NCBI GenBank assembly: GCA_947450545.1
Contig: CANFVU010000003.1
Span: forward strand, 1-64,000
Reading direction: 5' to 3'
Source: Actinomycetota bacterium
GTDB lineage: Bacteria > Actinomycetota > Actinomycetes > Nanopelagicales > Nanopelagicaceae
Length of the DNA stretch: 64,000 nucleotides
Below the pieces are notes generated by a model. That model had not been told where the DNA came from. It made no database searches and worked only from the letters and a program-made list of their open reading frames with translations. The translations under genes and the position numbers were made by a program. Of this stretch, positions 1 through 64,000 are shown one piece after another. The first letter of the stretch is position 1; every line of letters begins with the position of its first letter.

Positions 1-48
1 ACACAGCGATTATGAGCCGCTTGCTCTACCAAGCTGAGCTACCCCGCC
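1..48 (-). tRNA. tRNA-Met (CAT), 3' part truncated by window edge
   Basis: Reverse complement GGCGGGGTAGCTCAGCTTGGTAGAGCAAGCGGCTCATAATCGC shows acceptor 5' strand, D-arm and a CAT anticodon loop (CTCATAA). Confidence 0.85.
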
Positions 49-49
49 G

Positions 50-122
50 AGCCCCCAATCGGAATCGAACCGATGACCTTTTCCTTACCATGGAAACACT
101 CTACCGACTGAGCTATGGGGGC
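50..122 (-). tRNA. tRNA-Thr (GGT)
   Basis: Reverse complement GCCCCCATAGCTCAGTCGGTAGAGTGTTTCCATGGTAAGGAAAAGGTCATCGGTTCGATTCCGATTGGGGGC folds as a cloverleaf with anticodon GGT. Confidence 0.92.
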
Positions 123-239
123 GAAAAGACTTGGGCGAGCGTACAACCTCCAGACCCCGCGAGTGAAATCTCCTCGTATTTACGCACAGGTGAGAGCAGC
201 CGGCGCCTCTTAAATTGAATCTAGACTTTAACTACTCTG

Positions 240-1910
240 ATGATGAAGAAGCTCTCTACCAAGAAAAGGATTGCACTCATATGTGTAATCCTCCTGAGCG
301 TTGCCGCGTTGGGAGTCGGAGCGCAACAATTAATAAGTATCTACTCTCAAGAGGAACTTTTACTTCCGCCTATTCCCCAGCATGCTGATGTAGCTCGTCA
401 ACCACGACTTTCGTTTGCACAATCCCTCACAACTAAATTCCCATCCGATATGGGCTCACTTCCCAAATCGCACTGTGCAGCTCAGCCGAAAGACTGGTTA
501 GCACAAGAGAATCAAAACCCAGGCGTCAGTATGGATGCGAAGAAATGGCACAACCTTCACTTATTCATTCCGACAGGAAGCGTCCTCTGGACTAATCAAC
601 TTTCTGCAACGTGTGGCGATGTCATCAAAGTTCATGCATCTCTCTTTGGCGGATCAAAAGATGACAATGCACTTCGCAGAATCCACGTCATGCGCATCGG
701 TTACTACAACGGATCCGGTGCACGTTCAATGTGGAGCTCACCACTGCTCACGTTGAAAAGTTACAACGTCCCTCGAGTGAAATCTCTTACTCGTATGGTT
801 GAAACTAAATGGCCTGTCACAACATCTTTTTCTATCGGAAGCGATTGGACTCCAGGCTTGTATGTGGTCGCTTCTGAAAACGAAAATGGCACAATTGAAA
901 ATGTAACGCCACTGATTGTTAATGGTGCGCCTGCTACATCCAAACTTTTGTTGGTTCACTCGACGATGACATGGACTGCTTACAATGGATTTGGGGGGCG
1001 TTCCGCATACATGGGCCCCGTCGATGCAAAACGTGAACGTAGTCGCGTGGTCTCGATGGATAGACCTATGTTGGGAAGCGGAATCAACCACTTCGATCGC
1101 GACGCAATTGCTCTCGTTCAATTCTTAGAAGAACGAGGCATCGAAGTTGACCAAATTGCTGATACAGATATCGATCGATACCCATCACTGCTCTCCCATT
1201 ACAACGGCGTTATTTTTAGCGGTCACGCTGAATACATGACTAACCGCATCTTCAAGAGTGTCATGGCTGCAAGAAATTCTGGGATCAATTTAGCTTTCCT
1301 CGGTTCTAACACTGCTTATTGGCAAGTACGTCTTTCAGCATCTCCATCAGGGTCAGACCGAAGAATTTCCATCTATCGAAATCCTCACACGGATCCCATT
1401 ACATCGCCTGATCAAATATCCATTCAATTCAATAACCCTCGAATCAATATGTTGCCCTCACTTATTACAGGAGAAACCACTGCTGGCGTGCACGTTATGG
1501 GCGAGATGAAAGTCGTTGATAAACCACATTGGCTCAATATTTCGACACATGCGGTATTGAATGGCTGGTCTCCCAATACCGAAATTGACTCATCTCTCAC
1601 AAATGACTTTTCCGTCCCTAATCAGCACATTATTTTCTCTGGAAAATTCAAACTCACGCGTCTCTCCAAAGCCTCAAAAATTGTTGACCCTCATGCTGAT
1701 AAGCGAAACTATCTTGGGCAAACTACGTGGTTTACGACGCCGTCAGGGTCTGCGGTCTTTGTTGCAGGTGTAAATTATTGGGCGTGCGAACTTTCATATT
1801 CATGTATGGAAGGGAATGTAAATGAGGAAACTCGAAGCGTTCTGCAAAGCGTTACTGAGCAAGTGCTTCACCTTTGGCAAACTAAGGCAATCGGAAAGAA
1901 GTTGAATTAA
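240..1910 (+). CDS. Exported protein with N,N-dimethylformamidase beta-subunit-like domain
   Basis: 556 aa; N-terminal hydrophobic signal/anchor; 'HVMRIGYYNGSGARSMW' and 'YNGFGGRSAY' resemble the DMFase large-subunit-like domain. Confidence 0.55.
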   Translation: MMKKLSTKKRIALICVILLSVAALGVGAQQLISIYSQEELLLPPIPQHADVARQPRLSFAQSLTTKFPSDMGSLPKSHCAAQPKDWLAQENQNPGVSMDAKKWHNLHLFIPTGSVLWTNQLSATCGDVIKVHASLFGGSKDDNALRRIHVMRIGYYNGSGARSMWSSPLLTLKSYNVPRVKSLTRMVETKWPVTTSFSIGSDWTPGLYVVASENENGTIENVTPLIVNGAPATSKLLLVHSTMTWTAYNGFGGRSAYMGPVDAKRERSRVVSMDRPMLGSGINHFDRDAIALVQFLEERGIEVDQIADTDIDRYPSLLSHYNGVIFSGHAEYMTNRIFKSVMAARNSGINLAFLGSNTAYWQVRLSASPSGSDRRISIYRNPHTDPITSPDQISIQFNNPRINMLPSLITGETTAGVHVMGEMKVVDKPHWLNISTHAVLNGWSPNTEIDSSLTNDFSVPNQHIIFSGKFKLTRLSKASKIVDPHADKRNYLGQTTWFTTPSGSAVFVAGVNYWACELSYSCMEGNVNEETRSVLQSVTEQVLHLWQTKAIGKKLN

Positions 1911-2527
1911 TGGATTTCACTCAAGTTGATACGTTAGTTAAAGCTCTCGATGTCTTGGCAACATTTGTCTTTGCGCTCGTAGGTGCTCGTGTTGCAGCTG
2001 ACCGGGGACTTGATTACGGCGGCATTGCATTTATCGCTGCTGTCGCTTCAATAACTGGCGGAACTTTAAGAAACGTCTCTCTTGGTATTCGCCCCAATTG
2101 GATTACTAATCCGTGGATTCTCTCAAGCATTGTTGTCTCTGTGGCAATTACTATTATTTTGCAGACCACAAAGCCCATCGGAAAATTCCTTTTGATGATG
2201 GATACTTTGGGACTTGCTGTTGCAACAATTTCAGGCGTTCAAATCGCTCTTGCGTATAAAGCATCATGGTACGCAGCAATTGTTCTTGGAGTTATAACTG
2301 CAGTTGCAGGTGGATTACTTCGAGACTTGTTATGCCAATTGGAACCTGTCGTACTTCACCGCGAAACTCTCGCAACATCCGCGCTCGTAGGTGCATCCGT
2401 TTACGTTGGGCTTCATCATGCACATATGAATAGCAATCTGACTGCCCTACTTGGTGGAGTTGCAGTCATGGCTGTGCGATCAATATCAATCATCTTTGAT
2501 CTGCATTTGCCAAAAATTAAGCGCTAA
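1910..2527 (+). CDS. TRIC/UPF0126 (YicG-like) membrane channel family protein
   Basis: 205 aa; about 6 TM; 'DRGLDYGGIAFIAAVASITGGTLRNV' and 'GVITAVAGGLLRDLL' repeats typical of UPF0126. Confidence 0.8.
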   Translation: MDFTQVDTLVKALDVLATFVFALVGARVAADRGLDYGGIAFIAAVASITGGTLRNVSLGIRPNWITNPWILSSIVVSVAITIILQTTKPIGKFLLMMDTLGLAVATISGVQIALAYKASWYAAIVLGVITAVAGGLLRDLLCQLEPVVLHRETLATSALVGASVYVGLHHAHMNSNLTALLGGVAVMAVRSISIIFDLHLPKIKR

Positions 2528-2567
2528 TTTCTAGCCAGCGTTTTAACCTACGGGATGTCTTCTGAGC

Positions 2568-3494
2568 TTATTGCTGAAGAAGGGCTCTCGACGTTGCGAT
2601 TTCAAGAATTACCAAAGCAGCCAAGCGAACAGTTCGACCATCTTCTGAATCGATTGATGCATCAATCTCAGTGATATCAGCCATTCGAACTCGAGGGTCT
2701 GCAGTAAGCAGCGCTACAAGTTGGCGTAGCTCATCCGCGCTTAGCCCGCCAGGTGTTGCTGCTGGGCAAGCTGGAGTAACGCTTCGATCGCATACATCCA
2801 TGTCGATATCCAAATAAATAGCGCGGTGGTTATCTCCGGCAATAGCAAGCGCTGCTGCGGCAATTTCTTGAAGAGCTTCATTGCGAACTTGGGCTCGATC
2901 AATGACATGAATTCCATATTCACGCACTCGATCTGAATAATATTTTGAATTCGCAAAATCACTGATACCTATTTGAACAATATGCTCACCAGGAAGTCCA
3001 GCTTCAATCAATTGGCGAATAGGAGAACCATTGGAAATTCCATCGCGAATATCGTGATGTGCATCTAGTGTGATGAGTCCAACTTTATCGAGACCGCCAA
3101 CAGATTGGGCAAGGCCCGTAACACCAGAGTAAGTAATGGAATTATCTCCACCAAGAGCAATCAAGAAATTTGTTTTAAAGAGAGCAGATTCAATTTCTTC
3201 TGCTGTACTCTTTTGATCATCAGCGTTTTTAACATCACCAAAATCTGCACCGCTCAATACATCAGCGAAATCTATTTGGCAGGTTTGATTCCACGTTGAA
3301 TAACGTTGAAGAGCTCCACGAATTGCGGTTGGAGTTGTGTCAGCTTTATTAGGTGTGATTGCGGTTTTATTTGCCCCAACTCCAATTAAAGCAATATCAA
3401 CTTCGCCTTGTGGGGTGGTTGAGAACCATGCCCCTGCGCGAGGCCAATGGGAATCGTGGTGTAGCGCCATCGCCATTCCCCTATCCGTAACCAT
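2568..3494 (-). CDS. hutG: Ureohydrolase family protein, probable formimidoylglutamase
   Basis: Arginase-family motifs GGDNS, DAHHDIRD, DIDMDVCD; divergent from hutHUI. Confidence 0.75.
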   Translation of the reverse strand: MVTDRGMAMALHHDSHWPRAGAWFSTTPQGEVDIALIGVGANKTAITPNKADTTPTAIRGALQRYSTWNQTCQIDFADVLSGADFGDVKNADDQKSTAEEIESALFKTNFLIALGGDNSITYSGVTGLAQSVGGLDKVGLITLDAHHDIRDGISNGSPIRQLIEAGLPGEHIVQIGISDFANSKYYSDRVREYGIHVIDRAQVRNEALQEIAAAALAIAGDNHRAIYLDIDMDVCDRSVTPACPAATPGGLSADELRQLVALLTADPRVRMADITEIDASIDSEDGRTVRLAALVILEIATSRALLQQ

Positions 3495-3546
3495 TGTTTT
3501 TGGCTAACCTAGAGGCTTATCGTATCCAAAAATTGGTAGGAGAAAA

Positions 3547-5088
3547 ATGTCTGCAGAAGTAACTATCGGAAGAAATGGTCTTTCTACTTCCGATGTCATC
3601 GCTATCGCACGTCATAACGCGCTCATCACAATTTCACCTGAAGCACTTGATGCAATGGCTGCTTCTCGAAAAATCGTTGATGATTTGGCTGCTTCTGAGG
3701 TTCCTGCATATGGAATTTCTACTGGATTTGGTGCGCTTGCGAAGAAACATATTGATCCAGAGCTTCGAGCTCAACTTCAAAAATCTTTAATTCGATCCCA
3801 CGCAGCTGGTTCTGGTACTCCTGTTGAAGATGAAGTAGTGCGAGCGATGATGGCACTTCGCTTAGCGACAATGTGCAGTGGATTTACTGGAGTTCGTCCC
3901 GTTACTGCACAAACATATGCTGCGCTTCTCAATTCACATATCACTCCAGTTGTTCGTGAGTTTGGTTCGCTGGGTTGTTCAGGAGATTTAGCACCACTTT
4001 CTACATGTGCTCTTGCACTTATGGGTGAAGGTGATGTGCGTCGTAAAGACGGCACTATTGTTGATGCTGCAACTGCAATGGTAGAAGCAGGTATTGCTCC
4101 TATTGAGTTAACATCAAAAGAAGGTCTTGCGCTGATTAACGGCACAGATGGCATGACAGGAATGTTGGTCATGGCTCTCGATGATGCAACTGCGCTATTG
4201 AAGACAGTCGATGTAACCGCTGCTATGAGCATCGAAGCTTTGCTTGGTACGGACAAAGTTTTTGCAGAACACCTGCATACGATCCGCCCTCATCCAGGTC
4301 AGAACGCGGCAGCTAAAAATCTTCGCGAGATTCTCGGCGCATCTCCTCTTATTAAGTCGCATGCAGGCAAAGAAGATGGGCGAGTACAAGATGCATATTC
4401 ATTGCGCTGTGCACCACAGGTTGCTGGCGGGGCGAGAGACACTGTTGCGCACGCGCTATCTGTGGCTGAACGTGAATTAAGGAGCGTTATCGATAATCCA
4501 ATCGTGCTGCCTGATGGAGATGTCCGAAGCAACGGCAATTTCCACGGGGCACCTATTGCTTACGTCTTGGACTTTGTGGCAATCGCTCTTGCCGATGTTG
4601 CGTCTATGTCAGAGCGTCGCACCGATCGCATGCTCGATGAGCACCGCTCTTTCGGTTTACCCCCATTCTTGGCAGATAACGCAGGCGTCGACAGCGGCAT
4701 GATGATTGCTCAATACACCCAAGCAGGACTTGTTTCAGAAATGAAGCGTTTAGCGGTACCTGCATCAGTTGATTCAATTCCATCCTCTGCAATGCAAGAG
4801 GACCACGTATCAATGGGTTGGCATGCAGCTCGCAAACTTCGCAAAAGCGTTGATGCACTTGCTCGTGTGTTAGCAATTGAACTGATGGTTTCTGCCCGAG
4901 GAATTGATTTGCGAACACCTTTGCAACCATCTCCAGGTACGGGCGCTGCAATTAAAGTTTTGCGTACACGAGTTCAAGGACCAGGAACCGATCGTTGGCT
5001 TACTCCTGAAATTGAAGCGTCTTATGATTTAGTAGTTTCACGATCCATTTTGAACGCAGTTGAAAAGGAAATAGGAGTTCTCGCATGA
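3547..5088 (+). CDS. hutH: Histidine ammonia-lyase
   Basis: 513 aa; MIO-region '[13 protein letters not shown]', '[15 protein letters not shown]'; followed by hutU and hutI. Confidence 0.95.
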
Positions 5089-6749
5089 CACTTCCAGGCG
5101 CACGACCAGTAACAGCAGCTCGGGGAAGCAAAATATCTGCAAAGGGATGGCAACAAGAAGGTGCCCTTCGCATGTTGCAGAACAATTTGGATCCCGAGGT
5201 AGCTGAACGTCCTGATGATCTCGTTGTGTATGGCGGAACAGGTAAAGCTGCTCGAGATTGGAAATCCTACGACGCACTTGTGCGCACACTCACGACTTTA
5301 GAAAATGATGAAACCATGTTGGTGCAATCGGGCCGACCTGTTGGCGTATTTCGCACACACGAGTGGGCTCCCCGAGTTTTGATTGCTAATTCGAATCTAG
5401 TGGGCGATTGGGCTAATTGGCCAGAATTTCGTCGCCTCGAACATTTAGGTTTAACAATGTATGGCCAAATGACTGCGGGTTCTTGGATTTACATCGGAAC
5501 TCAAGGAATTTTGCAAGGCACGTACGAAACATTTGCTGCAGTTGCAAATAAGAAATTTGGTGGAACTCTTGCAGGCACTCTGACACTTACTGGTGGCGCG
5601 GGCGGTATGGGTGGAGCTCAACCTCTAGCCGTAACAATGAATGATGGTGTCTGTATTTGCGTCGATGTTGATCACACGCGCCTTCAACGCCGGGTTGATC
5701 ATCGTTATTTGGATACATGGACTGATAACTGGGATGAAGCAATTCATCTTGCTCTTGAAGCTAAAAGTCAGCGCCGTCCACTCAGTATTGGCCTCAAAGC
5801 CAATGCCGCAGAAGTCTTTCCCGAATTCCTACGCCGTGGCGTTGCAATCGATATCGTCACTGATCAAACATCTGCCCATGATCCCCTTTCATACTTACCG
5901 ATCGGTGTCTCAGTAGATGATTGGCACAAGTTTGCTCAGGACGATCCTCAAGAATTCACTCGTCGCTCTCGCGAATCTATGGCGACGCAAGTTGAGGCAA
6001 TGGTCGGTTTCATGGATGCTGGCGCCGAAGTCTTTGACTATGGAAATTCAATTCGTGGTGAAGCAATGTTGCACGGATATTCCCGTGCATTTGATTTCCC
6101 TGGTTTTGTTCCTGCATATATTCGCCCACTCTTTAGCGAAGGTAAAGGGCCATTTCGTTGGGCTGCTCTATCTGGCAATCCAAAAGATATTGCAACAACC
6201 GATAAAGAAATTTTGAAACTCTTTCCTCAGAATGAACCTTTGCATCGCTGGATCGCAAAAGCATCAGAGAAAGTTGCTTTCCAAGGCCTGCCTGCACGAA
6301 TTTGTTGGTTAGGTTATGGAGAGCGCGATAAAGCTGGTGAACTCTTCAATCACCTGGTGAAGAAAGGCAAAGTTGACGCCCCAATTGCGATTGGACGCGA
6401 TCACCTTGATTGCGGATCTGTTGCATCGCCATATCGCGAAACTGAAGCGATGAAAGATGGTTCAGATGCAATTGCTGACTGGCCACTTCTCAACGCACTT
6501 ATTAATACAGCTTCTGGTGCATCATGGGTTTCTATTCACCATGGTGGTGGAGTTGGAATAGGACGTTCAATTCACGCCGGACAAGTGTGTATTGCAGATG
6601 GAACAAAACTTGCTGGCCAAAAACTCAACCGCGTACTTACAAACGATCCAGGCATGGGAGTAATTCGCCATGTAGATGCTGGATATGAAATCGCAGAAGA
6701 TGTTGCAGATAAGCGCCACGTACGCATTCCTATGCGCGAGGGTGTATGA
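5085..6749 (+). CDS. hutU: Urocanate hydratase
   Basis: 554 aa; '[28 protein letters not shown]', '[13 protein letters not shown]'; overlaps the hutH stop by 4 nt. Confidence 0.96.
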
Positions 6750-7891
6750 GTTCAACGCTTGTAACCAACATCGGTCAGCTACTTACTAATGACCCGACAA
6801 TTGGAACTTTGACTGACGCTGCACTTATCTATACAGATGGGAAAGTGAGTTGGGTTGGCTCGAAAAGCCAGGCCCCTTCCGCCGATGAGCGCATCGATGC
6901 CGATGGCGCGAGCGTCATTCCTGGGTTTGTCGACTCACATACCCATGCAGCTTTTGCTGGGGATCGCCTCAATGATTTCTTGGCGCGAATAGCTGGAACT
7001 ACCTACGCAACCGGCGGAATCAACACAACGGTAAGTGCTACTCGCGGCGCGAGTGATGGCGCTTTACGCAATCATCTTGAAAACGTCGTCACCGAATTCA
7101 CGTCACAAGGAATCACTACTTTTGAAATCAAGAGTGGCTACGGCCTTGATGTCGAGACTGAAACACGGTTGCTTCGCCTTGCTAAAGAATTTACTGATGA
7201 GACTACTTTCCTCGGTGCTCATGTTGTGCCAAAAGAATTTGCATCTAATCGACGCGACTATATAGATCTTGTGCGAGGAGCGATGCTCGACTCAGCTGCT
7301 CCGTATGCAAAGTGGATAGATGTTTTCTGCGACTCTGGCGCATTCACGCCGGATGAAGCGCGCGAAATTATTCTCGCTGGATCACAGAAAGGGCTACTTG
7401 GTCGTCTCCACGGAAATCAAATGGGAGACACTGGCGGAGTTGAATTAGCTGTTGAACTCGGAGTGGCTTCTGTTGATCACTGCACTCATGTTTCAGATAA
7501 AGCCCTTGAAGCGCTAGCAGCCTCGCAAACAGTTGCAACTCTCTTGCCCGGTGCAGAATTTTCTACGCGATCTACTTACCCTGATGCGCGTAGATTTTTT
7601 GCTGCTGGAGTACAAGTTGCCCTTGCTACAGATTTCAATCCGGGCTCGTCATACATTGCATCCATGCCCTTTGTCATCGCTATTGCTGTACGAGATATGT
7701 TCTTCTCTCCAGAGCAAGCAGTCGTTGCTGCAACGCTCGGTGGCGCTCACGCTCTTCGCAGAACCGATGTTGGACATCTTGGAATTGGTGCACGTGCTGA
7801 CGTAGTTATTCTGGACGCACCATCCTTCGAATATTTGGCATATCGCCCTGGTTCACAACTTATTAAGCAAGTGCTTGTTGCAAATCCTTAA
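6746..7891 (+). CDS. hutI: Imidazolonepropionase
   Basis: Amidohydrolase with '[16 protein letters not shown]', '[19 protein letters not shown]'; overlaps the hutU stop. Confidence 0.95.
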
Positions 7892-9086
7892 TCAAATCTG
7901 TCGCAGCTTCTAAACCAACAGATAAACGCAAAGTTCCTGCATGAATTCCCATCTCTGCTTGAACTTCTGGAGTTAAGCGGCGATGTGTTGATGATGCTGG
8001 GTGGGTAATAAGTGACTTGCTATCACCAAGATTGTTTGAAATATCGATCACGCGAAGCTTGTTCATGACTGCAAATGCCGCGGCTTTCCCGCCATTTACT
8101 TCAAATCCAATCATCGAACCACCTTTGCCGCTCATCTGGCTCATAGCTAAGCCGTGATGAGGATGGCTCTTTAAACCAGGGTGTCGGACGAGTTCAACTT
8201 TTGAATGCGAATCGAGAAATTCTGCAACCGCTTGCGCACTGTCGGCCATTTGATGAACGCGCATCTGAAGTGTTTCAAGGGATTTCACTAGCACCCAAGC
8301 ATTAAAGGCACTCATGGTCGGACCGGTGTGGCGATTAAATGGCAAAAGATGGTTATTGAAATATTCATCAGAGCCAAGAATCGCTCCGCCAAGAACGCGA
8401 CCTTGTCCATCAATATGCTTTGTTGTGGAATACATAACTACATCTGCGCCGAGTTCAAGTGGTTTCTGAAGAACGACTGATGCCATCACGTTATCGACAA
8501 TTACCGTTGCGCCGACTTTATGTGCAAGCTCGCTAACAAATTTAATATCTGTGATTTCAAGGAGCGGATTGCTTGGCGTTTCAATAAAGACAGCTTTCGT
8601 TGGTTGAGAAAGAGCTTTCTTCCAACCTTCGTGATCATCGCTCTTTACTAATTCAACGACTATTCCCCACTTCGGAAGAATTTCTGTCAGCACAACGTGG
8701 CATGAACTAAACATTGCTGCAGATGCAACGACTCGGTCACCAGCTGAAACGAGACAAGCAAGCGACATAAACATCGCTGACATTCCAGAGCTTGTAGCTA
8801 AACAACGAGGAGCACCTTCTAAAGCTGCCAAACGGTTTTCAAACATCGAAACTGTTGGATTGTGAAAGCGACTGTAGAGAAAGTGATCTATCTCTTCAGC
8901 AAAAGATGACTCTGCTTGTTCGGCTGTTGCATAGGTAAATCCGCTATTAAGAAATAAAGCTTCTGATGTTTCACCGAAACCTGTACGCGTAAGACCACCA
9001 CGTACTGCGAGAGTTTGTGGATCTAACTCCCATTCAGGGTCGGCGCGATGATTAGCACCTTGATCGCCCCAATAGTGATGTGTCAT
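7863..9086 (-). CDS. metZ: Cys/Met-metabolism PLP enzyme, probable O-succinylhomoserine sulfhydrylase
   Basis: PLP-lysine motif 'VMYSTTKHIDGQGRVLGGAI', 'ATSSGMSAMFMSL'. Confidence 0.82.
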   Translation of the reverse strand: MTHHYWGDQGANHRADPEWELDPQTLAVRGGLTRTGFGETSEALFLNSGFTYATAEQAESSFAEEIDHFLYSRFHNPTVSMFENRLAALEGAPRCLATSSGMSAMFMSLACLVSAGDRVVASAAMFSSCHVVLTEILPKWGIVVELVKSDDHEGWKKALSQPTKAVFIETPSNPLLEITDIKFVSELAHKVGATVIVDNVMASVVLQKPLELGADVVMYSTTKHIDGQGRVLGGAILGSDEYFNNHLLPFNRHTGPTMSAFNAWVLVKSLETLQMRVHQMADSAQAVAEFLDSHSKVELVRHPGLKSHPHHGLAMSQMSGKGGSMIGFEVNGGKAAAFAVMNKLRVIDISNNLGDSKSLITHPASSTHRRLTPEVQAEMGIHAGTLRLSVGLEAATDLIKDLQQALA

Positions 9087-9159
9087 GGCACGATTCTATT
9101 GCAAATCGTTTGCAGAACCCAACGAGAAGTAGCTTCAATTTTTATGAGAAACTTCCGAC

Positions 9160-9567
9160 ATGAAGAGCGCGCTGACACTTGTGATTGTGTTAGCTCTGAC
9201 TTCGCTCTATGGAATCTGGTTCAGAATCAACCGAGGAACCGTGAAAGCACATACGAATCCAGCTGTTACTGAAGAGGAAATCGGGGCAACCTTTGGTAGC
9301 CGACTAACTCTCTTGCAGTTCTCCTCTGCTTTTTGCACACCCTGCCGCGCTACACGAGCACTTCTTGGCGACATCACTAAAGGGCTACACGATGTAAAGC
9401 ACGTGGACATTGATGCAGAAAGCCATCTCGAGCTTGTTCGTAAACTCGATATTCGATCTACTCCTACAACTCTTATTTTAGATCACCGCGGAGTTGAAGT
9501 TGGTCGCGCAGTAGGCGCACCAAAGCGAGAGCAAGTTGTGGATGCCATCACACCGATGGATATTTAG
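9160..9567 (+). CDS. Thioredoxin-fold protein
   Basis: Membrane-anchor-like N-terminus; CxxC 'FCTPCRATRALL'; cis-Pro region 'IRSTPTTLI'. Confidence 0.85.
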   Translation: MKSALTLVIVLALTSLYGIWFRINRGTVKAHTNPAVTEEEIGATFGSRLTLLQFSSAFCTPCRATRALLGDITKGLHDVKHVDIDAESHLELVRKLDIRSTPTTLILDHRGVEVGRAVGAPKREQVVDAITPMDI

Positions 9568-9623
9568 CATCTGCGAATTCTTTGCAATTAGGTAAATAAC
9601 TTTCTCCTTCTTAAACTTCTCTA

Positions 9624-10067
9624 ATGACTAAAGTGAATGAGAAGCCAGCGATTCCAGAACTCATTGACCCTCGCGGACCGCGTGTCACAGCATCAATCAC
9701 TCTTATTGTTCTTGGAGCAGCATTCCTCACGCATTCAACTCTTCTTGTCTTAATACAACTTCTACAATTCACTATTGGTGGTTTTGTAACACCTAAGAAA
9801 GCTCCCTACGGATTGTTCTATCGCAAAGTTGTTCAGCCACGACTGAATGGAAGCTTTATTGGTGAAGATATTCGTGGCCCTCAGTTTGCTCAAAAAGTTG
9901 GATTTATCTTCGCGCTTCTTGCAACGATTGGCGCATTTACAAAAATAGATCTGCTCTTCTCAATCCCAGTCATCCTTGCTTTTGTTGCAGCAGTTCTAAA
10001 TGCAGTTTTTGATTACTGCCTTGGTTGCCAGATCTATTTACTTTTGCAAAGAATTACAAAGCGCTAA
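9624..10067 (+). CDS. DUF4395 family membrane protein
   Basis: 147 aa; 'IDPRGPRVTASITLIVL', C-terminal 'DYCLGCQIYLLL'. Confidence 0.75.
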   Translation: MTKVNEKPAIPELIDPRGPRVTASITLIVLGAAFLTHSTLLVLIQLLQFTIGGFVTPKKAPYGLFYRKVVQPRLNGSFIGEDIRGPQFAQKVGFIFALLATIGAFTKIDLLFSIPVILAFVAAVLNAVFDYCLGCQIYLLLQRITKR

Positions 10068-10986
10068 CAGCATCGAGCGCAGAAAGTTGCGCCGATGAGA
10101 GCTCCACAATTGGAAAAATCTCTTGAGCTTGTTCTGCTGTTCTCGCACTCGCAATAGGAAGACTTCCATGTCCTCGAAGCCAAGAGAGAGCAACGGCTGA
10201 CATTGAGGTGTTAAGTTCCTTGGAAATCTCTTCAATTTTTGCCAATACTGACCAACCACGATCTGTTTGATATCCCTCAACTCCACCTGCGCGAGCAGAA
10301 TCCACTTTTACACCAGGGCGATATTTTCCAGTAACAAAACCACGTGCAAGACCGTAATAAGGAATCGATGTAATTCCGAGTTCTGAAACGGCTGGTGCGA
10401 CATCGCTTTCGAATGGTTCACGGTCCATGATGTTGTATTGATTCTGCACAGCAACATAATGAGGGAAGTTATTTGATCTGCTCACAGCTGCTGCTTCTCG
10501 AAGTCGATCTCCAGAGTAATTGGAGGCAGCGATGAGATGTACTTTGCCTGCAGCAATCACTTCTGCATATGCCCCAAGAGTCTCTTCAAGAGAGACGTTT
10601 TTATCATCATCATGGGAGTAATAAAGGTCAATGTGATCAGTCTGTAGACGACGCAGCGAGTCATCCAAAGCTGATTTGATATTTGACGCCGATAAACCAG
10701 AACGCGTAGAGAGCTTTGCAACTTTAGTAGCGATAACCATTTCATGGCGATTGCCACGAGACTTCATCCAGTTGCCGATAATGGTTTCACTTTCGCCACC
10801 GACATTTCCAGGCTTCCACTCTGAATACATATCAGCGGTATCAATAAAGTTTCCACCAGCTGCTGCGTATGCATCAAGTACTGCAAAAGATTCTTCCTCG
10901 TTTGCAGACCATCCGAAAACATTGCCTCCGAGGCATAGCGGGTAGATCGAAAGATTTGTATTTGCGAGAGTGATTCTAGAAGTCAT
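10054..10986 (-). CDS. Aldo/keto reductase
   Basis: 'GGNFIDTADMYSEW', 'IDLYYSHDDD', 'IASARTAEQAQE'. Confidence 0.9.
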   Translation of the reverse strand: MTSRITLANTNLSIYPLCLGGNVFGWSANEEESFAVLDAYAAAGGNFIDTADMYSEWKPGNVGGESETIIGNWMKSRGNRHEMVIATKVAKLSTRSGLSASNIKSALDDSLRRLQTDHIDLYYSHDDDKNVSLEETLGAYAEVIAAGKVHLIAASNYSGDRLREAAAVSRSNNFPHYVAVQNQYNIMDREPFESDVAPAVSELGITSIPYYGLARGFVTGKYRPGVKVDSARAGGVEGYQTDRGWSVLAKIEEISKELNTSMSAVALSWLRGHGSLPIASARTAEQAQEIFPIVELSSAQLSALDAVSAL

Positions 10987-11010
10987 GCTTCAATCCTAAT
11001 GTTTGGATCG

Positions 11011-12006
11011 CTACTTGGTAACCCTCAGAAGATTAATCGGCAATAGGGCGGCAACAGCTGCAGGTAATAGCCACCAAGCGTTTGTACCGCTATGAACCAT
11101 GAGATTCGTTGCCTCAAGTGCGGCAATCACAATTGCAAATCCAATCAAGTCATCGCCAATGAGGAAGTCGTACCAGAAGAAGCCAAAATCCTTCATAACT
11201 TTGATGAAACCGCGATCTTCTAAGACTGTTTCAGCATCAAGCTCGACTAGCGATGCCACCTTCACCTTTTCAGGCGTTCGAGCTCGTCGTGCTTTCAAGA
11301 GCTGCACTAAGAGGAATGAAACAAAAGTGACGTAAGGAATGATTCCCAAGAGGTAAGCATCGGCGCTCGGCCACAGTGCGCCGGCTCCTTCAGCTCCCCA
11401 AAATATTCCAAATGAAGTCAACATGATTCCGACGATAAATTTCATGGTGTTTTCAGGAACTTGAGCAAGTGGTTTACGCAGTGCAAAACCTGCAATCGCA
11501 ACAATCACGACTGCGGCAAGGGCACCGAGTGAAGCAAGTCCAACCTGGTGCTGGATGGTTCCAAATGTTAAAACGATAAATGCAACTTCAAGCCCTTCAA
11601 GTAGAACACCTTTGAATGAGAGGGTGAAGGCGTACCAATCGGCGACTCCAAATTTCTGACCTTCTTTAGCTTTGCGTGCCGCAGCGAGTTCTTCTTGAAA
11701 AATTTTCTCTTCATCATGCAACGCTTTATATCCAGATGCACGCAAAATTGCTTTGCGAATCCATTGCAAACCAAAGACTAAAAGCAACGTTCCGACAATC
11801 AGTCGTAATCCGTTCATTGGTAGATGTGAAATAGATGGACCAATAGAAACGATAACGAGAGCAAGGACGCCAAATCCTGCGCCAGTTCCCAAGAGCGCTG
11901 ATTTCCAATCCCGAGCAGTTCCTGCTGCAAGGACAATCGTTGTTGCTTCTACAGCCTCAACAGCACAAGCAAGAAAAACTGAGATGAAAAGTGCTAGACC
12001 ATGCAT
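11011..12006 (-). CDS. Predicted multi-TM membrane protein (COG4280-like)
   Basis: About 8 TM segments; two similar acidic TM motifs 'AVEAVEATTIVLA' and 'LLEGLEVAFIVLT'. Confidence 0.55.
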   Translation of the reverse strand: MHGLALFISVFLACAVEAVEATTIVLAAGTARDWKSALLGTGAGFGVLALVIVSIGPSISHLPMNGLRLIVGTLLLVFGLQWIRKAILRASGYKALHDEEKIFQEELAAARKAKEGQKFGVADWYAFTLSFKGVLLEGLEVAFIVLTFGTIQHQVGLASLGALAAVVIVAIAGFALRKPLAQVPENTMKFIVGIMLTSFGIFWGAEGAGALWPSADAYLLGIIPYVTFVSFLLVQLLKARRARTPEKVKVASLVELDAETVLEDRGFIKVMKDFGFFWYDFLIGDDLIGFAIVIAALEATNLMVHSGTNAWWLLPAAVAALLPINLLRVTK

Positions 12007-12025
12007 AGTTGAATCGTAGCTCTCA

Positions 12026-13180
12026 TCAATCTTTTACAGTGAAATAGCCAGCAACTACAACATAAGCGGCAAGAAGTGCTGGAACCATCATTGCCCAACG
12101 AAGTGTCACAAGATTGGCTAGAAAACCAATAACAGGTGGCCCTGCGAGAAAACCAAAATAAGCAATTCCAGAAACCATTGCCATGCCTTCAGAAGGAGCC
12201 ATGCGATCAGCAAATCTTTCTTTTGCCATCTTTCCAGACATGCTCAATACAAGTGGAAACACTGTCGAGGATCCCGCGGCGAGGAAGACCCAACCAACAA
12301 TTACTCCATATATTCCGCCAACAATAAGTCCACCGAACAACCCAATGGATGCAATCAATCCGCTCGTTATAACAACTCTGCGAACTCCAAAACGGTTAGC
12401 TAAATAATCACCAAGGAATCGGCCGATCACCATCGTGATTGAGAAGAAAATATAAGGAAGCGTGGAGACAAACGGTGAAGCATGGAAAGTAGTTCGGCTT
12501 AATATTCCGCCCCAATCCCCAGCTGCTCCTTCTCCAACTTGACCACACATCATGATGAGTCCGAGAGCCCAGAAAATCGCTGGTCGCCTCCTGTTGCGTG
12601 TGTGCTTATTTCTGTCAATCGGGTGAATATCAATTTCATTTGGCATCCACCATGGCTTTAAAAGAAGTGCTGCTGCGATAGCAACGACTCCAACAACAAT
12701 GGTGTGTTTCAAAATTGAAATATTCCATTGTGAAAGCAATCCGCCAGTAAATCCGCCAATGAGTGCACCTGCAGAAAACATCGCGTGGAATGTGCTCATG
12801 AAACGTTTATTAGCTTCGTGCTCGACTGCCACAGCGTGGGTGTTCATCGAAACATCTTGAACTGCAAGAAAGAAACCAAATACAAAGAGAGTCAAAGTGA
12901 GTTGTAACAGTGAATGCGAAGTACCTACGAGCACGGTTGAGAGAGCTAAACCGATTGCAGATGGAACAGCTACCCAAGCACTTCCACGTGTTGCACATAA
13001 ACGCCCTGTAGGACCGAGTGCGACGAGAATTCCCAACGAAGAAAAGAGAAGCGCACGGCCTATTTCACCGTTGCTGATCGCCAAAATCTCTTTGAAATCC
13101 GGCAGGCGTGCAACAAAAGCTCCGACTACAAAGCCATTAGTTATGAATGCCGCAGTAACGGCTACTCGTGCACGATTCAC
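12026..13180 (-). CDS. MFS transporter
   Basis: 12-TM MFS; the longest ORF begins inside tRNA-Tyr, so a GTG start at about 13180 (VNRARVAVTAAF) is more plausible. Confidence 0.8.
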   Translation of the reverse strand: MNRARVAVTAAFITNGFVVGAFVARLPDFKEILAISNGEIGRALLFSSLGILVALGPTGRLCATRGSAWVAVPSAIGLALSTVLVGTSHSLLQLTLTLFVFGFFLAVQDVSMNTHAVAVEHEANKRFMSTFHAMFSAGALIGGFTGGLLSQWNISILKHTIVVGVVAIAAALLLKPWWMPNEIDIHPIDRNKHTRNRRRPAIFWALGLIMMCGQVGEGAAGDWGGILSRTTFHASPFVSTLPYIFFSITMVIGRFLGDYLANRFGVRRVVITSGLIASIGLFGGLIVGGIYGVIVGWVFLAAGSSTVFPLVLSMSGKMAKERFADRMAPSEGMAMVSGIAYFGFLAGPPVIGFLANLVTLRWAMMVPALLAAYVVVAGYFTVKD

Positions 13181-13209
13181 TCGGACATCGTAGTGAGGAG
13201 AGATAACGC

Positions 13210-13294
13210 TGGTGGCGGGTGAAGGATTTGAACCTTCGAAGGCTGAGCCGGCGGATTTACAGTCCGCTCCCATTGGCCGCTCGGGCAACCCGCC
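13210..13294 (-). tRNA. tRNA-Tyr (GTA), encoded CCA
   Basis: Reverse complement GGCGGGTTGCCCGAGCGGCCAATGGGAGCGGACTGTAAATCCGCCGGCTCAGCCTTCGAAGGTTCAAATCCTTCACCCGCCACCA; long variable arm; GTA anticodon. Confidence 0.95.
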
Positions 13295-13391
13295 AGGTTG
13301 AAGTGCAGCCCGCGAATAGTAGCGAAAGGGCTGCGTTAGGGTCTAATCGAGGGTTTTCACGCTCCACCAGAACGAGGGTAACCTCTGAGAC

Positions 13392-14276
13392 GTGATTAAG
13401 TTTTCTCGAGAAGTATCTGAAGCTCTTGCTTCAAAAAAGCCATTAGTTGCTCTTGAATCCACAATTATTAGCCATGGACTTCCACGTCCTCGCAATTTAA
13501 CGGTGGCACAAGAGGTGGAATCAATTGTTCGAGCAACTGGCGCTGTGCCAGCAACAATTGCAATTCTCGATGGTGAGATACATGTTGGTTTAGAAGCTGA
13601 TGAACTTGATCGAATTGCAAATGAAGATGGTGTTGTTAAGGCATCCACTCGCGATCTTGCAATATTGGCTGCAACCAAAAAGAGTGCAGCAACAACAGTT
13701 GCGGCAACGGCGCATATTGCAGCTATGGCGGGAATCTCTGTGTTTGCTACAGGAGGACTTGGCGGAGTGCACCGCGGAGATGGCTTTGATGAATCAGCAG
13801 ATTTACGTGGCCTTTCCATCACGCCAGTTGTCATTGTTTGCGCAGGCGTGAAATCCATCCTCAATGTCGAAGCAACTCTTGAACGATTGGAAACTCTTGC
13901 AGTTCCAGTTCTCGGTTTCAAGACAAATAAATTTCCTGGCTTCTACTTAACAGAATCTGGTTTTGAGATTGAGCACCGCGTTGAGAGTGCACTAGAAATC
14001 GCTGCTATTTGGAAGCAACGCGCAGCAGTAAATACTTCTGAAAGCGCAGTTATTGTCACTAACCCCGTGAAAGTTGAGCTAGACCGCACTCTCCACGACA
14101 CTTTGTTGAAAAATGGTTTAGCTGAAGCAGAAGCAAAACATGTCACCGGTAAAGCTGTCACTCCATTTTTACTTGAATATTTCCACCGCGTGAGTGAAGG
14201 AAAGAGTTTGGACGTTAACGTAGAAATCATTAAATCTAACTCAAAGCTTGCAGCCGAGATAGCTATCGCCCTCTAA
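13392..14276 (+). CDS. psuG: Pseudouridine-5'-phosphate glycosidase
   Basis: 'LVALESTIISHGLPRPRNLTVAQEVE', 'FATGGLGGVHRG', 'GFKTNKFPGFYL', typical of the PsuG/IndA family. Confidence 0.95.
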   Translation: MIKFSREVSEALASKKPLVALESTIISHGLPRPRNLTVAQEVESIVRATGAVPATIAILDGEIHVGLEADELDRIANEDGVVKASTRDLAILAATKKSAATTVAATAHIAAMAGISVFATGGLGGVHRGDGFDESADLRGLSITPVVIVCAGVKSILNVEATLERLETLAVPVLGFKTNKFPGFYLTESGFEIEHRVESALEIAAIWKQRAAVNTSESAVIVTNPVKVELDRTLHDTLLKNGLAEAEAKHVTGKAVTPFLLEYFHRVSEGKSLDVNVEIIKSNSKLAAEIAIAL

Positions 14277-14280
14277 GGCA

Positions 14281-15168
14281 ATGAACCACTTTCTCTGTAT
14301 TGGCGACACCATGATGGATGTCAGCGTCGTTATTGACTCCGAAATCCACGTGGGCGGAGATACTCAAGCCACCATTTCAACTCATGGCGGCGGCGCTGCA
14401 GCGAATGTCTCAACATGGCTCGCATCGCTGGGAAATAGTGTCTATCTCTGTTCGCGCACTGGAGATGACCTCAATGGAACATTTCTCTTTGATGAGCTCG
14501 ACAAATATTGCGTGCGGCATTCCGATCATCATGCACCAGGTGAAAAAACAGGCGTGGTTGTTGTCCTCGTGAATGAAAATGGTGAACGCACGATGTTCCC
14601 AGACTCTGGAGCTAATTCTGGGTTAAGCGCTAAAGACTTACCACCTTTGGAAGAGTTTGATGCTGTGTATCTCTCGGGGTATGCGCTCATTAATCCTAAA
14701 TCTCGAAAGAATGTTTTAGAGATGGTTGCACAAATCAAGGCACATTCAATCCCCATTGTTTTAGATCCAGGAACAGTTGGTGCACTTCGAAATATTCCAA
14801 CATCGATTCTGAATGATTGGATTGCTCTTGCAGATGTCTTAATTCTCAACGAAGAAGAAGCTTTCTATGTTGCAGATGAAAAAGATATTGAAGGTGCGCT
14901 TGTGAAGCTTGCGGCTGTTACTCCTCTAGTCGTTGTAAAACGCGGTGAACGAGGTGCGATAGCAATATTCGAGCGTGTGATGATTGTTGAAGTTCCCGCC
15001 GAAGAGGTCGAAGTCATCGATACGACAGGTGCCGGTGATTCATTTGCTGCAGGATTTATGTCTTCATGGTTCTCAGATCCCAACTTAGAAGTGGCAATAA
15101 AAAATGGAATTTCCCAAGCCACTACATGTATTGCAAGTGTTGGAGCCCGCCCACCTATTGGAAAATAA
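14281..15168 (+). CDS. psuK: PfkB-family carbohydrate kinase, probable pseudouridine kinase
   Basis: 'GGGAAANVSTWLASLG' and C-terminal 'DTTGAGDSFAAGF'; 4 nt downstream of psuG. Confidence 0.8.
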   Translation: MNHFLCIGDTMMDVSVVIDSEIHVGGDTQATISTHGGGAAANVSTWLASLGNSVYLCSRTGDDLNGTFLFDELDKYCVRHSDHHAPGEKTGVVVVLVNENGERTMFPDSGANSGLSAKDLPPLEEFDAVYLSGYALINPKSRKNVLEMVAQIKAHSIPIVLDPGTVGALRNIPTSILNDWIALADVLILNEEEAFYVADEKDIEGALVKLAAVTPLVVVKRGERGAIAIFERVMIVEVPAEEVEVIDTTGAGDSFAAGFMSSWFSDPNLEVAIKNGISQATTCIASVGARPPIGK

Positions 15169-15195
15169 GGTGCATAGGCTTAGACTTCCAAGCCT

Positions 15196-15582
15196 ATGGA
15201 AATTCAATGGAATCAGATTCACGACCTCGCAAAAGAGGCAATGAAGAAGGCTTATGCGCCGTACTCAAAATTCCCTGTAGGGGTTGCTGCACTTGTTGAT
15301 GATGGTCGCTACATATCTGGCTGCAATGTAGAGAACGCCAGCACCGGTCTCGGTCTATGTGCTGAATGTAGTTTGGTCTCAGATCTTGCACGGACAGGTG
15401 GCGGACGACTCATCGCAGTTGTCTGCGTTGGAGGCGATGGAAATTTCCTTGCTCCATGCGGTCGCTGTCGCCAATTGTTATTCGAGCACGGCGGAAAAGA
15501 AGCTCTTTTGATGACGCCTGATGGTCCTCAAAAGATGATTGATATGTTGCCATGGGCTTTTGGACCGGATGATTTGAAGTAA
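15196..15582 (+). CDS. cdd: Cytidine deaminase
   Basis: 'AYAPYSKFPVGVAAL', 'GCNVENAS', 'CAECSL', 'APCGRCRQLL'. Confidence 0.95.
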   Translation: MEIQWNQIHDLAKEAMKKAYAPYSKFPVGVAALVDDGRYISGCNVENASTGLGLCAECSLVSDLARTGGGRLIAVVCVGGDGNFLAPCGRCRQLLFEHGGKEALLMTPDGPQKMIDMLPWAFGPDDLK

Positions 15583-16668
15583 ATGACACTTCTTCTTACC
15601 GCTCAAGAAATTTCTCAAGCACCAAAAGTTCTCCTCCACGATCACAACGATGGAGGGCTGCGACCTCAAACGATGATTGAGATGGCTGAGGAATCTGGCT
15701 ACACAAAACTGCCGTTCAATGATGCGGAACGACTTGCGAAGTGGTTCTTTGAAGCATGTAGCGAAGGAACTCTCGAGCTTTACTTGGAAACTTTTGAGCA
15801 CACGATCTCGCTCATGCAGACGCCTGAACAAATAATTCGCGTTGCGCGAGAATGCGCTCTAGATCTTGCCCGAGATGGCGTTGTGTATGCAGAAGTTCGC
15901 GGCGCTCCGGAACTCTTTACACGTAAAGGTTTAACAATTGATCAAGTAATTGAATACACCGTCGAGGGTTACCAGCAAGGTATGGCTGAAGCAAAGCGAG
16001 AAGGTTTCTCTATTCGCGTTGAAGGGCTGCTCTGCGCTTTGCGACACAATCACTTTGCAGATGAAGTTGCTGAGAAAGTTATTCAATTCAAAGGCAAAGG
16101 CATCGTCGGATTTGATATCGCAGGCCCTGAAATGGGATTCCCCCCTACCGATCACATCAAAGCTTTCAATTATCTACGCGCACAAGGCGGGCACTACACA
16201 ATTCACGCTGGTGAAGCTGCTCCCCTTGAATCCATTGCACTCGCTGTTCGTGAGTGCAAAACCGAACGCATTGGCCACGGTATTCGCCTCATCGATGACA
16301 TCTCATTTGAGAATGGCGAAGCAAGACTTGGCGAGTTAGCACAGGAGATTTTGGATAAACAGATTGCTCTTGAAATGGCTCCCACTTCAAATCTTCAAAC
16401 GGGTGGCGCATCTTCGTATGAGACTCATCCGATTGGCATTATGAAGGAACTTGGCTTCAACGTCACCATTAACACGGACAATCGCCTGATGAGCAAGACT
16501 TCAATGATCAAGGAGATCACTGAGATTTCAGCAGCGCATTCGTGGGACTTACAGGATCTTCACGATGTGGCTGAGAATGCCATCAACTCTGCCTTTATTT
16601 CAGCAGATGAGATCAAAAATATTTTGGAATCACAAATTCGCCCTGGCTACGAAAAGTTAGGTGCCTAA
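15583..16668 (+). CDS. add: Adenosine deaminase
   Basis: 'LLHDHNDGGLRPQTM', 'HAGEAAPLESI', 'RIGHGIRL', 'TINTDNRL'. Confidence 0.92.
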   Translation: MTLLLTAQEISQAPKVLLHDHNDGGLRPQTMIEMAEESGYTKLPFNDAERLAKWFFEACSEGTLELYLETFEHTISLMQTPEQIIRVARECALDLARDGVVYAEVRGAPELFTRKGLTIDQVIEYTVEGYQQGMAEAKREGFSIRVEGLLCALRHNHFADEVAEKVIQFKGKGIVGFDIAGPEMGFPPTDHIKAFNYLRAQGGHYTIHAGEAAPLESIALAVRECKTERIGHGIRLIDDISFENGEARLGELAQEILDKQIALEMAPTSNLQTGGASSYETHPIGIMKELGFNVTINTDNRLMSKTSMIKEITEISAAHSWDLQDLHDVAENAINSAFISADEIKNILESQIRPGYEKLGA

Positions 16669-17846
16669 TGATTGATTTTACAAACGTTGATGTCATAAAC
16701 AATCCATACCCGCATCTGGCTGAACTGCGTAAACATGGCAAGCCGATTTGGCACGAAGAACTCAACCTCTTCTTGGCTCCCAACCACAAAGATGCAAATG
16801 AGGTCCTTCGAAATAAATCGTTAGGCAGAATTTTTAAAGCGAAAGAACCAGAATCTGAATGGAACGTATTTAACTACCTACACTCTGATTCAATTCTCGA
16901 TAGCGAGCCTCCAAAGCACACCCGCCTTCGGTCGTTGGTGATGAAAGCTTTCAATAAGAATCGAATTGAATCCCTACGTCCAAATATCGTGGCTCTCACC
17001 CAAGAACTTCTGAATAACATCGAAGATCTCGGTGGGAACTTTGATTTGATTGCTGACTATGCCGAACCTTTGCCAGTAAAAGTTATTGCAGCGCTTTTGG
17101 GCTTCCCAACAAGCGATGAATATCTCCTGCGCCCATGGTCACAAGCCATAGTGAAGATGTATGAAGTAAACCCTTCTATCGAGAGCCAAGAAGGTGCAAA
17201 GAGAGCAGCAAATGAATTTGCTGAATACGTGCACGGACTCATGCTCCTTCGCAAAGCTCATCCAACAGATGATCTCATCACAGAGCTTGCTCAAGTTGAA
17301 GAAGCGGGCGAAAAACTCTCTACTCACGAACTCATCGCTACATGTGTACTTCTCCTCAATGCTGGACACGAAGCAAGTGTCAATGGATTTGGAAATGGGA
17401 TGGTTGCTGCGCATCAAAACCATTCGCAATGGGAATTGCTCCAACGTGATCCTGAAAAATATTCAGCGACAGCTCTCGAGGAATTCATTCGCTTTGACGC
17501 TCCCCTCCAATTCTTTGAGCGAACCGCTACTTCTGATCTGGAAATGAGCGGGGTAGAAATCAAAGCTGGGCAAAAGATTGTCAGCCTTCTTGGTTCAGCA
17601 AATCGAGATGAAGCAGTCTTCGCCAATGCTCATGACATGGATATCACCCGTGAACACAATCCACATATTGGGTTTGGAGCGGGAATCCACTTCTGTATCG
17701 GAGCGCCTCTTGCCAGACTAGAAATGGGAATTTCTTTACCTGAATTGTTTAAGCGTTTTCCTAAGTTAGAGCTTGAAGAAAATCCAGTGCGTCGCCAGAC
17801 GTTTTCACTACGAGGGTACGAAGCCGTGCCAGCAAGGACATCATGA
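16668..17846 (+). CDS. Cytochrome P450
   Basis: I-helix 'LLNAGHEASVNGF', ExxR 'EEFIR', heme-Cys motif 'FGAGIHFCIGAPLARLE'. Confidence 0.95.
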   Translation: MIDFTNVDVINNPYPHLAELRKHGKPIWHEELNLFLAPNHKDANEVLRNKSLGRIFKAKEPESEWNVFNYLHSDSILDSEPPKHTRLRSLVMKAFNKNRIESLRPNIVALTQELLNNIEDLGGNFDLIADYAEPLPVKVIAALLGFPTSDEYLLRPWSQAIVKMYEVNPSIESQEGAKRAANEFAEYVHGLMLLRKAHPTDDLITELAQVEEAGEKLSTHELIATCVLLLNAGHEASVNGFGNGMVAAHQNHSQWELLQRDPEKYSATALEEFIRFDAPLQFFERTATSDLEMSGVEIKAGQKIVSLLGSANRDEAVFANAHDMDITREHNPHIGFGAGIHFCIGAPLARLEMGISLPELFKRFPKLELEENPVRRQTFSLRGYEAVPARTS

Positions 17847-18778
17847 AAAACTTTATCTTGGATGTAGATACAGGCGTCGATGACGCATTTGCTCTTCTAT
17901 TTGCTGCACGTCATCCTGAAATCAATTTGCTCGGTGTTACGTGCGTAGATGGCAATACAAACCTTAAACAAGTCATCATCAATACTCTTAAAGTTTTAGA
18001 TGCTGCCGAAGCCGGCGATATTCCTGTTTCTGCAGGTGCAACTCGACCTCTTATCGATGAGCCTCGGTATGCCGAACATGTTCATGGTGCTGACGGTTTA
18101 GGCGATCTTGGTTTCCCCGAATCAAAGCGGACTCTCGATCCTCGTCCTGCTGTTGAGCTCATTCGCGACTTGGTTGAAGGCTCTTCAGAACCAGTGACTC
18201 TCATTCCTTTGGCTCCTCTTACGAATATCGCTCTATTTCTACGGGCATTTCCTGAATCTGCAAAGAAGCTTGAACGAATTGTTTTGATGGGTGGATCTGC
18301 TTCGATTGGAAATGCCACTGCAACGGCCGAATTCAATATCTGGCATGACCCTGAAGCTGCAGCGATTGTTTTTCAAAGCGGAATTCCAATCACCATGTAT
18401 GGCCTCGATGTTTTCAATGATTTAACAATGAATCGCACGTATTCCAAGCGACTCATGGATGAAAACCATGCACCATCAACTTTCGCTGGAAGACTAGTTG
18501 ACGCGATGTTGGATCGTCTTGAATATGAAATTACATTAGGAGATTATGGCGCTGTTGCTACTGCGCTGAAACCAGAACTTTCAACTCAAGTAACAATGAA
18601 AGCGATGGTCGATACAACATTTGGTCCTAATCGTGGCGCAACTATTTGCGACCGTCGCCCAGAAGCATTTCAAGAGCTAGATCCAGCTCACTTAGATGCA
18701 CCACGCATCGAAGTATGTACTGCAATTGATGTTGATGCGATGCGCGAACTTTGGCTGCAAACAATCTCTCGGCGTTAA
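17843..18778 (+). CDS. Nucleoside hydrolase family protein (NH-1)
   Basis: 'DVDTGVDDAFALLFA', 'HVHGADGLGDLG', 'AEFNIWHDPEAAAIVF'. Confidence 0.9.
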   Translation: MKNFILDVDTGVDDAFALLFAARHPEINLLGVTCVDGNTNLKQVIINTLKVLDAAEAGDIPVSAGATRPLIDEPRYAEHVHGADGLGDLGFPESKRTLDPRPAVELIRDLVEGSSEPVTLIPLAPLTNIALFLRAFPESAKKLERIVLMGGSASIGNATATAEFNIWHDPEAAAIVFQSGIPITMYGLDVFNDLTMNRTYSKRLMDENHAPSTFAGRLVDAMLDRLEYEITLGDYGAVATALKPELSTQVTMKAMVDTTFGPNRGATICDRRPEAFQELDPAHLDAPRIEVCTAIDVDAMRELWLQTISRR

Positions 18779-19614
18779 ATTCCGATTGGGTGCCAGACAG
18801 TCTTGTGTTCCATAAAGGCAAGCAAGCGTTGAGGTGTTGCTTCTGCTTTGAATGAAGAAATGCGCTTCAAGTTATCTGCACCTGAAACACGAACTTCCTT
18901 ATCTTGAGAAGATGTGAGGCCTGATGCATCAATCGCATCTATCTCCATGTGCGATCCTGCCCACGGCGCTAATTCAGATGTGATACCTGTGAGGATATTT
19001 ACCACTCCACCTGGAAGATCACTTGTGGCAAGTGCTTCGCTTAACGTAATTGCGCATAGAGGAAGTTTTTCACTCGCAATTGCAATCACCGTATTGCCGC
19101 CAGCGATGATGGGTGCAATGGTGTGAACCAACCCAAGGAGTGAGCTCTTTTGTGGTGCAAAAGCTGCAACTACGCCTACTGACTCTGGAATGGTGAAGTT
19201 ATAGAAGGCCCCAGACACCTGATTGGTGGAGCCATAAATCGAGCCAATCTTGTCGCACCAGCCTGAATACCAAACCCATAAATCGATAGCTTCTTGAACT
19301 TGCTTCTTTGCAGCTGCTGGAGCGACGCCTTCAGTTGCAACAATTTCGTCAACAAATTGAGATGTGCGACCTTCCATGATTTCAGCAACGCGGTAAAGAA
19401 TCTGTCCGCGATTAAATGCGGTTGCTGATGACCAACCAGAGTGCGCTGCACGAGCAGCGACAACAGCATCTCGTAAATCTTTGCGCGATGCTTGTGCTGG
19501 GTTCGCGATGAAATTGCCTTTCTTATCTGAAATTTCATAGGAGCGACCAGATTCACTTCGAGGGAAAGCTCCACCGATATAAAGCTTGTAAGTTTTCTTC
19601 ACATCAATACGCAT
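18775..19614 (-). CDS. ALDH-fold protein lacking the catalytic cysteine half
   Basis: 279 aa; ALDH N-terminal features ('LYIGGAFPRSESGRSYEI', 'NTVIAIASEKLPLCAITLSEAL', 'LPGGVVNILTG') but no GQxC catalytic motif. Confidence 0.8.
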   Translation of the reverse strand: MRIDVKKTYKLYIGGAFPRSESGRSYEISDKKGNFIANPAQASRKDLRDAVVAARAAHSGWSSATAFNRGQILYRVAEIMEGRTSQFVDEIVATEGVAPAAAKKQVQEAIDLWVWYSGWCDKIGSIYGSTNQVSGAFYNFTIPESVGVVAAFAPQKSSLLGLVHTIAPIIAGGNTVIAIASEKLPLCAITLSEALATSDLPGGVVNILTGITSELAPWAGSHMEIDAIDASGLTSSQDKEVRVSGADNLKRISSFKAEATPQRLLAFMEHKTVWHPIGI

Positions 19615-21056
19615 TAGTGTCCGCCCTTCAAATATGCAGCAAGACCATGACGGCCACCTTCTCGACCCCAGCCGGATTCTTTGTAACCTCCAAATGGACT
19701 TGCAGGATCAAACTTGTTGAAAGTATTTGCCCAAATCACGCCGGCTTTTAGATGTTTTGCTGTCCATAAAATTCGTGAACCCTTGTCAGTCCAGATACCT
19801 GCTGATAATCCGAACGGGGTGTTATTCGCTTTTTCAATTGCTTCTTGTGGAGTTCTGAATGTCAGAACCGATAGCACAGGTCCGAAGATTTCTTCGCGTG
19901 CGATTTTGTGCGCTTGTGTCACGCCAGTAAATACTGTTGGAGGGAACCAGAATCCTTTTGAAGGAAGGTTGCATGATGGGCTCCACTGTTCAGCCCCTTC
20001 TTCTACGCCAGAAGCAGTGAGCTCGCGAATCTTTTCAAGTTGTGCAGATGAGTTAATTGCACCTAAATCGGTGTTCTTATCGAGAGGGTCTCCAACGCGA
20101 ATTTTTGAGATACGAGCCTTCAATTTAGCCATTAATTCATCGTGGATATTCTCTTGAACGAGCAAACGCGATCCTGCGCAGCAAACATGGCCCTGATTGA
20201 AGAATATGCCAGTGATGATTCCTTCTACAGTCTCATCAATAGGTGCATCTTCAAAGACGATGTTGGCACCTTTTCCACCAAGCTCTAACGTTGCAGACTT
20301 TTTACTTCCTGCAATAGCGCGTGCAATTCCTTTGCCGACATCAGTTGAACCAGTAAATGCAATCTTGTCGATTCCTGGATGGTTAACGATTGCGGCACCT
20401 GTTGACCCATCACCTGTCACAATATTTACAACACCAGCGGGCAAACCGGCTTGTTGGCAGACCTCAGCAAAGAGAAGCGCTGTCAACGGAGTTGTTTCAG
20501 CTGGTTTTAAAACAACGGTGTTGCCTGTTGCAAGTGCTGGTGCAATCTTCCACGAAAGCATAAGAAGTGGAAAGTTCCAAGGAATGATCTGTCCAACAAC
20601 TCCATGAGGCTTAGGGGCTGTTCCCACACCTGCATGTTCGAGTTTGTCAGCCCAACCAGCATGATAGAAAAAATGTGCGGCAGCTAATGGAATATCTGTA
20701 TCTCGAGTTTCGCGAATCGGCTTTCCATTGTCCATCGTTTCAAGAACTGCAAATTCACGGGCACGCTCTTGCAGGATTCGTGCAATTCTAAAGAGATATT
20801 TTCCGCGTTCTGCTGCAGGCATCTTCGACCATACTTTGCTGTAAGCCGTACGCGCAGCAGCGACAGCTTTATCTACATCGGATGGCGCAGCAAATGCGAC
20901 TTTAGATAGATGAGCTTCGGTCGCGGGATTGATTGTTGAGAAAACTTTGCCGCCTTTGGCAGGAAGGAACTTGCCGTTAATAAAGAGGCCGTACTCAGGC
21001 TTAATTTTTACAACGGAAGTTGATTCTGGCGCAGAGGCATATTCAAAAGTCATCAT
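19614..21056 (-). CDS. Aldehyde dehydrogenase
   Basis: 480 aa; 'LELGGKGANIVFEDA', catalytic 'FFNQGHVCCAGSRLLV'. Confidence 0.92.
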   Translation of the reverse strand: MMTFEYASAPESTSVVKIKPEYGLFINGKFLPAKGGKVFSTINPATEAHLSKVAFAAPSDVDKAVAAARTAYSKVWSKMPAAERGKYLFRIARILQERAREFAVLETMDNGKPIRETRDTDIPLAAAHFFYHAGWADKLEHAGVGTAPKPHGVVGQIIPWNFPLLMLSWKIAPALATGNTVVLKPAETTPLTALLFAEVCQQAGLPAGVVNIVTGDGSTGAAIVNHPGIDKIAFTGSTDVGKGIARAIAGSKKSATLELGGKGANIVFEDAPIDETVEGIITGIFFNQGHVCCAGSRLLVQENIHDELMAKLKARISKIRVGDPLDKNTDLGAINSSAQLEKIRELTASGVEEGAEQWSPSCNLPSKGFWFPPTVFTGVTQAHKIAREEIFGPVLSVLTFRTPQEAIEKANNTPFGLSAGIWTDKGSRILWTAKHLKAGVIWANTFNKFDPASPFGGYKESGWGREGGRHGLAAYLKGGH

Positions 21057-21994
21057 TAATCCAATGTCACGTAGTTAGATCCAGCATAGTGTCCATCACG
21101 AAGCTTCATGCGTTGCATCAAGAGGTCGTTCAACAAAGCGCTGGCGCCAATGCGGAAAAGCCCTGGATTGAGCCATTCTGGGCCTGCAGTTTCATTGACC
21201 AGCACAAGCTGCTTAATCGCATCCTTGGTAGTGCGGATTCCTCCAGCTGGTTTAACGCCAATTCGTGTACCCGTCATCTCATACCAATCTCGAACCGCTT
21301 CAAGCATAACCAGGACGACTGGGGCTGTTGCAGCCGGAGAAACTTTTCCGGTGCTTGTCTTAATGAAGTCTGCACCTGCAGCCATGGCTAAATACGATGC
21401 TTTTCTGACGTTATCAAGAGTGACCAATTCACCCGTTTCAAGGATGACTTTGAGATGAGCTTTATCTCCACAAATTGATTTGATAAATTCAATCTCATTG
21501 AAAACTTTTACTAAATCACCAGATAGAAACGCACCGCGATCAATCACCATATCAATTTCGGCGGCGCCATTAGCGATTGCATCTTCAGTGTCGCGCTTCT
21601 TAACTTCTAAGGAAGCACGTCCTGATGGGAATGCTGTGGAGACGGCAGCAACAGGAATATCTTTTCCACCTGAAGCATCAAGATGTTCGCGGGCAACACG
21701 TACCATGTCGTTGTATACACAAATGGCGCCTACATGAGGGACAGTCGAATCACTTGGGTCTGGGCGGACAGCTTTATTGCAAATTGCTTTAACTTTTCCA
21801 GCCGTATCGGCGCCTTCAAGAGTAGTTAAGTCAATCATCGAGATTGCCATGTCGATTGCCCAGCTCTTGCTGGAAGTCTTAATGCTTCGAGTTGCAAGCA
21901 TTGCTGCTCGAGCTTCCGCTCCTACTTGATCTACCGGCGAAAGAGTTTTAAGAAACCCTTTAATGGAAGGCAGAGTTCCATCCATAACGCGCAT
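21056..21994 (-). CDS. deoC: Deoxyribose-phosphate aldolase
   Basis: 'LKVILETGEL', 'GADFIKTSTGK', 'GVKPAGGIRT'. Confidence 0.93.
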   Translation of the reverse strand: MRVMDGTLPSIKGFLKTLSPVDQVGAEARAAMLATRSIKTSSKSWAIDMAISMIDLTTLEGADTAGKVKAICNKAVRPDPSDSTVPHVGAICVYNDMVRVAREHLDASGGKDIPVAAVSTAFPSGRASLEVKKRDTEDAIANGAAEIDMVIDRGAFLSGDLVKVFNEIEFIKSICGDKAHLKVILETGELVTLDNVRKASYLAMAAGADFIKTSTGKVSPAATAPVVLVMLEAVRDWYEMTGTRIGVKPAGGIRTTKDAIKQLVLVNETAGPEWLNPGLFRIGASALLNDLLMQRMKLRDGHYAGSNYVTLD

Positions 21995-22134
21995 TAATAG
22001 AGTCTATCGTCACCGATACCTTCTGAGAAGGGTAATTTCCATAATTATCGCTACATCTCTTGTGCTTTTGCGCTAAAAAGTTAGCCTTGGATTCGCACGG
22101 TTGAAAGCCAATAAAGAAACAAGGAGAAATACTG

Positions 22135-23100
22135 TTGAAACTAGTAATTGATACTGACACTGGAAGCGACGATGCAGTTGCACTGATGTTGGCACTGGGC
22201 AACCCTAAAGTCTCCGTTGAATTGATAACAACAGTTGCAGGAAACGTTCCGCTCAATCTCGCAACAGAGAATGCTTTGGCGACAGTTGCTCTTATGGGTT
22301 CTAAAGTTCCTGTCTATTCTGGAATGGCAAAACCGATCACTCGTGAATTACACACAGCCCAAAATGTTCATGGGCCAGATGGAATGAGTGGCGCACAAAT
22401 TCCACGTACCCACCTGAAAGTTGATGGTACCGATGGAGTCACCCAGCTCATAGAAATTAGTAAGAAGTTTCCAGGCGAATTAACTCTTGTCACTCTTGGG
22501 CCACTGACGAATATCGCAGCAGCTCTCTTGCAAGATCCTCAAATGCTTCACCGCTTTAAAGATGTCTACATGATGGCTGGTTCACCAGAAGGTTGGGGCA
22601 ATGTGACACCAAGCGCTGAGTTCAACGTGTGGTGCGATCCTGAAAGTTTTAAGATTGTTTTGAATTCTGGAAAACGTCTCATCATGGTTGGTTGGAACAT
22701 TAGCCGTGATGCTGCTGTGATTGGCGCAGAGGAAGAGGCAAAGATTCGCGCAATAGGTACTGCACGAGCGGCTTACGTCATTGATATTAATGAGACGCTT
22801 GCAATTTTCTGTAGAGATATCACCAATCTTCCTGGATTTGATCTGCCAGATCCGATCACAGTTGCAATTGCAATTGCACCAGAAATGATTCGTAAGAGTG
22901 AATTTGTTTCAATGGATGTAAGTTGCTCTGAAGAGATGCGAGGAACTCTTATTATCGATCGACGACATACGGCTCCTGCCCCAAATGTGGATGTCGTGTG
23001 GGAAGCTGATCGCGATATGTTCCTCAATTCCCTCTATGAAGTCTGTAAAGATTCCAGTAACCCTGCTAACTACATTCCAGCACAAAGGAGCGGCAAGTAA
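22135..23100 (+). CDS. Nucleoside hydrolase family protein (NH-2)
   Basis: 'IDTDTGSDDAVALMLAL', 'NVHGPDGM', 'AEFNVWCDPESFKIVL'. TTG start. Confidence 0.9.
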   Translation: MKLVIDTDTGSDDAVALMLALGNPKVSVELITTVAGNVPLNLATENALATVALMGSKVPVYSGMAKPITRELHTAQNVHGPDGMSGAQIPRTHLKVDGTDGVTQLIEISKKFPGELTLVTLGPLTNIAAALLQDPQMLHRFKDVYMMAGSPEGWGNVTPSAEFNVWCDPESFKIVLNSGKRLIMVGWNISRDAAVIGAEEEAKIRAIGTARAAYVIDINETLAIFCRDITNLPGFDLPDPITVAIAIAPEMIRKSEFVSMDVSCSEEMRGTLIIDRRHTAPAPNVDVVWEADRDMFLNSLYEVCKDSSNPANYIPAQRSGK

Positions 23101-24036
23101 GTGAAAAAAACCCCAATAATCCTCGATTGCGATCCAGGCCATGACGATGCAATGGCAATACTTCTTGCTGCATATAACCCAGCAATTGAGCTCCTTGGTA
23201 TAACCACAGTATCCGGTAATGGAATCATCGATAAAGTCACCGAGAATGCTCTTCGCGTCTGCGCTCTAGCGAAAATTCAAGTACCCGTTGCACAAGGCGC
23301 TGGAAATGCGATTCTTGGAGCGGTTGAAGCGGCATCAGATATTCATGGTGAGACTGCACTGGATGGTGCACCTCTGCCTGCCCCTACTTTCGCTCTGGAG
23401 AGTATTCATGGAGTGGATCTAATTGCACAGCTCGTGCGAAAGAGTTCTGAGAAAGTAACTCTCGTAGGAACTGGTCCACTGACTAATATCGCTCTATTTT
23501 TGAAGATGTATCCCGAACTTAAATCCAATATCGCGCATATCGTATTTATGGGCGGAAGTGCTTCACGTGGAAATCGCACGCCTTATGCTGAATTTAATAT
23601 TTGGATGGACCCGGAAGCTCTAGAGGTTGTCTTAAAGTCTGAACTTCCAATCACCATGATTGGATTGGATGTCACCCATCAAGCTCTCATCACTAAAGAG
23701 ATTTTTGACAAGCTTGAAGCTATGAATACCGAAGTTTCGAAGACCATGACAGGTCTTATGCGATTCTTCGCTAAAACTTACAACGATGTCTTTGAAATGC
23801 CAGATCCTCCACTGCATGATCCACTTGCAATCGCTGTTTTGATTGATCCAACGGTCACAAAGAATCGTTTTGTAAACGTTGAAATTGAACTCAACGGAAC
23901 TCATACTCGTGGGGCAACTGTCGTAGATATCTACAACCGCACAGGACGCAAAGCGAATGTCAACGTTGCTCTAGAACTCGATTTCGACAAATTCTGGAAC
24001 ATGATGCTCGATGCGGTTGATAAAGCCGGTCGTTAA
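23101..24036 (+). CDS. Nucleoside hydrolase family protein (NH-3)
   Basis: 'LDCDPGHDDAMAILLAA', 'AEFNIWMDPEALEVVL', 'LHDPLAIAVLI'. GTG start. Confidence 0.92.
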   Translation: MKKTPIILDCDPGHDDAMAILLAAYNPAIELLGITTVSGNGIIDKVTENALRVCALAKIQVPVAQGAGNAILGAVEAASDIHGETALDGAPLPAPTFALESIHGVDLIAQLVRKSSEKVTLVGTGPLTNIALFLKMYPELKSNIAHIVFMGGSASRGNRTPYAEFNIWMDPEALEVVLKSELPITMIGLDVTHQALITKEIFDKLEAMNTEVSKTMTGLMRFFAKTYNDVFEMPDPPLHDPLAIAVLIDPTVTKNRFVNVEIELNGTHTRGATVVDIYNRTGRKANVNVALELDFDKFWNMMLDAVDKAGR

Positions 24037-24788
24037 TTAACGTCGCGGCCATTCTCTTTATCTTCAGCAATGATTTCGCGCAGAGCTTGAACAGCGGTCT
24101 GTAGCAAAATATCTAGCGGTGGCATTGGATCTTTTGCATGAACCATCATGACTCCGCCTGCTCGTACTCGAAGCATGGATGCGACAACAAATAGCGCAGA
24201 AGCCTCCATTTCTGAGCACAGCGCTCCTCCTATTTCCCAAGCTTTCCAGCGATTGAGAAGCTCAGGGCCGACGCCCATTCGCTGTGGCTCATGCTGGCCG
24301 TAGAAAGAATCCTTCGATTGAGTAATGCCCGTACGATGTTTAGCACCTGTCTTCTTCGCTGCACGTTGGAGAGCGCGGACTAAATCGATATCTGCGATAG
24401 CGGGAAATTCGATTGGCATGTAATGAAGTGATGTGCCCTCATCGCGAATAGCCGCAGAAATAATTGCAAGCTCTCCGGAGACAATATCTTTCTGAATGTG
24501 GCCCGAAGTTCCCACTCGAATGAAAGTATCAGCTCCAACTCGCACGAGTTCTTCTAGTGCAATTGCTGCGGAAGGACAGCCAATTCCTGTTGAGGTCACA
24601 GAAACTTTTACTCCATCGAGGTAACCGGTGTAGGTGTTGTATTCGCGATTTTGAGTTACATGTACAGGGTTATCAAAGAGAGCTGCAATAGCTTCGCAAC
24701 GTCCAGGATCTCCAGGCAGCAATACATATTTACCGACATCACCTTTCTTGAGGTTGATGTGGTATTGCTTTCCGTCAGCTGTTTCCAT
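24033..24788 (-). CDS. Uridine phosphorylase-type nucleoside phosphorylase (Udp-1)
   Basis: 'VLLPGDPGRCEAIA', 'VTSTGIGCPSAAIALEELVRVGADTFIRVGTSG', 'QSKDSFYGQHEPQRMG'. Confidence 0.88.
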   Translation of the reverse strand: METADGKQYHINLKKGDVGKYVLLPGDPGRCEAIAALFDNPVHVTQNREYNTYTGYLDGVKVSVTSTGIGCPSAAIALEELVRVGADTFIRVGTSGHIQKDIVSGELAIISAAIRDEGTSLHYMPIEFPAIADIDLVRALQRAAKKTGAKHRTGITQSKDSFYGQHEPQRMGVGPELLNRWKAWEIGGALCSEMEASALFVVASMLRVRAGGVMMVHAKDPMPPLDILLQTAVQALREIIAEDKENGRDVN

Positions 24789-25509
24789 TGTTATCTCCTT
24801 TGATTACATTGCGAAGACCTTCGATTGCCGTTTCGATGAGCGGTTCCAAACCTTTAAATTCTCCATCGCCCCACATCGCCATGATTCCACCTGCACGTAC
24901 GCCAAGCATGGAAGCAACAACAAAGAGCGCAGAGGATTCCATTTCAGAGCAAATTGCTCCGCCTATCTCCCATGCTTTCCAGCGGTTCAATAACCGCGTG
25001 GTGACACCAGAATGTTCAGGTTCAACTTCTCCGTAGAAAGAATCTTTCGATTGAGTGATGCCTACTCGAAATGGGACACCTTTGGACTTCGCAGCAGTTC
25101 GAAGTGCTTCCACGAGACCAAAATCTGCAACTGCTGGAAACTCAGGAGGCATATAGTGAATCGAGGTTCCTTCATCGCGAATAGCCCCTGTAATAATGGC
25201 CAATTCCCCGCTTTTTGTGCCTGGCTGGATCGCCCCGGACGTTCCTACGCGAATAAAAGTATCTGCGCCTACTCGGACCAACTCTTCGAGTGCAATTGCT
25301 GCCGATGGACAGCCAATTCCTGTTGAGGTCACAGAGACTTTAACTCCGTCAAGATATCCGGTGTATGTCACATATTCACGATTGGTCGCAACATGAACCG
25401 CGCTATCTAAGTGGCGAGCAATTACTTCGACTCGACCAGGATCTCCAGGTAACAAGACATATCTGCCAACATCGCCAGCTTCTAATTGAATGTGATGCTG
25501 CTTGCTCAT
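24775..25509 (-). CDS. Uridine phosphorylase-type nucleoside phosphorylase (Udp-2)
   Basis: Tandem paralogue of Udp-1; 'VLLPGDPGRVEVIA', 'QSKDSFYGEVEPEHSG'. Confidence 0.88.
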   Translation of the reverse strand: MSKQHHIQLEAGDVGRYVLLPGDPGRVEVIARHLDSAVHVATNREYVTYTGYLDGVKVSVTSTGIGCPSAAIALEELVRVGADTFIRVGTSGAIQPGTKSGELAIITGAIRDEGTSIHYMPPEFPAVADFGLVEALRTAAKSKGVPFRVGITQSKDSFYGEVEPEHSGVTTRLLNRWKAWEIGGAICSEMESSALFVVASMLGVRAGGIMAMWGDGEFKGLEPLIETAIEGLRNVIKGDNNGNS

Positions 25510-26438
25510 AGCGTCTTTACTCTTTCAATTAGAAAATCCATAAACGCCTCAACATCTACTTCCATCGCTACTTTTGCGTTTGGCGCTTTCTTGTAAACGT
25601 TATAGAAATCTACAGATGTCTTTGCTCGCGTAAATTCGCCTTTGAGTTCAATGGTCATGAAATACTCTTTGAGGGTTACAAGTTCAGGTCGAATCAGAAT
25701 TGCCGCTGCAAGCGGATCGTTGATTGCACAACCGTCAATCGACTGGTACTCATCATGAAATTCCATATAGAACCGAGTCGAGTCATCTATGAATTTGATA
25801 ATTTCGGGTTTAGCTCCTGCAAGCTTTTCAATATGTTTCTTTGTAAAAAGGCACTTGTATGTGACATCGAGTGGAACCAGAGTAAAGTCAAAACCAGCGC
25901 GCAACACAATATCGAAAGCCTCAGGGTCACAATAAACATTGTATTCAGAATCTGGAGTCATGTTTCCTGGGTAATGAACAGATCCACCCATTACTACAAC
26001 TCGATTAATGAGTTTGATGATTGAGGGATCTTTGTGAATCGCAAGAGCGATATTTGTGAGAGGCCCGATTGCTAAAATCGTGATTTCATGTGGATACTTA
26101 TGAACAAGTTCGATGATGGTATCGATTGCATTCGTAGGTGATGGGCTCGACGTTGCATCAGGAAGCTTGGCATAGCCCAAACCACCATCCCCATGAGTCT
26201 CCTCAGCCACAGTCAAGCTTTTGACAAGCGGTTCACTCGCCCCACGCGCTACTGGAACGCCCTGTAAGCCGAGGAAATCCTTGAGACGAAGTGCGTTCGC
26301 TAAGCACTTATCTACGCTCGTATTTCCATGTGTAACGGTGATTGCTTCGAGGGATATTTCTTTCGAGGCAGCTAAAAGCAAGATTGCGAGTGCATCATCA
26401 ATGCCTGGATCGGTATCTAAGATAACGCGAGTTCTCAT
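25506..26438 (-). CDS. Nucleoside hydrolase family protein (NH-4)
   Basis: 'LDTDPGIDDALAILLLA', 'EYNVYCDPEAFDIVL', 'INDPLAAAILI'. Confidence 0.9.
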   Translation of the reverse strand: MRTRVILDTDPGIDDALAILLLAASKEISLEAITVTHGNTSVDKCLANALRLKDFLGLQGVPVARGASEPLVKSLTVAEETHGDGGLGYAKLPDATSSPSPTNAIDTIIELVHKYPHEITILAIGPLTNIALAIHKDPSIIKLINRVVVMGGSVHYPGNMTPDSEYNVYCDPEAFDIVLRAGFDFTLVPLDVTYKCLFTKKHIEKLAGAKPEIIKFIDDSTRFYMEFHDEYQSIDGCAINDPLAAAILIRPELVTLKEYFMTIELKGEFTRAKTSVDFYNVYKKAPNAKVAMEVDVEAFMDFLIERVKTL

Positions 26439-27616
26439 ACCCCATTCTCCAACTTCTTTCCACGGATTCCAATAGTGGAGACGAGGAATGCCAGAACTGT
26501 TGCACCCAGCATTAAATCAAATCCATGCCAACCACCAAGGTGAGAAACCAAAATTCCGCTCAACGATGCGCCAATAGTAATTCCCATTGAAATCGATGCT
26601 CCGAGGAGAGAGAACGCTTCATTCAAGCGATGGACAGGTACAAGTTCCTTAAGTCGTTCATTTGCTGAAATGAGCGATGGGGCAATTGCAATACCGGCAA
26701 TGATCAACCAGAACACGATTGTTTCATAGTCATGGAAGAGAACTAACCCCGAAGTACCGAGTGACATCAAGAGCAATGATGCAGTCAATCTCTTTGCAGA
26801 CGATATTTTCCAATGGATAAAACCATAAGCAAATCCTGCAACAGTGCTGCCGATGGGATTAAGTCCAACCCACAATCCACCATCAGCGGCTCGACCGCCT
26901 TCACGTGCAACAGCGAGAATCACAACGTACTGCGCGCCAAAAGTTATGCCAATACAAATCAGCGTAGCTAAGAGAGGCTTCACATAAGGAATCTTTAATA
27001 ACCCACCATGCTTTTCAATGGGTTGAGGATGTCCACCATGATCAGTGCTCGTGAGCGCTAACCCAAATCCTGCAATCAATAGAAAAACCATTCCCCCAAT
27101 AAGTGGTGAGTGTGAGCCTTTCCATGAAAATAGGAAACCAGCAAGTGCGGGACCAACAACGAATGCAGTCTCATCAAGTACAGATTCGAGAGAAAGAGCC
27201 ACTCCGAGTTCACGGTCATCGCCCAATGAACGACTCCAGCGAGTACGGGTATAGCTGCCAAAATTCGGAAAGGTTGATCCGGCAAGAGCCGAGAATAAAA
27301 GTAAGAAGAAATTGTTCTTCTCCCCCAACGTCAAAATCCCGGTAATGAATATGGCATTCAATAAAGTAACCGGAATCAATACTTTTCGAGTCCCTTTGAT
27401 GTCAGCTAAACGACCGATGCGGGGGCCGGCAAAAGCGCCTGAAAGTGTGTAACACGAGGAAGCCAACCCAGCCAGAGCAAACGAGCCACGGACGGAAGAG
27501 ATAAGAAAGACGAGAGCTACCGTATTCATTGCGAGAGGCAATCGACCAATTATTCCAAATCCGAAAGTGGAGAAGGAATGATCTTTACGAAGAACGGCTT
27601 TATAGGCGCTCAACAT
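26435..27616 (-). CDS. MFS transporter (within nucleoside operon)
   Basis: 12-TM protein; 'GPRIGRLADIKGTRKVLI' resembles the MFS loop motif; 4-nt overlap with NH-4. Confidence 0.85.
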   Translation of the reverse strand: MLSAYKAVLRKDHSFSTFGFGIIGRLPLAMNTVALVFLISSVRGSFALAGLASSCYTLSGAFAGPRIGRLADIKGTRKVLIPVTLLNAIFITGILTLGEKNNFFLLLFSALAGSTFPNFGSYTRTRWSRSLGDDRELGVALSLESVLDETAFVVGPALAGFLFSWKGSHSPLIGGMVFLLIAGFGLALTSTDHGGHPQPIEKHGGLLKIPYVKPLLATLICIGITFGAQYVVILAVAREGGRAADGGLWVGLNPIGSTVAGFAYGFIHWKISSAKRLTASLLLMSLGTSGLVLFHDYETIVFWLIIAGIAIAPSLISANERLKELVPVHRLNEAFSLLGASISMGITIGASLSGILVSHLGGWHGFDLMLGATVLAFLVSTIGIRGKKLENGV

Positions 27617-27628
27617 GCGAGCGTTGAT

Positions 27629-28078
27629 CTACTTCTCATCTTGCCACTTTTTCAATATCTCAAATGCAGCATCAAATGTATCAACTAAAGCTCCAGCATC
27701 TTCAACGCAGCCGCGGACAAATAGATTGATTCCTTTTCCGTCAATCATATTGCGATCGCGAATAACGCGAGTATCTGTCACAAGGCCGACGATTCCTTTT
27801 TTACTTTTATCGTGGCGCATTTCATTCCAAAAAATTCCAATTTCATTCGCAGTCCCATCATCAACCATAGGACCATCGAGCAAAGCTAAAACGGCATCTG
27901 CTTTCAGAACTTCTGTTGAATCAATCCCAAAAATGAATTTAGGGGTAACTGGATCTGGTAGCGGAATCTCGTGCGGAACAAAAACTTCCATACCTGCATC
28001 ACGCAGTTTCTTTGCGCATTGATCAATGAAAGCCCGCTCGTAAGGTGTAAAGAGTGGTCCAGCAAAATAAATTCTCAT
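27629..28078 (-). CDS. Nucleoside 2-deoxyribosyltransferase-like protein
   Basis: 'MRIYFAGPLFTPYERAF', 'ADAVLALLDGPMVDDGTANEIG' (NDT-type DGTxxE). Start placed at the internal ATG that overlaps the stop of the upstream gene. Confidence 0.85.
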   Translation of the reverse strand: MRIYFAGPLFTPYERAFIDQCAKKLRDAGMEVFVPHEIPLPDPVTPKFIFGIDSTEVLKADAVLALLDGPMVDDGTANEIGIFWNEMRHDKSKKGIVGLVTDTRVIRDRNMIDGKGINLFVRGCVEDAGALVDTFDAAFEILKKWQDEK

Positions 28079-29073
28079 CAGTACATTACCGTTTTCGTAA
28101 GATGGTGTGGCCAGTGCGTTGCGTGATACGCCTTCCATAATCTGAAATCCACTTGAGGCATCAAGAGAGGTTCAAGATTGGGGCGCAGCGCGTTGATTTC
28201 CTCTGTCAGACGTGCGATTGCATAAATGGAGTTCGCTCTGATCTCAATTTCAGCATCGCTATCCCGAGGTACTTCAACAAGAGAATTGATCTGATTCTCT
28301 AGAGTTGGTGAGTATTCAAAGATTCCCATTACTCGAAGCCCGACTGGCACGATGTAATCCGCAAAAGCGGTTAAAAGATGGGCATCTTCCAAGGCCCATG
28401 CTTTGCGTGGCATCAGCGATAGGTGAAGTCCCCAGATACCCAGCTGTGGCAGCTTATAAAGCTGAATAAGCGAGCCTTTGTAATCAGAGACATCGGCGAA
28501 TCGAGGGAACTCGGTCGTCAATCTCTCCAAGATGCCATTCCCGTTTGCATAGAGTCGAGGAGCGCAATCGCGAACAAAGTTGTGCCAATGTCCATCATAT
28601 TTTTCAACGAGGACTTTGCCCACTTCATTGAAGATTTTTACGCGTTCATCCAACATCGGCATTTCAATGGTTCCGTTGAAAACTTCCTCTAGATCTTTGC
28701 GCGTCATCTTCGCTTGATATTCACCATCGAAGAAGGGAATGCCTTTGGCTTTAGCGCGATGCAAATCAGCCATCATCGCTTCGCTATCGCTGTAGCGACG
28801 ACCGTTGTAATCACTCTCGTATTTGATACCCGTATCAAAATTAGTGAATGCAAAATTCATCGTGTTTACAGTGAGGGTGAGATCCATCAAGAAATTTGGA
28901 TCGTCGCCAAAATTAAAGAGAGAGGAACCATCCGGTTTGGCAAATTCCTCGTATGCCATCCATGAAGCTACTTCTTTGATCTTTGCTTCGTTGACCTTTA
29001 TGAGCGTCGAATTTTTTACGACGGGGTCAAGACTCTTGAGAACTTGTGATTCCCAAAAATCTATTTGAGACAT
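28078..29073 (-). CDS. Queuosine-salvage family protein (DUF2419 / Qng1-like)
   Basis: 331 aa; 'AKMTRKDLEEVFNG..MPMLDERVKIFNEVGKVLVEKYDGHWHNFVRDC', 'LLTAFADYIVPVGLRVMGIFEYS', 'EIEIRANSIYAIARL' match the layout of the eukaryotic QNG1 (C9orf64) family as recalled. Confidence 0.8.
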   Translation of the reverse strand: MSQIDFWESQVLKSLDPVVKNSTLIKVNEAKIKEVASWMAYEEFAKPDGSSLFNFGDDPNFLMDLTLTVNTMNFAFTNFDTGIKYESDYNGRRYSDSEAMMADLHRAKAKGIPFFDGEYQAKMTRKDLEEVFNGTIEMPMLDERVKIFNEVGKVLVEKYDGHWHNFVRDCAPRLYANGNGILERLTTEFPRFADVSDYKGSLIQLYKLPQLGIWGLHLSLMPRKAWALEDAHLLTAFADYIVPVGLRVMGIFEYSPTLENQINSLVEVPRDSDAEIEIRANSIYAIARLTEEINALRPNLEPLLMPQVDFRLWKAYHATHWPHHLTKTVMY

Positions 29074-29076
29074 ACG

Positions 29077-30312
29077 TTAACTCTCCTCGCCTTTCCTGTA
29101 AGGCGCCCCAGCCATGGCTGGTGGGCGCAGTTTTTGAGATAGAAATGCCAGAACTAAGATCGTGGTCAAGTTCGGGAAGAAGGTGACAAATTCGTCAGGC
29201 ACCACTTTATTGATCATGTAGTAAGCCAAAACGAATACCGCAATACCGAGATTGATTCCAAAACCTTTCCAATCCTTCTTGCGAAGTTTGGTGAGGCTAT
29301 ATACAGCTGCTAAAACAATCACGACTAAGAGAAGTGCGTGAACAGAAGTAGATTGGCGAACGCGGAGCGCATCCGTTAATCCAAAGAGAGCCGCACCGGC
29401 AAGAACTCCAGCTGGTTGCCAGTTGCCGAAAATAACCGCAGCAAGGCCGATATAGCCTCGTCCTGCAGTTTGGCCTTCGAGGTAATTACCAGTGACAACC
29501 ACTGAAATATAGGCACCTCCGAGGCCTGCGAGTGCGCCTGATACAGCCAGGGCGATGTAGCGAGTGCGATAGACGTTCACACCAAGGGATTCAGCTGCTG
29601 ATGGATTTTCACCGCAGAAACGCATGCGCAATCCAAAACGTGTCTTCCACAGAATCCATGAAGTGAGAGGGAGAGCCAAAATCATGACGAGTGATGCCCA
29701 GTTGATTGAAGTAATGAATCCAGCAACCACACCTGCAACATCTGAGATAACGAGAATGTGTTTCTGTCCAAGAGAAGTGAGGAATGGACTTAGCCCCGGA
29801 ACAGTAAATGAACTAATAGATTTCACTTGAGGTGAAACGTTCACATCTCCTCCAGCTCCGATAAAGAAAACTCCGGAGAGAAAACGTGCCGTTCCAGCGC
29901 CAAGCAAGTTAATTGCAAGACCTGATACAGCTTGATCAATACCAACTCGCACCGTCAATATTGCGTGAAGCAAACCAGCGAGTGCGCCACCAACTGCTCC
30001 TGCAAAAATTCCAACCCATGGTCCATATAAATAGCCAAACCATGCGCCAAACCATGTTCCAAGAATCATCATTCCTTCAAGACCGATATTGATGACACCA
30101 GAGCGTTCAGCCCACAAGCCGCCAAGTCCCGCCATTAAAAGTGGAATGGTGAAACGAATCGTTGCTCCTGCAGCACCTGGTGAGGTGATGTCTGAGATGC
30201 CAGTGAATTGGCGAACGACCGAAACCAAAATTACAACACCGGCAACGGTGAGCATCATGCGTGATGGAGATGTAATGATGCGCCAGAGGCGATTCTCTTT
30301 GAGAGTGCTCAT
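29077..30312 (-). CDS. BMP-type nucleoside ABC transporter permease
   Basis: Multi-TM permease; 'LWAERSGVINIGLEGMMILGTWFGAW' signature of this permease family. Confidence 0.92.
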   Translation of the reverse strand: MSTLKENRLWRIITSPSRMMLTVAGVVILVSVVRQFTGISDITSPGAAGATIRFTIPLLMAGLGGLWAERSGVINIGLEGMMILGTWFGAWFGYLYGPWVGIFAGAVGGALAGLLHAILTVRVGIDQAVSGLAINLLGAGTARFLSGVFFIGAGGDVNVSPQVKSISSFTVPGLSPFLTSLGQKHILVISDVAGVVAGFITSINWASLVMILALPLTSWILWKTRFGLRMRFCGENPSAAESLGVNVYRTRYIALAVSGALAGLGGAYISVVVTGNYLEGQTAGRGYIGLAAVIFGNWQPAGVLAGAALFGLTDALRVRQSTSVHALLLVVIVLAAVYSLTKLRKKDWKGFGINLGIAVFVLAYYMINKVVPDEFVTFFPNLTTILVLAFLSQKLRPPAMAGAPYRKGEES

Positions 30313-31415
30313 GCTTTATCTCCTTTCGCTTCTGTTACAACTTGTGGAGCATCAACGGCACCCACCAAGCGTTGTTGCTGACGACGAGTAATTCTCTTAA
30401 CGATTTCGTACGATGCAACAGTTGAGAGAATGATTGAGCCTTGCATCATCATGACAATCTCTTTAGGGATCCCGTTGAGATCGAGAATTGGAGCGGCTTG
30501 CTCTAGGAAAGCCCAGAAAAAGGCAGCAAATGCGATACCAATCGGGTTATTTCGACCCAAGAGAGCAAGTGCCAATCCAGTCAGCGCGTAGCCGGTCGGG
30601 AATGCGAGGCTATAGGTGTGGGTAGAGCTCAAGAGCTCGCCCATTCCCGTTAAACCTGCAATCGCACCCGAAAGAGCCATCGTTATAAAAATCATGCGAG
30701 GTGCATTGACACCGCTAGCACGAGCAGCACGGAAGGACATACCGGTTGCACGTAGATTGAATCCAAAGACGCTCTTGTTGAGCACAACCCAATAGAGAAC
30801 GCCGACACCAATTGCTACAAAAGCGAAGCTGTAAAGCTCGCCACCAAGGATATGGATAGAAGGCATCCATCCTGATTTTGGAATCATTGGAGTTGCCAAG
30901 TTATCAGAGTTCTTGCCTTTGAGGCCAAGTCGACTTGGTTGGAGAAGATAAATAATGAGACCTGAGGCAATCGTGTTCAACATAATGTTGCTAATAACTT
31001 CAGAGATGTTTCTCTTTACTTTCAAATATCCAGCAATAGATGCCCACAACGCACCGACGACAACACCAGTGAGAATAATGAGTGGCAGTTCCAAGAAAGT
31101 TGGGAGATTAGTAGCGCCACCAACAACTGCAGCAATAAAGATTGCAAGGCGGTATTGACCGTCGATTCCGATGTTGAACAACAACATACGGAAACCAATC
31201 GCAGCCGCAACGCCTGCTAAGTAATAAGCAATCGTTTGATTGAGTTCGGCGATGATATTTTCAGATTCAGCTCCATAGCTCAGAATTAATTGGAAAGTAG
31301 ATAAGGGAGCTGCGCCTTTAATCATCAGAATAATCGAGACGAAAATAAGCGAGAAGAGAATTGCAGCAATCGGGGCAATGAGCGCCCAGAATAATTTACT
31401 TAGCTTCTTATTCAT
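30309..31415 (-). CDS. BMP-type nucleoside ABC transporter permease
   Basis: Multi-TM; 'MLLFNIGIDGQYRLA', 'SEVISNIMLNTIA'; coupled to the neighbouring ABC genes. Confidence 0.92.
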   Translation of the reverse strand: MNKKLSKLFWALIAPIAAILFSLIFVSIILMIKGAAPLSTFQLILSYGAESENIIAELNQTIAYYLAGVAAAIGFRMLLFNIGIDGQYRLAIFIAAVVGGATNLPTFLELPLIILTGVVVGALWASIAGYLKVKRNISEVISNIMLNTIASGLIIYLLQPSRLGLKGKNSDNLATPMIPKSGWMPSIHILGGELYSFAFVAIGVGVLYWVVLNKSVFGFNLRATGMSFRAARASGVNAPRMIFITMALSGAIAGLTGMGELLSSTHTYSLAFPTGYALTGLALALLGRNNPIGIAFAAFFWAFLEQAAPILDLNGIPKEIVMMMQGSIILSTVASYEIVKRITRRQQQRLVGAVDAPQVVTEAKGDKA

Positions 31416-32926
31416 GCGATTTTCTCTCCAGTCATTGCCAAACCAAGCTGTTCAGGCGTCGTTGTTCGAGGATCGAGATAATCAACGATGGAACCTCGGA
31501 AAATGACTGCAATTCGGTCTGAAAGCTTGAAAAGCTCATCTAAATCTGCCGAGACGAGCAGAACGCCTGTTCCCTTGAGTCGAGCTTCAATGAGGTGGTC
31601 CCAGATGATTGCTTGAGCACCCACATCAACGCCTCGAGTGGGTTGAGCGGCGATGATCATCTTGGGATCACCAGACATTTCACGGCCAACTATGAATTTC
31701 TGTTGGTTACCACCAGAAAGAGCATTGGCTAAAACGTCGTTACTTGGAGTGCGCACATCAAACTCTTTGATGATTCGCTCAGAATCACTTTTTGCTGCGC
31801 CTTTATTGATCCACATTCCATTAGACATTGGAGCCGTTTCTTGATGGCCCAAAATGCGGTTCTCCCAGAGTGGAGCAGCCATCAAGAGACCATCTCTCTG
31901 GCGATCTTGTGGAATATAACCAACGCCTTCATCACGAATCTTTCGAAGATCCGCTTCTTTAGTATCTAGTCCAACCGTGACTACAGATCCTGAATCAGGC
32001 TTAACAAGTCCCATGATGAGTTCGATGAGTTCTGATTGGCCATTTCCTTCGACGCCAGCAAGACCAAGAATTTCTCCCGCATGAATATCTAAATTAATGC
32101 CATGCAAAATTTCACGACCGGTGCGATCTTTAGCGGTCGCATCTTTAACTTCGAGAACTTTCTCTTCACGAGGTTTTGTTGATGCTAATCGTGGTGATGG
32201 AAGCTCTCCACCAATCATGTATTCAGCAAGCTGCTTCTTATTTGTATTAGCTGGCTTCACTTCAGCAACTGTTGTGCCATGACGCATTACTGTGATGTTG
32301 TCCGCGATAGTCATCACTTCATCGAGTTTGTGGGAAATAAAGATAATGGTGAGACCATTTTGGGTAAGTTCTTTCAAATTTTTGAAGAGATCATCTACTT
32401 CTTGCGGCACGAGCACCGCTGTAGGTTCATCCAGAATGAGGATTTCAGCGCCGCGGAAGAGAACTTTTGCGATTTCTACACGCTGGCGCTCTCCTACGCC
32501 TAAATCTGAGACTAAATCATCTACATGGATATCAAGCCCATATGTGGAGATGATCTTTTCAATCTTTGCGCGAGCTGCTGCATAGTCCACGACGACCTTT
32601 GCCTTAATTGGCTCGCTACCTAAAACAATATTTTCTAAAACGGTCGCGTTATCGGCCAACATAAAGTGTTGGTGGACCATTCCAATTCCTAAACCAATTG
32701 AATCTTGAGGAGATTTAATCGAAGCTAATTCGCCATTGATGGTGATGGAGCCAGAATCTGGCTTGACCATGCCGTAAAGAATCTTCATCAAAGTAGATTT
32801 TCCTGCGCCATTTTCACCAATGATGGCGTGAATATCGCCTTTGTGAATTTGGATATCTACATCGTGGTTTGCAACCACGCCAGGATAATTCTTTTCAATT
32901 CCCTTGAGTTCAATTGCTAAGTTCAA
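31412..32926 (-). CDS. ABC transporter ATP-binding protein, two nucleotide-binding domains
   Basis: 504 aa; 'GENGAGKSTLMKILYG', 'VGERQRVEIAKVLFRGAEILILDEPTAVL', second domain 'GVEGNGQSEL', 'LSGGNQQKFIVGREM'. Confidence 0.95.
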   Translation of the reverse strand: MNLAIELKGIEKNYPGVVANHDVDIQIHKGDIHAIIGENGAGKSTLMKILYGMVKPDSGSITINGELASIKSPQDSIGLGIGMVHQHFMLADNATVLENIVLGSEPIKAKVVVDYAAARAKIEKIISTYGLDIHVDDLVSDLGVGERQRVEIAKVLFRGAEILILDEPTAVLVPQEVDDLFKNLKELTQNGLTIIFISHKLDEVMTIADNITVMRHGTTVAEVKPANTNKKQLAEYMIGGELPSPRLASTKPREEKVLEVKDATAKDRTGREILHGINLDIHAGEILGLAGVEGNGQSELIELIMGLVKPDSGSVVTVGLDTKEADLRKIRDEGVGYIPQDRQRDGLLMAAPLWENRILGHQETAPMSNGMWINKGAAKSDSERIIKEFDVRTPSNDVLANALSGGNQQKFIVGREMSGDPKMIIAAQPTRGVDVGAQAIIWDHLIEARLKGTGVLLVSADLDELFKLSDRIAVIFRGSIVDYLDPRTTTPEQLGLAMTGEKIA

Positions 32927-32964
32927 CTTTTTATTCCCTTTCGTCGTTGTAAGAGAAACAAAGC

Positions 32965-32999
32965 GTGGTGGCTGCCAGTTTTACCTGAACAGCCACCAC
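32965..32999 (-). terminator. Intercistronic hairpin between substrate-binding protein gene and ABC ATPase gene
   Basis: Perfect 10-bp inverted repeat GTGGTGGCTG (32965-32974) / CAGCCACCAC (32990-32999), 15-nt loop, followed on the minus strand by GCTTTGTTTCTC. Confidence 0.75.
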
Positions 33000-33023
33000 T
33001 ACTTCATTACAGATTTATTCGAA

Positions 33024-34085
33024 TTAACCCTGTGGAAGAGTTACAGTCTTTGGATCTGTTGGAACGACAATTGCGCCAGATGCGATCTGCTTCTGGAGAG
33101 CCTTTACCTTTGCAACGATATCCGCTGAGAGGTAACCGCCTGTTGTAGTGAAACCAACTCCACCGTTTGCAGCATCAAAGAGATGTGCATCTGGTGTGAA
33201 CTTGTTAGCTACAACATCGCTCAAGAATGAAGCTACGCCGACATCGACGTTCTTGAGAGCAGAAGTCAAAATTGCTGTCTTGTAAGGAGCATTTGATGCA
33301 TAAAGAGCTTCGTCAGCATCTACGCCGATTGACCACTTCTTCTGCTCGAATGCTGCCTTGTGAGCACCTTGGCCGGTTGAACCAGCTGCTGAGTAAACAA
33401 CGTCTGCACCGTTTTGGAACATTCCAAGTGCTGATTCATGTCCCTTATCAGGAGCATTGAATCCACTGAAATCAGGTGGGTTTGATGCATAAGCAGATTG
33501 GTACTTAATTGTTGGGTCGATCTTTGCTACGCCAGCTTTGAAGCCAGCTTCGAAAGCTTGGATCAATGGAATGTTTACTCCACCGATGAATCCAACGCTC
33601 TTGCTCTTTGAGCTAAGTGCAGCTGCTGCACCAACGAGGTATGAACCTTGTTCAGCTTTGAAGAGAAGGCCTTCTACGTTCTTAGCACCAGCGATGTTGT
33701 CATCAACAATTGCGAACTTAACCTTTGGGTTAGCTTTTGCAACTGCCTTAAGTGCGTTCTCATATGAGTAGCCAACGACTACAACAGGGTTTGCACCTGC
33801 TGCAATGAGAAGCTTCAAGCGCTGTGCGCGTGAGGCATCGGTGTCAGCTGCGTTACCCTGCAAATCTTTTTCTGCCCAACCTGGATGGGTCTTCAAGAAA
33901 GCCTTGAATCCGATGTACGCGAGTTGGTTAAAGCCTGGTTGTTCCTTACCGCCTAGATCGAAAGCGATACCAACCAATTTCTTTGGTGCAGCTGAAGCAG
34001 CTGTGCCATTGAGGGATACAACAGAAAGTGCAAGGCTTGCTGCAACAGCACCAGCCAAAGCTCTTCCTAGAGTCTTTTTCTGCAT
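33024..34085 (-). CDS. BMP family substrate-binding protein (nucleoside-type)
   Basis: Signal peptide; 'LVGIAFDLGGKEQPGFNQLAYIGFKAF', 'SKSVGFIGGVNIPLIQAFEAGFKAGV'. Confidence 0.92.
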   Translation of the reverse strand: MQKKTLGRALAGAVAASLALSVVSLNGTAASAAPKKLVGIAFDLGGKEQPGFNQLAYIGFKAFLKTHPGWAEKDLQGNAADTDASRAQRLKLLIAAGANPVVVVGYSYENALKAVAKANPKVKFAIVDDNIAGAKNVEGLLFKAEQGSYLVGAAAALSSKSKSVGFIGGVNIPLIQAFEAGFKAGVAKIDPTIKYQSAYASNPPDFSGFNAPDKGHESALGMFQNGADVVYSAAGSTGQGAHKAAFEQKKWSIGVDADEALYASNAPYKTAILTSALKNVDVGVASFLSDVVANKFTPDAHLFDAANGGVGFTTTGGYLSADIVAKVKALQKQIASGAIVVPTDPKTVTLPQG

Positions 34086-34105
34086 TCGGTTATTCTCCTT
34101 ATGTT

Positions 34106-34121
34106 TAGAGTGATCACTCTA
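34106..34121. promoter_or_regulatory. Perfect 16-bp palindrome upstream of the substrate-binding protein gene (putative operator)
   Basis: TAGAGTGATCACTCTA is self-complementary; lies 21-36 nt upstream of the ATG at 34085 in the divergent intergenic region with ribokinase. Confidence 0.6.
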
Positions 34122-34268
34122 TATCTCCATCAATGATGGAAAGTTCGTGAATACCGTCCACTCAAGCAGGGTGGCTTGTTTGTAACGATTGCAGAGAGCC
34201 TAACTCAGGAGTATCTTCGCGTCTAGGTTTTGCTGAAAAAAAGCGTGTAACGAAATTGTTAGGAGAAT

Positions 34269-35198
34269 ATGAACTCGCCACATATCGTTGTAGTGGGAAG
34301 CACCATGACAGATATGGTGACCTACGCAAAAAAGATTCCACACCGTGGCGAAACACTCGTCGCTGATAGCTTTGTTATGGGCTTTGGTGGAAAAGGTGCC
34401 AACCAAGCCGTTATGGCAAAGCGTTTCGATGCCAAGGTTTCGATGGTGAACACTCTTGGCGAGGACGTCTTTGGCGACAGTACTCTGAAGAATTTCCAAT
34501 CTCAAGGTATTAATACTGATTTTATTCGTAGAGCGCCTGGAGCAAGCGGTGTAGCGCCGATTTGGGTGGAACCTGACGGCTCCAATCGCATCTTGATCGT
34601 CCCTGGTGCAAATTTCTTGATGACAGAAGAGCAGGCTCAATCTGCCATTGAGGGTTTACAAGGAATCTCCGTAGTCGTCGGACAACTCGAAATCCCTCAA
34701 AACGTAACAGCTGCTGCTTTTAAAGCTGCACGCAAACTTGGCATTCCTACAATTCTCAATCCGGCTCCGTACGCGCCAATCAGTGCAGAACTTCTTGAAT
34801 ATAGCGATTGGATCATGCCTAACGAAACAGAGTTTGCTGCAATGCACCCTGAAGGGTTAGCTCCAACGTCCGATGAAATTATTAGCGAATTTTCTAAGCG
34901 CATCAAAACCAACTTTGCCGTGACTCTCGGCGAAGCAGGCGCAGCTTTCACCACCGATGAAGGCGCTGTCATTCGCGTGAGTGCTCCAAAAGTCGATGCA
35001 ATCGACACAACTGGCGCCGGAGATGCGTTAGTTGGAGCATTTTCCGTTGGCTTGGCTCTTGGTTTGTCTCATGAAAAAGCTCTCAAACTCGGCTGCCTTT
35101 GCGCTTCTGATAGCGTTACACGTCTTGGTACACAGTCCTCATACCCATCTACGGAACGAGTGAATGAGATTCTGAGTGCCCTTATGAAAGAGGTATAG
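34269..35198 (+). CDS. rbsK: Ribokinase
   Basis: PfkB family; 'GFGGKGANQAVMAKRF', 'DTTGAGDALVGAF'. Confidence 0.88.
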   Translation: MNSPHIVVVGSTMTDMVTYAKKIPHRGETLVADSFVMGFGGKGANQAVMAKRFDAKVSMVNTLGEDVFGDSTLKNFQSQGINTDFIRRAPGASGVAPIWVEPDGSNRILIVPGANFLMTEEQAQSAIEGLQGISVVVGQLEIPQNVTAAAFKAARKLGIPTILNPAPYAPISAELLEYSDWIMPNETEFAAMHPEGLAPTSDEIISEFSKRIKTNFAVTLGEAGAAFTTDEGAVIRVSAPKVDAIDTTGAGDALVGAFSVGLALGLSHEKALKLGCLCASDSVTRLGTQSSYPSTERVNEILSALMKEV

Positions 35199-35201
35199 GC
35201 C

Positions 35202-35690
35202 GTGGCTGACGCAAGTTTCGATATCGTTTCAAAAATTGATCACATGGAAGTGGATAACGCTTTCAACCAGACTGACCGCGAAATCGCAACACGTTTTGAT
35301 TTTAAGAACACTGGAACCAAAATTGAAAAATCAGGCGAGAAAGTAAATATTGAAGCCGATGGCGAAGAACGCGCAAAAGCTGCACTCGAAGTTTTCAAAG
35401 AGAAGCTGATCAAGCGTGGAGTCTCACTCAAGCACCTTGATGCTAAAGATCCTCAACTCAGCGGCAAGGTCTACAAGATTGCATGCGAATTTAAAGAGGG
35501 TCTCTCAACCGAAAACGCTAAGAAAATTGCAAAGTTCCTCAAAGATGAAGGCCCTAAATCTTTAAAGACTCAAATTCAAGGTGATGAGCTTCGCGTCATA
35601 AGCAAGAGTCGCGATGATCTCCAAGAAGCAATCCAACAAGTCAAAGACCATCCGTGGGAGTTTGCAGTTCAATTCGTTAACTTCAGATAG
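35202..35690 (+). CDS. YajQ family nucleotide-binding protein
   Basis: 'ASFDIVSKIDHMEVDNAFNQTDREIATRFDFKNT' is characteristic of YajQ. GTG start. Confidence 0.95.
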   Translation: MADASFDIVSKIDHMEVDNAFNQTDREIATRFDFKNTGTKIEKSGEKVNIEADGEERAKAALEVFKEKLIKRGVSLKHLDAKDPQLSGKVYKIACEFKEGLSTENAKKIAKFLKDEGPKSLKTQIQGDELRVISKSRDDLQEAIQQVKDHPWEFAVQFVNFR

Positions 35691-35704
35691 TCGCTGACTC
35701 CTCG

Positions 35705-36613
35705 ATGACCCACCAGAAGAGTTATAAAGTCGGATTGACCTTAGGTTTTGCTGCCTATTTAACGTGGGGGCTCTTTCCTCTCTATTGGCCGCTTCTCAAG
35801 CCAGCTAATTCCATTGAAATTGTTGCGCACCGAGCAGTCTGGTCTCTGATTTTCTGTCTCGGTTTGTTGGCTTATACGAAGCAACTCAAACCAACTTTGG
35901 CGCTTCTTAAAAACCCTCGCATCATGAAGCGACTCTTTCTCTCAACTGCGCTTGTATCGGTTAACTGGCTGACATATATCTGGGGCGTTAATCACGGCCA
36001 CGTCGTTGAATGTGCGCTGGGGTATTACATCAACCCACTGATCATTATTGCTTTTGGAATTCTTCTTCTCAAAGAGAAGATGCGCAAACTTCAATGGTTT
36101 GCTGTTGGATGCGCTGCAATCGGCGTCATTGTGCTCACTATTGATTATGGCCGTCCCCCATGGATTGCTTTAACTCTCGCCATATCGTGGGGCAGTTATG
36201 GCTTAGTGAAGAAGCAGCTTGGCTTAGGCGCACTTGAAGGTCTCACTATCGAAACCATCATTCTCTTTATTCCATGGACTGCTTATCTCATTTGGATGGA
36301 GCAACAAGGTACTGGGCAATTTGGACACCACACTGGTTTAACATTGCTCCTCATTCTTGCTGGAGCAGTCACAGCAATTCCATTATTGATGTTCAACGGC
36401 TCAACAAATCGTCTGCCTTTTACAATTATTGGATTACTTCAATACATCACTCCAACAGTTCAATTCCTTATTGGAGTTGTTGTGCGTCATGAAGCAATGC
36501 CAGTAGGAAGATGGATCGGATTTCTTGTTATTTGGGTTGCGCTGATTGCGCTCGGAATTGATCTAGTGAAATCAAGCAGTCCGAGTAATAATGGCGTCGC
36601 ACAAACTGATTAA
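35705..36613 (+). CDS. rarD: EamA family transporter RarD
   Basis: 'GLFPLYWPLLKPANSIEIVAHRAVWSL', 'YINPLIIIAFGILLLKEKM'. Confidence 0.92.
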   Translation: MTHQKSYKVGLTLGFAAYLTWGLFPLYWPLLKPANSIEIVAHRAVWSLIFCLGLLAYTKQLKPTLALLKNPRIMKRLFLSTALVSVNWLTYIWGVNHGHVVECALGYYINPLIIIAFGILLLKEKMRKLQWFAVGCAAIGVIVLTIDYGRPPWIALTLAISWGSYGLVKKQLGLGALEGLTIETIILFIPWTAYLIWMEQQGTGQFGHHTGLTLLLILAGAVTAIPLLMFNGSTNRLPFTIIGLLQYITPTVQFLIGVVVRHEAMPVGRWIGFLVIWVALIALGIDLVKSSSPSNNGVAQTD

Positions 36614-37561
36614 CGCTTCTTTCGCTGGCCCATCAGCCAACTCAGAAACAAGAGTCTTCGCATCATCTGCATACTTAACAAGAAGCATTCGCGAAACTTC
36701 CATCGCTGCATGGGTGCGAAGTGTCTTCAGCGTTGAAGCAACTACTGCTTCATCATGAATTGGCGCAGATAAGACCGCTTTAAGCTCAGCATCCTCAGGG
36801 TTATTCGACTCCAAGATATGAACTGTCACCATCGTTGGGACACCTTCACGCAAATCAGTTCCGGGGGTTTTGCCTGACTCATCGGTTTCACTTGCGATAT
36901 CAATAATGTCATCGGCAAGCTGGAACAGAATTCCAATTTTCTCGCCATACTCAGTCAAGATAGCAATATCTCGCTCAGATGCTCCAGCAAAAATTGCTCC
37001 GTATCGTGCGCTTGTTGCAATGAGTGAACCGGTCTTATCTGCAATCACTTGCGTGTAGTGCTCGAGAAGTGAGAGCCCCTCTGTTGAGCCTTGAGTCTCC
37101 ATAATCTGGCCAATAACTAAACGCTCAAATGTTTGTGCGTGAATTCGAACTGCTTCTGGACCAAGGTCTGCAAGAAGGGCAGATGTTTTTGCGAAGAGAT
37201 AATCGCCCGTAAGGATTGCAACAGTATTTCCCCAACGATTGTTGGCACTCTCAACTCCGCGGCGAAGCGGAGCTTCGTCCATAACATCGTCGTGATACAA
37301 AGTGGCTAGGTGAGTGAGTTCGCAAACAACTGCAGCAGCAATCACTTGATCATTTCCAGGTTTGCCAAATTGTGAGCCGAGAAGCGTCAAAAGCGGACGC
37401 AATCGCTTGCCGCCTGCTTCTACAAGATGTCGTGACGTTTCAATAACGAGTGGATATTTCCCCACGATATGAGAACGCAGAAGGTTCTCTACTTTTGCCA
37501 TATCGGCAACGAGAACGCTTTCCAAGCCTGGATCTAAACCAGGTATTCCTAATGACATCAA
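36572..37561 (-). CDS. Polyprenyl diphosphate synthase
   Basis: 'GGKRLRPLL', 'LYHDDVMDEAPLRRG', 'QLADDIIDI'. Confidence 0.93.
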   Translation of the reverse strand: MMSLGIPGLDPGLESVLVADMAKVENLLRSHIVGKYPLVIETSRHLVEAGGKRLRPLLTLLGSQFGKPGNDQVIAAAVVCELTHLATLYHDDVMDEAPLRRGVESANNRWGNTVAILTGDYLFAKTSALLADLGPEAVRIHAQTFERLVIGQIMETQGSTEGLSLLEHYTQVIADKTGSLIATSARYGAIFAGASERDIAILTEYGEKIGILFQLADDIIDIASETDESGKTPGTDLREGVPTMVTVHILESNNPEDAELKAVLSAPIHDEAVVASTLKTLRTHAAMEVSRMLLVKYADDAKTLVSELADGPAKEALISLCDAIITRTA

Positions 37562-37568
37562 TGACTAC

Positions 37569-39083
37569 TTATCGAATGAAGGTTGCGAAAGTTTGCGCAG
37601 TATTAAGAAGAAGCGAAGGAGCAACTCCAAGGACAATGGTCACAATTGCGCACACTGCGATAGCTATACGCGTCATAATCGATGGGATCACGACAGTCAC
37701 AGAGTCACTCTTAGGATCGGTGAAGAAGAGCATCACGACAACACGCAAGTAGAAGAAAGCGGTAATTGCTGAGGTAAGAACACCGACAACAACGACGACT
37801 GTATTTCCTGTTTCATAAGCGCCAGTAAAGAGTGAGAACTTTGCAATGAAGCCGCTGGTCAGCGGGATACCAGCAAAGCTCAATAGGAAGAGAGTAAAAA
37901 TAGAAGCTGTAAGTGGGGATTTCTTACCCAGCCCAACCCAACGATTCAAGTCAGTTACTTCACCGCTTGAATCGCGCACGAGAGTGATGACTCCAAAAGC
38001 GCCAAGCGTTGTGAATCCATAAGTTGCAAGATAGAACAGTGCACCTTTGAGTCCTGATGTGTTTAACGCAAGAACAGCAGCTAACAAGAAGCCAGCATGT
38101 GCGATAGAAGAGAATGCAAGCATGCGCTTTACATCTCGTTGTGCAATCGCAGCAACGCCACCCACAACCATCGTCAAAATTGCGATGGTGAGAATGATTG
38201 GCTTCCATTGCCATTCGGCAGGGCTGAATGCAACGTAGAAAATACGAAGAGTTGCGCCCATCGCAGCAATCTTTGTACAGGCTGCCATAAAGCCAGTGAT
38301 AGGAGTTGGGGCACCTTGGTAAACATCTGGAGTCCATGAGTGGAATGGAACTGCGCCAATTTTGAAGAGTAATCCAACTGAGAGAAAGACAATTCCGATC
38401 AAAAGGAATACATCGTTAGCTGCATTTGCAGAGATTGCAGATGCAATTCCATCTAATGTCATTGATCCTGAATACCCGTACAAGAACGCTGCTCCGAAGA
38501 GGAAGAATGCAGAGGAGAACGCTCCGAGAAGGAAATACTTCAACGCTGCTTCTTGTGAGAGAAGACGACGGCGACGAGAGAGCCCAGCCATCAGATACAA
38601 AGGCAGAGAGAGAACTTCAAGCGCAACGAAGAGAGTGATTAAGTCACTTGCTACAGGGAATAGAAGCATTCCACTTACTGCAAAGAGAGTGAGTGGGAAA
38701 ATTTCGGTTTGTTGCTTTCCAGCTTGAACAGCAGCCCGCTCATCCTCCGAGCCAGGAACTGCTGATGCTTGAGCTGCAAAGTTATCGGTATCTGCAATAA
38801 AGAGAATGGCGATAAAGGAGAGAATAAGAATCGTGCCTTGAATAAAGATTCCAACGCCATCGATTGCAACTGAATTAACTGCCGCAGTCTTAGAAGTTTG
38901 GCCGTGAATGCGCCATAAGAAAGCGAAAGCGAGAACAAGAGTTCCCAGCGCAATCGTTGTTTGAATCGCAGCGCGCGATCCCTTCTTCATGACTGCTTCG
39001 ACGAGAACGCCTAGGAGGGCGCCTCCAAGCACGATAAGAATTGGTGCTAATAACGCATATGAAAGTTGCGGTGCGATAAGCAT
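37569..39083 (-). CDS. nuoN: NADH-quinone oxidoreductase subunit N
   Basis: Proton-pumping subunit family, last gene of the nuo operon. Confidence 0.95.
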   Translation of the reverse strand: MLIAPQLSYALLAPILIVLGGALLGVLVEAVMKKGSRAAIQTTIALGTLVLAFAFLWRIHGQTSKTAAVNSVAIDGVGIFIQGTILILSFIAILFIADTDNFAAQASAVPGSEDERAAVQAGKQQTEIFPLTLFAVSGMLLFPVASDLITLFVALEVLSLPLYLMAGLSRRRRLLSQEAALKYFLLGAFSSAFFLFGAAFLYGYSGSMTLDGIASAISANAANDVFLLIGIVFLSVGLLFKIGAVPFHSWTPDVYQGAPTPITGFMAACTKIAAMGATLRIFYVAFSPAEWQWKPIILTIAILTMVVGGVAAIAQRDVKRMLAFSSIAHAGFLLAAVLALNTSGLKGALFYLATYGFTTLGAFGVITLVRDSSGEVTDLNRWVGLGKKSPLTASIFTLFLLSFAGIPLTSGFIAKFSLFTGAYETGNTVVVVVGVLTSAITAFFYLRVVVMLFFTDPKSDSVTVVIPSIMTRIAIAVCAIVTIVLGVAPSLLLNTAQTFATFIR

Positions 39084-40588
39084 TACTTACCTGCCTTTGG
39101 TTGTGGATCTTCGTAGCCAGCGTGTGTCATGACTTCATGTGAAGCTGGATTTAAGACATCGGTAATTGGCTTTGGGAAGAATCCAAAAATCACGAGGATT
39201 GCAATGACGGGAGCAATCGCAATTTTCTCGCGGAGATTTAAATCTGTGAGCGATTCATTTCCAGGAGTGGTTGGGCCATGCAGTGAACGTTGCACTGTAA
39301 GCAAGACATAAAGCGCTGCTAAAACAATTCCCGTGGTTCCAATAATTGCTGGGATTGGATAACGCGTGAATGTTCCAACCAGCACGAGGAATTCGCTGAC
39401 GAAACTTGAGAGGCCAGGAAGAGCTAACGCTGACATACCTGCAATGAAGAAGGACCATGCCATCACAGGAGTGACACGTTGTAGGCCGCCAAAGTCTTCA
39501 ATTGTGCTCGATCCGCGACGCGAAACCATCCACCCCGCAACCAAGAAGAGCGCAGCAGTCGAGAAGCCATGGTTCACCATGTAGAGCGATGCTCCGGTGA
39601 GACCTTGTGATGTCATCGCGAATATTCCAAGAGTGATGAATCCAAAGTGGCTGATGGATGTGAAGGCGATCAGGCCGTTGATATCGCGCTGGCCGATTGC
39701 CAAGAAAGCTCCGTAGAGAATTGAAATCAACGAAAGAACGATGATTGCTGGAGTAAAGGTGTGCGCAGCGTGTGGGAAGAGAGCAATACAGAAACGGATC
39801 ATTCCGTATGTGCCCACTTTATCCAGTACGCCAAGCAACAAAACAGATGTTGCAGGAGTAGCGGATTTAGCAGCTGTAGGAAGCCAAGTATGGAGAGGCC
39901 ACAACGGAGCTTTGATTGCAAAAGCAATGAAGAATCCTAGGAAGAGCAAGTTCTCGGTTGCGGAATCGATATGAAGTGATGACAACGCAGTCACGTCAAA
40001 AGTGGAGCCAATTTGGTTTGTGGCAATCACATAAGTTCCGATAACAGCTGCGAGCATTAAGAGTCCGCCGAGCAAGCTATAAAGCAAGAATTTCATGGCA
40101 GCTTGAGCGCGCTCTCCGCGACCATACCCACCAATAAGGAAATAAACAGGAATGAGCATCGCTTCAAAGATGACATAGAACAAGAAGACATCTGTTGCAG
40201 CAAAGACGCCCACCATCATGGTTTCAAGAACCAAAATCAAGGCGTAATACACACGTGGTGACCAACGACCATTTTCTGATTCATTCCATCCAGCAAGCAA
40301 CACAATGGGAACGAGCACAGTGGTCATCAAAATAAGAACGAGAGCAATACCATCGATTCCAACCGCGTATTTGATGCCAAAGGATGAAATCCAATTACGG
40401 GATTCGACAAATTGCATTGCAGAATTGCCGCGATCAAAACGAAGCGCCATTAGTATTGCAATCACTAGATCAACAACAGATACGCCGATCGCAAATTGCT
40501 TGATAAGTGTGGTTGAACCTTTTGGTAGCGCGAAGAGGCCGAGTACGCCAAGAAGCGGTACGAGCTCTAGAACTGTTACAAGACTCAT
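39083..40588 (-). CDS. nuoM: NADH-quinone oxidoreductase subunit M
   Basis: '[19 protein letters not shown]', '[17 protein letters not shown]'; start chosen at MSLVTV. Confidence 0.95.
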
Positions 40589-42471
40589 AGGGTCACCATC
40601 CAAATTGTTGTGAGGAGGGCTAAGACACCGACCACCATGATGAGTGCGTAGCTACGAACATAGCCATTTTGAATTTTACGAAGGTTGGTCGAACCAACTG
40701 CAATCGTGCCGCCAACACCACGAACTATGCCGTCAATAAATGATTTATCCATACCAACAAAGAAGCGTGTAAGTGCTTGACCTGGGCGTACAAGAACGCG
40801 ATCGTTGAAATCATCTTGTAGAAGGTCGCGACGAACGATACGAGTAAGCACGTTGCCTGCTGGTGCTTCGACTGGAACAGTGCGGTATTTAACGATTGCA
40901 ATGGCAACGCCTACTGCCACAACACCAAGAGCGAGAGCTGAAACTGTCATTGGGGCAAGAAGTGCTTCTCCTTCTTCTGCGCCACTTGCGTTCACAACAG
41001 GTTCGAGCCACTTTACAAGTGCGTGACCTGAATTAAAGAGGAATCCAGAGGCAATGGAGCCAACAGCAAGAATCACCATAGGAATCCACATGAGTGCTGG
41101 GGATTCGTGTGGGTGAGCTTCATCATCCCAACGCTTTGTACCAGTGAAAGTTAAAACAATGACGCGAGTCATGTAGAAAGCTGTTATCGCTGCACCGAGA
41201 AGCGCTGCTCCCCCGACGATGACGCCTTTGCTTCCGCCAATGTTGAAAGCAGTTTCAATAATTTTATCTTTTGAATAGAAACCTGCGAATGGTGGAACTC
41301 CAATGATCGCAAGGTATCCGAGACCAAATGTGACTGCAGTGATTGGCATGACTTTGCCGATTGCACCGTAACGACGCATATTTACTTCATCATTCATGCC
41401 ATGCATGACTGAACCAGCACCAAGGAACATTCCAGCTTTAAAGAATCCGTGAGTGAGCAGATGCATGATTGCAAATGCGTAACCAATTGGTCCGAGACCT
41501 GTTGCAAGAATCATGTAGCCGATTTGAGACATCGTGGAAGCAGCAAGTGCTTTCTTAATGTCATCTTTAGCTGTGCCTACGAGAGCTCCGAAGAGAAGTG
41601 TGATTGCACCAACTGCGATCACCATGTTCTGTGCGGTGTGGGATGCATCAAAAACAAAGTTGGAACGGGTGATGAGGTAAACGCCTGCTGTCACCATTGT
41701 TGCTGCGTGAATCAGAGCAGATACAGGAGTTGGGCCAGCCATCGCGTCGCCAAGCCATGATTGCAATGGGAATTGAGCAGATTTACCAGCAGCAGCCAAG
41801 AGGAGCATCGCGCCAAGGGCTGTTAATGCAGCTGTTGAGGCATGTGGAACGCCTTCTTTAACGCCAGCAAAGGAAACGCTTCCGAATTGTGCAAAGGCAA
41901 TCATGATTGCAAGGGATAAACCAATATCTCCAACGCGGTTGGCAACGAAGGCTTTTTTAGCTGCAACAGCATATGCAGGCTTCTGGTTCCAGAATCCAAT
42001 CAATAGATAGGAAGCAAGACCTACGCCTTCCCAACCAACATAAAGGTTGAGGTAGGAATCACCGAGCACCAAAAGAAGCATCGCTGCAACGAAAAGATTG
42101 AGGTAGGCGAAGAATCGACGACGATCGTGGTCGTGCGACATATAAGCAATGGAATAGATATGAATCAGTGTTCCAACTCCGGTAATGAGGAGTACGAAAC
42201 AGATTGAAAGTTGATCCAGGAGAAGTGAAGCGTGGACGTTAAATGATCCCACTGAAATCCAAGTAAAGAGATCTTGCGTTGCTGCTCGGGCATCTCCACT
42301 GCGAGAACGCATCGAGAAGAATTCGATTACAGCGATTGCAAACGTTGAGGCAGAGACGAGCGTTGCAACGTAATGGCCCCACTTGTCAGCAATACGACCC
42401 AAAAGAAGAAGGATTGCAGCACTTACCAAAGGCAGTGCGATGAGATAAACGAGATGTGACGATGTTGTCAT
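40585..42471 (-). CDS. nuoL: NADH-quinone oxidoreductase subunit L
   Basis: '[22 protein letters not shown]', '[21 protein letters not shown]'. Confidence 0.97.
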
Positions 42472-42473
42472 GG

Positions 42474-42773
42474 CTATCGCTTCAACAAACTAGCGTCATC
42501 AACAGACGCTGATCGACGGGAGCGATACATCGTGACGATAATCGCAAGGCCAACTACTACTTCACATGCCGCTACAACCATTGTGAAGAATGAAGCCACT
42601 TGGCCCACTAAATCACCGTTGACGCGAGAGAACGTTACAAATGCGAGGTTTGCTGCGTTGAGCATTAATTCAACGCACATAAAGACAACAATTGCGTTAC
42701 GGCGGACCACTACGCCCACTGCGCCAAGTGTGAAGAGAATGGCTGACAAGTAGAGGTAATTCGAGATATTCAT
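42474..42773 (-). CDS. nuoK: NADH-quinone oxidoreductase subunit K
   Basis: '[24 protein letters not shown]'. Confidence 0.96.
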
Positions 42774-43571
42774 TTACTTCTCCTCCTCTTCAATTTTGTT
42801 CAGTTCAAAAGGCGTTGAGGAGATCATGTCGCCGCGCGCTTCCAAAACTCGCGAAACAGAAGCTTGAGCGGGAAGTCCATCTGGACCAAGAGCTGGGACA
42901 TCCACTGCATTGTGAAGTGCATAGATACCTGAGCCTGGCAATCCAGCTGCTGTTGCGAGTGAGTCGCCGCGGAAACGTGCGATAGAAAGATCGCGTTGAG
43001 AAGTACGTGACTTTACTTTCTGGCTATGAGCCAAAACCATCGCGCCGAGCGCTGCAGTAATCAATAGCGCAGAGACAACTTCGAAAGCCCATACATACTT
43101 TGTGAAAAGCTCGTTTGCTAGACCTTGAACGTTGCCATTGGCATTAATTGATTCAACGCCAGTCGCAGGGTGATTGAGAGTTGCGCGTCCAATGAGTGAA
43201 AGAAGAAGTCCGGCGATTCCAATTGCTGCAGTAATTGCAGCTGGGCGTTGGCCCTTAATATTTTCAACAAGTGAATCGGATGAATCCACACCCACGAGCA
43301 TCAAAATAAATAGGAAGAGCATCATCACTGCGCCGGTATAAACAACCACTTGGACGATTCCAAGGAAGAGCGCACCTTGTGCGATGTAGAAAATTGCCAA
43401 AGTAACCATGACCCAAGCAAGGAGAAGAGCTGAGTGAACAGCTTTCTTCACAAGCAACATTCCAAGTGCCGCTAAAACAGCGAGTGGTGCCAAGATCCAA
43501 AACTGAACTGCTTCTGGTGTTGCAGTATTGCCAATCTGCAGTTGAGCAGAGAGAGCGAAAATATTATGCAT
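42774..43571 (-). CDS. nuoJ: NADH-quinone oxidoreductase subunit J
   Basis: '[23 protein letters not shown]'. Confidence 0.95.
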
Positions 43572-44169
43572 CAGTCGCCTTCACTTCCTGAGAAGGATGG
43601 CTTCCTGTGACTTCACCCTTGTAATACGAGGTATCGGTTGTTCCTGGATACATTGGATGAGGAGGTTGGAGCATTCCTGAGCGAAGTGGTGCAAGTAAAT
43701 CTTCTTTTTCAAAGATCAATTTGCCGCGATTATTTTCAGCAAGTTCATATTCATTTGTCATTGTGAGCGCACGAGTTGGGCACGCTTCAATGCAAAGACC
43801 GCAGAAAATACAACGCAAGTAATTGATTTGATAAACCTTGCCGAAACGCTCACCTGGAGAATATTGAGCATCTGGAGTGTTATCGCCTGCTTCAACCAAG
43901 ATTGCATCTGCTGGACACGCCCATGCACAAAGTTCGCAACCAATACATTTTTCAAGGCCATCGTCATAACGGTTGAGTTGGTGGCGACCGTGGAAACGTT
44001 CAGCAACAGGTGGCTTCACTTCTGGGTATTGAATGGTTTCAACCTTTTTAAACATAGTCGCAAAGGTCAACCAGAAGCCCTTGAGCTGTGTAAAGAATGG
44101 TGCTGGAGATTGTTCAGGAATTTGCGTGCTCTGCTGAACCGCTTTCTCGACGCTGTAATCGTCAGCCAT
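43564..44169 (-). CDS. nuoI: NADH-quinone oxidoreductase subunit I
   Basis: Two 4Fe-4S motifs '[12 protein letters not shown]' and '[12 protein letters not shown]'. Confidence 0.97.
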
Positions 44170-45400
44170 GGATCTCCTCCGTGCCGTTATTGATGGATCC
44201 CGTTAAGGAAGGAACTGGGAATGATGGCGCAGGGAATGCTTTAAGAGATTCTGCATTCTCTTTCTTCGTCTTCTCTTTATTGCGTTCAAACAATGACGTC
44301 GCTGAGAAGATTAAGAGCAACACTCCGAATGTGAAAGCCACGATCACAAAACGAGAAGCTCCTTGTTGAGACAAAACTCGGAGAGTTGAAACAATCATGA
44401 TCCAGAGCAAGCTCACTGGAATAAGTACTTTCCAACCAAATTGCATGAATTGGTCGTAACGCAAACGAGGAAGCGTTCCGCGCAACCAAACAAAGAGGAA
44501 GAAGAAGAGAATAACTTTGGCGAAGAACCAGACCAAAGTGAACCATCCACCAAGCCATGCTTCGGTAAATCCAAGACCTGGGAGCGCGTGATAGCCGCCG
44601 AGGAAGAGGGTCGTTGCAAGAGCTGAAACTGAAACCATATTTACATATTCAGCTAAGAAGAAGAGCGCGAATTTCAGCGATGAATATTCAGTGTGGAATC
44701 CACCAACGAGTTCGCCTTCAGCTTCTGCAAGGTCGAATGGAGCGCGGTTTGTTTCACCCACCATTGAAATTACATAAATGATGAATGAAGGGAAGAGAAC
44801 AACACCAAACCACCATTTATCTTGCGCATCGATAATTGCTGAGGTCGACATCGATCCTGAATAGATAAAGACAGCGACGAGTGAAAGTCCCATTGCAACT
44901 TCATACGAAATAACTTGTGCGCTCGAGCGAAGTCCTCCAAGGAGAGGGTATGTCGAACCTGAAGACCAACCAGCAAGAACGATTCCGTAAACACCCACAG
45001 ATGCAATCGCAAGGACATAGAGAACACCAACGGGTAGATCAGTAAGTTGCATCGCTGTTGTGTGACCGAATAAATGAACTTTGCCTGTCATTGGAATGAC
45101 TGCGAAAGCCATGAAACATGTTGTTGCAGAGATGATTGGAGCAATGACGAAAACGATTCGATCTGCAGCCTTTGGAATGAGATCTTCTTTAAGAGCTAAT
45201 TTCACGCCATCAGCCAAGCTTTGAAGAAGTCCAAACTTTCCTACGCGGTTTGGTCCAACGCGGACTTGCATGCGAGCAACGATTCGACGTTCTGCCCAAA
45301 TAGAGAGAAGTGTGGCAACTACGCAAATGACGAAGATTAAGACGCCTTTAACAGCGATTAACCAACCTGGATCTGCACCAATAAGTTCTACAGTGCTCAT
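44162..45400 (-). CDS. nuoH: NADH-quinone oxidoreductase subunit H
   Basis: '[26 protein letters not shown]'; start at MSTVEL overlaps the nuoG stop. Confidence 0.96.
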
Positions 45401-47715
45401 GCCTTCACCACCGTTACAAGACATCCTTCAGCGGCGCCAAAGGTGACGATTGTTTGTGAACCTTGAGAATTACGTGGAAGCCAGATGCTCTCATCTGAAA
45501 TTGCAGCGATCTGGGCTGGAACTGTGACGCTGCCACGATCTGTTGAAATCTTTAGATGGTCACCGTTCTTAACGCCAAGCGCATCCGCTCTCTTTGCAGA
45601 GATAACAGCAACAGTTGGGCGAGCAGTTCCAGCAAGATTTTCTTCTCCTGCTTGAAGTGAACCAAGGTCAATAAGTTGGCGCCATGATGTGAGGACAGCT
45701 TCATTTCCAGATACAGAAACTTTATTTGCAGAAGAAACAGAAGGCTTCGAAACTTTCGCGCCATCCCATGTTCCTAAAGATGCGAGTTCCTTTGCAGCCG
45801 ATGTTACAGATGGAAGAGCGATTGGCTTTTTCATCTCATCAGCAATCATTGAAAGGATACGAACATCGCTGCGGGTGAGAGCACCTTCGATTGCTTGATC
45901 AAAGTTACGTGCACGGCCTTCCCAATCGAGGAAAGTTCCAGCTTTCTCAGTAACTGCAGCCACAGGAAGAACAACATCAGCGATTGCAGTAACAGCGGAG
46001 TGCGAAATTTCAAGAGATACAACAAATGTGTTGAGCAATTGCCCGAGAGCGTCAGCAGAAATATCTGCAGGATCAACGCCACCGACCACTGCTGCTTCAA
46101 GTCCCCCAGGTGTGCTGAGCGAAGCAAGAATTTCAGAAGTTGAGAGACCGATATCTGTTGGGAGTGATTGCACACCCCATGCGCTCTGGATATCGACGCG
46201 AGCAGATGCATCTGAAACAGGACGACCTCCAGGAAGAAGGTTTCCGAGTGCGCCAGCGTGAAGAGCTCCACGTTCTCCTGAACGACGAGGAATCCAAGCA
46301 ATTTTCGCAGTGGTGTGGGCAGCGATTGCAGAGAGCAGACCAGGAACTTCTGCTGCGCGCTCGCCAACAAGCACAACTGACTTCTCCGTGAGGTTCTTTA
46401 CTTGATCAAATGAAGAGACGACGGTTGCATTGAGTTTTTCGCTACCGCGGCTAGCAAATGGAGCAACTGTTGTTACGGCAATGGAGCGCTTACGAACTTG
46501 CTTGTAAACGCGCAAGAAAACAATGGGTGATTCATCTTCTGGTTCAAAATTAACTAGAACAACATGATCAGCTTTATCAATATCCGTATACGTTGTTTGC
46601 AAGCTAACGGCAGTAGATGCAAGGAATGCTGCTTCTTCATCGGTATGAGGACGTGAGCGAAAATCGATGTTGTTGGTTCCAAGTGCAACACGTGCAAACT
46701 TTGAATACCCGTATGCGTCCTCGACTGTAACGCGACCACCGACGAGTACTCCTGCGCGCTTTCCAGCTAATCCAGCAGCTGCTTTTGCAAGCGCTTCTGG
46801 CCATGACGCTTCATGGAGTTCGCCATCTTCCCCGCGAACGAGAGGTGATGTAACGCGTTCTTTACTTGAAATATATTTAAATGCCCAACGACCTTTATCG
46901 CAGTTCCATTCTTCATTAACTGAAGCATCGTCACCAGCGAGACGACGAAGAGTTTTTCCTCGACGCACATCGGTACGTAGAGCACAACCAGCTGCGCAAT
47001 GTTCGCAAGCAGATGGAGTTGAAACTAAATCAAATGGGCGAGCACGGAAACGATATGAAGCACCAGTGAGTGCACCGACTGGGCAAATTTGAACAGTGTT
47101 TCCAGAGAAGTATGAGTTGAATGGATCCTTCTCATAAATACCAACTTGCTGGAGAGCTCCACGTTCATTCAAAGTAATGAATGGATCTCCTGCAATTTGT
47201 TCCGAGAAACGTGTGCAACGTGCACAAAGAACGCAACGTTCACGATCGAGCAAAACTTGAGAAGAGATATTGACTGGCTTTTCAAATGTGCGCTTTACGC
47301 CTGTGAAGCGAGATTCTGTGCGGCCTGTGCTCATCGCCTGGTTCTGAAGTGGGCATTCCCCACCTTTATCGCAGACTGGGCAATCAAGAGGGTGGTTAAT
47401 AAGCAACAACTCCATGATTCCTTTTTGCGCTTTTTCAGCAACAGGTGATGTGAGCTGTGTTTTAACAATCATGTTGGGTTCGACTGGAATTGTGCAAGAA
47501 GCTTGTGGCTTAGGGAAAGCACGACCGTTGATTTCAACATCCACCAAACATTGACGGCATGCGCCAGCTGGGGCAAGAAGTGGGTGGTCACAAAAACGTG
47601 GAATCTGAATTCCAAGCTTTTCAGCTGCGCGAATGATTAACGTTCCTTTTGGAACAGTAACTTCAAATCCGTCAATAACGACGGTAATCATCTCAACTGC
47701 TACATCAGTGGTCAT
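45397..47715 (-). CDS. nuoG: NADH-quinone oxidoreductase subunit G
   Basis: N-terminal 2Fe-2S 'CRQCLVDVE', '[17 protein letters not shown]', molybdopterin-type '[10 protein letters not shown]'. Confidence 0.96.
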
Positions 47716-49013
47716 GCGCGTGCTCCTGCAAAGAGAGTTGAGGCGATTGGATCAAAAGGACAACTGCCGAGATCAAGGTGGCGTTGGTATTCCTCGCGGA
47801 AATATTTCATCGAAGAAACAATTGGGCTTGCTGCGCCATCTGCAAGTGCACAGAAAGAACGTCCAGCAATGTTGTCGACGATGTCGAGCAACTTATCAAG
47901 ATCTGCAGAAGTTCCACGACCAGCTTCGAGTTCCTTCAGAGCTTGTACCAACCACCACGTACCTTCGCGGCATGGTGTGCACTTTCCACATGATTCATGT
48001 TTGTAGAACTCAGTCCAACGAAGTACAGCGCGAACTACGCATGTTGTTTCATCAAAAATTTGAAGTGCTTTTGTTCCAAGCATTGAACCAGCAGCGCCAA
48101 CACCTTCGTAATCCAATGGAACATCGAGATGTTCTTGAGTAAACATTGGTGTAGATGATCCACCAGGTGTCCAAAACTTAAGAGTGTGGCCTTCGCGGAT
48201 TCCGCCAGCCATTTCAAGAAGTTCGCGAAGTGTGATGCCAAGAGGCGCTTCAAATTGGCCAGGATTTTTTACGTGTCCAGAGAGTGAGTACAACGTAAAG
48301 CCTTTGCTCTTCTCAGTTCCCATTGCTTGGAACCATTCGACTCCGTTTGCAACGATTGCTGGGACTGAAGCGATGGATTCAACGTTATTTACAACGGTTG
48401 GGCGAGCATAAAGTCCTGCAATAGCTGGGAATGGTGGGCGCAAACGAGGTTGGCCACGGAATCCTTCGAGGGAATCAAGAAGAGCTGTTTCTTCACCACA
48501 AATATATGCACCTGCACCGGCGTGAAGAACAAGCTCTAAATCAAAACCTTTGCCGTTTATATTTTTTCCAAGAAGTCCTGCTGCATACGCATCTTCAATC
48601 GCTTTTTGAACTCTGCGATAAACGTGTACAACTTCTCCACGAAGATAAATAAAAGCGTAGTTTGCGCGAATTGCATAAGAACCAATGATGATTCCCTCAA
48701 TTAAAGAATGTGGGTTCGCCATCAAAAGTGGCATGTCCTTACATGTACCTGGTTCTGATTCATCTGCATTCACAACGAGGTAATGATCTTTTCCATCATT
48801 CTGTGGGATAAAGCCCCACTTCATTCCGGTTGGGAAACCTGCGCCGCCACGACCACGGAGTCCAGAATCTTTAATGAGTTGAATAACTGCATCAGGCTCC
48901 ATGTCGAGAGCTTTCTTTACAGCGGCATATCCACCGTTACGACGATAACCCTCAAGAGTGAATGAATCAGCTTCATCCCAATGCGCGGAAAGAACGGGCT
49001 TAAGTTTGCTCAT
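47712..49013 (-). CDS. nuoF: NADH-quinone oxidoreductase subunit F
   Basis: '[16 protein letters not shown]', '[13 protein letters not shown]'. Confidence 0.97.
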
Positions 49014-49015
49014 GA

Positions 49016-49642
49016 TTACTTGCCCTCTTTCGATAACTTCAAACCAAGTTTGGAAGGTTCGCCAGCAGAAACACCTTCACCTGCAAGACCATCAGAGATT
49101 CCAGCAAGAACTGCTGAATTCTCTTTCCACGTGCGCAAAGTTTTTGGGCCACGGGTTGGGGCTGGTGGATTTCCATTTCGTGCACCATCAACAAGATCTT
49201 TAACGCTTTGAGGTGTTTGGTTATCAAAAAATTCCCAGTTGACCATTACGACAGGAGCAAAATCGCACGCAGCATTACATTCAATGCGTTCCAACGAAAC
49301 CTTGCCATCTTTCGTTACTTCATCATTTCCAATTCCAAGATGGTCAGAAACAGATTTGTAAATTTCATCTCCGCCCATGACGGCGCACAAGGTATTAATG
49401 CAAACACCTACGTGATATTCGCCTACAGGCTCACTCTTATATTGGGTATAAAAGGTAGATACAGCAGTCACTTCAGCAGTTGCGAGCTCTAGCTTTTGAG
49501 CGATTACTTCAATGCCCTCAGCGGTGACATAACCTTCGATTGCTTGAACAAAGTGAAGAAGAGGCATAATTGCAGAACGCTTGCGTGGATAGCGAGCGAT
49601 GATGGAATCCATAGTTGCAAGATTTTCAGATGAGTAAGCCAT
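49016..49642 (-). CDS. nuoE: NADH-quinone oxidoreductase subunit E
   Basis: Thioredoxin-like 2Fe-2S protein; 'VCINTLCAVMGGDEIY', 'ECNAACDFAPVVMVN'. Confidence 0.95.
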   Translation of the reverse strand: MAYSSENLATMDSIIARYPRKRSAIMPLLHFVQAIEGYVTAEGIEVIAQKLELATAEVTAVSTFYTQYKSEPVGEYHVGVCINTLCAVMGGDEIYKSVSDHLGIGNDEVTKDGKVSLERIECNAACDFAPVVMVNWEFFDNQTPQSVKDLVDGARNGNPPAPTRGPKTLRTWKENSAVLAGISDGLAGEGVSAGEPSKLGLKLSKEGK

Positions 49643-50976
49643 TAGCGATCAACCCCTCCCATAACAGGATCGATGGATGCAACAGCAGAAATAACGTCAG
49701 CAATCATGCCGCCTTCGCACATCGCTGCAGTGGATTGGAGATTGTTGAAGGAAGGTTCGCGGAAGTGAACACGATAAGGACGTGTTCCTCCATCAGAAAC
49801 GGTATGTACACCTGTCTCACCGCGAGGTGATTCAACGGATGCATACGCTTGACCAGCTGGAACTCGGAATCCTTCAGTCACAATCTTGAAGTGATGGATA
49901 AGTGCTTCCATTGATTCGCCCATAATTTCGCGAATGTGTGGAAGTGAGTTACCCATTCCATCTGCACCAACTGAAAGTTGAGCAGGCCAAGCAATTTTCT
50001 TATCTGCGACCATGACAGGTGCGCCATTGAGCTGATCCAACTTGTCGCAACATTGTTCAATGATGCGAAGTGATTGCTCGAGTTCGCCAAGTCGAACCAA
50101 GAAACGTCCATATGCATCGCACGTATCTGTTGTGATGACATCGAAATCGTAATTTTCGTATCCAGAATATGGCTGGGTCTTGCGCAAATCCCATGGCATT
50201 CCTGCTGCACGGAGAATTGGACCTGTAACTCCAAGAGTCATGCAACCAGCAAGATCGAGATATCCAATATCTTTTGTGCGTTTCATCCAAATTGAATTAC
50301 CCACCAAAAGAGTCTCGTTATCTTTGAAGCTCTTGCGCATATCGCGGCATGCTTCACGAATTCGGGAAACAGCATCTTGTGGAACATCCTGAGCAACTCC
50401 ACCTGGGCGGATATATGCCATATTCATTCGAAGACCTGAAACTTCTTCGAAGATATCAAGCACAGTTTCGCGATCGCGGAAAGCAAAGAAAATAGGTGTT
50501 AATGCGCCAAGCTCAAGGCCACCGGTTCCGAAGCAGACCATGTGAGATGAGATGCGGTTAAGTTCCATCATCATGACGCGAATAACTTGTGCACGTTCTG
50601 GAACTTGATCTGTGATTCCAAGTAATTTTTCAACTGATAGGCAGTAAGCAGTTTCGTTGAAAATCGGAGCCAAGTAATCCATGCGAGTTACATAAGTAAC
50701 GCCTTGAGTCCATGTGCGATATTCAGTGTTCTTTTCGATACCAGTGTGAAGGTACCCAATTGCACAACGAGCTTCTGTAATTGTTTCACCTTCAAGTTCA
50801 AGAATGAGGCGAAGTACTCCGTGAGTAGATGGGTGCTGTGGACCCATGTTGACGACAACGCGTTCTTCTTTCGTTGCACCAATCTCTGTCGCAAGTTCAT
50901 CCCAGTCGCCACCCGTTACAGAGTAAACGCGACCTTCAGTTGTTTCGCGAGCTGTTGCGTATGGATCAAAACTCAT
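49642..50976 (-). CDS. nuoD: NADH-quinone oxidoreductase subunit D
   Basis: '[22 protein letters not shown]', 'GYLHTGIEK'. Confidence 0.97.
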
Positions 50977-51611
50977 CGATAACTCCTACGCTCGCTCGGT
51001 GCAGGGATAGTTGCACCTTGGAATTCAACCGGAATTCCACCAAGTGGATAATCCTTACGTTGTGGATGTCCCACCCAATCATCTGGCATCAAGATACGAG
51101 TCAAACCTGCATGGCCATCAAAAATAATTCCGAACATGTCAAAAGTTTCGCGTTCGTGCCAGTTATTCCCAGCCCACACTTCAGTGAGTGAAGGAATATG
51201 TGGATCGGATTCTGGAGCAGAAACTTCAAGGCGTAGACGACGATTGTGAGTCATGGAAAGCAATGGATAAACAGCGTGGAGTTCTCGACCAGTTTGATCT
51301 GGGTAATGAACGCCGCTCACGCCAAGGCACATTTCAAATTGAAGTTTTGGATTGTCGCGAAGAACGCGTGCAACTTCAACAAGCTTTTCGCGCTTTACAT
51401 GAAAAGTGAGCTCGCCATTCTGAATAACAACGCTCTCAATTGCATCATTGAATTCTGGGTATGCGCGTTCTAAATCATCAGCAACATCATCAAAATAGCT
51501 GCCATACGGGCGTTCTGCAGAGCCTGTAGATGCACCAGTGCGGACTAGGCCGCCGAAACCTGATGTATCGCCGGTACCTGAAACTCCGAACATTCCCTCA
51601 TCTGCACTCAT
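50973..51611 (-). CDS. nuoC: NADH-quinone oxidoreductase subunit C
   Basis: '[42 protein letters not shown]'. Confidence 0.97.
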
Positions 51612-52162
51612 GCAAGTAAACCTTTGTTAGCGTGAGTTGGCTTGGTAGCGAGCGCAGCAGCTTCAACTTCGCGAATAATCTGCGCGCGATTGACGCCTAG
51701 TTTGGATTCTGAAATTTGTTCGTGCAACTTAATGATTGCATTCATCAACATTTCAGGACGAGGTGGGCAACCAGGCAAATAAATATCAACTGGAACAATG
51801 TGATCAACGCCTTGCACGATCGCATAGTTGTTAAACATTCCACCGGTTGAGGCACAAGCACCCATCGAGAGAACCCATTTAGGTCCAGCCATTTGATCGT
51901 AAATCTGGCGCAATACTGGAGCCATCTTGTTTGAAAGTCGACCTGCAACAATCATTAAATCTGCTTGGCGAGGAGATCCGCGGAACACTTCCATTCCAAA
52001 ACGTGAAAGATCGTATTTCGCAGTTGTGGTCGCCATCATTTCAATCGCACAACATGCAAGACCAAAGCTTGCTGGCCATAGGGAGTTCTTGCGAATGTAA
52101 CCAGCGAGCTTTTCTACGGATGTGAGTAGAAAACCGCTTGGTAATTTCTCTTCTAGTCCCAT
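51608..52162 (-). CDS. nuoB: NADH-quinone oxidoreductase subunit B
   Basis: '[17 protein letters not shown]', '[18 protein letters not shown]', '[10 protein letters not shown]'. Confidence 0.98.
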
Positions 52163-52522
52163 TTAATCCCAATCCAATCCGCCGCGTCGCCATACATACG
52201 CGTAGGCAACAAATACAGTCAAAATAAAGATGACCATTTCGACAAGACCAAATAGTCCCAACTTGTCGAAGGTGACCGCCCATGGGTAGAGGAAAACAAT
52301 TTCAATATCAAAAACAATAAAGAGCATGGCTGTGAGGAAGTACTTCACTGGGAAACGTCCACCACCCGGAGCTTGAGGAGAAGGTTCAATTCCACACTCA
52401 TACGCTTCAGATTTAGCTCGGTTGTAGCGCTTTGGACCAGTAATAGAGGTGACCACAACTGAGAATGCGGCGAAGCCAAAACCAATGGCGCCTATTGCAA
52501 GAATCGGGACGTATGGATTCAT
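52163..52522 (-). CDS. nuoA: NADH-quinone oxidoreductase subunit A
   Basis: 'YECGIEPSPQAPGGGRFPVKYFLTAMLFIVFDIEIVFLYPWAV'. Confidence 0.97.
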   Translation of the reverse strand: MNPYVPILAIGAIGFGFAAFSVVVTSITGPKRYNRAKSEAYECGIEPSPQAPGGGRFPVKYFLTAMLFIVFDIEIVFLYPWAVTFDKLGLFGLVEMVIFILTVFVAYAYVWRRGGLDWD

Positions 52523-52605
52523 GATGTGTGGAGTCTACGGGTGAAAGGGCCCAGAAGGAATTTGTCGTAGGTCACATTCAGCAATTGGACCGGGGAAAGG
52601 GGCTC

Positions 52606-53358
52606 TTATGCCGCTGGCTTATGTCCTACGTGGATAGCCACAATTCCAAAGGTGAGATCCTGCCAGCCAACGCGCTGCCAGCCTGCCGATTCCATAACCG
52701 CCGCTAACCCCTTTTGGTTGGGCCATGCCTGGATGGACTCCGCCAAATAGACGTAGGCATCAGGGTTGGAGGAAGTCTTGCGAGCAATGATCGGAAGCGC
52801 CTTCATCAGGTAGTTCATATAGATAGTACGAAAAATTGAATTGGTTGGGTGGCTAAATTCAACAACGACCATACGGCCACCAGGCTTTACAACGCGATAC
52901 GCATCAGCGAGCGCATCTTTAGCGTTATTAGTATTGCGAAGTCCAAATGAAATTGTTGCGACATCAAACTCATCTTTTTCAAATGGCAACTTCAGCGCAT
53001 CGCCTTGAACAAATGTGAGATCAGGATTTCTCTTTCTTCCTGCTTCCAACATTCCTTGTGAAAAATCTAAAGCAACAACGTCAGCACCTGCATCAGCGAG
53101 TGGTCTGCTTGATGAACCTGTACCAGCTGCAATATCAAGAATGCGCATTCCTTTAGTAGGAGCAATTATTGATGTAGCAACTTTGCGCCAGGCTTTTGTG
53201 CGATTGAGACTGAGCAAGTCGTTAATGAAGTCATAACGTTTCGCAACGCCATCGAACATGGCGGCGACTTCTTGAGGATCTTTATTCAGATCAGCTTTCT
53301 TACCCACGCGTACATTCTTGTGGGAGTACGCTTTCTTTACAAATCCGGAGAGGACCAA
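52606..53358 (-). CDS. menG: Demethylmenaquinone methyltransferase
   Basis: 'VAAMFDGVAKRYDFINDLLSLN', 'DIAAGTGSSSRPLADAG'; true start may be GTG at about 53307. Confidence 0.93.
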   Translation of the reverse strand: MVLSGFVKKAYSHKNVRVGKKADLNKDPQEVAAMFDGVAKRYDFINDLLSLNRTKAWRKVATSIIAPTKGMRILDIAAGTGSSSRPLADAGADVVALDFSQGMLEAGRKRNPDLTFVQGDALKLPFEKDEFDVATISFGLRNTNNAKDALADAYRVVKPGGRMVVVEFSHPTNSIFRTIYMNYLMKALPIIARKTSSNPDAYVYLAESIQAWPNQKGLAAVMESAGWQRVGWQDLTFGIVAIHVGHKPAA

Positions 53359-53360
53359 TT

Positions 53361-53945
53361 ATGAGTACAGCTCACCCAACAACACTTCGCTACGCCTTAG
53401 TTTCACGCTCGACGACTGCCGTAAACGTTGCGCTCGCTCTTGCAGGTGTTGCCTTCATCTCATTGATGGCTCAAATCTCATTTCCACTGCCTGGCTCACC
53501 GGTTCCTTTCACGGGGCAAACCCTTGCTGTTCTTCTACTTGGTAGTGCTTATGGCGCAAACCTCGGATTAGCAACGCTCTCTCTTTACATCGCAACAGGC
53601 GTCGCAGGATTGCCTGTATTTACTGGTGCAACACATGGGTTATCTCACCTCACAGGTGCAACTGGTGGATACCTCGTTGGAATGGCATTGGCCTCCTATC
53701 TATCTGGTGCTCTTGCTCAAAAGAAGTTTGATCAGAAATTTTCAACAGTAATTCCAACGATGGTGCTCAGCAACGTTGCCATTTTCACATTCGGACTTCT
53801 TTGGCTCCAACATGTCACTGCACAATCCTGGAGTTGGACATTTGCGCATGGATTTACACCGTTTATCGCTGGCGAAGCGCTGAAGATCGCGATCGCAAGC
53901 ACATCGCTGCCGGTTGTATGGAGATTCGTAAACCGCCTAAAGTAA
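53361..53945 (+). CDS. bioY: Biotin transporter BioY
   Basis: 'SFPLPGSPVPFTGQTLAVLLLGSAYG', 'GATGGYLVGMALASYL'. Confidence 0.95.
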   Translation: MSTAHPTTLRYALVSRSTTAVNVALALAGVAFISLMAQISFPLPGSPVPFTGQTLAVLLLGSAYGANLGLATLSLYIATGVAGLPVFTGATHGLSHLTGATGGYLVGMALASYLSGALAQKKFDQKFSTVIPTMVLSNVAIFTFGLLWLQHVTAQSWSWTFAHGFTPFIAGEALKIAIASTSLPVVWRFVNRLK

Positions 53946-53949
53946 GGCT

Positions 53950-55179
53950 GTGTCCAATCGCATCACTACCGAGATTCTTGGCGAACTTCCGCATCTCAGT
54001 GAGATAGCAACAACTTCTCCACTTTCCACCTCATGGATTCGTGGTGGCGATGGCTTAATTGGATTTGGAAAATATAAGAGTCACAAAGTTGTCGGAGCTA
54101 AGAGATTTTCTGATGCTGCGCAATGGTGGAGAAATGAACTTTCGCAATTAGAGATTCACAATAACGTTCACGGCAGTGGAACTGGTCCAATTCTCTTTAC
54201 TTCATTCTCATTTCTTGAATCTGAAGAATCTGAACTGGTAATCCCTGAAATTATCGTTGGACGTAAAGGTGGAAAATCGTGGATTACGTGGATTGGAGAT
54301 TCACAACAACCACAACTCACAACACGTGTATTGGAAGAACAATCTCTCGCAATCTCGTGGGGAGCTGGTTCAGTCTCTGAGGACGAATGGAAGCAACGAG
54401 TTTCTCGGTCCGTGGATCGCATTAAGCAAGGTGCACTAGAAAAAGTTGTGCTTGCGCGCGATATCAACGCCATCAGCAACGAGCCCATTGACCTTCAAAC
54501 CCTTATTCAACGCCTCGAATCTGAGTATCCCTCAACCTGGGTCTTTCTCGTAGAAAACCTTATCGGCGCTACACCTGAATTGCTCGTCCGCTTAAGTAAG
54601 TCTCTCGTTACATCCCGAGTCCTTGCCGGAACGATTCGTAAGACTGGCGACGATGCAAAAGACCTTACTCTCGCAGCAACTCTTGCGAAGAGTTCAAAAG
54701 ATTTAGAAGAACATGAATATGCTGTCCGATCTGTTGCCGATGCACTTTCCCCATTCTGTTCATCGACCAACGTGCCTGAAGCTCCCTTTGTTCTACATCT
54801 ATCCAACGTCATGCATCTTGCAACAGATGTGACAGGTGTCGTCAATGAGTCTGCGACCCCTGTAGATATGTTCACAGTTATCAAAGCACTTCACCCATCT
54901 GCAGCAGTGTGCGGAACTCCAACTGATGATGCGCGTGAATTAATTAATGAAATTGAAGGAATGAACCGCGGTCGTTATGCAGGGCCTGTTGGATGGATTG
55001 ATGCGCGTGGCGATGGTGAAGTGGGAATTGCACTTCGTTGCGGCAAGCTAGCAAGTGACTTGCGCACAATGCGTCTCTTTGCAGGCTGTGGAGTTGTTGC
55101 AGGGTCTAACCCAGATGATGAGCTTGCTGAGAGTCAGGCGAAATTACTTCCCATGCGAACGGCGCTTGCAACTCTTTGA
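53950..55179 (+). CDS. menF: Isochorismate synthase
   Basis: Chorismate-binding fold; 'LEKVVLARDIN', 'LHPSAAVCGTP', 'YAGPVGWID'. GTG start. Confidence 0.92.
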   Translation: MSNRITTEILGELPHLSEIATTSPLSTSWIRGGDGLIGFGKYKSHKVVGAKRFSDAAQWWRNELSQLEIHNNVHGSGTGPILFTSFSFLESEESELVIPEIIVGRKGGKSWITWIGDSQQPQLTTRVLEEQSLAISWGAGSVSEDEWKQRVSRSVDRIKQGALEKVVLARDINAISNEPIDLQTLIQRLESEYPSTWVFLVENLIGATPELLVRLSKSLVTSRVLAGTIRKTGDDAKDLTLAATLAKSSKDLEEHEYAVRSVADALSPFCSSTNVPEAPFVLHLSNVMHLATDVTGVVNESATPVDMFTVIKALHPSAAVCGTPTDDARELINEIEGMNRGRYAGPVGWIDARGDGEVGIALRCGKLASDLRTMRLFAGCGVVAGSNPDDELAESQAKLLPMRTALATL

Positions 55180-56696
55180 TGTAACTCTTTAAGCGTTTGC
55201 GCGTTCTCTTCTCTTGTTGGAACTTCAACCACAACAAAATGTAGACCGCTCTTGTGTAACGACCTGGCCAAATCACTTTCGCTCTTTACTTTCTCAACCG
55301 AATATCCAAATCCCTGAATCACTTTTTCAATATCGATGTGGTGCGGTGTTCCAAATACTTTTTCAAATCCATCTGATCCAGCTTGTGGCAAAGTCGAGAA
55401 AATCCCTCCGCCATTATTATCAACAATAAAGATTGTGTGGTTATCAGCAGATGCATGTGCCAGAGCCGAGAGATCGTGAAGGAAAGTTAGATCTCCCAAA
55501 ATGGAATATGTGCGCTCGTAAAAAGCAGCGATTCCGCAGGCTGTAGAGGTATTCCCATCTATTCCAGCTAAACCTCTATTGGCGAAGATATGTAAGTCTC
55601 CACGTGGATCACCAAAAGCTTCCAGGTCTCTTACGGGACGAGAGGATCCGACAAAGAGTGCAGATCCGGCAGGAATTTCTCGTGCCAAAATTTGAGCAAC
55701 TTTTTGTTCAGACCACTGCAACGTTATGGCACTTGCCGCTTCTTTTCCAGCAGTTTTCCACGATTCAATCCACTGTGCATCAGTAGATGCCGTAGAGATT
55801 GTCGGCATAGCAAAAAGAATCTGGCTTGCGGTACGCGCTGTATCAATCTTTTCAGCACGTGGATCGACGACCACAACATTGTTGCTCTGACCGATATATG
55901 CATTGATGCTACGTGACAGTGTCGTACGACCAATGACAAGAATGTGATCAGCTTTCAATTTCTCTCTTATTTTTTCATCCGAGAGGAAGAGAGCAGCGTG
56001 AGGAATAGCAGTTGGATACGAGAGAGGATCTTCAGCAATCACAGGTAGACCCGCTGTAGCAATTATCTGGTTAAGAACATTGGGAGACAGCCCTGCGCTG
56101 TCATGTCCAATGACTATGACAGAACGAGCAGATAACTGAAGTGAACCTTGAGGAATCTCGTCATTAGCTTCTGCAGAGATATGAACGCCGCCAAGCCAAT
56201 CCCGTGAATCATTCTTTTCCAATAACGGTTCATCGAATTGAATGTTGAGATGTACAGGGCCGCCCGTGAGATGCGCAGAACAATCCACTCTCGTATCTGT
56301 ATCAATAGTTGTGAGCGGTGCAAGAACTCCATCTTGCAACGTAGTTTGATTCGCTCCTGTTTTACGTAAACGTGCAGGGCGATCAGCTGTTAAAAAGAGC
56401 AGCTTATTATTCGAGTGATACGCCTCGAGAGCTGCTGGGTGATAGTTCGCAACAGCAGTCCCGCTCGTGCAGACCACTGCAACATATTTCATACTGGCTT
56501 TTGAGAGTCCAAGTGCAAAATAAGCAGCACCGCGCTCATCTATTCGAACATGTAATGATATTAAGCCCTTTTCAGATGCTTCATAGAGAGCGAGAGAAAG
56601 TGGAGCGTTCCGAGATCCAGGTGAGAGCACAAAATCGCTCACCCCAAGCTCGATGAGTTGGCGCACGGTAGAACGAGCTACATCAGATGCACTCAT
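55134..56696 (-). CDS. menD: 2-succinyl-5-enolpyruvyl-6-hydroxy-3-cyclohexene-1-carboxylate synthase
   Basis: ThDP enzyme; 'DFVLSPGSRNAPLSLAL', 'GDLTFLHD'; start at MSASDV overlaps the menC stop (ATGA). Confidence 0.94.
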   Translation of the reverse strand: MSASDVARSTVRQLIELGVSDFVLSPGSRNAPLSLALYEASEKGLISLHVRIDERGAAYFALGLSKASMKYVAVVCTSGTAVANYHPAALEAYHSNNKLLFLTADRPARLRKTGANQTTLQDGVLAPLTTIDTDTRVDCSAHLTGGPVHLNIQFDEPLLEKNDSRDWLGGVHISAEANDEIPQGSLQLSARSVIVIGHDSAGLSPNVLNQIIATAGLPVIAEDPLSYPTAIPHAALFLSDEKIREKLKADHILVIGRTTLSRSINAYIGQSNNVVVVDPRAEKIDTARTASQILFAMPTISTASTDAQWIESWKTAGKEAASAITLQWSEQKVAQILAREIPAGSALFVGSSRPVRDLEAFGDPRGDLHIFANRGLAGIDGNTSTACGIAAFYERTYSILGDLTFLHDLSALAHASADNHTIFIVDNNGGGIFSTLPQAGSDGFEKVFGTPHHIDIEKVIQGFGYSVEKVKSESDLARSLHKSGLHFVVVEVPTREENAQTLKELHQRVASAVRMGSNFA

Positions 56697-57658
56697 ACTT
56701 CCCAACCCTTCCAAATCTGCGTCACGCGATTCTGCCACCATTCGACGCGTTCTTCACTCGCTCGATATCGCTCAATAAGTGCGAAATCCGGCTCTGCACG
56801 CTTAATTTCCAAGCGACCACCATGTGGCACGAACGCAGGTGACGTTATATCTGACTCTAATAGTGCAACAGTTCCCAAACCACATGCATAATTGAAATCC
56901 TTAAACGATCCCGCAAGCGCTAATGCATGTGAAATTCCAATTCCTGTATCAAGTGCGCTTGATACGACAACAGGTAAACCAGCAATTTCCGCAATCTCGT
57001 GTGCAGCAGCAATTCCGCCTGATGGAGCCCACTTCACAATTGCAACATCTGCGACATCTGAAAGCTGAGAGAAATCACTGCCAAGGTTCTTTCGAATGGA
57101 TTCATCCACAGCAATTTTCATAGGAATTTCGCTTTTAAGTTTTGCTAAATCACTCAAGCTCTCACATGGCTGTTCGATATATTCAAATACATGTCCGAAT
57201 CTGACATGAAAATCATAAAGATGAAGAAGTGCATCATCCAAACTCCATGATCCATTCACATCGAGGCGGATTTTTGCATCAGGGAGAATGTTCAGCGTCT
57301 CTTCCACAAGTTCTGAACCTGTGATGAAATCATCAATCTTTATTTTGACTGTCGAAGATCCTTCAAAACTTTTTAGAATTCCTGCAACGTCCTCAACAGC
57401 GACGTTGGGAAGAGTCGCATTGATTTCAATATCTGAGCGAAAAAGTTGAGGCCACGGTGTATTCGCCCCTTCAACTGCTGCACGAAGCCATGTTGATGCT
57501 TCTGTAGGGCCATATTCGAGGAATGGTGAGAACTCACTCCATCCTTCAGAACCCTTAAATAGCGCTGCTTCCCGCACTGTAATCCCGCGGAATCTTGTTC
57601 GCGTCGGAATTGCAACGACTGTGAAATCTTGAAAAACCTCAGATGGGAAAGAGTTCAT
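56693..57658 (-). CDS. menC: o-succinylbenzoate synthase
   Basis: Enolase superfamily; 'KIKIDD', 'RLDVNGSW', 'YIEQPCES', 'AVDES'. Confidence 0.92.
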   Translation of the reverse strand: MNSFPSEVFQDFTVVAIPTRTRFRGITVREAALFKGSEGWSEFSPFLEYGPTEASTWLRAAVEGANTPWPQLFRSDIEINATLPNVAVEDVAGILKSFEGSSTVKIKIDDFITGSELVEETLNILPDAKIRLDVNGSWSLDDALLHLYDFHVRFGHVFEYIEQPCESLSDLAKLKSEIPMKIAVDESIRKNLGSDFSQLSDVADVAIVKWAPSGGIAAAHEIAEIAGLPVVVSSALDTGIGISHALALAGSFKDFNYACGLGTVALLESDITSPAFVPHGGRLEIKRAEPDFALIERYRASEERVEWWQNRVTQIWKGWEV

Positions 57659-57663
57659 ACGCT

Positions 57664-58542
57664 TTACGGACGCTTAGGGAACTTTCCAAAATTCGGTTCG
57701 CGTTTTTCTTGAAATGCGTTGCGTCCTTCTTGTCCTTCTTCTGTGAGGTAAAAGAGAAGAGTTGCATCTCCAGCAAGTTGTTGAACTCCTGCAAGACCAT
57801 CATCGGCAGCGTTAAGTCCTGCTTTGAGTAAGCGAAGGGCCATAGGCGAATGTCGAAGAATTTCGCGGCACCAAGAAACGGTTTCTGCTTCCAACTCTGA
57901 AACTGGTACAACTGTATTTACCAATCCCATATCCAGTGCTTCTTGCGCATCATATTGACGAGCAAGGAACCAAATTTCGCGAGCTTTCTTCTGCCCGATA
58001 TGTGCTGCCAACAAACCTGCACCATATCCACCATCGAATGAGCCAACCATTGGACCTGTCTGTCCGAATTTTGCATTCTCTGCAGCAATCGTAAGATCAC
58101 ACACAACATGGAGAACGTGTCCGCCTCCAATTGCCCAACCAGCAACCATGGCAATAACTGGTTTAGGTGTGCGGCGAATTTGAACTTGAAGATCTAAAAC
58201 ATTTAAGCGACCGATTCCTTTTTTACCGAGTGCATCAGAACCGATATATCCATCATCTCCGCGAACATTGATATCGCCACCAGAACAGAATGCTTCATCG
58301 CCTGCTCCAGTAAAAATAATGACTCCGACTTGATCATCATCGCGCGCTAAATCGAATGCAATACGAAGTTCAGCAAGTGTTTCAGGACGAAAGGCATTAC
58401 GAACTTCTGGACGATTGATCGTGATCTTTGCGATGCCTTCAGCAACGAGGTAAGTGATATCAGTAAATTTTTCTCCGCCTGCGCCTACTTCCCATGCGGG
58501 AATGGAGCGGCTACCAAATTCGCGTTTTATTGGCTTGCTCAT
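57664..58542 (-). CDS. menB: 1,4-dihydroxy-2-naphthoyl-CoA synthase
   Basis: Crotonase fold; '[17 protein letters not shown]', '[17 protein letters not shown]'. Confidence 0.96.
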
Positions 58543-58562
58543 AGAGGTAGCCTACGGGGGTC

Positions 58563-59639
58563 ATGGAAAATTCTTCACAGTCAGATTCGCGAGAGCTGCT
58601 CCACATAACGCCTGAGTGGGCAATCCCACAGGTCGTTGAAGCGCTGAAGGCCGCCCTTGATGGCACCGGTCCCGCAATGACCTTCGGAGAAAGTTCCCGA
58701 ACTCTTGTCCCTGCGCAATGCGCAATCGTGATTCCAACAAGCGGATCTACCGGTGAACCAAAAGATGTTGCTCTCACTGCAGATGCGCTTCGCAGAAGCG
58801 TTAAAGCATCACATCAATTTTTAGGCGCACAATCTGGAGAGCGATGGTCCCTGCTACTCCCCATCACACATATTGCCGGTATAAACGTTCTTGTTCGAGC
58901 CATTGAACTCGGTACTAATCCAGTCGATATGAACGAGGTAGCTGAATACACCGCAATTGTTCCTACCCAGTTGCATCGTGCACTTCATGGTGAAGAAAAA
59001 TTGTTACGTCATTTGCAGAGCGCGAAAGCAGTTCTTGTCGGTGGAGCTGCATCAAGTGACACACTTCTCGAGCAAGCGCGCAAAGCAGGAATTAATCCTG
59101 TCACAACGTATGGAATGTCTGAGATGAGCGGTGGTTGTATCTACAACAACGTTCCATTGGATGGTGTCGAAGTTCGAGTCAACGCTGATGGTGCCATTGA
59201 ACTTGCTGGACCTATGCAAGCGATGGGCTATCTCAATGCTCCAAAGTTATGGAATGAAGTCACGGATGGAAAATGGTTTATCACGAGCGACGGTGGAGAA
59301 ATTCGCGACGGCAAAGTATTCGTCACCGGGCGCCTTGATGATCAAATCAATTCTGGAGGAAAGAAGATTTCGCTCTCCGTTATCGATAACTTTTTGCACG
59401 ACAAGTTTCCTCGTCAACGATTTGCAAGCTTGTCTCTTCACGATAAAGAGTGGGGAGAGAAACTCGTTCTTGTTGTGGATGGATCCATGGATGAAAATCT
59501 CATCAAGGATGCCATCCGTTTGGAATTTGGAGGTTTTGCAGTGCCGAAAGAGATTCTTTTCGGCAAAGAGATTCCTCTTATTTCTATCGGCAAGCCTGAT
59601 CGCAAGAAACTTCGTGAATTGTTTGAGAGAATTAATTAA
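58563..59639 (+). CDS. menE: o-succinylbenzoate-CoA ligase
   Basis: AMP-binding 'IPTSGSTGEPKDVALT', 'TYGMSEMSGGC', 'GRLDDQINSGGKKIS'. Confidence 0.92.
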   Translation: MENSSQSDSRELLHITPEWAIPQVVEALKAALDGTGPAMTFGESSRTLVPAQCAIVIPTSGSTGEPKDVALTADALRRSVKASHQFLGAQSGERWSLLLPITHIAGINVLVRAIELGTNPVDMNEVAEYTAIVPTQLHRALHGEEKLLRHLQSAKAVLVGGAASSDTLLEQARKAGINPVTTYGMSEMSGGCIYNNVPLDGVEVRVNADGAIELAGPMQAMGYLNAPKLWNEVTDGKWFITSDGGEIRDGKVFVTGRLDDQINSGGKKISLSVIDNFLHDKFPRQRFASLSLHDKEWGEKLVLVVDGSMDENLIKDAIRLEFGGFAVPKEILFGKEIPLISIGKPDRKKLRELFERIN

Positions 59640-60508
59640 TGAATTCAGCATCTAAATGGGTGGCCGGTGCACGTCCCCGCACACTTCCCGCAGCGATTTC
59701 TCCCGTAATTGTTGGTGGAGCTCTTGCCCACCGATTGAGCCTTAACGTCAGCTACCTAAATATTGCTCTGGCTTTGATTGTCAGCCTCGCACTACAAATC
59801 GCAGTCAATTATGCAAATGATTACTCTGATGGCGTCAAAGGAACCGATGAAAAGAGAGTTGGACCAGTTCGCCTTGTTGGTAGCGGCTTAGCTTCGGCTG
59901 CATCTGTAAAGCGCGCAGCTTTTATCTCATTTGGTGTGGCAGCAATCGCTGGAACACTTTTAGCTTCGCGAACGTCATATATTTTAATTCTTATAGGCGC
60001 TGTGGCTATCGCTGCAGCTTGGACATACACCGGAAGTTCCAAGCCTTACGGATACCGCGGCTTCGGAGAAATTTCTGTCTTTGTTTTCTTTGGTGTTGTC
60101 GCCACTGTCGGAACATTTTATGCAGGTACTCAAAAAGTTTCTTGGCAAGCTTTTCTTCTATCACTTCCAGTTGGCGCGCTCTCATGTGCAATCTTGGCAA
60201 TCAATAATTTGCGCGATCTTCCAAAAGATGGAGTTGTTGGAAAACTAACCCTTGCGGTTCGAATGGGTGATGTTAAAGCTCGCGCATTCTTCATCTCACT
60301 TCTCTTTTTCGCACACACAACGAGTCTGTTGAGCGTTGTTGTAACTCCTTGGGCCGTAGCGACTATCTTTCTTGCGCCAATCACATCTCAAATCGCACGT
60401 GCCACTATCAAGGGAGCACAGGGAGTGGAATTGATTCCACTCTTAGGTAAGACAGGACGTCTTCAACTGCTGCTATCCACAACGCTTGCCATCGCACTGC
60501 TCATCTAA
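59639..60508 (+). CDS. menA: 1,4-dihydroxy-2-naphthoate polyprenyltransferase
   Basis: UbiA family; 'GARPRTLPAAISPVIVG', 'NYANDYSDGVKGTDE'. Confidence 0.95.
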   Translation: MNSASKWVAGARPRTLPAAISPVIVGGALAHRLSLNVSYLNIALALIVSLALQIAVNYANDYSDGVKGTDEKRVGPVRLVGSGLASAASVKRAAFISFGVAAIAGTLLASRTSYILILIGAVAIAAAWTYTGSSKPYGYRGFGEISVFVFFGVVATVGTFYAGTQKVSWQAFLLSLPVGALSCAILAINNLRDLPKDGVVGKLTLAVRMGDVKARAFFISLLFFAHTTSLLSVVVTPWAVATIFLAPITSQIARATIKGAQGVELIPLLGKTGRLQLLLSTTLAIALLI

Positions 60509-60525
60509 GGAGATAAACTTCAACC

Positions 60526-60786
60526 ATGATTAAAGTCGATGCGTTCATCCTCATAATTTCCATCATCATTCAGCTCTATTCGCTCTTCGATTGTGCTCGC
60601 ACCGAGCAAGAGCAAGTTCGCAGACTTCCAAAATGGGCTTGGCTCATTGTCGTTCTTCTTTTTGGTGGATTCGGTGGTCTCTTGTGGTTATTAGCTGGTC
60701 GACCAAAGAGCCAAGGTGGCGGCCGTAGCCGCAAGCCACGCATTGTTCCTCCAGATGACGATCCGGATTTCCTTCGTAAACTCTAG
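60526..60786 (+). CDS. PLDc N-terminal-type small membrane protein
   Basis: 86 aa, two TM helices; 'LYSLFDCARTEQEQVRRLPKWAWLIVVLLFGGFGGLLWLLAGRP'. Confidence 0.8.
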   Translation: MIKVDAFILIISIIIQLYSLFDCARTEQEQVRRLPKWAWLIVVLLFGGFGGLLWLLAGRPKSQGGGRSRKPRIVPPDDDPDFLRKL

Positions 60787-60789
60787 TTT

Positions 60790-61680
60790 TTACAAACCTG
60801 AATAGGTGTGACGGCCTGAGCCGTAGATATTCACGTAGACGTAGTTAAATAAGAAGGTCGATCCTGCAAAGAGACATAACCATGCAGCGCGACGTCCACG
60901 CCATCCGATTGTTACGCGAGCATGTAAATATGCTGCGTAGGCGATCCAAGTAATAAAAGCCCACGTCTCTTTTGGATCCCAACCCCAGTAACGACCCCAC
61001 GCAGATTCTGCCCAAATAGCTCCTGCAATAACTGCGAAAGTCCAGAGCGGGAATACGAAAGCAACAAGTCTGTATGAAAGTTGATCGAGATACTCAAGTG
61101 ATGGAAGTTTCTTAGCCCATTCATTTCTCTCGCCGCGAGATTCAATTCGATCGAGAATTAAATATGTTGCAGCAATAGTGTTCGCAAGAAGGAAAACTCC
61201 TCCTGAAACAATTGCAGCTGAGACGTGAATGATGAGCCATGTTGATTTCAGTGCAGGCACAAGTGGCGCACTTGGCCGGTATAGAACCGCAACAGCAGTA
61301 CCTAAAGTTAAAAGTACGGATGTAGAGACCGGAAGTCCTAACCAGCGGAGTTTGTACTTAGTAAGTGCAAAGAGATAAGCACCCGCGAAAGCCATTGCAC
61401 CTGTGATTGAGAATTCATACATGTTGCCCCATGGAGCGCGATGCGCGGATAGTCCTCGCAAGATAACTCCGGCAGTTAAGAAGACTTGGCCGAGAATCAT
61501 CATCGCTGTGCCAATGCGTCCAGCTTTATCAGTCTTAGCAAAATCAAACTGGGTTGAATCCCCGCTATTTTTTACAGAGAAAGCAACTTCGACAGCGTGA
61601 GAGAAGAAAGCAATTGTGTAGAGAAACATCGCAGAATAAATTGAATAGTTAGAGAGGTAAGCAAACTGTCTAGAGCTCAT
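60790..61680 (-). CDS. ccsB: Cytochrome c biogenesis protein CcsB/ResC
   Basis: CcmC/CcsA family with WGxxW-type 'WAESAWGRYWGWDPKETWAFITW'. Confidence 0.94.
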   Translation of the reverse strand: MSSRQFAYLSNYSIYSAMFLYTIAFFSHAVEVAFSVKNSGDSTQFDFAKTDKAGRIGTAMMILGQVFLTAGVILRGLSAHRAPWGNMYEFSITGAMAFAGAYLFALTKYKLRWLGLPVSTSVLLTLGTAVAVLYRPSAPLVPALKSTWLIIHVSAAIVSGGVFLLANTIAATYLILDRIESRGERNEWAKKLPSLEYLDQLSYRLVAFVFPLWTFAVIAGAIWAESAWGRYWGWDPKETWAFITWIAYAAYLHARVTIGWRGRRAAWLCLFAGSTFLFNYVYVNIYGSGRHTYSGL

Positions 61681-63124
61681 CTTCCATCCACTTCTTTAAT
61701 TGTGCGAGTTCTTCGAGTAATCCTGGTGCAGCATTCTTTGCAAGACCTGCTATTTCTACCTGATTACTTGCTTTGACCCAAATTCGGCGTTGGCGTGTAA
61801 AGAGTGAGAGAAGTAATCCAAGGATTGCGAAAATCGCACCAAAGAGTGCGTAAAGCTTGCCTGGATCATCAACTATTTGAAGGTTTACCCACGAACGCCA
61901 TCCATCAAATGTGATGGAACCCTCACCAAATTCGAGAGTCTGACCAAGCGTGAGTTGTTTGAGAGCAATGCGTTGCATCTTCGATGTATCTAATCGGTAA
62001 ACAGATTGTGGGATACCAGTATCAAGTCCGAGATTTCCTTTCCAGACCGACAACAAGAGTCGAGGGTCGAGAACTTCTGGAAAAGCCGAGAATGCTCCAC
62101 GCTTGGAGTTCCGATCGTAGGTCGGAATAAATGAACCAACAAATCCAATTTGTGGGTTCATGTCGGGAACCTTGATTGCACCGATTGACGTGAGGTTTCC
62201 ATCTTGGGGTAAAAATGTCACAGGGCCGTGGAATGTAATTGCACCTGATTTATCTCTCACAGTAACGACAGGGGAATATCCATTTGCTTGTAAATAAATT
62301 TTAGTATTTGCGTACGTTAATGGGCTATTGACTTTAATAATGACTTTTTTCTCGCTACTTCCAATTGGGTTTGCAGCAGCGACAGTTAACGTGTAATCCT
62401 GCGGTGCATTTGTTGCTGGATCATATTTTGCAGAGAAGTCTGTAACGCGCAACGAGAAAGATTGCATGGATTGATCTGATTGGAATTTTCCAAAAGCAAG
62501 GCTGTCATACGACGTTGGGGTATTGATGAAACGATCTCCAACGTTGACGATAGCTTCGCCTTTCGAACCAAAGAGAGCTCCAACTCCGACTGCTACGAGA
62601 ATGAGAATGAGCGACAAGTGGAAGAGAAGATTGCCGGTTTCACGGGCATAACCTTTCTCGGCAGAGATTGAATTCTCGTCTCTGCGAATTCTGAAACTTT
62701 TCTTGCGAAGCCACGCTTCTGCTTTATCGAGATCGCCCTGTGAGAGTGTTGCAAAACCATCCATGCGATCAAGATTTCTTGGCGTAAGAGGAGGTTCTTT
62801 ACCAATTGCACGCAGATGCTCAAGAGTGCGAGGAAGTACGCAACCAATTAAGGAGATAAATAGGAGCAAATAGATCGCACTAAACCAAGGAGAGCTATAA
62901 ACATCAAAGAATCTGAAGCGATCAAGCCATGTACCAAGCGCCCCATGAGTTGCAAGATAATCGCGAACTTTCATGGGATTTTGTGTACGTTGAGGGAAGA
63001 GCGAGCCTGGAATCGAGGCGACCCCAAGAAGCATCAAAAGTAGCAGCGCAGTACGCATGCTCGTGAGCTGACGCCATGTCCAACGCAGGAGCGCAACTCC
63101 TCCTAAAGGTGTCTCAGTACTCAT
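61670..63124 (-). CDS. resB: Cytochrome c biogenesis protein ResB
   Basis: 'ALLLLMLLGVASIPGSLFPQR', 'FRFFDVYSSPWFSAIYLLLFISLIGCVLPR'. Confidence 0.94.
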   Translation of the reverse strand: MSTETPLGGVALLRWTWRQLTSMRTALLLLMLLGVASIPGSLFPQRTQNPMKVRDYLATHGALGTWLDRFRFFDVYSSPWFSAIYLLLFISLIGCVLPRTLEHLRAIGKEPPLTPRNLDRMDGFATLSQGDLDKAEAWLRKKSFRIRRDENSISAEKGYARETGNLLFHLSLILILVAVGVGALFGSKGEAIVNVGDRFINTPTSYDSLAFGKFQSDQSMQSFSLRVTDFSAKYDPATNAPQDYTLTVAAANPIGSSEKKVIIKVNSPLTYANTKIYLQANGYSPVVTVRDKSGAITFHGPVTFLPQDGNLTSIGAIKVPDMNPQIGFVGSFIPTYDRNSKRGAFSAFPEVLDPRLLLSVWKGNLGLDTGIPQSVYRLDTSKMQRIALKQLTLGQTLEFGEGSITFDGWRSWVNLQIVDDPGKLYALFGAIFAILGLLLSLFTRQRRIWVKASNQVEIAGLAKNAAPGLLEELAQLKKWMEDEL

Positions 63125-63855
63125 CAGATCGCCGGGATAAATCCAGATATGAGGCTACGAAGTGAATTCATTATCGAATCCCATGCGCCAGTGACTTGAA
63201 GCAAACCAATAACAATTAGGAAAATTCCACCGATTCGAGTTATGACATTTCCACGTTTGGAGATGAATCGTCGAAGTTTTGCAGATTGATCAAAATAGAG
63301 TCCGACAAAAATAAATGGCAAGCCAAGTCCTAAACAATACGCAACGGAGAGAATCGCTCCGCGAAGTGCGCTTGAACTTTCAAATGAGAGAGCTTGCACA
63401 GCGCCGAGAGTTGGACCGATACAGGGTGTCCAACCGACTCCGAAGAGAAATCCAAGAAGTGGTGCGCCGGCTAATCCCGCTTGGGATTTCCACGCTGGTT
63501 TAAATTCTCGGTAGAAACGTTGGCTGAAGAGAAAAATTGTTCCCATCAAAATAGTTATGAGGCCAAGAACGATAGAAATTAATCGAGAGTTTGCAGAAAT
63601 GTGCGATCCGAGTGATCCGAAAAGAGCGCCATAGGAAATGAAAAGCGTTGAGAAACCCAGTACAAAGAGAAGTGCGCCAATCGCTACCTTGCTACGAGTT
63701 TTCACATCAGTCATACCTGCTGCATAGGAAAGATATCCAGGCACCAGCGGCAAAACGCATGGCGAGAAGAATGAAATAAGTCCTGCGATAGCAGCCACAA
63801 TAAAAGCGATGATGAGATTGCCGCTAAAGACTTGATTAACAAAGAAATTATGCAT
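63124..63855 (-). CDS. ccdA: Cytochrome c biogenesis protein CcdA
   Basis: '[23 protein letters not shown]', '[15 protein letters not shown]'. Confidence 0.95.
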
Positions 63856-64000
63856 CGGCTTGAACTCGCTTAATCATCGTATCGAGTAAAGCAAAAGTCA
63901 CTTGCCCGCTAATTCGAACAGCAACTCGGTTCTTGCTATCGATAATCAGCGTTGTGGGAATTGCATTTGGCACTAGAGAACCTCTAAACCCAGCCAAAAT
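63848..64000 (-). CDS. Thioredoxin-like/TlpA-type redoxin, C-terminal fragment (window edge)
   Basis: Reverse strand reads ...[47 protein letters not shown]; cis-Pro region and position upstream of ccdA. Confidence 0.7.

Follow-up and report, generated by a model that had tools for sequence, protein, structure and literature searches.

The Qng1 (DUF2419) proteins of Sphaerobacter thermophilus (7u07, 7u91) and human (QNG1, 7ugk) are queuosine-5'-monophosphate hydrolases. K199C and D231N mutants of the Sphaerobacter protein exist as solved structures. D298 and W302 have been named as active-site residues of Qng1 (PMC11592518). A ureide permease of Acidobacteriota encoded beside qng1 (Ac_UPS) transports preQ0 and preQ1, which its authors found unexpected; it did not carry queuosine, and queuine was carried solely at very high levels (PMC11130926). 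Queuine-using TGTs are without the valine that clashes with queuine (PMC11570991).

The window (the whole stretch of 64,000 nucleotides that was analysed) belongs to a draft genome of 1.3 Mb and encodes a protein of 331 amino acids which the first-pass annotation had described as a divergent member of the Qng1/DUF2419 family. The family assignment is borne out by a match to Pfam PF10343 (Q_salvage; E 7e-53, 180 bits against a cut-off of 25). The closest solved structures are those of Sphaerobacter Qng1 (7uk3/7u07, E 2e-40), followed by the human 7ugk, and a structure model built with 48 homologues (mean pLDDT 93) matches the Sphaerobacter crystals 7uk3/7u07/7u91 with TM values of 0.85–0.89. 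The host genome contains one PF10343 copy. Its nearest named relatives are found in Planktophila and Nanopelagicaceae MAGs, which makes an acI actinobacterium of the Nanopelagicaceae type the most likely host. A plasmid search with the window protein gave zero matches; with Sphaerobacter Qng1 as query, five distant matches were obtained.

Table 1. Genes around the Qng1-like gene, with positions in the window
Feature	Position	Strand	Evidence
Second uridine-phosphorylase-like protein, tandem copy	24033..24788	-	PF01048; TIGR01718 just under cut-off
Uridine-phosphorylase-like protein	24775..25509	-	PF01048; TIGR01718 just under cut-off
Inosine-uridine-type nucleoside hydrolase	25506..26438	-	PF01156
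MFS transporter	26435..27616	-	PF07690
Nucleoside 2-deoxyribosyltransferase (NDT)-fold protein, 149 aa	27629..28078	-	PF05014, E 3e-15; fold match 7m5h/7o62
Putative Qng1-like N-glycosidase, group c	28078..29073	-	PF10343; PDB Qng1 matches; model TM; tree clade 100/100
ABC permease, BMP-type nucleoside importer	29077..30312	-	Gene order; adjacency to Qng1 conserved
ABC permease, BMP-type importer	30309..31415	-	NCBIfam B6-type ABC permease, below cut-off; presence follows Qng1 within the genus
ABC ATPase, BMP-type importer	31412..32926	-	Profile search
BMP-type substrate-binding protein	33024..34085	-	Profile search
Ribokinase (PfkB)	34269..35198	+	PF00294; TIGR02152 285 bits, just under cut-off; PDB ribokinases including 2fv7

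Relatives were collected by a contig scan, and out of the 146 found 80 loci were retained; most of these belong to acI MAGs, Acidimicrobiia and Acidobacteriota, and a small number to MAGs of Chloroflexi and Proteobacteria. As most of the genomes used are incomplete MAGs, all absences reported here are soft. The tree combined these proteins (group c) with Sphaerobacter and human Qng1 and with a third actinobacterial group carrying a FADN motif. The window protein falls into an 88-row clade, our group c (support 100/100, stem of 3.47 changes per site), which is separate from Sphaerobacter and human Qng1, the only two canonical sequences in the tree, the human one being a fragment on a long branch. 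Judged from the sequences, group c is a so far undistinguished Qng1 clade and not canonical Qng1, in agreement with the divergence noted at first. It occupies 8 of the 61 genomes of the family. The third PF10343 group (L187, L190, L192–L198, L202), found in Actinomycetota, has FADN instead of FADY and keeps the KRAQ and PxHRxR motifs; no ribokinase match was seen near its genes in the five neighbourhoods read (L211–L215).

The catalytic K199 and D231 and the active-site residues D298 and W302 of the Sphaerobacter protein align with K207, D239, D309 and W313 of the window protein, each of which is conserved to 97% or more among the aligned sequences. R200 and R317, which are arginine in every readable sequence of the other Qng1 groups (a and b), are replaced by leucine in group c (L208 in 88 of 88 and L325 in 87 of 87 sequences); our guess is that such a change would be expected if phosphate contacts were lost. 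Further differences of the clade, given from Sphaerobacter to the window protein, are W76 to T77, G92 to D96 and Q236 to V244. The NFxFW, GYW, KRAQ and PxHRxR motifs of the Sphaerobacter and human proteins are absent, and the window protein has NFAFT, DSE, KLPQ and PHHLTKT. Both motif changes that had been quoted earlier, NFAFT for NFxFW and a C-terminus that reads RLWKAYHATHWP, are real.

The neighbouring NDT gene had been regarded as translationally coupled to the Qng1-like gene. On the minus strand the junction reads ...TAC TGATGAGA, with one base common to the Qng1 stop (28080–28078) and the NDT start (28078–28076), so that the overlap stands but the reported ATGA does not, the junction being TGATG with NDT starting at 28078. 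The NDT-like identity of the partner holds both by sequence and by fold. It has the fold and the DG..D.G.A.E motif in common with the nucleoside 2-deoxyribosyltransferases 7m5h and 7o62, and the motif is kept as DGPxxDDGTAxEIG among its acI homologues; compared with these enzymes, however, it is a partner gene only, found in acI loci alone. The Qng1 end can be read in 32 acI loci, and in 27 of them NDT adjoins Qng1 (15 on the same strand, 12 on the opposite one); it was not seen near the Qng1-like gene in any of 47 non-acI loci, so that an NDT-Qng1 pair kept across the clade was not found. Given the 12 acI loci in which the two genes have opposite orientations, coupling is not a conserved feature, and the idea that NDT provides a second step of one pathway finds no support in a gene which is confined to acI loci and often points the other way.

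The complete BMP-type ABC transporter and the nearby MFS gene that had been reported were all found, namely a substrate-binding protein, an ATPase, two permeases and the MFS transporter. The ribokinase gene is divergent from this importer operon and is a conserved partner of the group c clade. We do not prefer the alternative that this PfkB protein is a nucleoside kinase producing Q-5'-MP, since nearly all of its best solved relatives are ribokinases. The Qng1-like gene of acI loci lies within a nucleoside importer and catabolism cluster, and a ribokinase is found at most 6 kb away in 23 of 47 non-acI loci, on the opposite strand in 21 of the 23. Three loci (L074, L076, L077) have a ribokinase next to Qng1, together with NDT, and no visible importer or hydrolase genes. 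Within the genus, a BMP permease ortholog (at least 70% identity) is present in 6 of 6 Qng1 carriers versus 1 of 26 other genomes, the latter being a contig-edge fragment (p 8e-6). Neither a TGT nor a QueA gene was seen beside the group c gene in the 80 loci.

Other parts of the window are also concerned with nucleosides. Positions 17843–26438 form a large nucleoside/deoxynucleoside catabolic island with four PF01156 nucleoside hydrolases, two phosphorylase-family genes, a DeoC-like gene and two aldehyde-dehydrogenase-like genes, the DeoC-like and aldehyde-dehydrogenase-like labels having been read by eye from the sequence. At 15583–18778 (plus strand) a cytochrome P450 gene (16668–17846), an odd member of a nucleoside operon, overlaps with both of its neighbours, one a gene of the adenosine deaminase family and the other a nucleoside hydrolase gene. 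A histidine-degradation-like run of aromatic amino acid lyase, urocanase and amidohydrolase genes is located at 3547–7891 (plus strand). A search of the window for RNAs gave two tRNAs as the only matches and no preQ1 riboswitch.

TGT is present in the host genome (L002:1474-2715) and in 57 of the 61 family genomes. QueA was found in none of the 61, including the host, and instead of a full-length QueC only weak, GuaA-like matches were obtained, in 38 family genomes; of the queuosine genes that the first-pass annotation had wanted to look up, TGT is thus there, and the QueC matches are weak and GuaA-like only. All acI TGTs that were read have a shortened GG-ALDK-like loop without the queuine-blocking valine. 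A queuine-type TGT in acI is plausible, its base preference being judged from this loop, and since TGT is present, QueA and full-length QueC were not found, and the TGT loop is without the blocking valine, queuosine-to-queuine salvage is plausible in the host.

The changed loop has a wider distribution: in the host TGT and in L012–L040 and L216–L220, which come from genomes without QueA, a GG-A[LIV][DEN]K substrate loop (where readable) replaces GGLAVGE, and four of five other actinobacteria that have YhhQ but no QueA show a GGA[LI]EK loop, that of the fifth being uncaptured by the pattern. By their sequences, actinobacterial TGTs with this rewired loop seem to form a class of TGT whose base specificity is altered. 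The gene of the YhhQ/QPTR transporter lies directly beside tgt in 9 of the 61 family genomes; these 9 and the 8 genomes with Qng1 have zero overlap, which is suggestive, not significant (p 0.26).

Carriers of group c outside acI have TGT in 45 of 48 cases and QueA in 42 of 48, which fits a preQ1 route, and most of the TGTs read there have a standard GGLxVGE-type loop, so that they would gain little from free queuine. Two genomes (G080, G401) have a group c member and no detected TGT, contamination being possible in G080, a draft genome whose copy lies on a contig of 14 kb. Co-occurrence with TGT was considered as proof of a queuine role and rejected, because 57 of the 61 family genomes have TGT regardless of Qng1; the argument fails as well on the phylum background, where TGT is present in 253 of the 399 Actinomycetota sampled, and on the presence of QueA in most carriers elsewhere.

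Nine of the ten acidobacterial group c members (L105, L109, L114, L119, L125, L126, L128, L130, L132) have an RRxFL-type twin-arginine motif followed by a hydrophobic stretch at the N-terminus, as judged by script and by eye, and no such signal was found in the scored non-acidobacterial members. The group c Qng1 gene of L114, L125 and L132 has genes for a ureide permease and for a nucleoside hydrolase in its vicinity.

The first-pass annotation had offered either a queuine/7-deazaguanine salvage operon or a relative retargeted to another nucleotide. The family, the divergence and the operon context on which this choice was based hold, and each option has evidence on its side. Salvage is favoured by the TGT of the host, the lack of QueA in the 61 family genomes and of full-length QueC, and the TGT loop without valine. 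Retargeting is favoured by the deep clade, the loss of two arginines, the linkage to ribokinase and nucleoside transporters, the export-like N-termini in Acidobacteriota, the mostly TGT- and QueA-containing genomes and the two genomes without detected TGT. The linkage to ribokinase and nucleoside uptake, together with the twin-arginine-like N-termini, argues for free exogenous nucleosides rather than intracellular Q-5'-monophosphate as substrates. Our leading reading, still tentative at a probability of roughly 0.45, is that the Qng1-like protein may be a nucleoside-level, ribose-releasing N-glycosidase acting on exogenous nucleosides, the foremost candidate substrate being a 7-deazaguanosine, for instance queuosine.

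From these observations we infer an activity, a substrate, a ribose product and a use of the base by TGT as follows. Nucleosides would enter the acI host through the BMP-ABC importer, and the Qng1-like enzyme would cleave a free ribonucleoside of external origin, of a kind which the other nucleosidases of the host may not handle; a 7-deazaguanosine, above all queuosine, would be the most likely one. The glycosidic bond would be hydrolysed via the conserved Lys/Asp and Asp/Trp residues to base and ribose; the ribose could be converted by ribokinase to ribose-5-phosphate, and a queuine-like base could be inserted by the unusual TGT without QueA. In Acidobacteriota, cleavage may take place outside the cytoplasm, with the neighbouring ureide permease importing the base. 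Several observations speak against this reading of a nucleoside-level 7-deazaguanosine enzyme: the non-acI carriers mostly have TGT and QueA with the standard loop, G401 and G080 have no detected TGT, Ac_UPS did not transport queuosine and took queuine at very high levels only (PMC11130926), and the ribokinase could merely serve other nucleosidases of the clusters. A variant, which we consider quite unlikely, is that the enzymes of the clade would be distinct nucleosidases which scavenge 7-deazaguanine nucleosides (those of preQ1 or preQ0) in place of queuosine or along with it, being exported in Acidobacteriota and supplied by an importer in actinobacteria; this would explain why the ureide permease beside the acidobacterial qng1 carries preQ0 and preQ1 and not queuosine.

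The deep, long-stemmed clade, the pocket region rewired at the five positions given above, the consistent nucleoside-catabolism context, the two genomes without detected TGT and the lack of TGT and QueA genes beside the group c gene would also suit a clade retargeted to another nucleoside, be it an ordinary one (purine or pyrimidine) or a different modified one, for pure scavenging of carbon, nitrogen and ribose with no queuosine role. This is possible yet rather doubtful, as the four known Qng1 active-site residues are invariant, each acI cluster already has several hydrolases or phosphorylases for ordinary nucleosides, and TGT is found in nearly all non-acI carriers, though it is common anyway. 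That the protein is an ordinary Qng1, which hydrolyses queuosine-5'-monophosphate from tRNA turnover and delivers queuine to TGT, appears unlikely: the fold and catalytic residues are those of Qng1, the host has TGT without QueA, and TGT is weakly enriched in the phylum sample (12 of 13 PF10343 carriers against 241 of 386 others, p 0.04, groups b and c being mixed), but the two arginines that do not vary among canonical sequences are gone, the gene is linked to nucleoside importers and ribokinase and not to tgt, the protein is found in 8 of the 61 family genomes against 57 for TGT, and the acidobacterial N-termini would put the enzyme away from intracellular monophosphates. The rewired pocket region and a clade without known activity could finally mean that glycosidase activity has been lost or that the protein serves some other purpose, for example nucleoside sensing, which is very improbable given catalytic residues that are invariant across the clade and a gene that is retained in enzyme operons.

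If the nucleoside-level reading is true, the PF10343 label 'queuosine salvage protein' stands for two or more functions, and the wrong substrate is assigned in many environmental genomes. It would also offer a concrete explanation for the published surprise of a preQ1 transporter encoded beside qng1, and point to dissolved nucleosides as a possible source of a 7-deazaguanine for the tiny freshwater actinobacteria with TGT and without QueA.

With Sphaerobacter and human Qng1 the window protein shares the Pfam family, the fold (TM 0.85–0.89) and the equivalents of K199, D231, D298 and W302. Unlike them, it has Thr for the Trp of NFxFW, KL for KR, HL for HR and FADYIVPV for FADY[KR]xPQ, and group c differs from canonical Qng1 as a separate deep clade which is linked to ribokinase and nucleoside import and whose acidobacterial members look exported. 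No literature linking queuosine with a nucleoside hydrolase and a ribokinase was found in our search. The Ac_UPS locus resembles L114, L125 and L132 in its neighbourhood of ureide permease, nucleoside hydrolase and Qng1, although the neighbour, which may belong to group c, was taken as an ordinary Qng1 in that study (PMC11130926). Action at the nucleoside level, as proposed here for the Qng1-like protein, is known from QueK of Clostridioides difficile, which frees queuine and ribose; QueK, however, belongs to an unrelated nucleoside-hydrolase-type family; the window holds four PF01156 genes.
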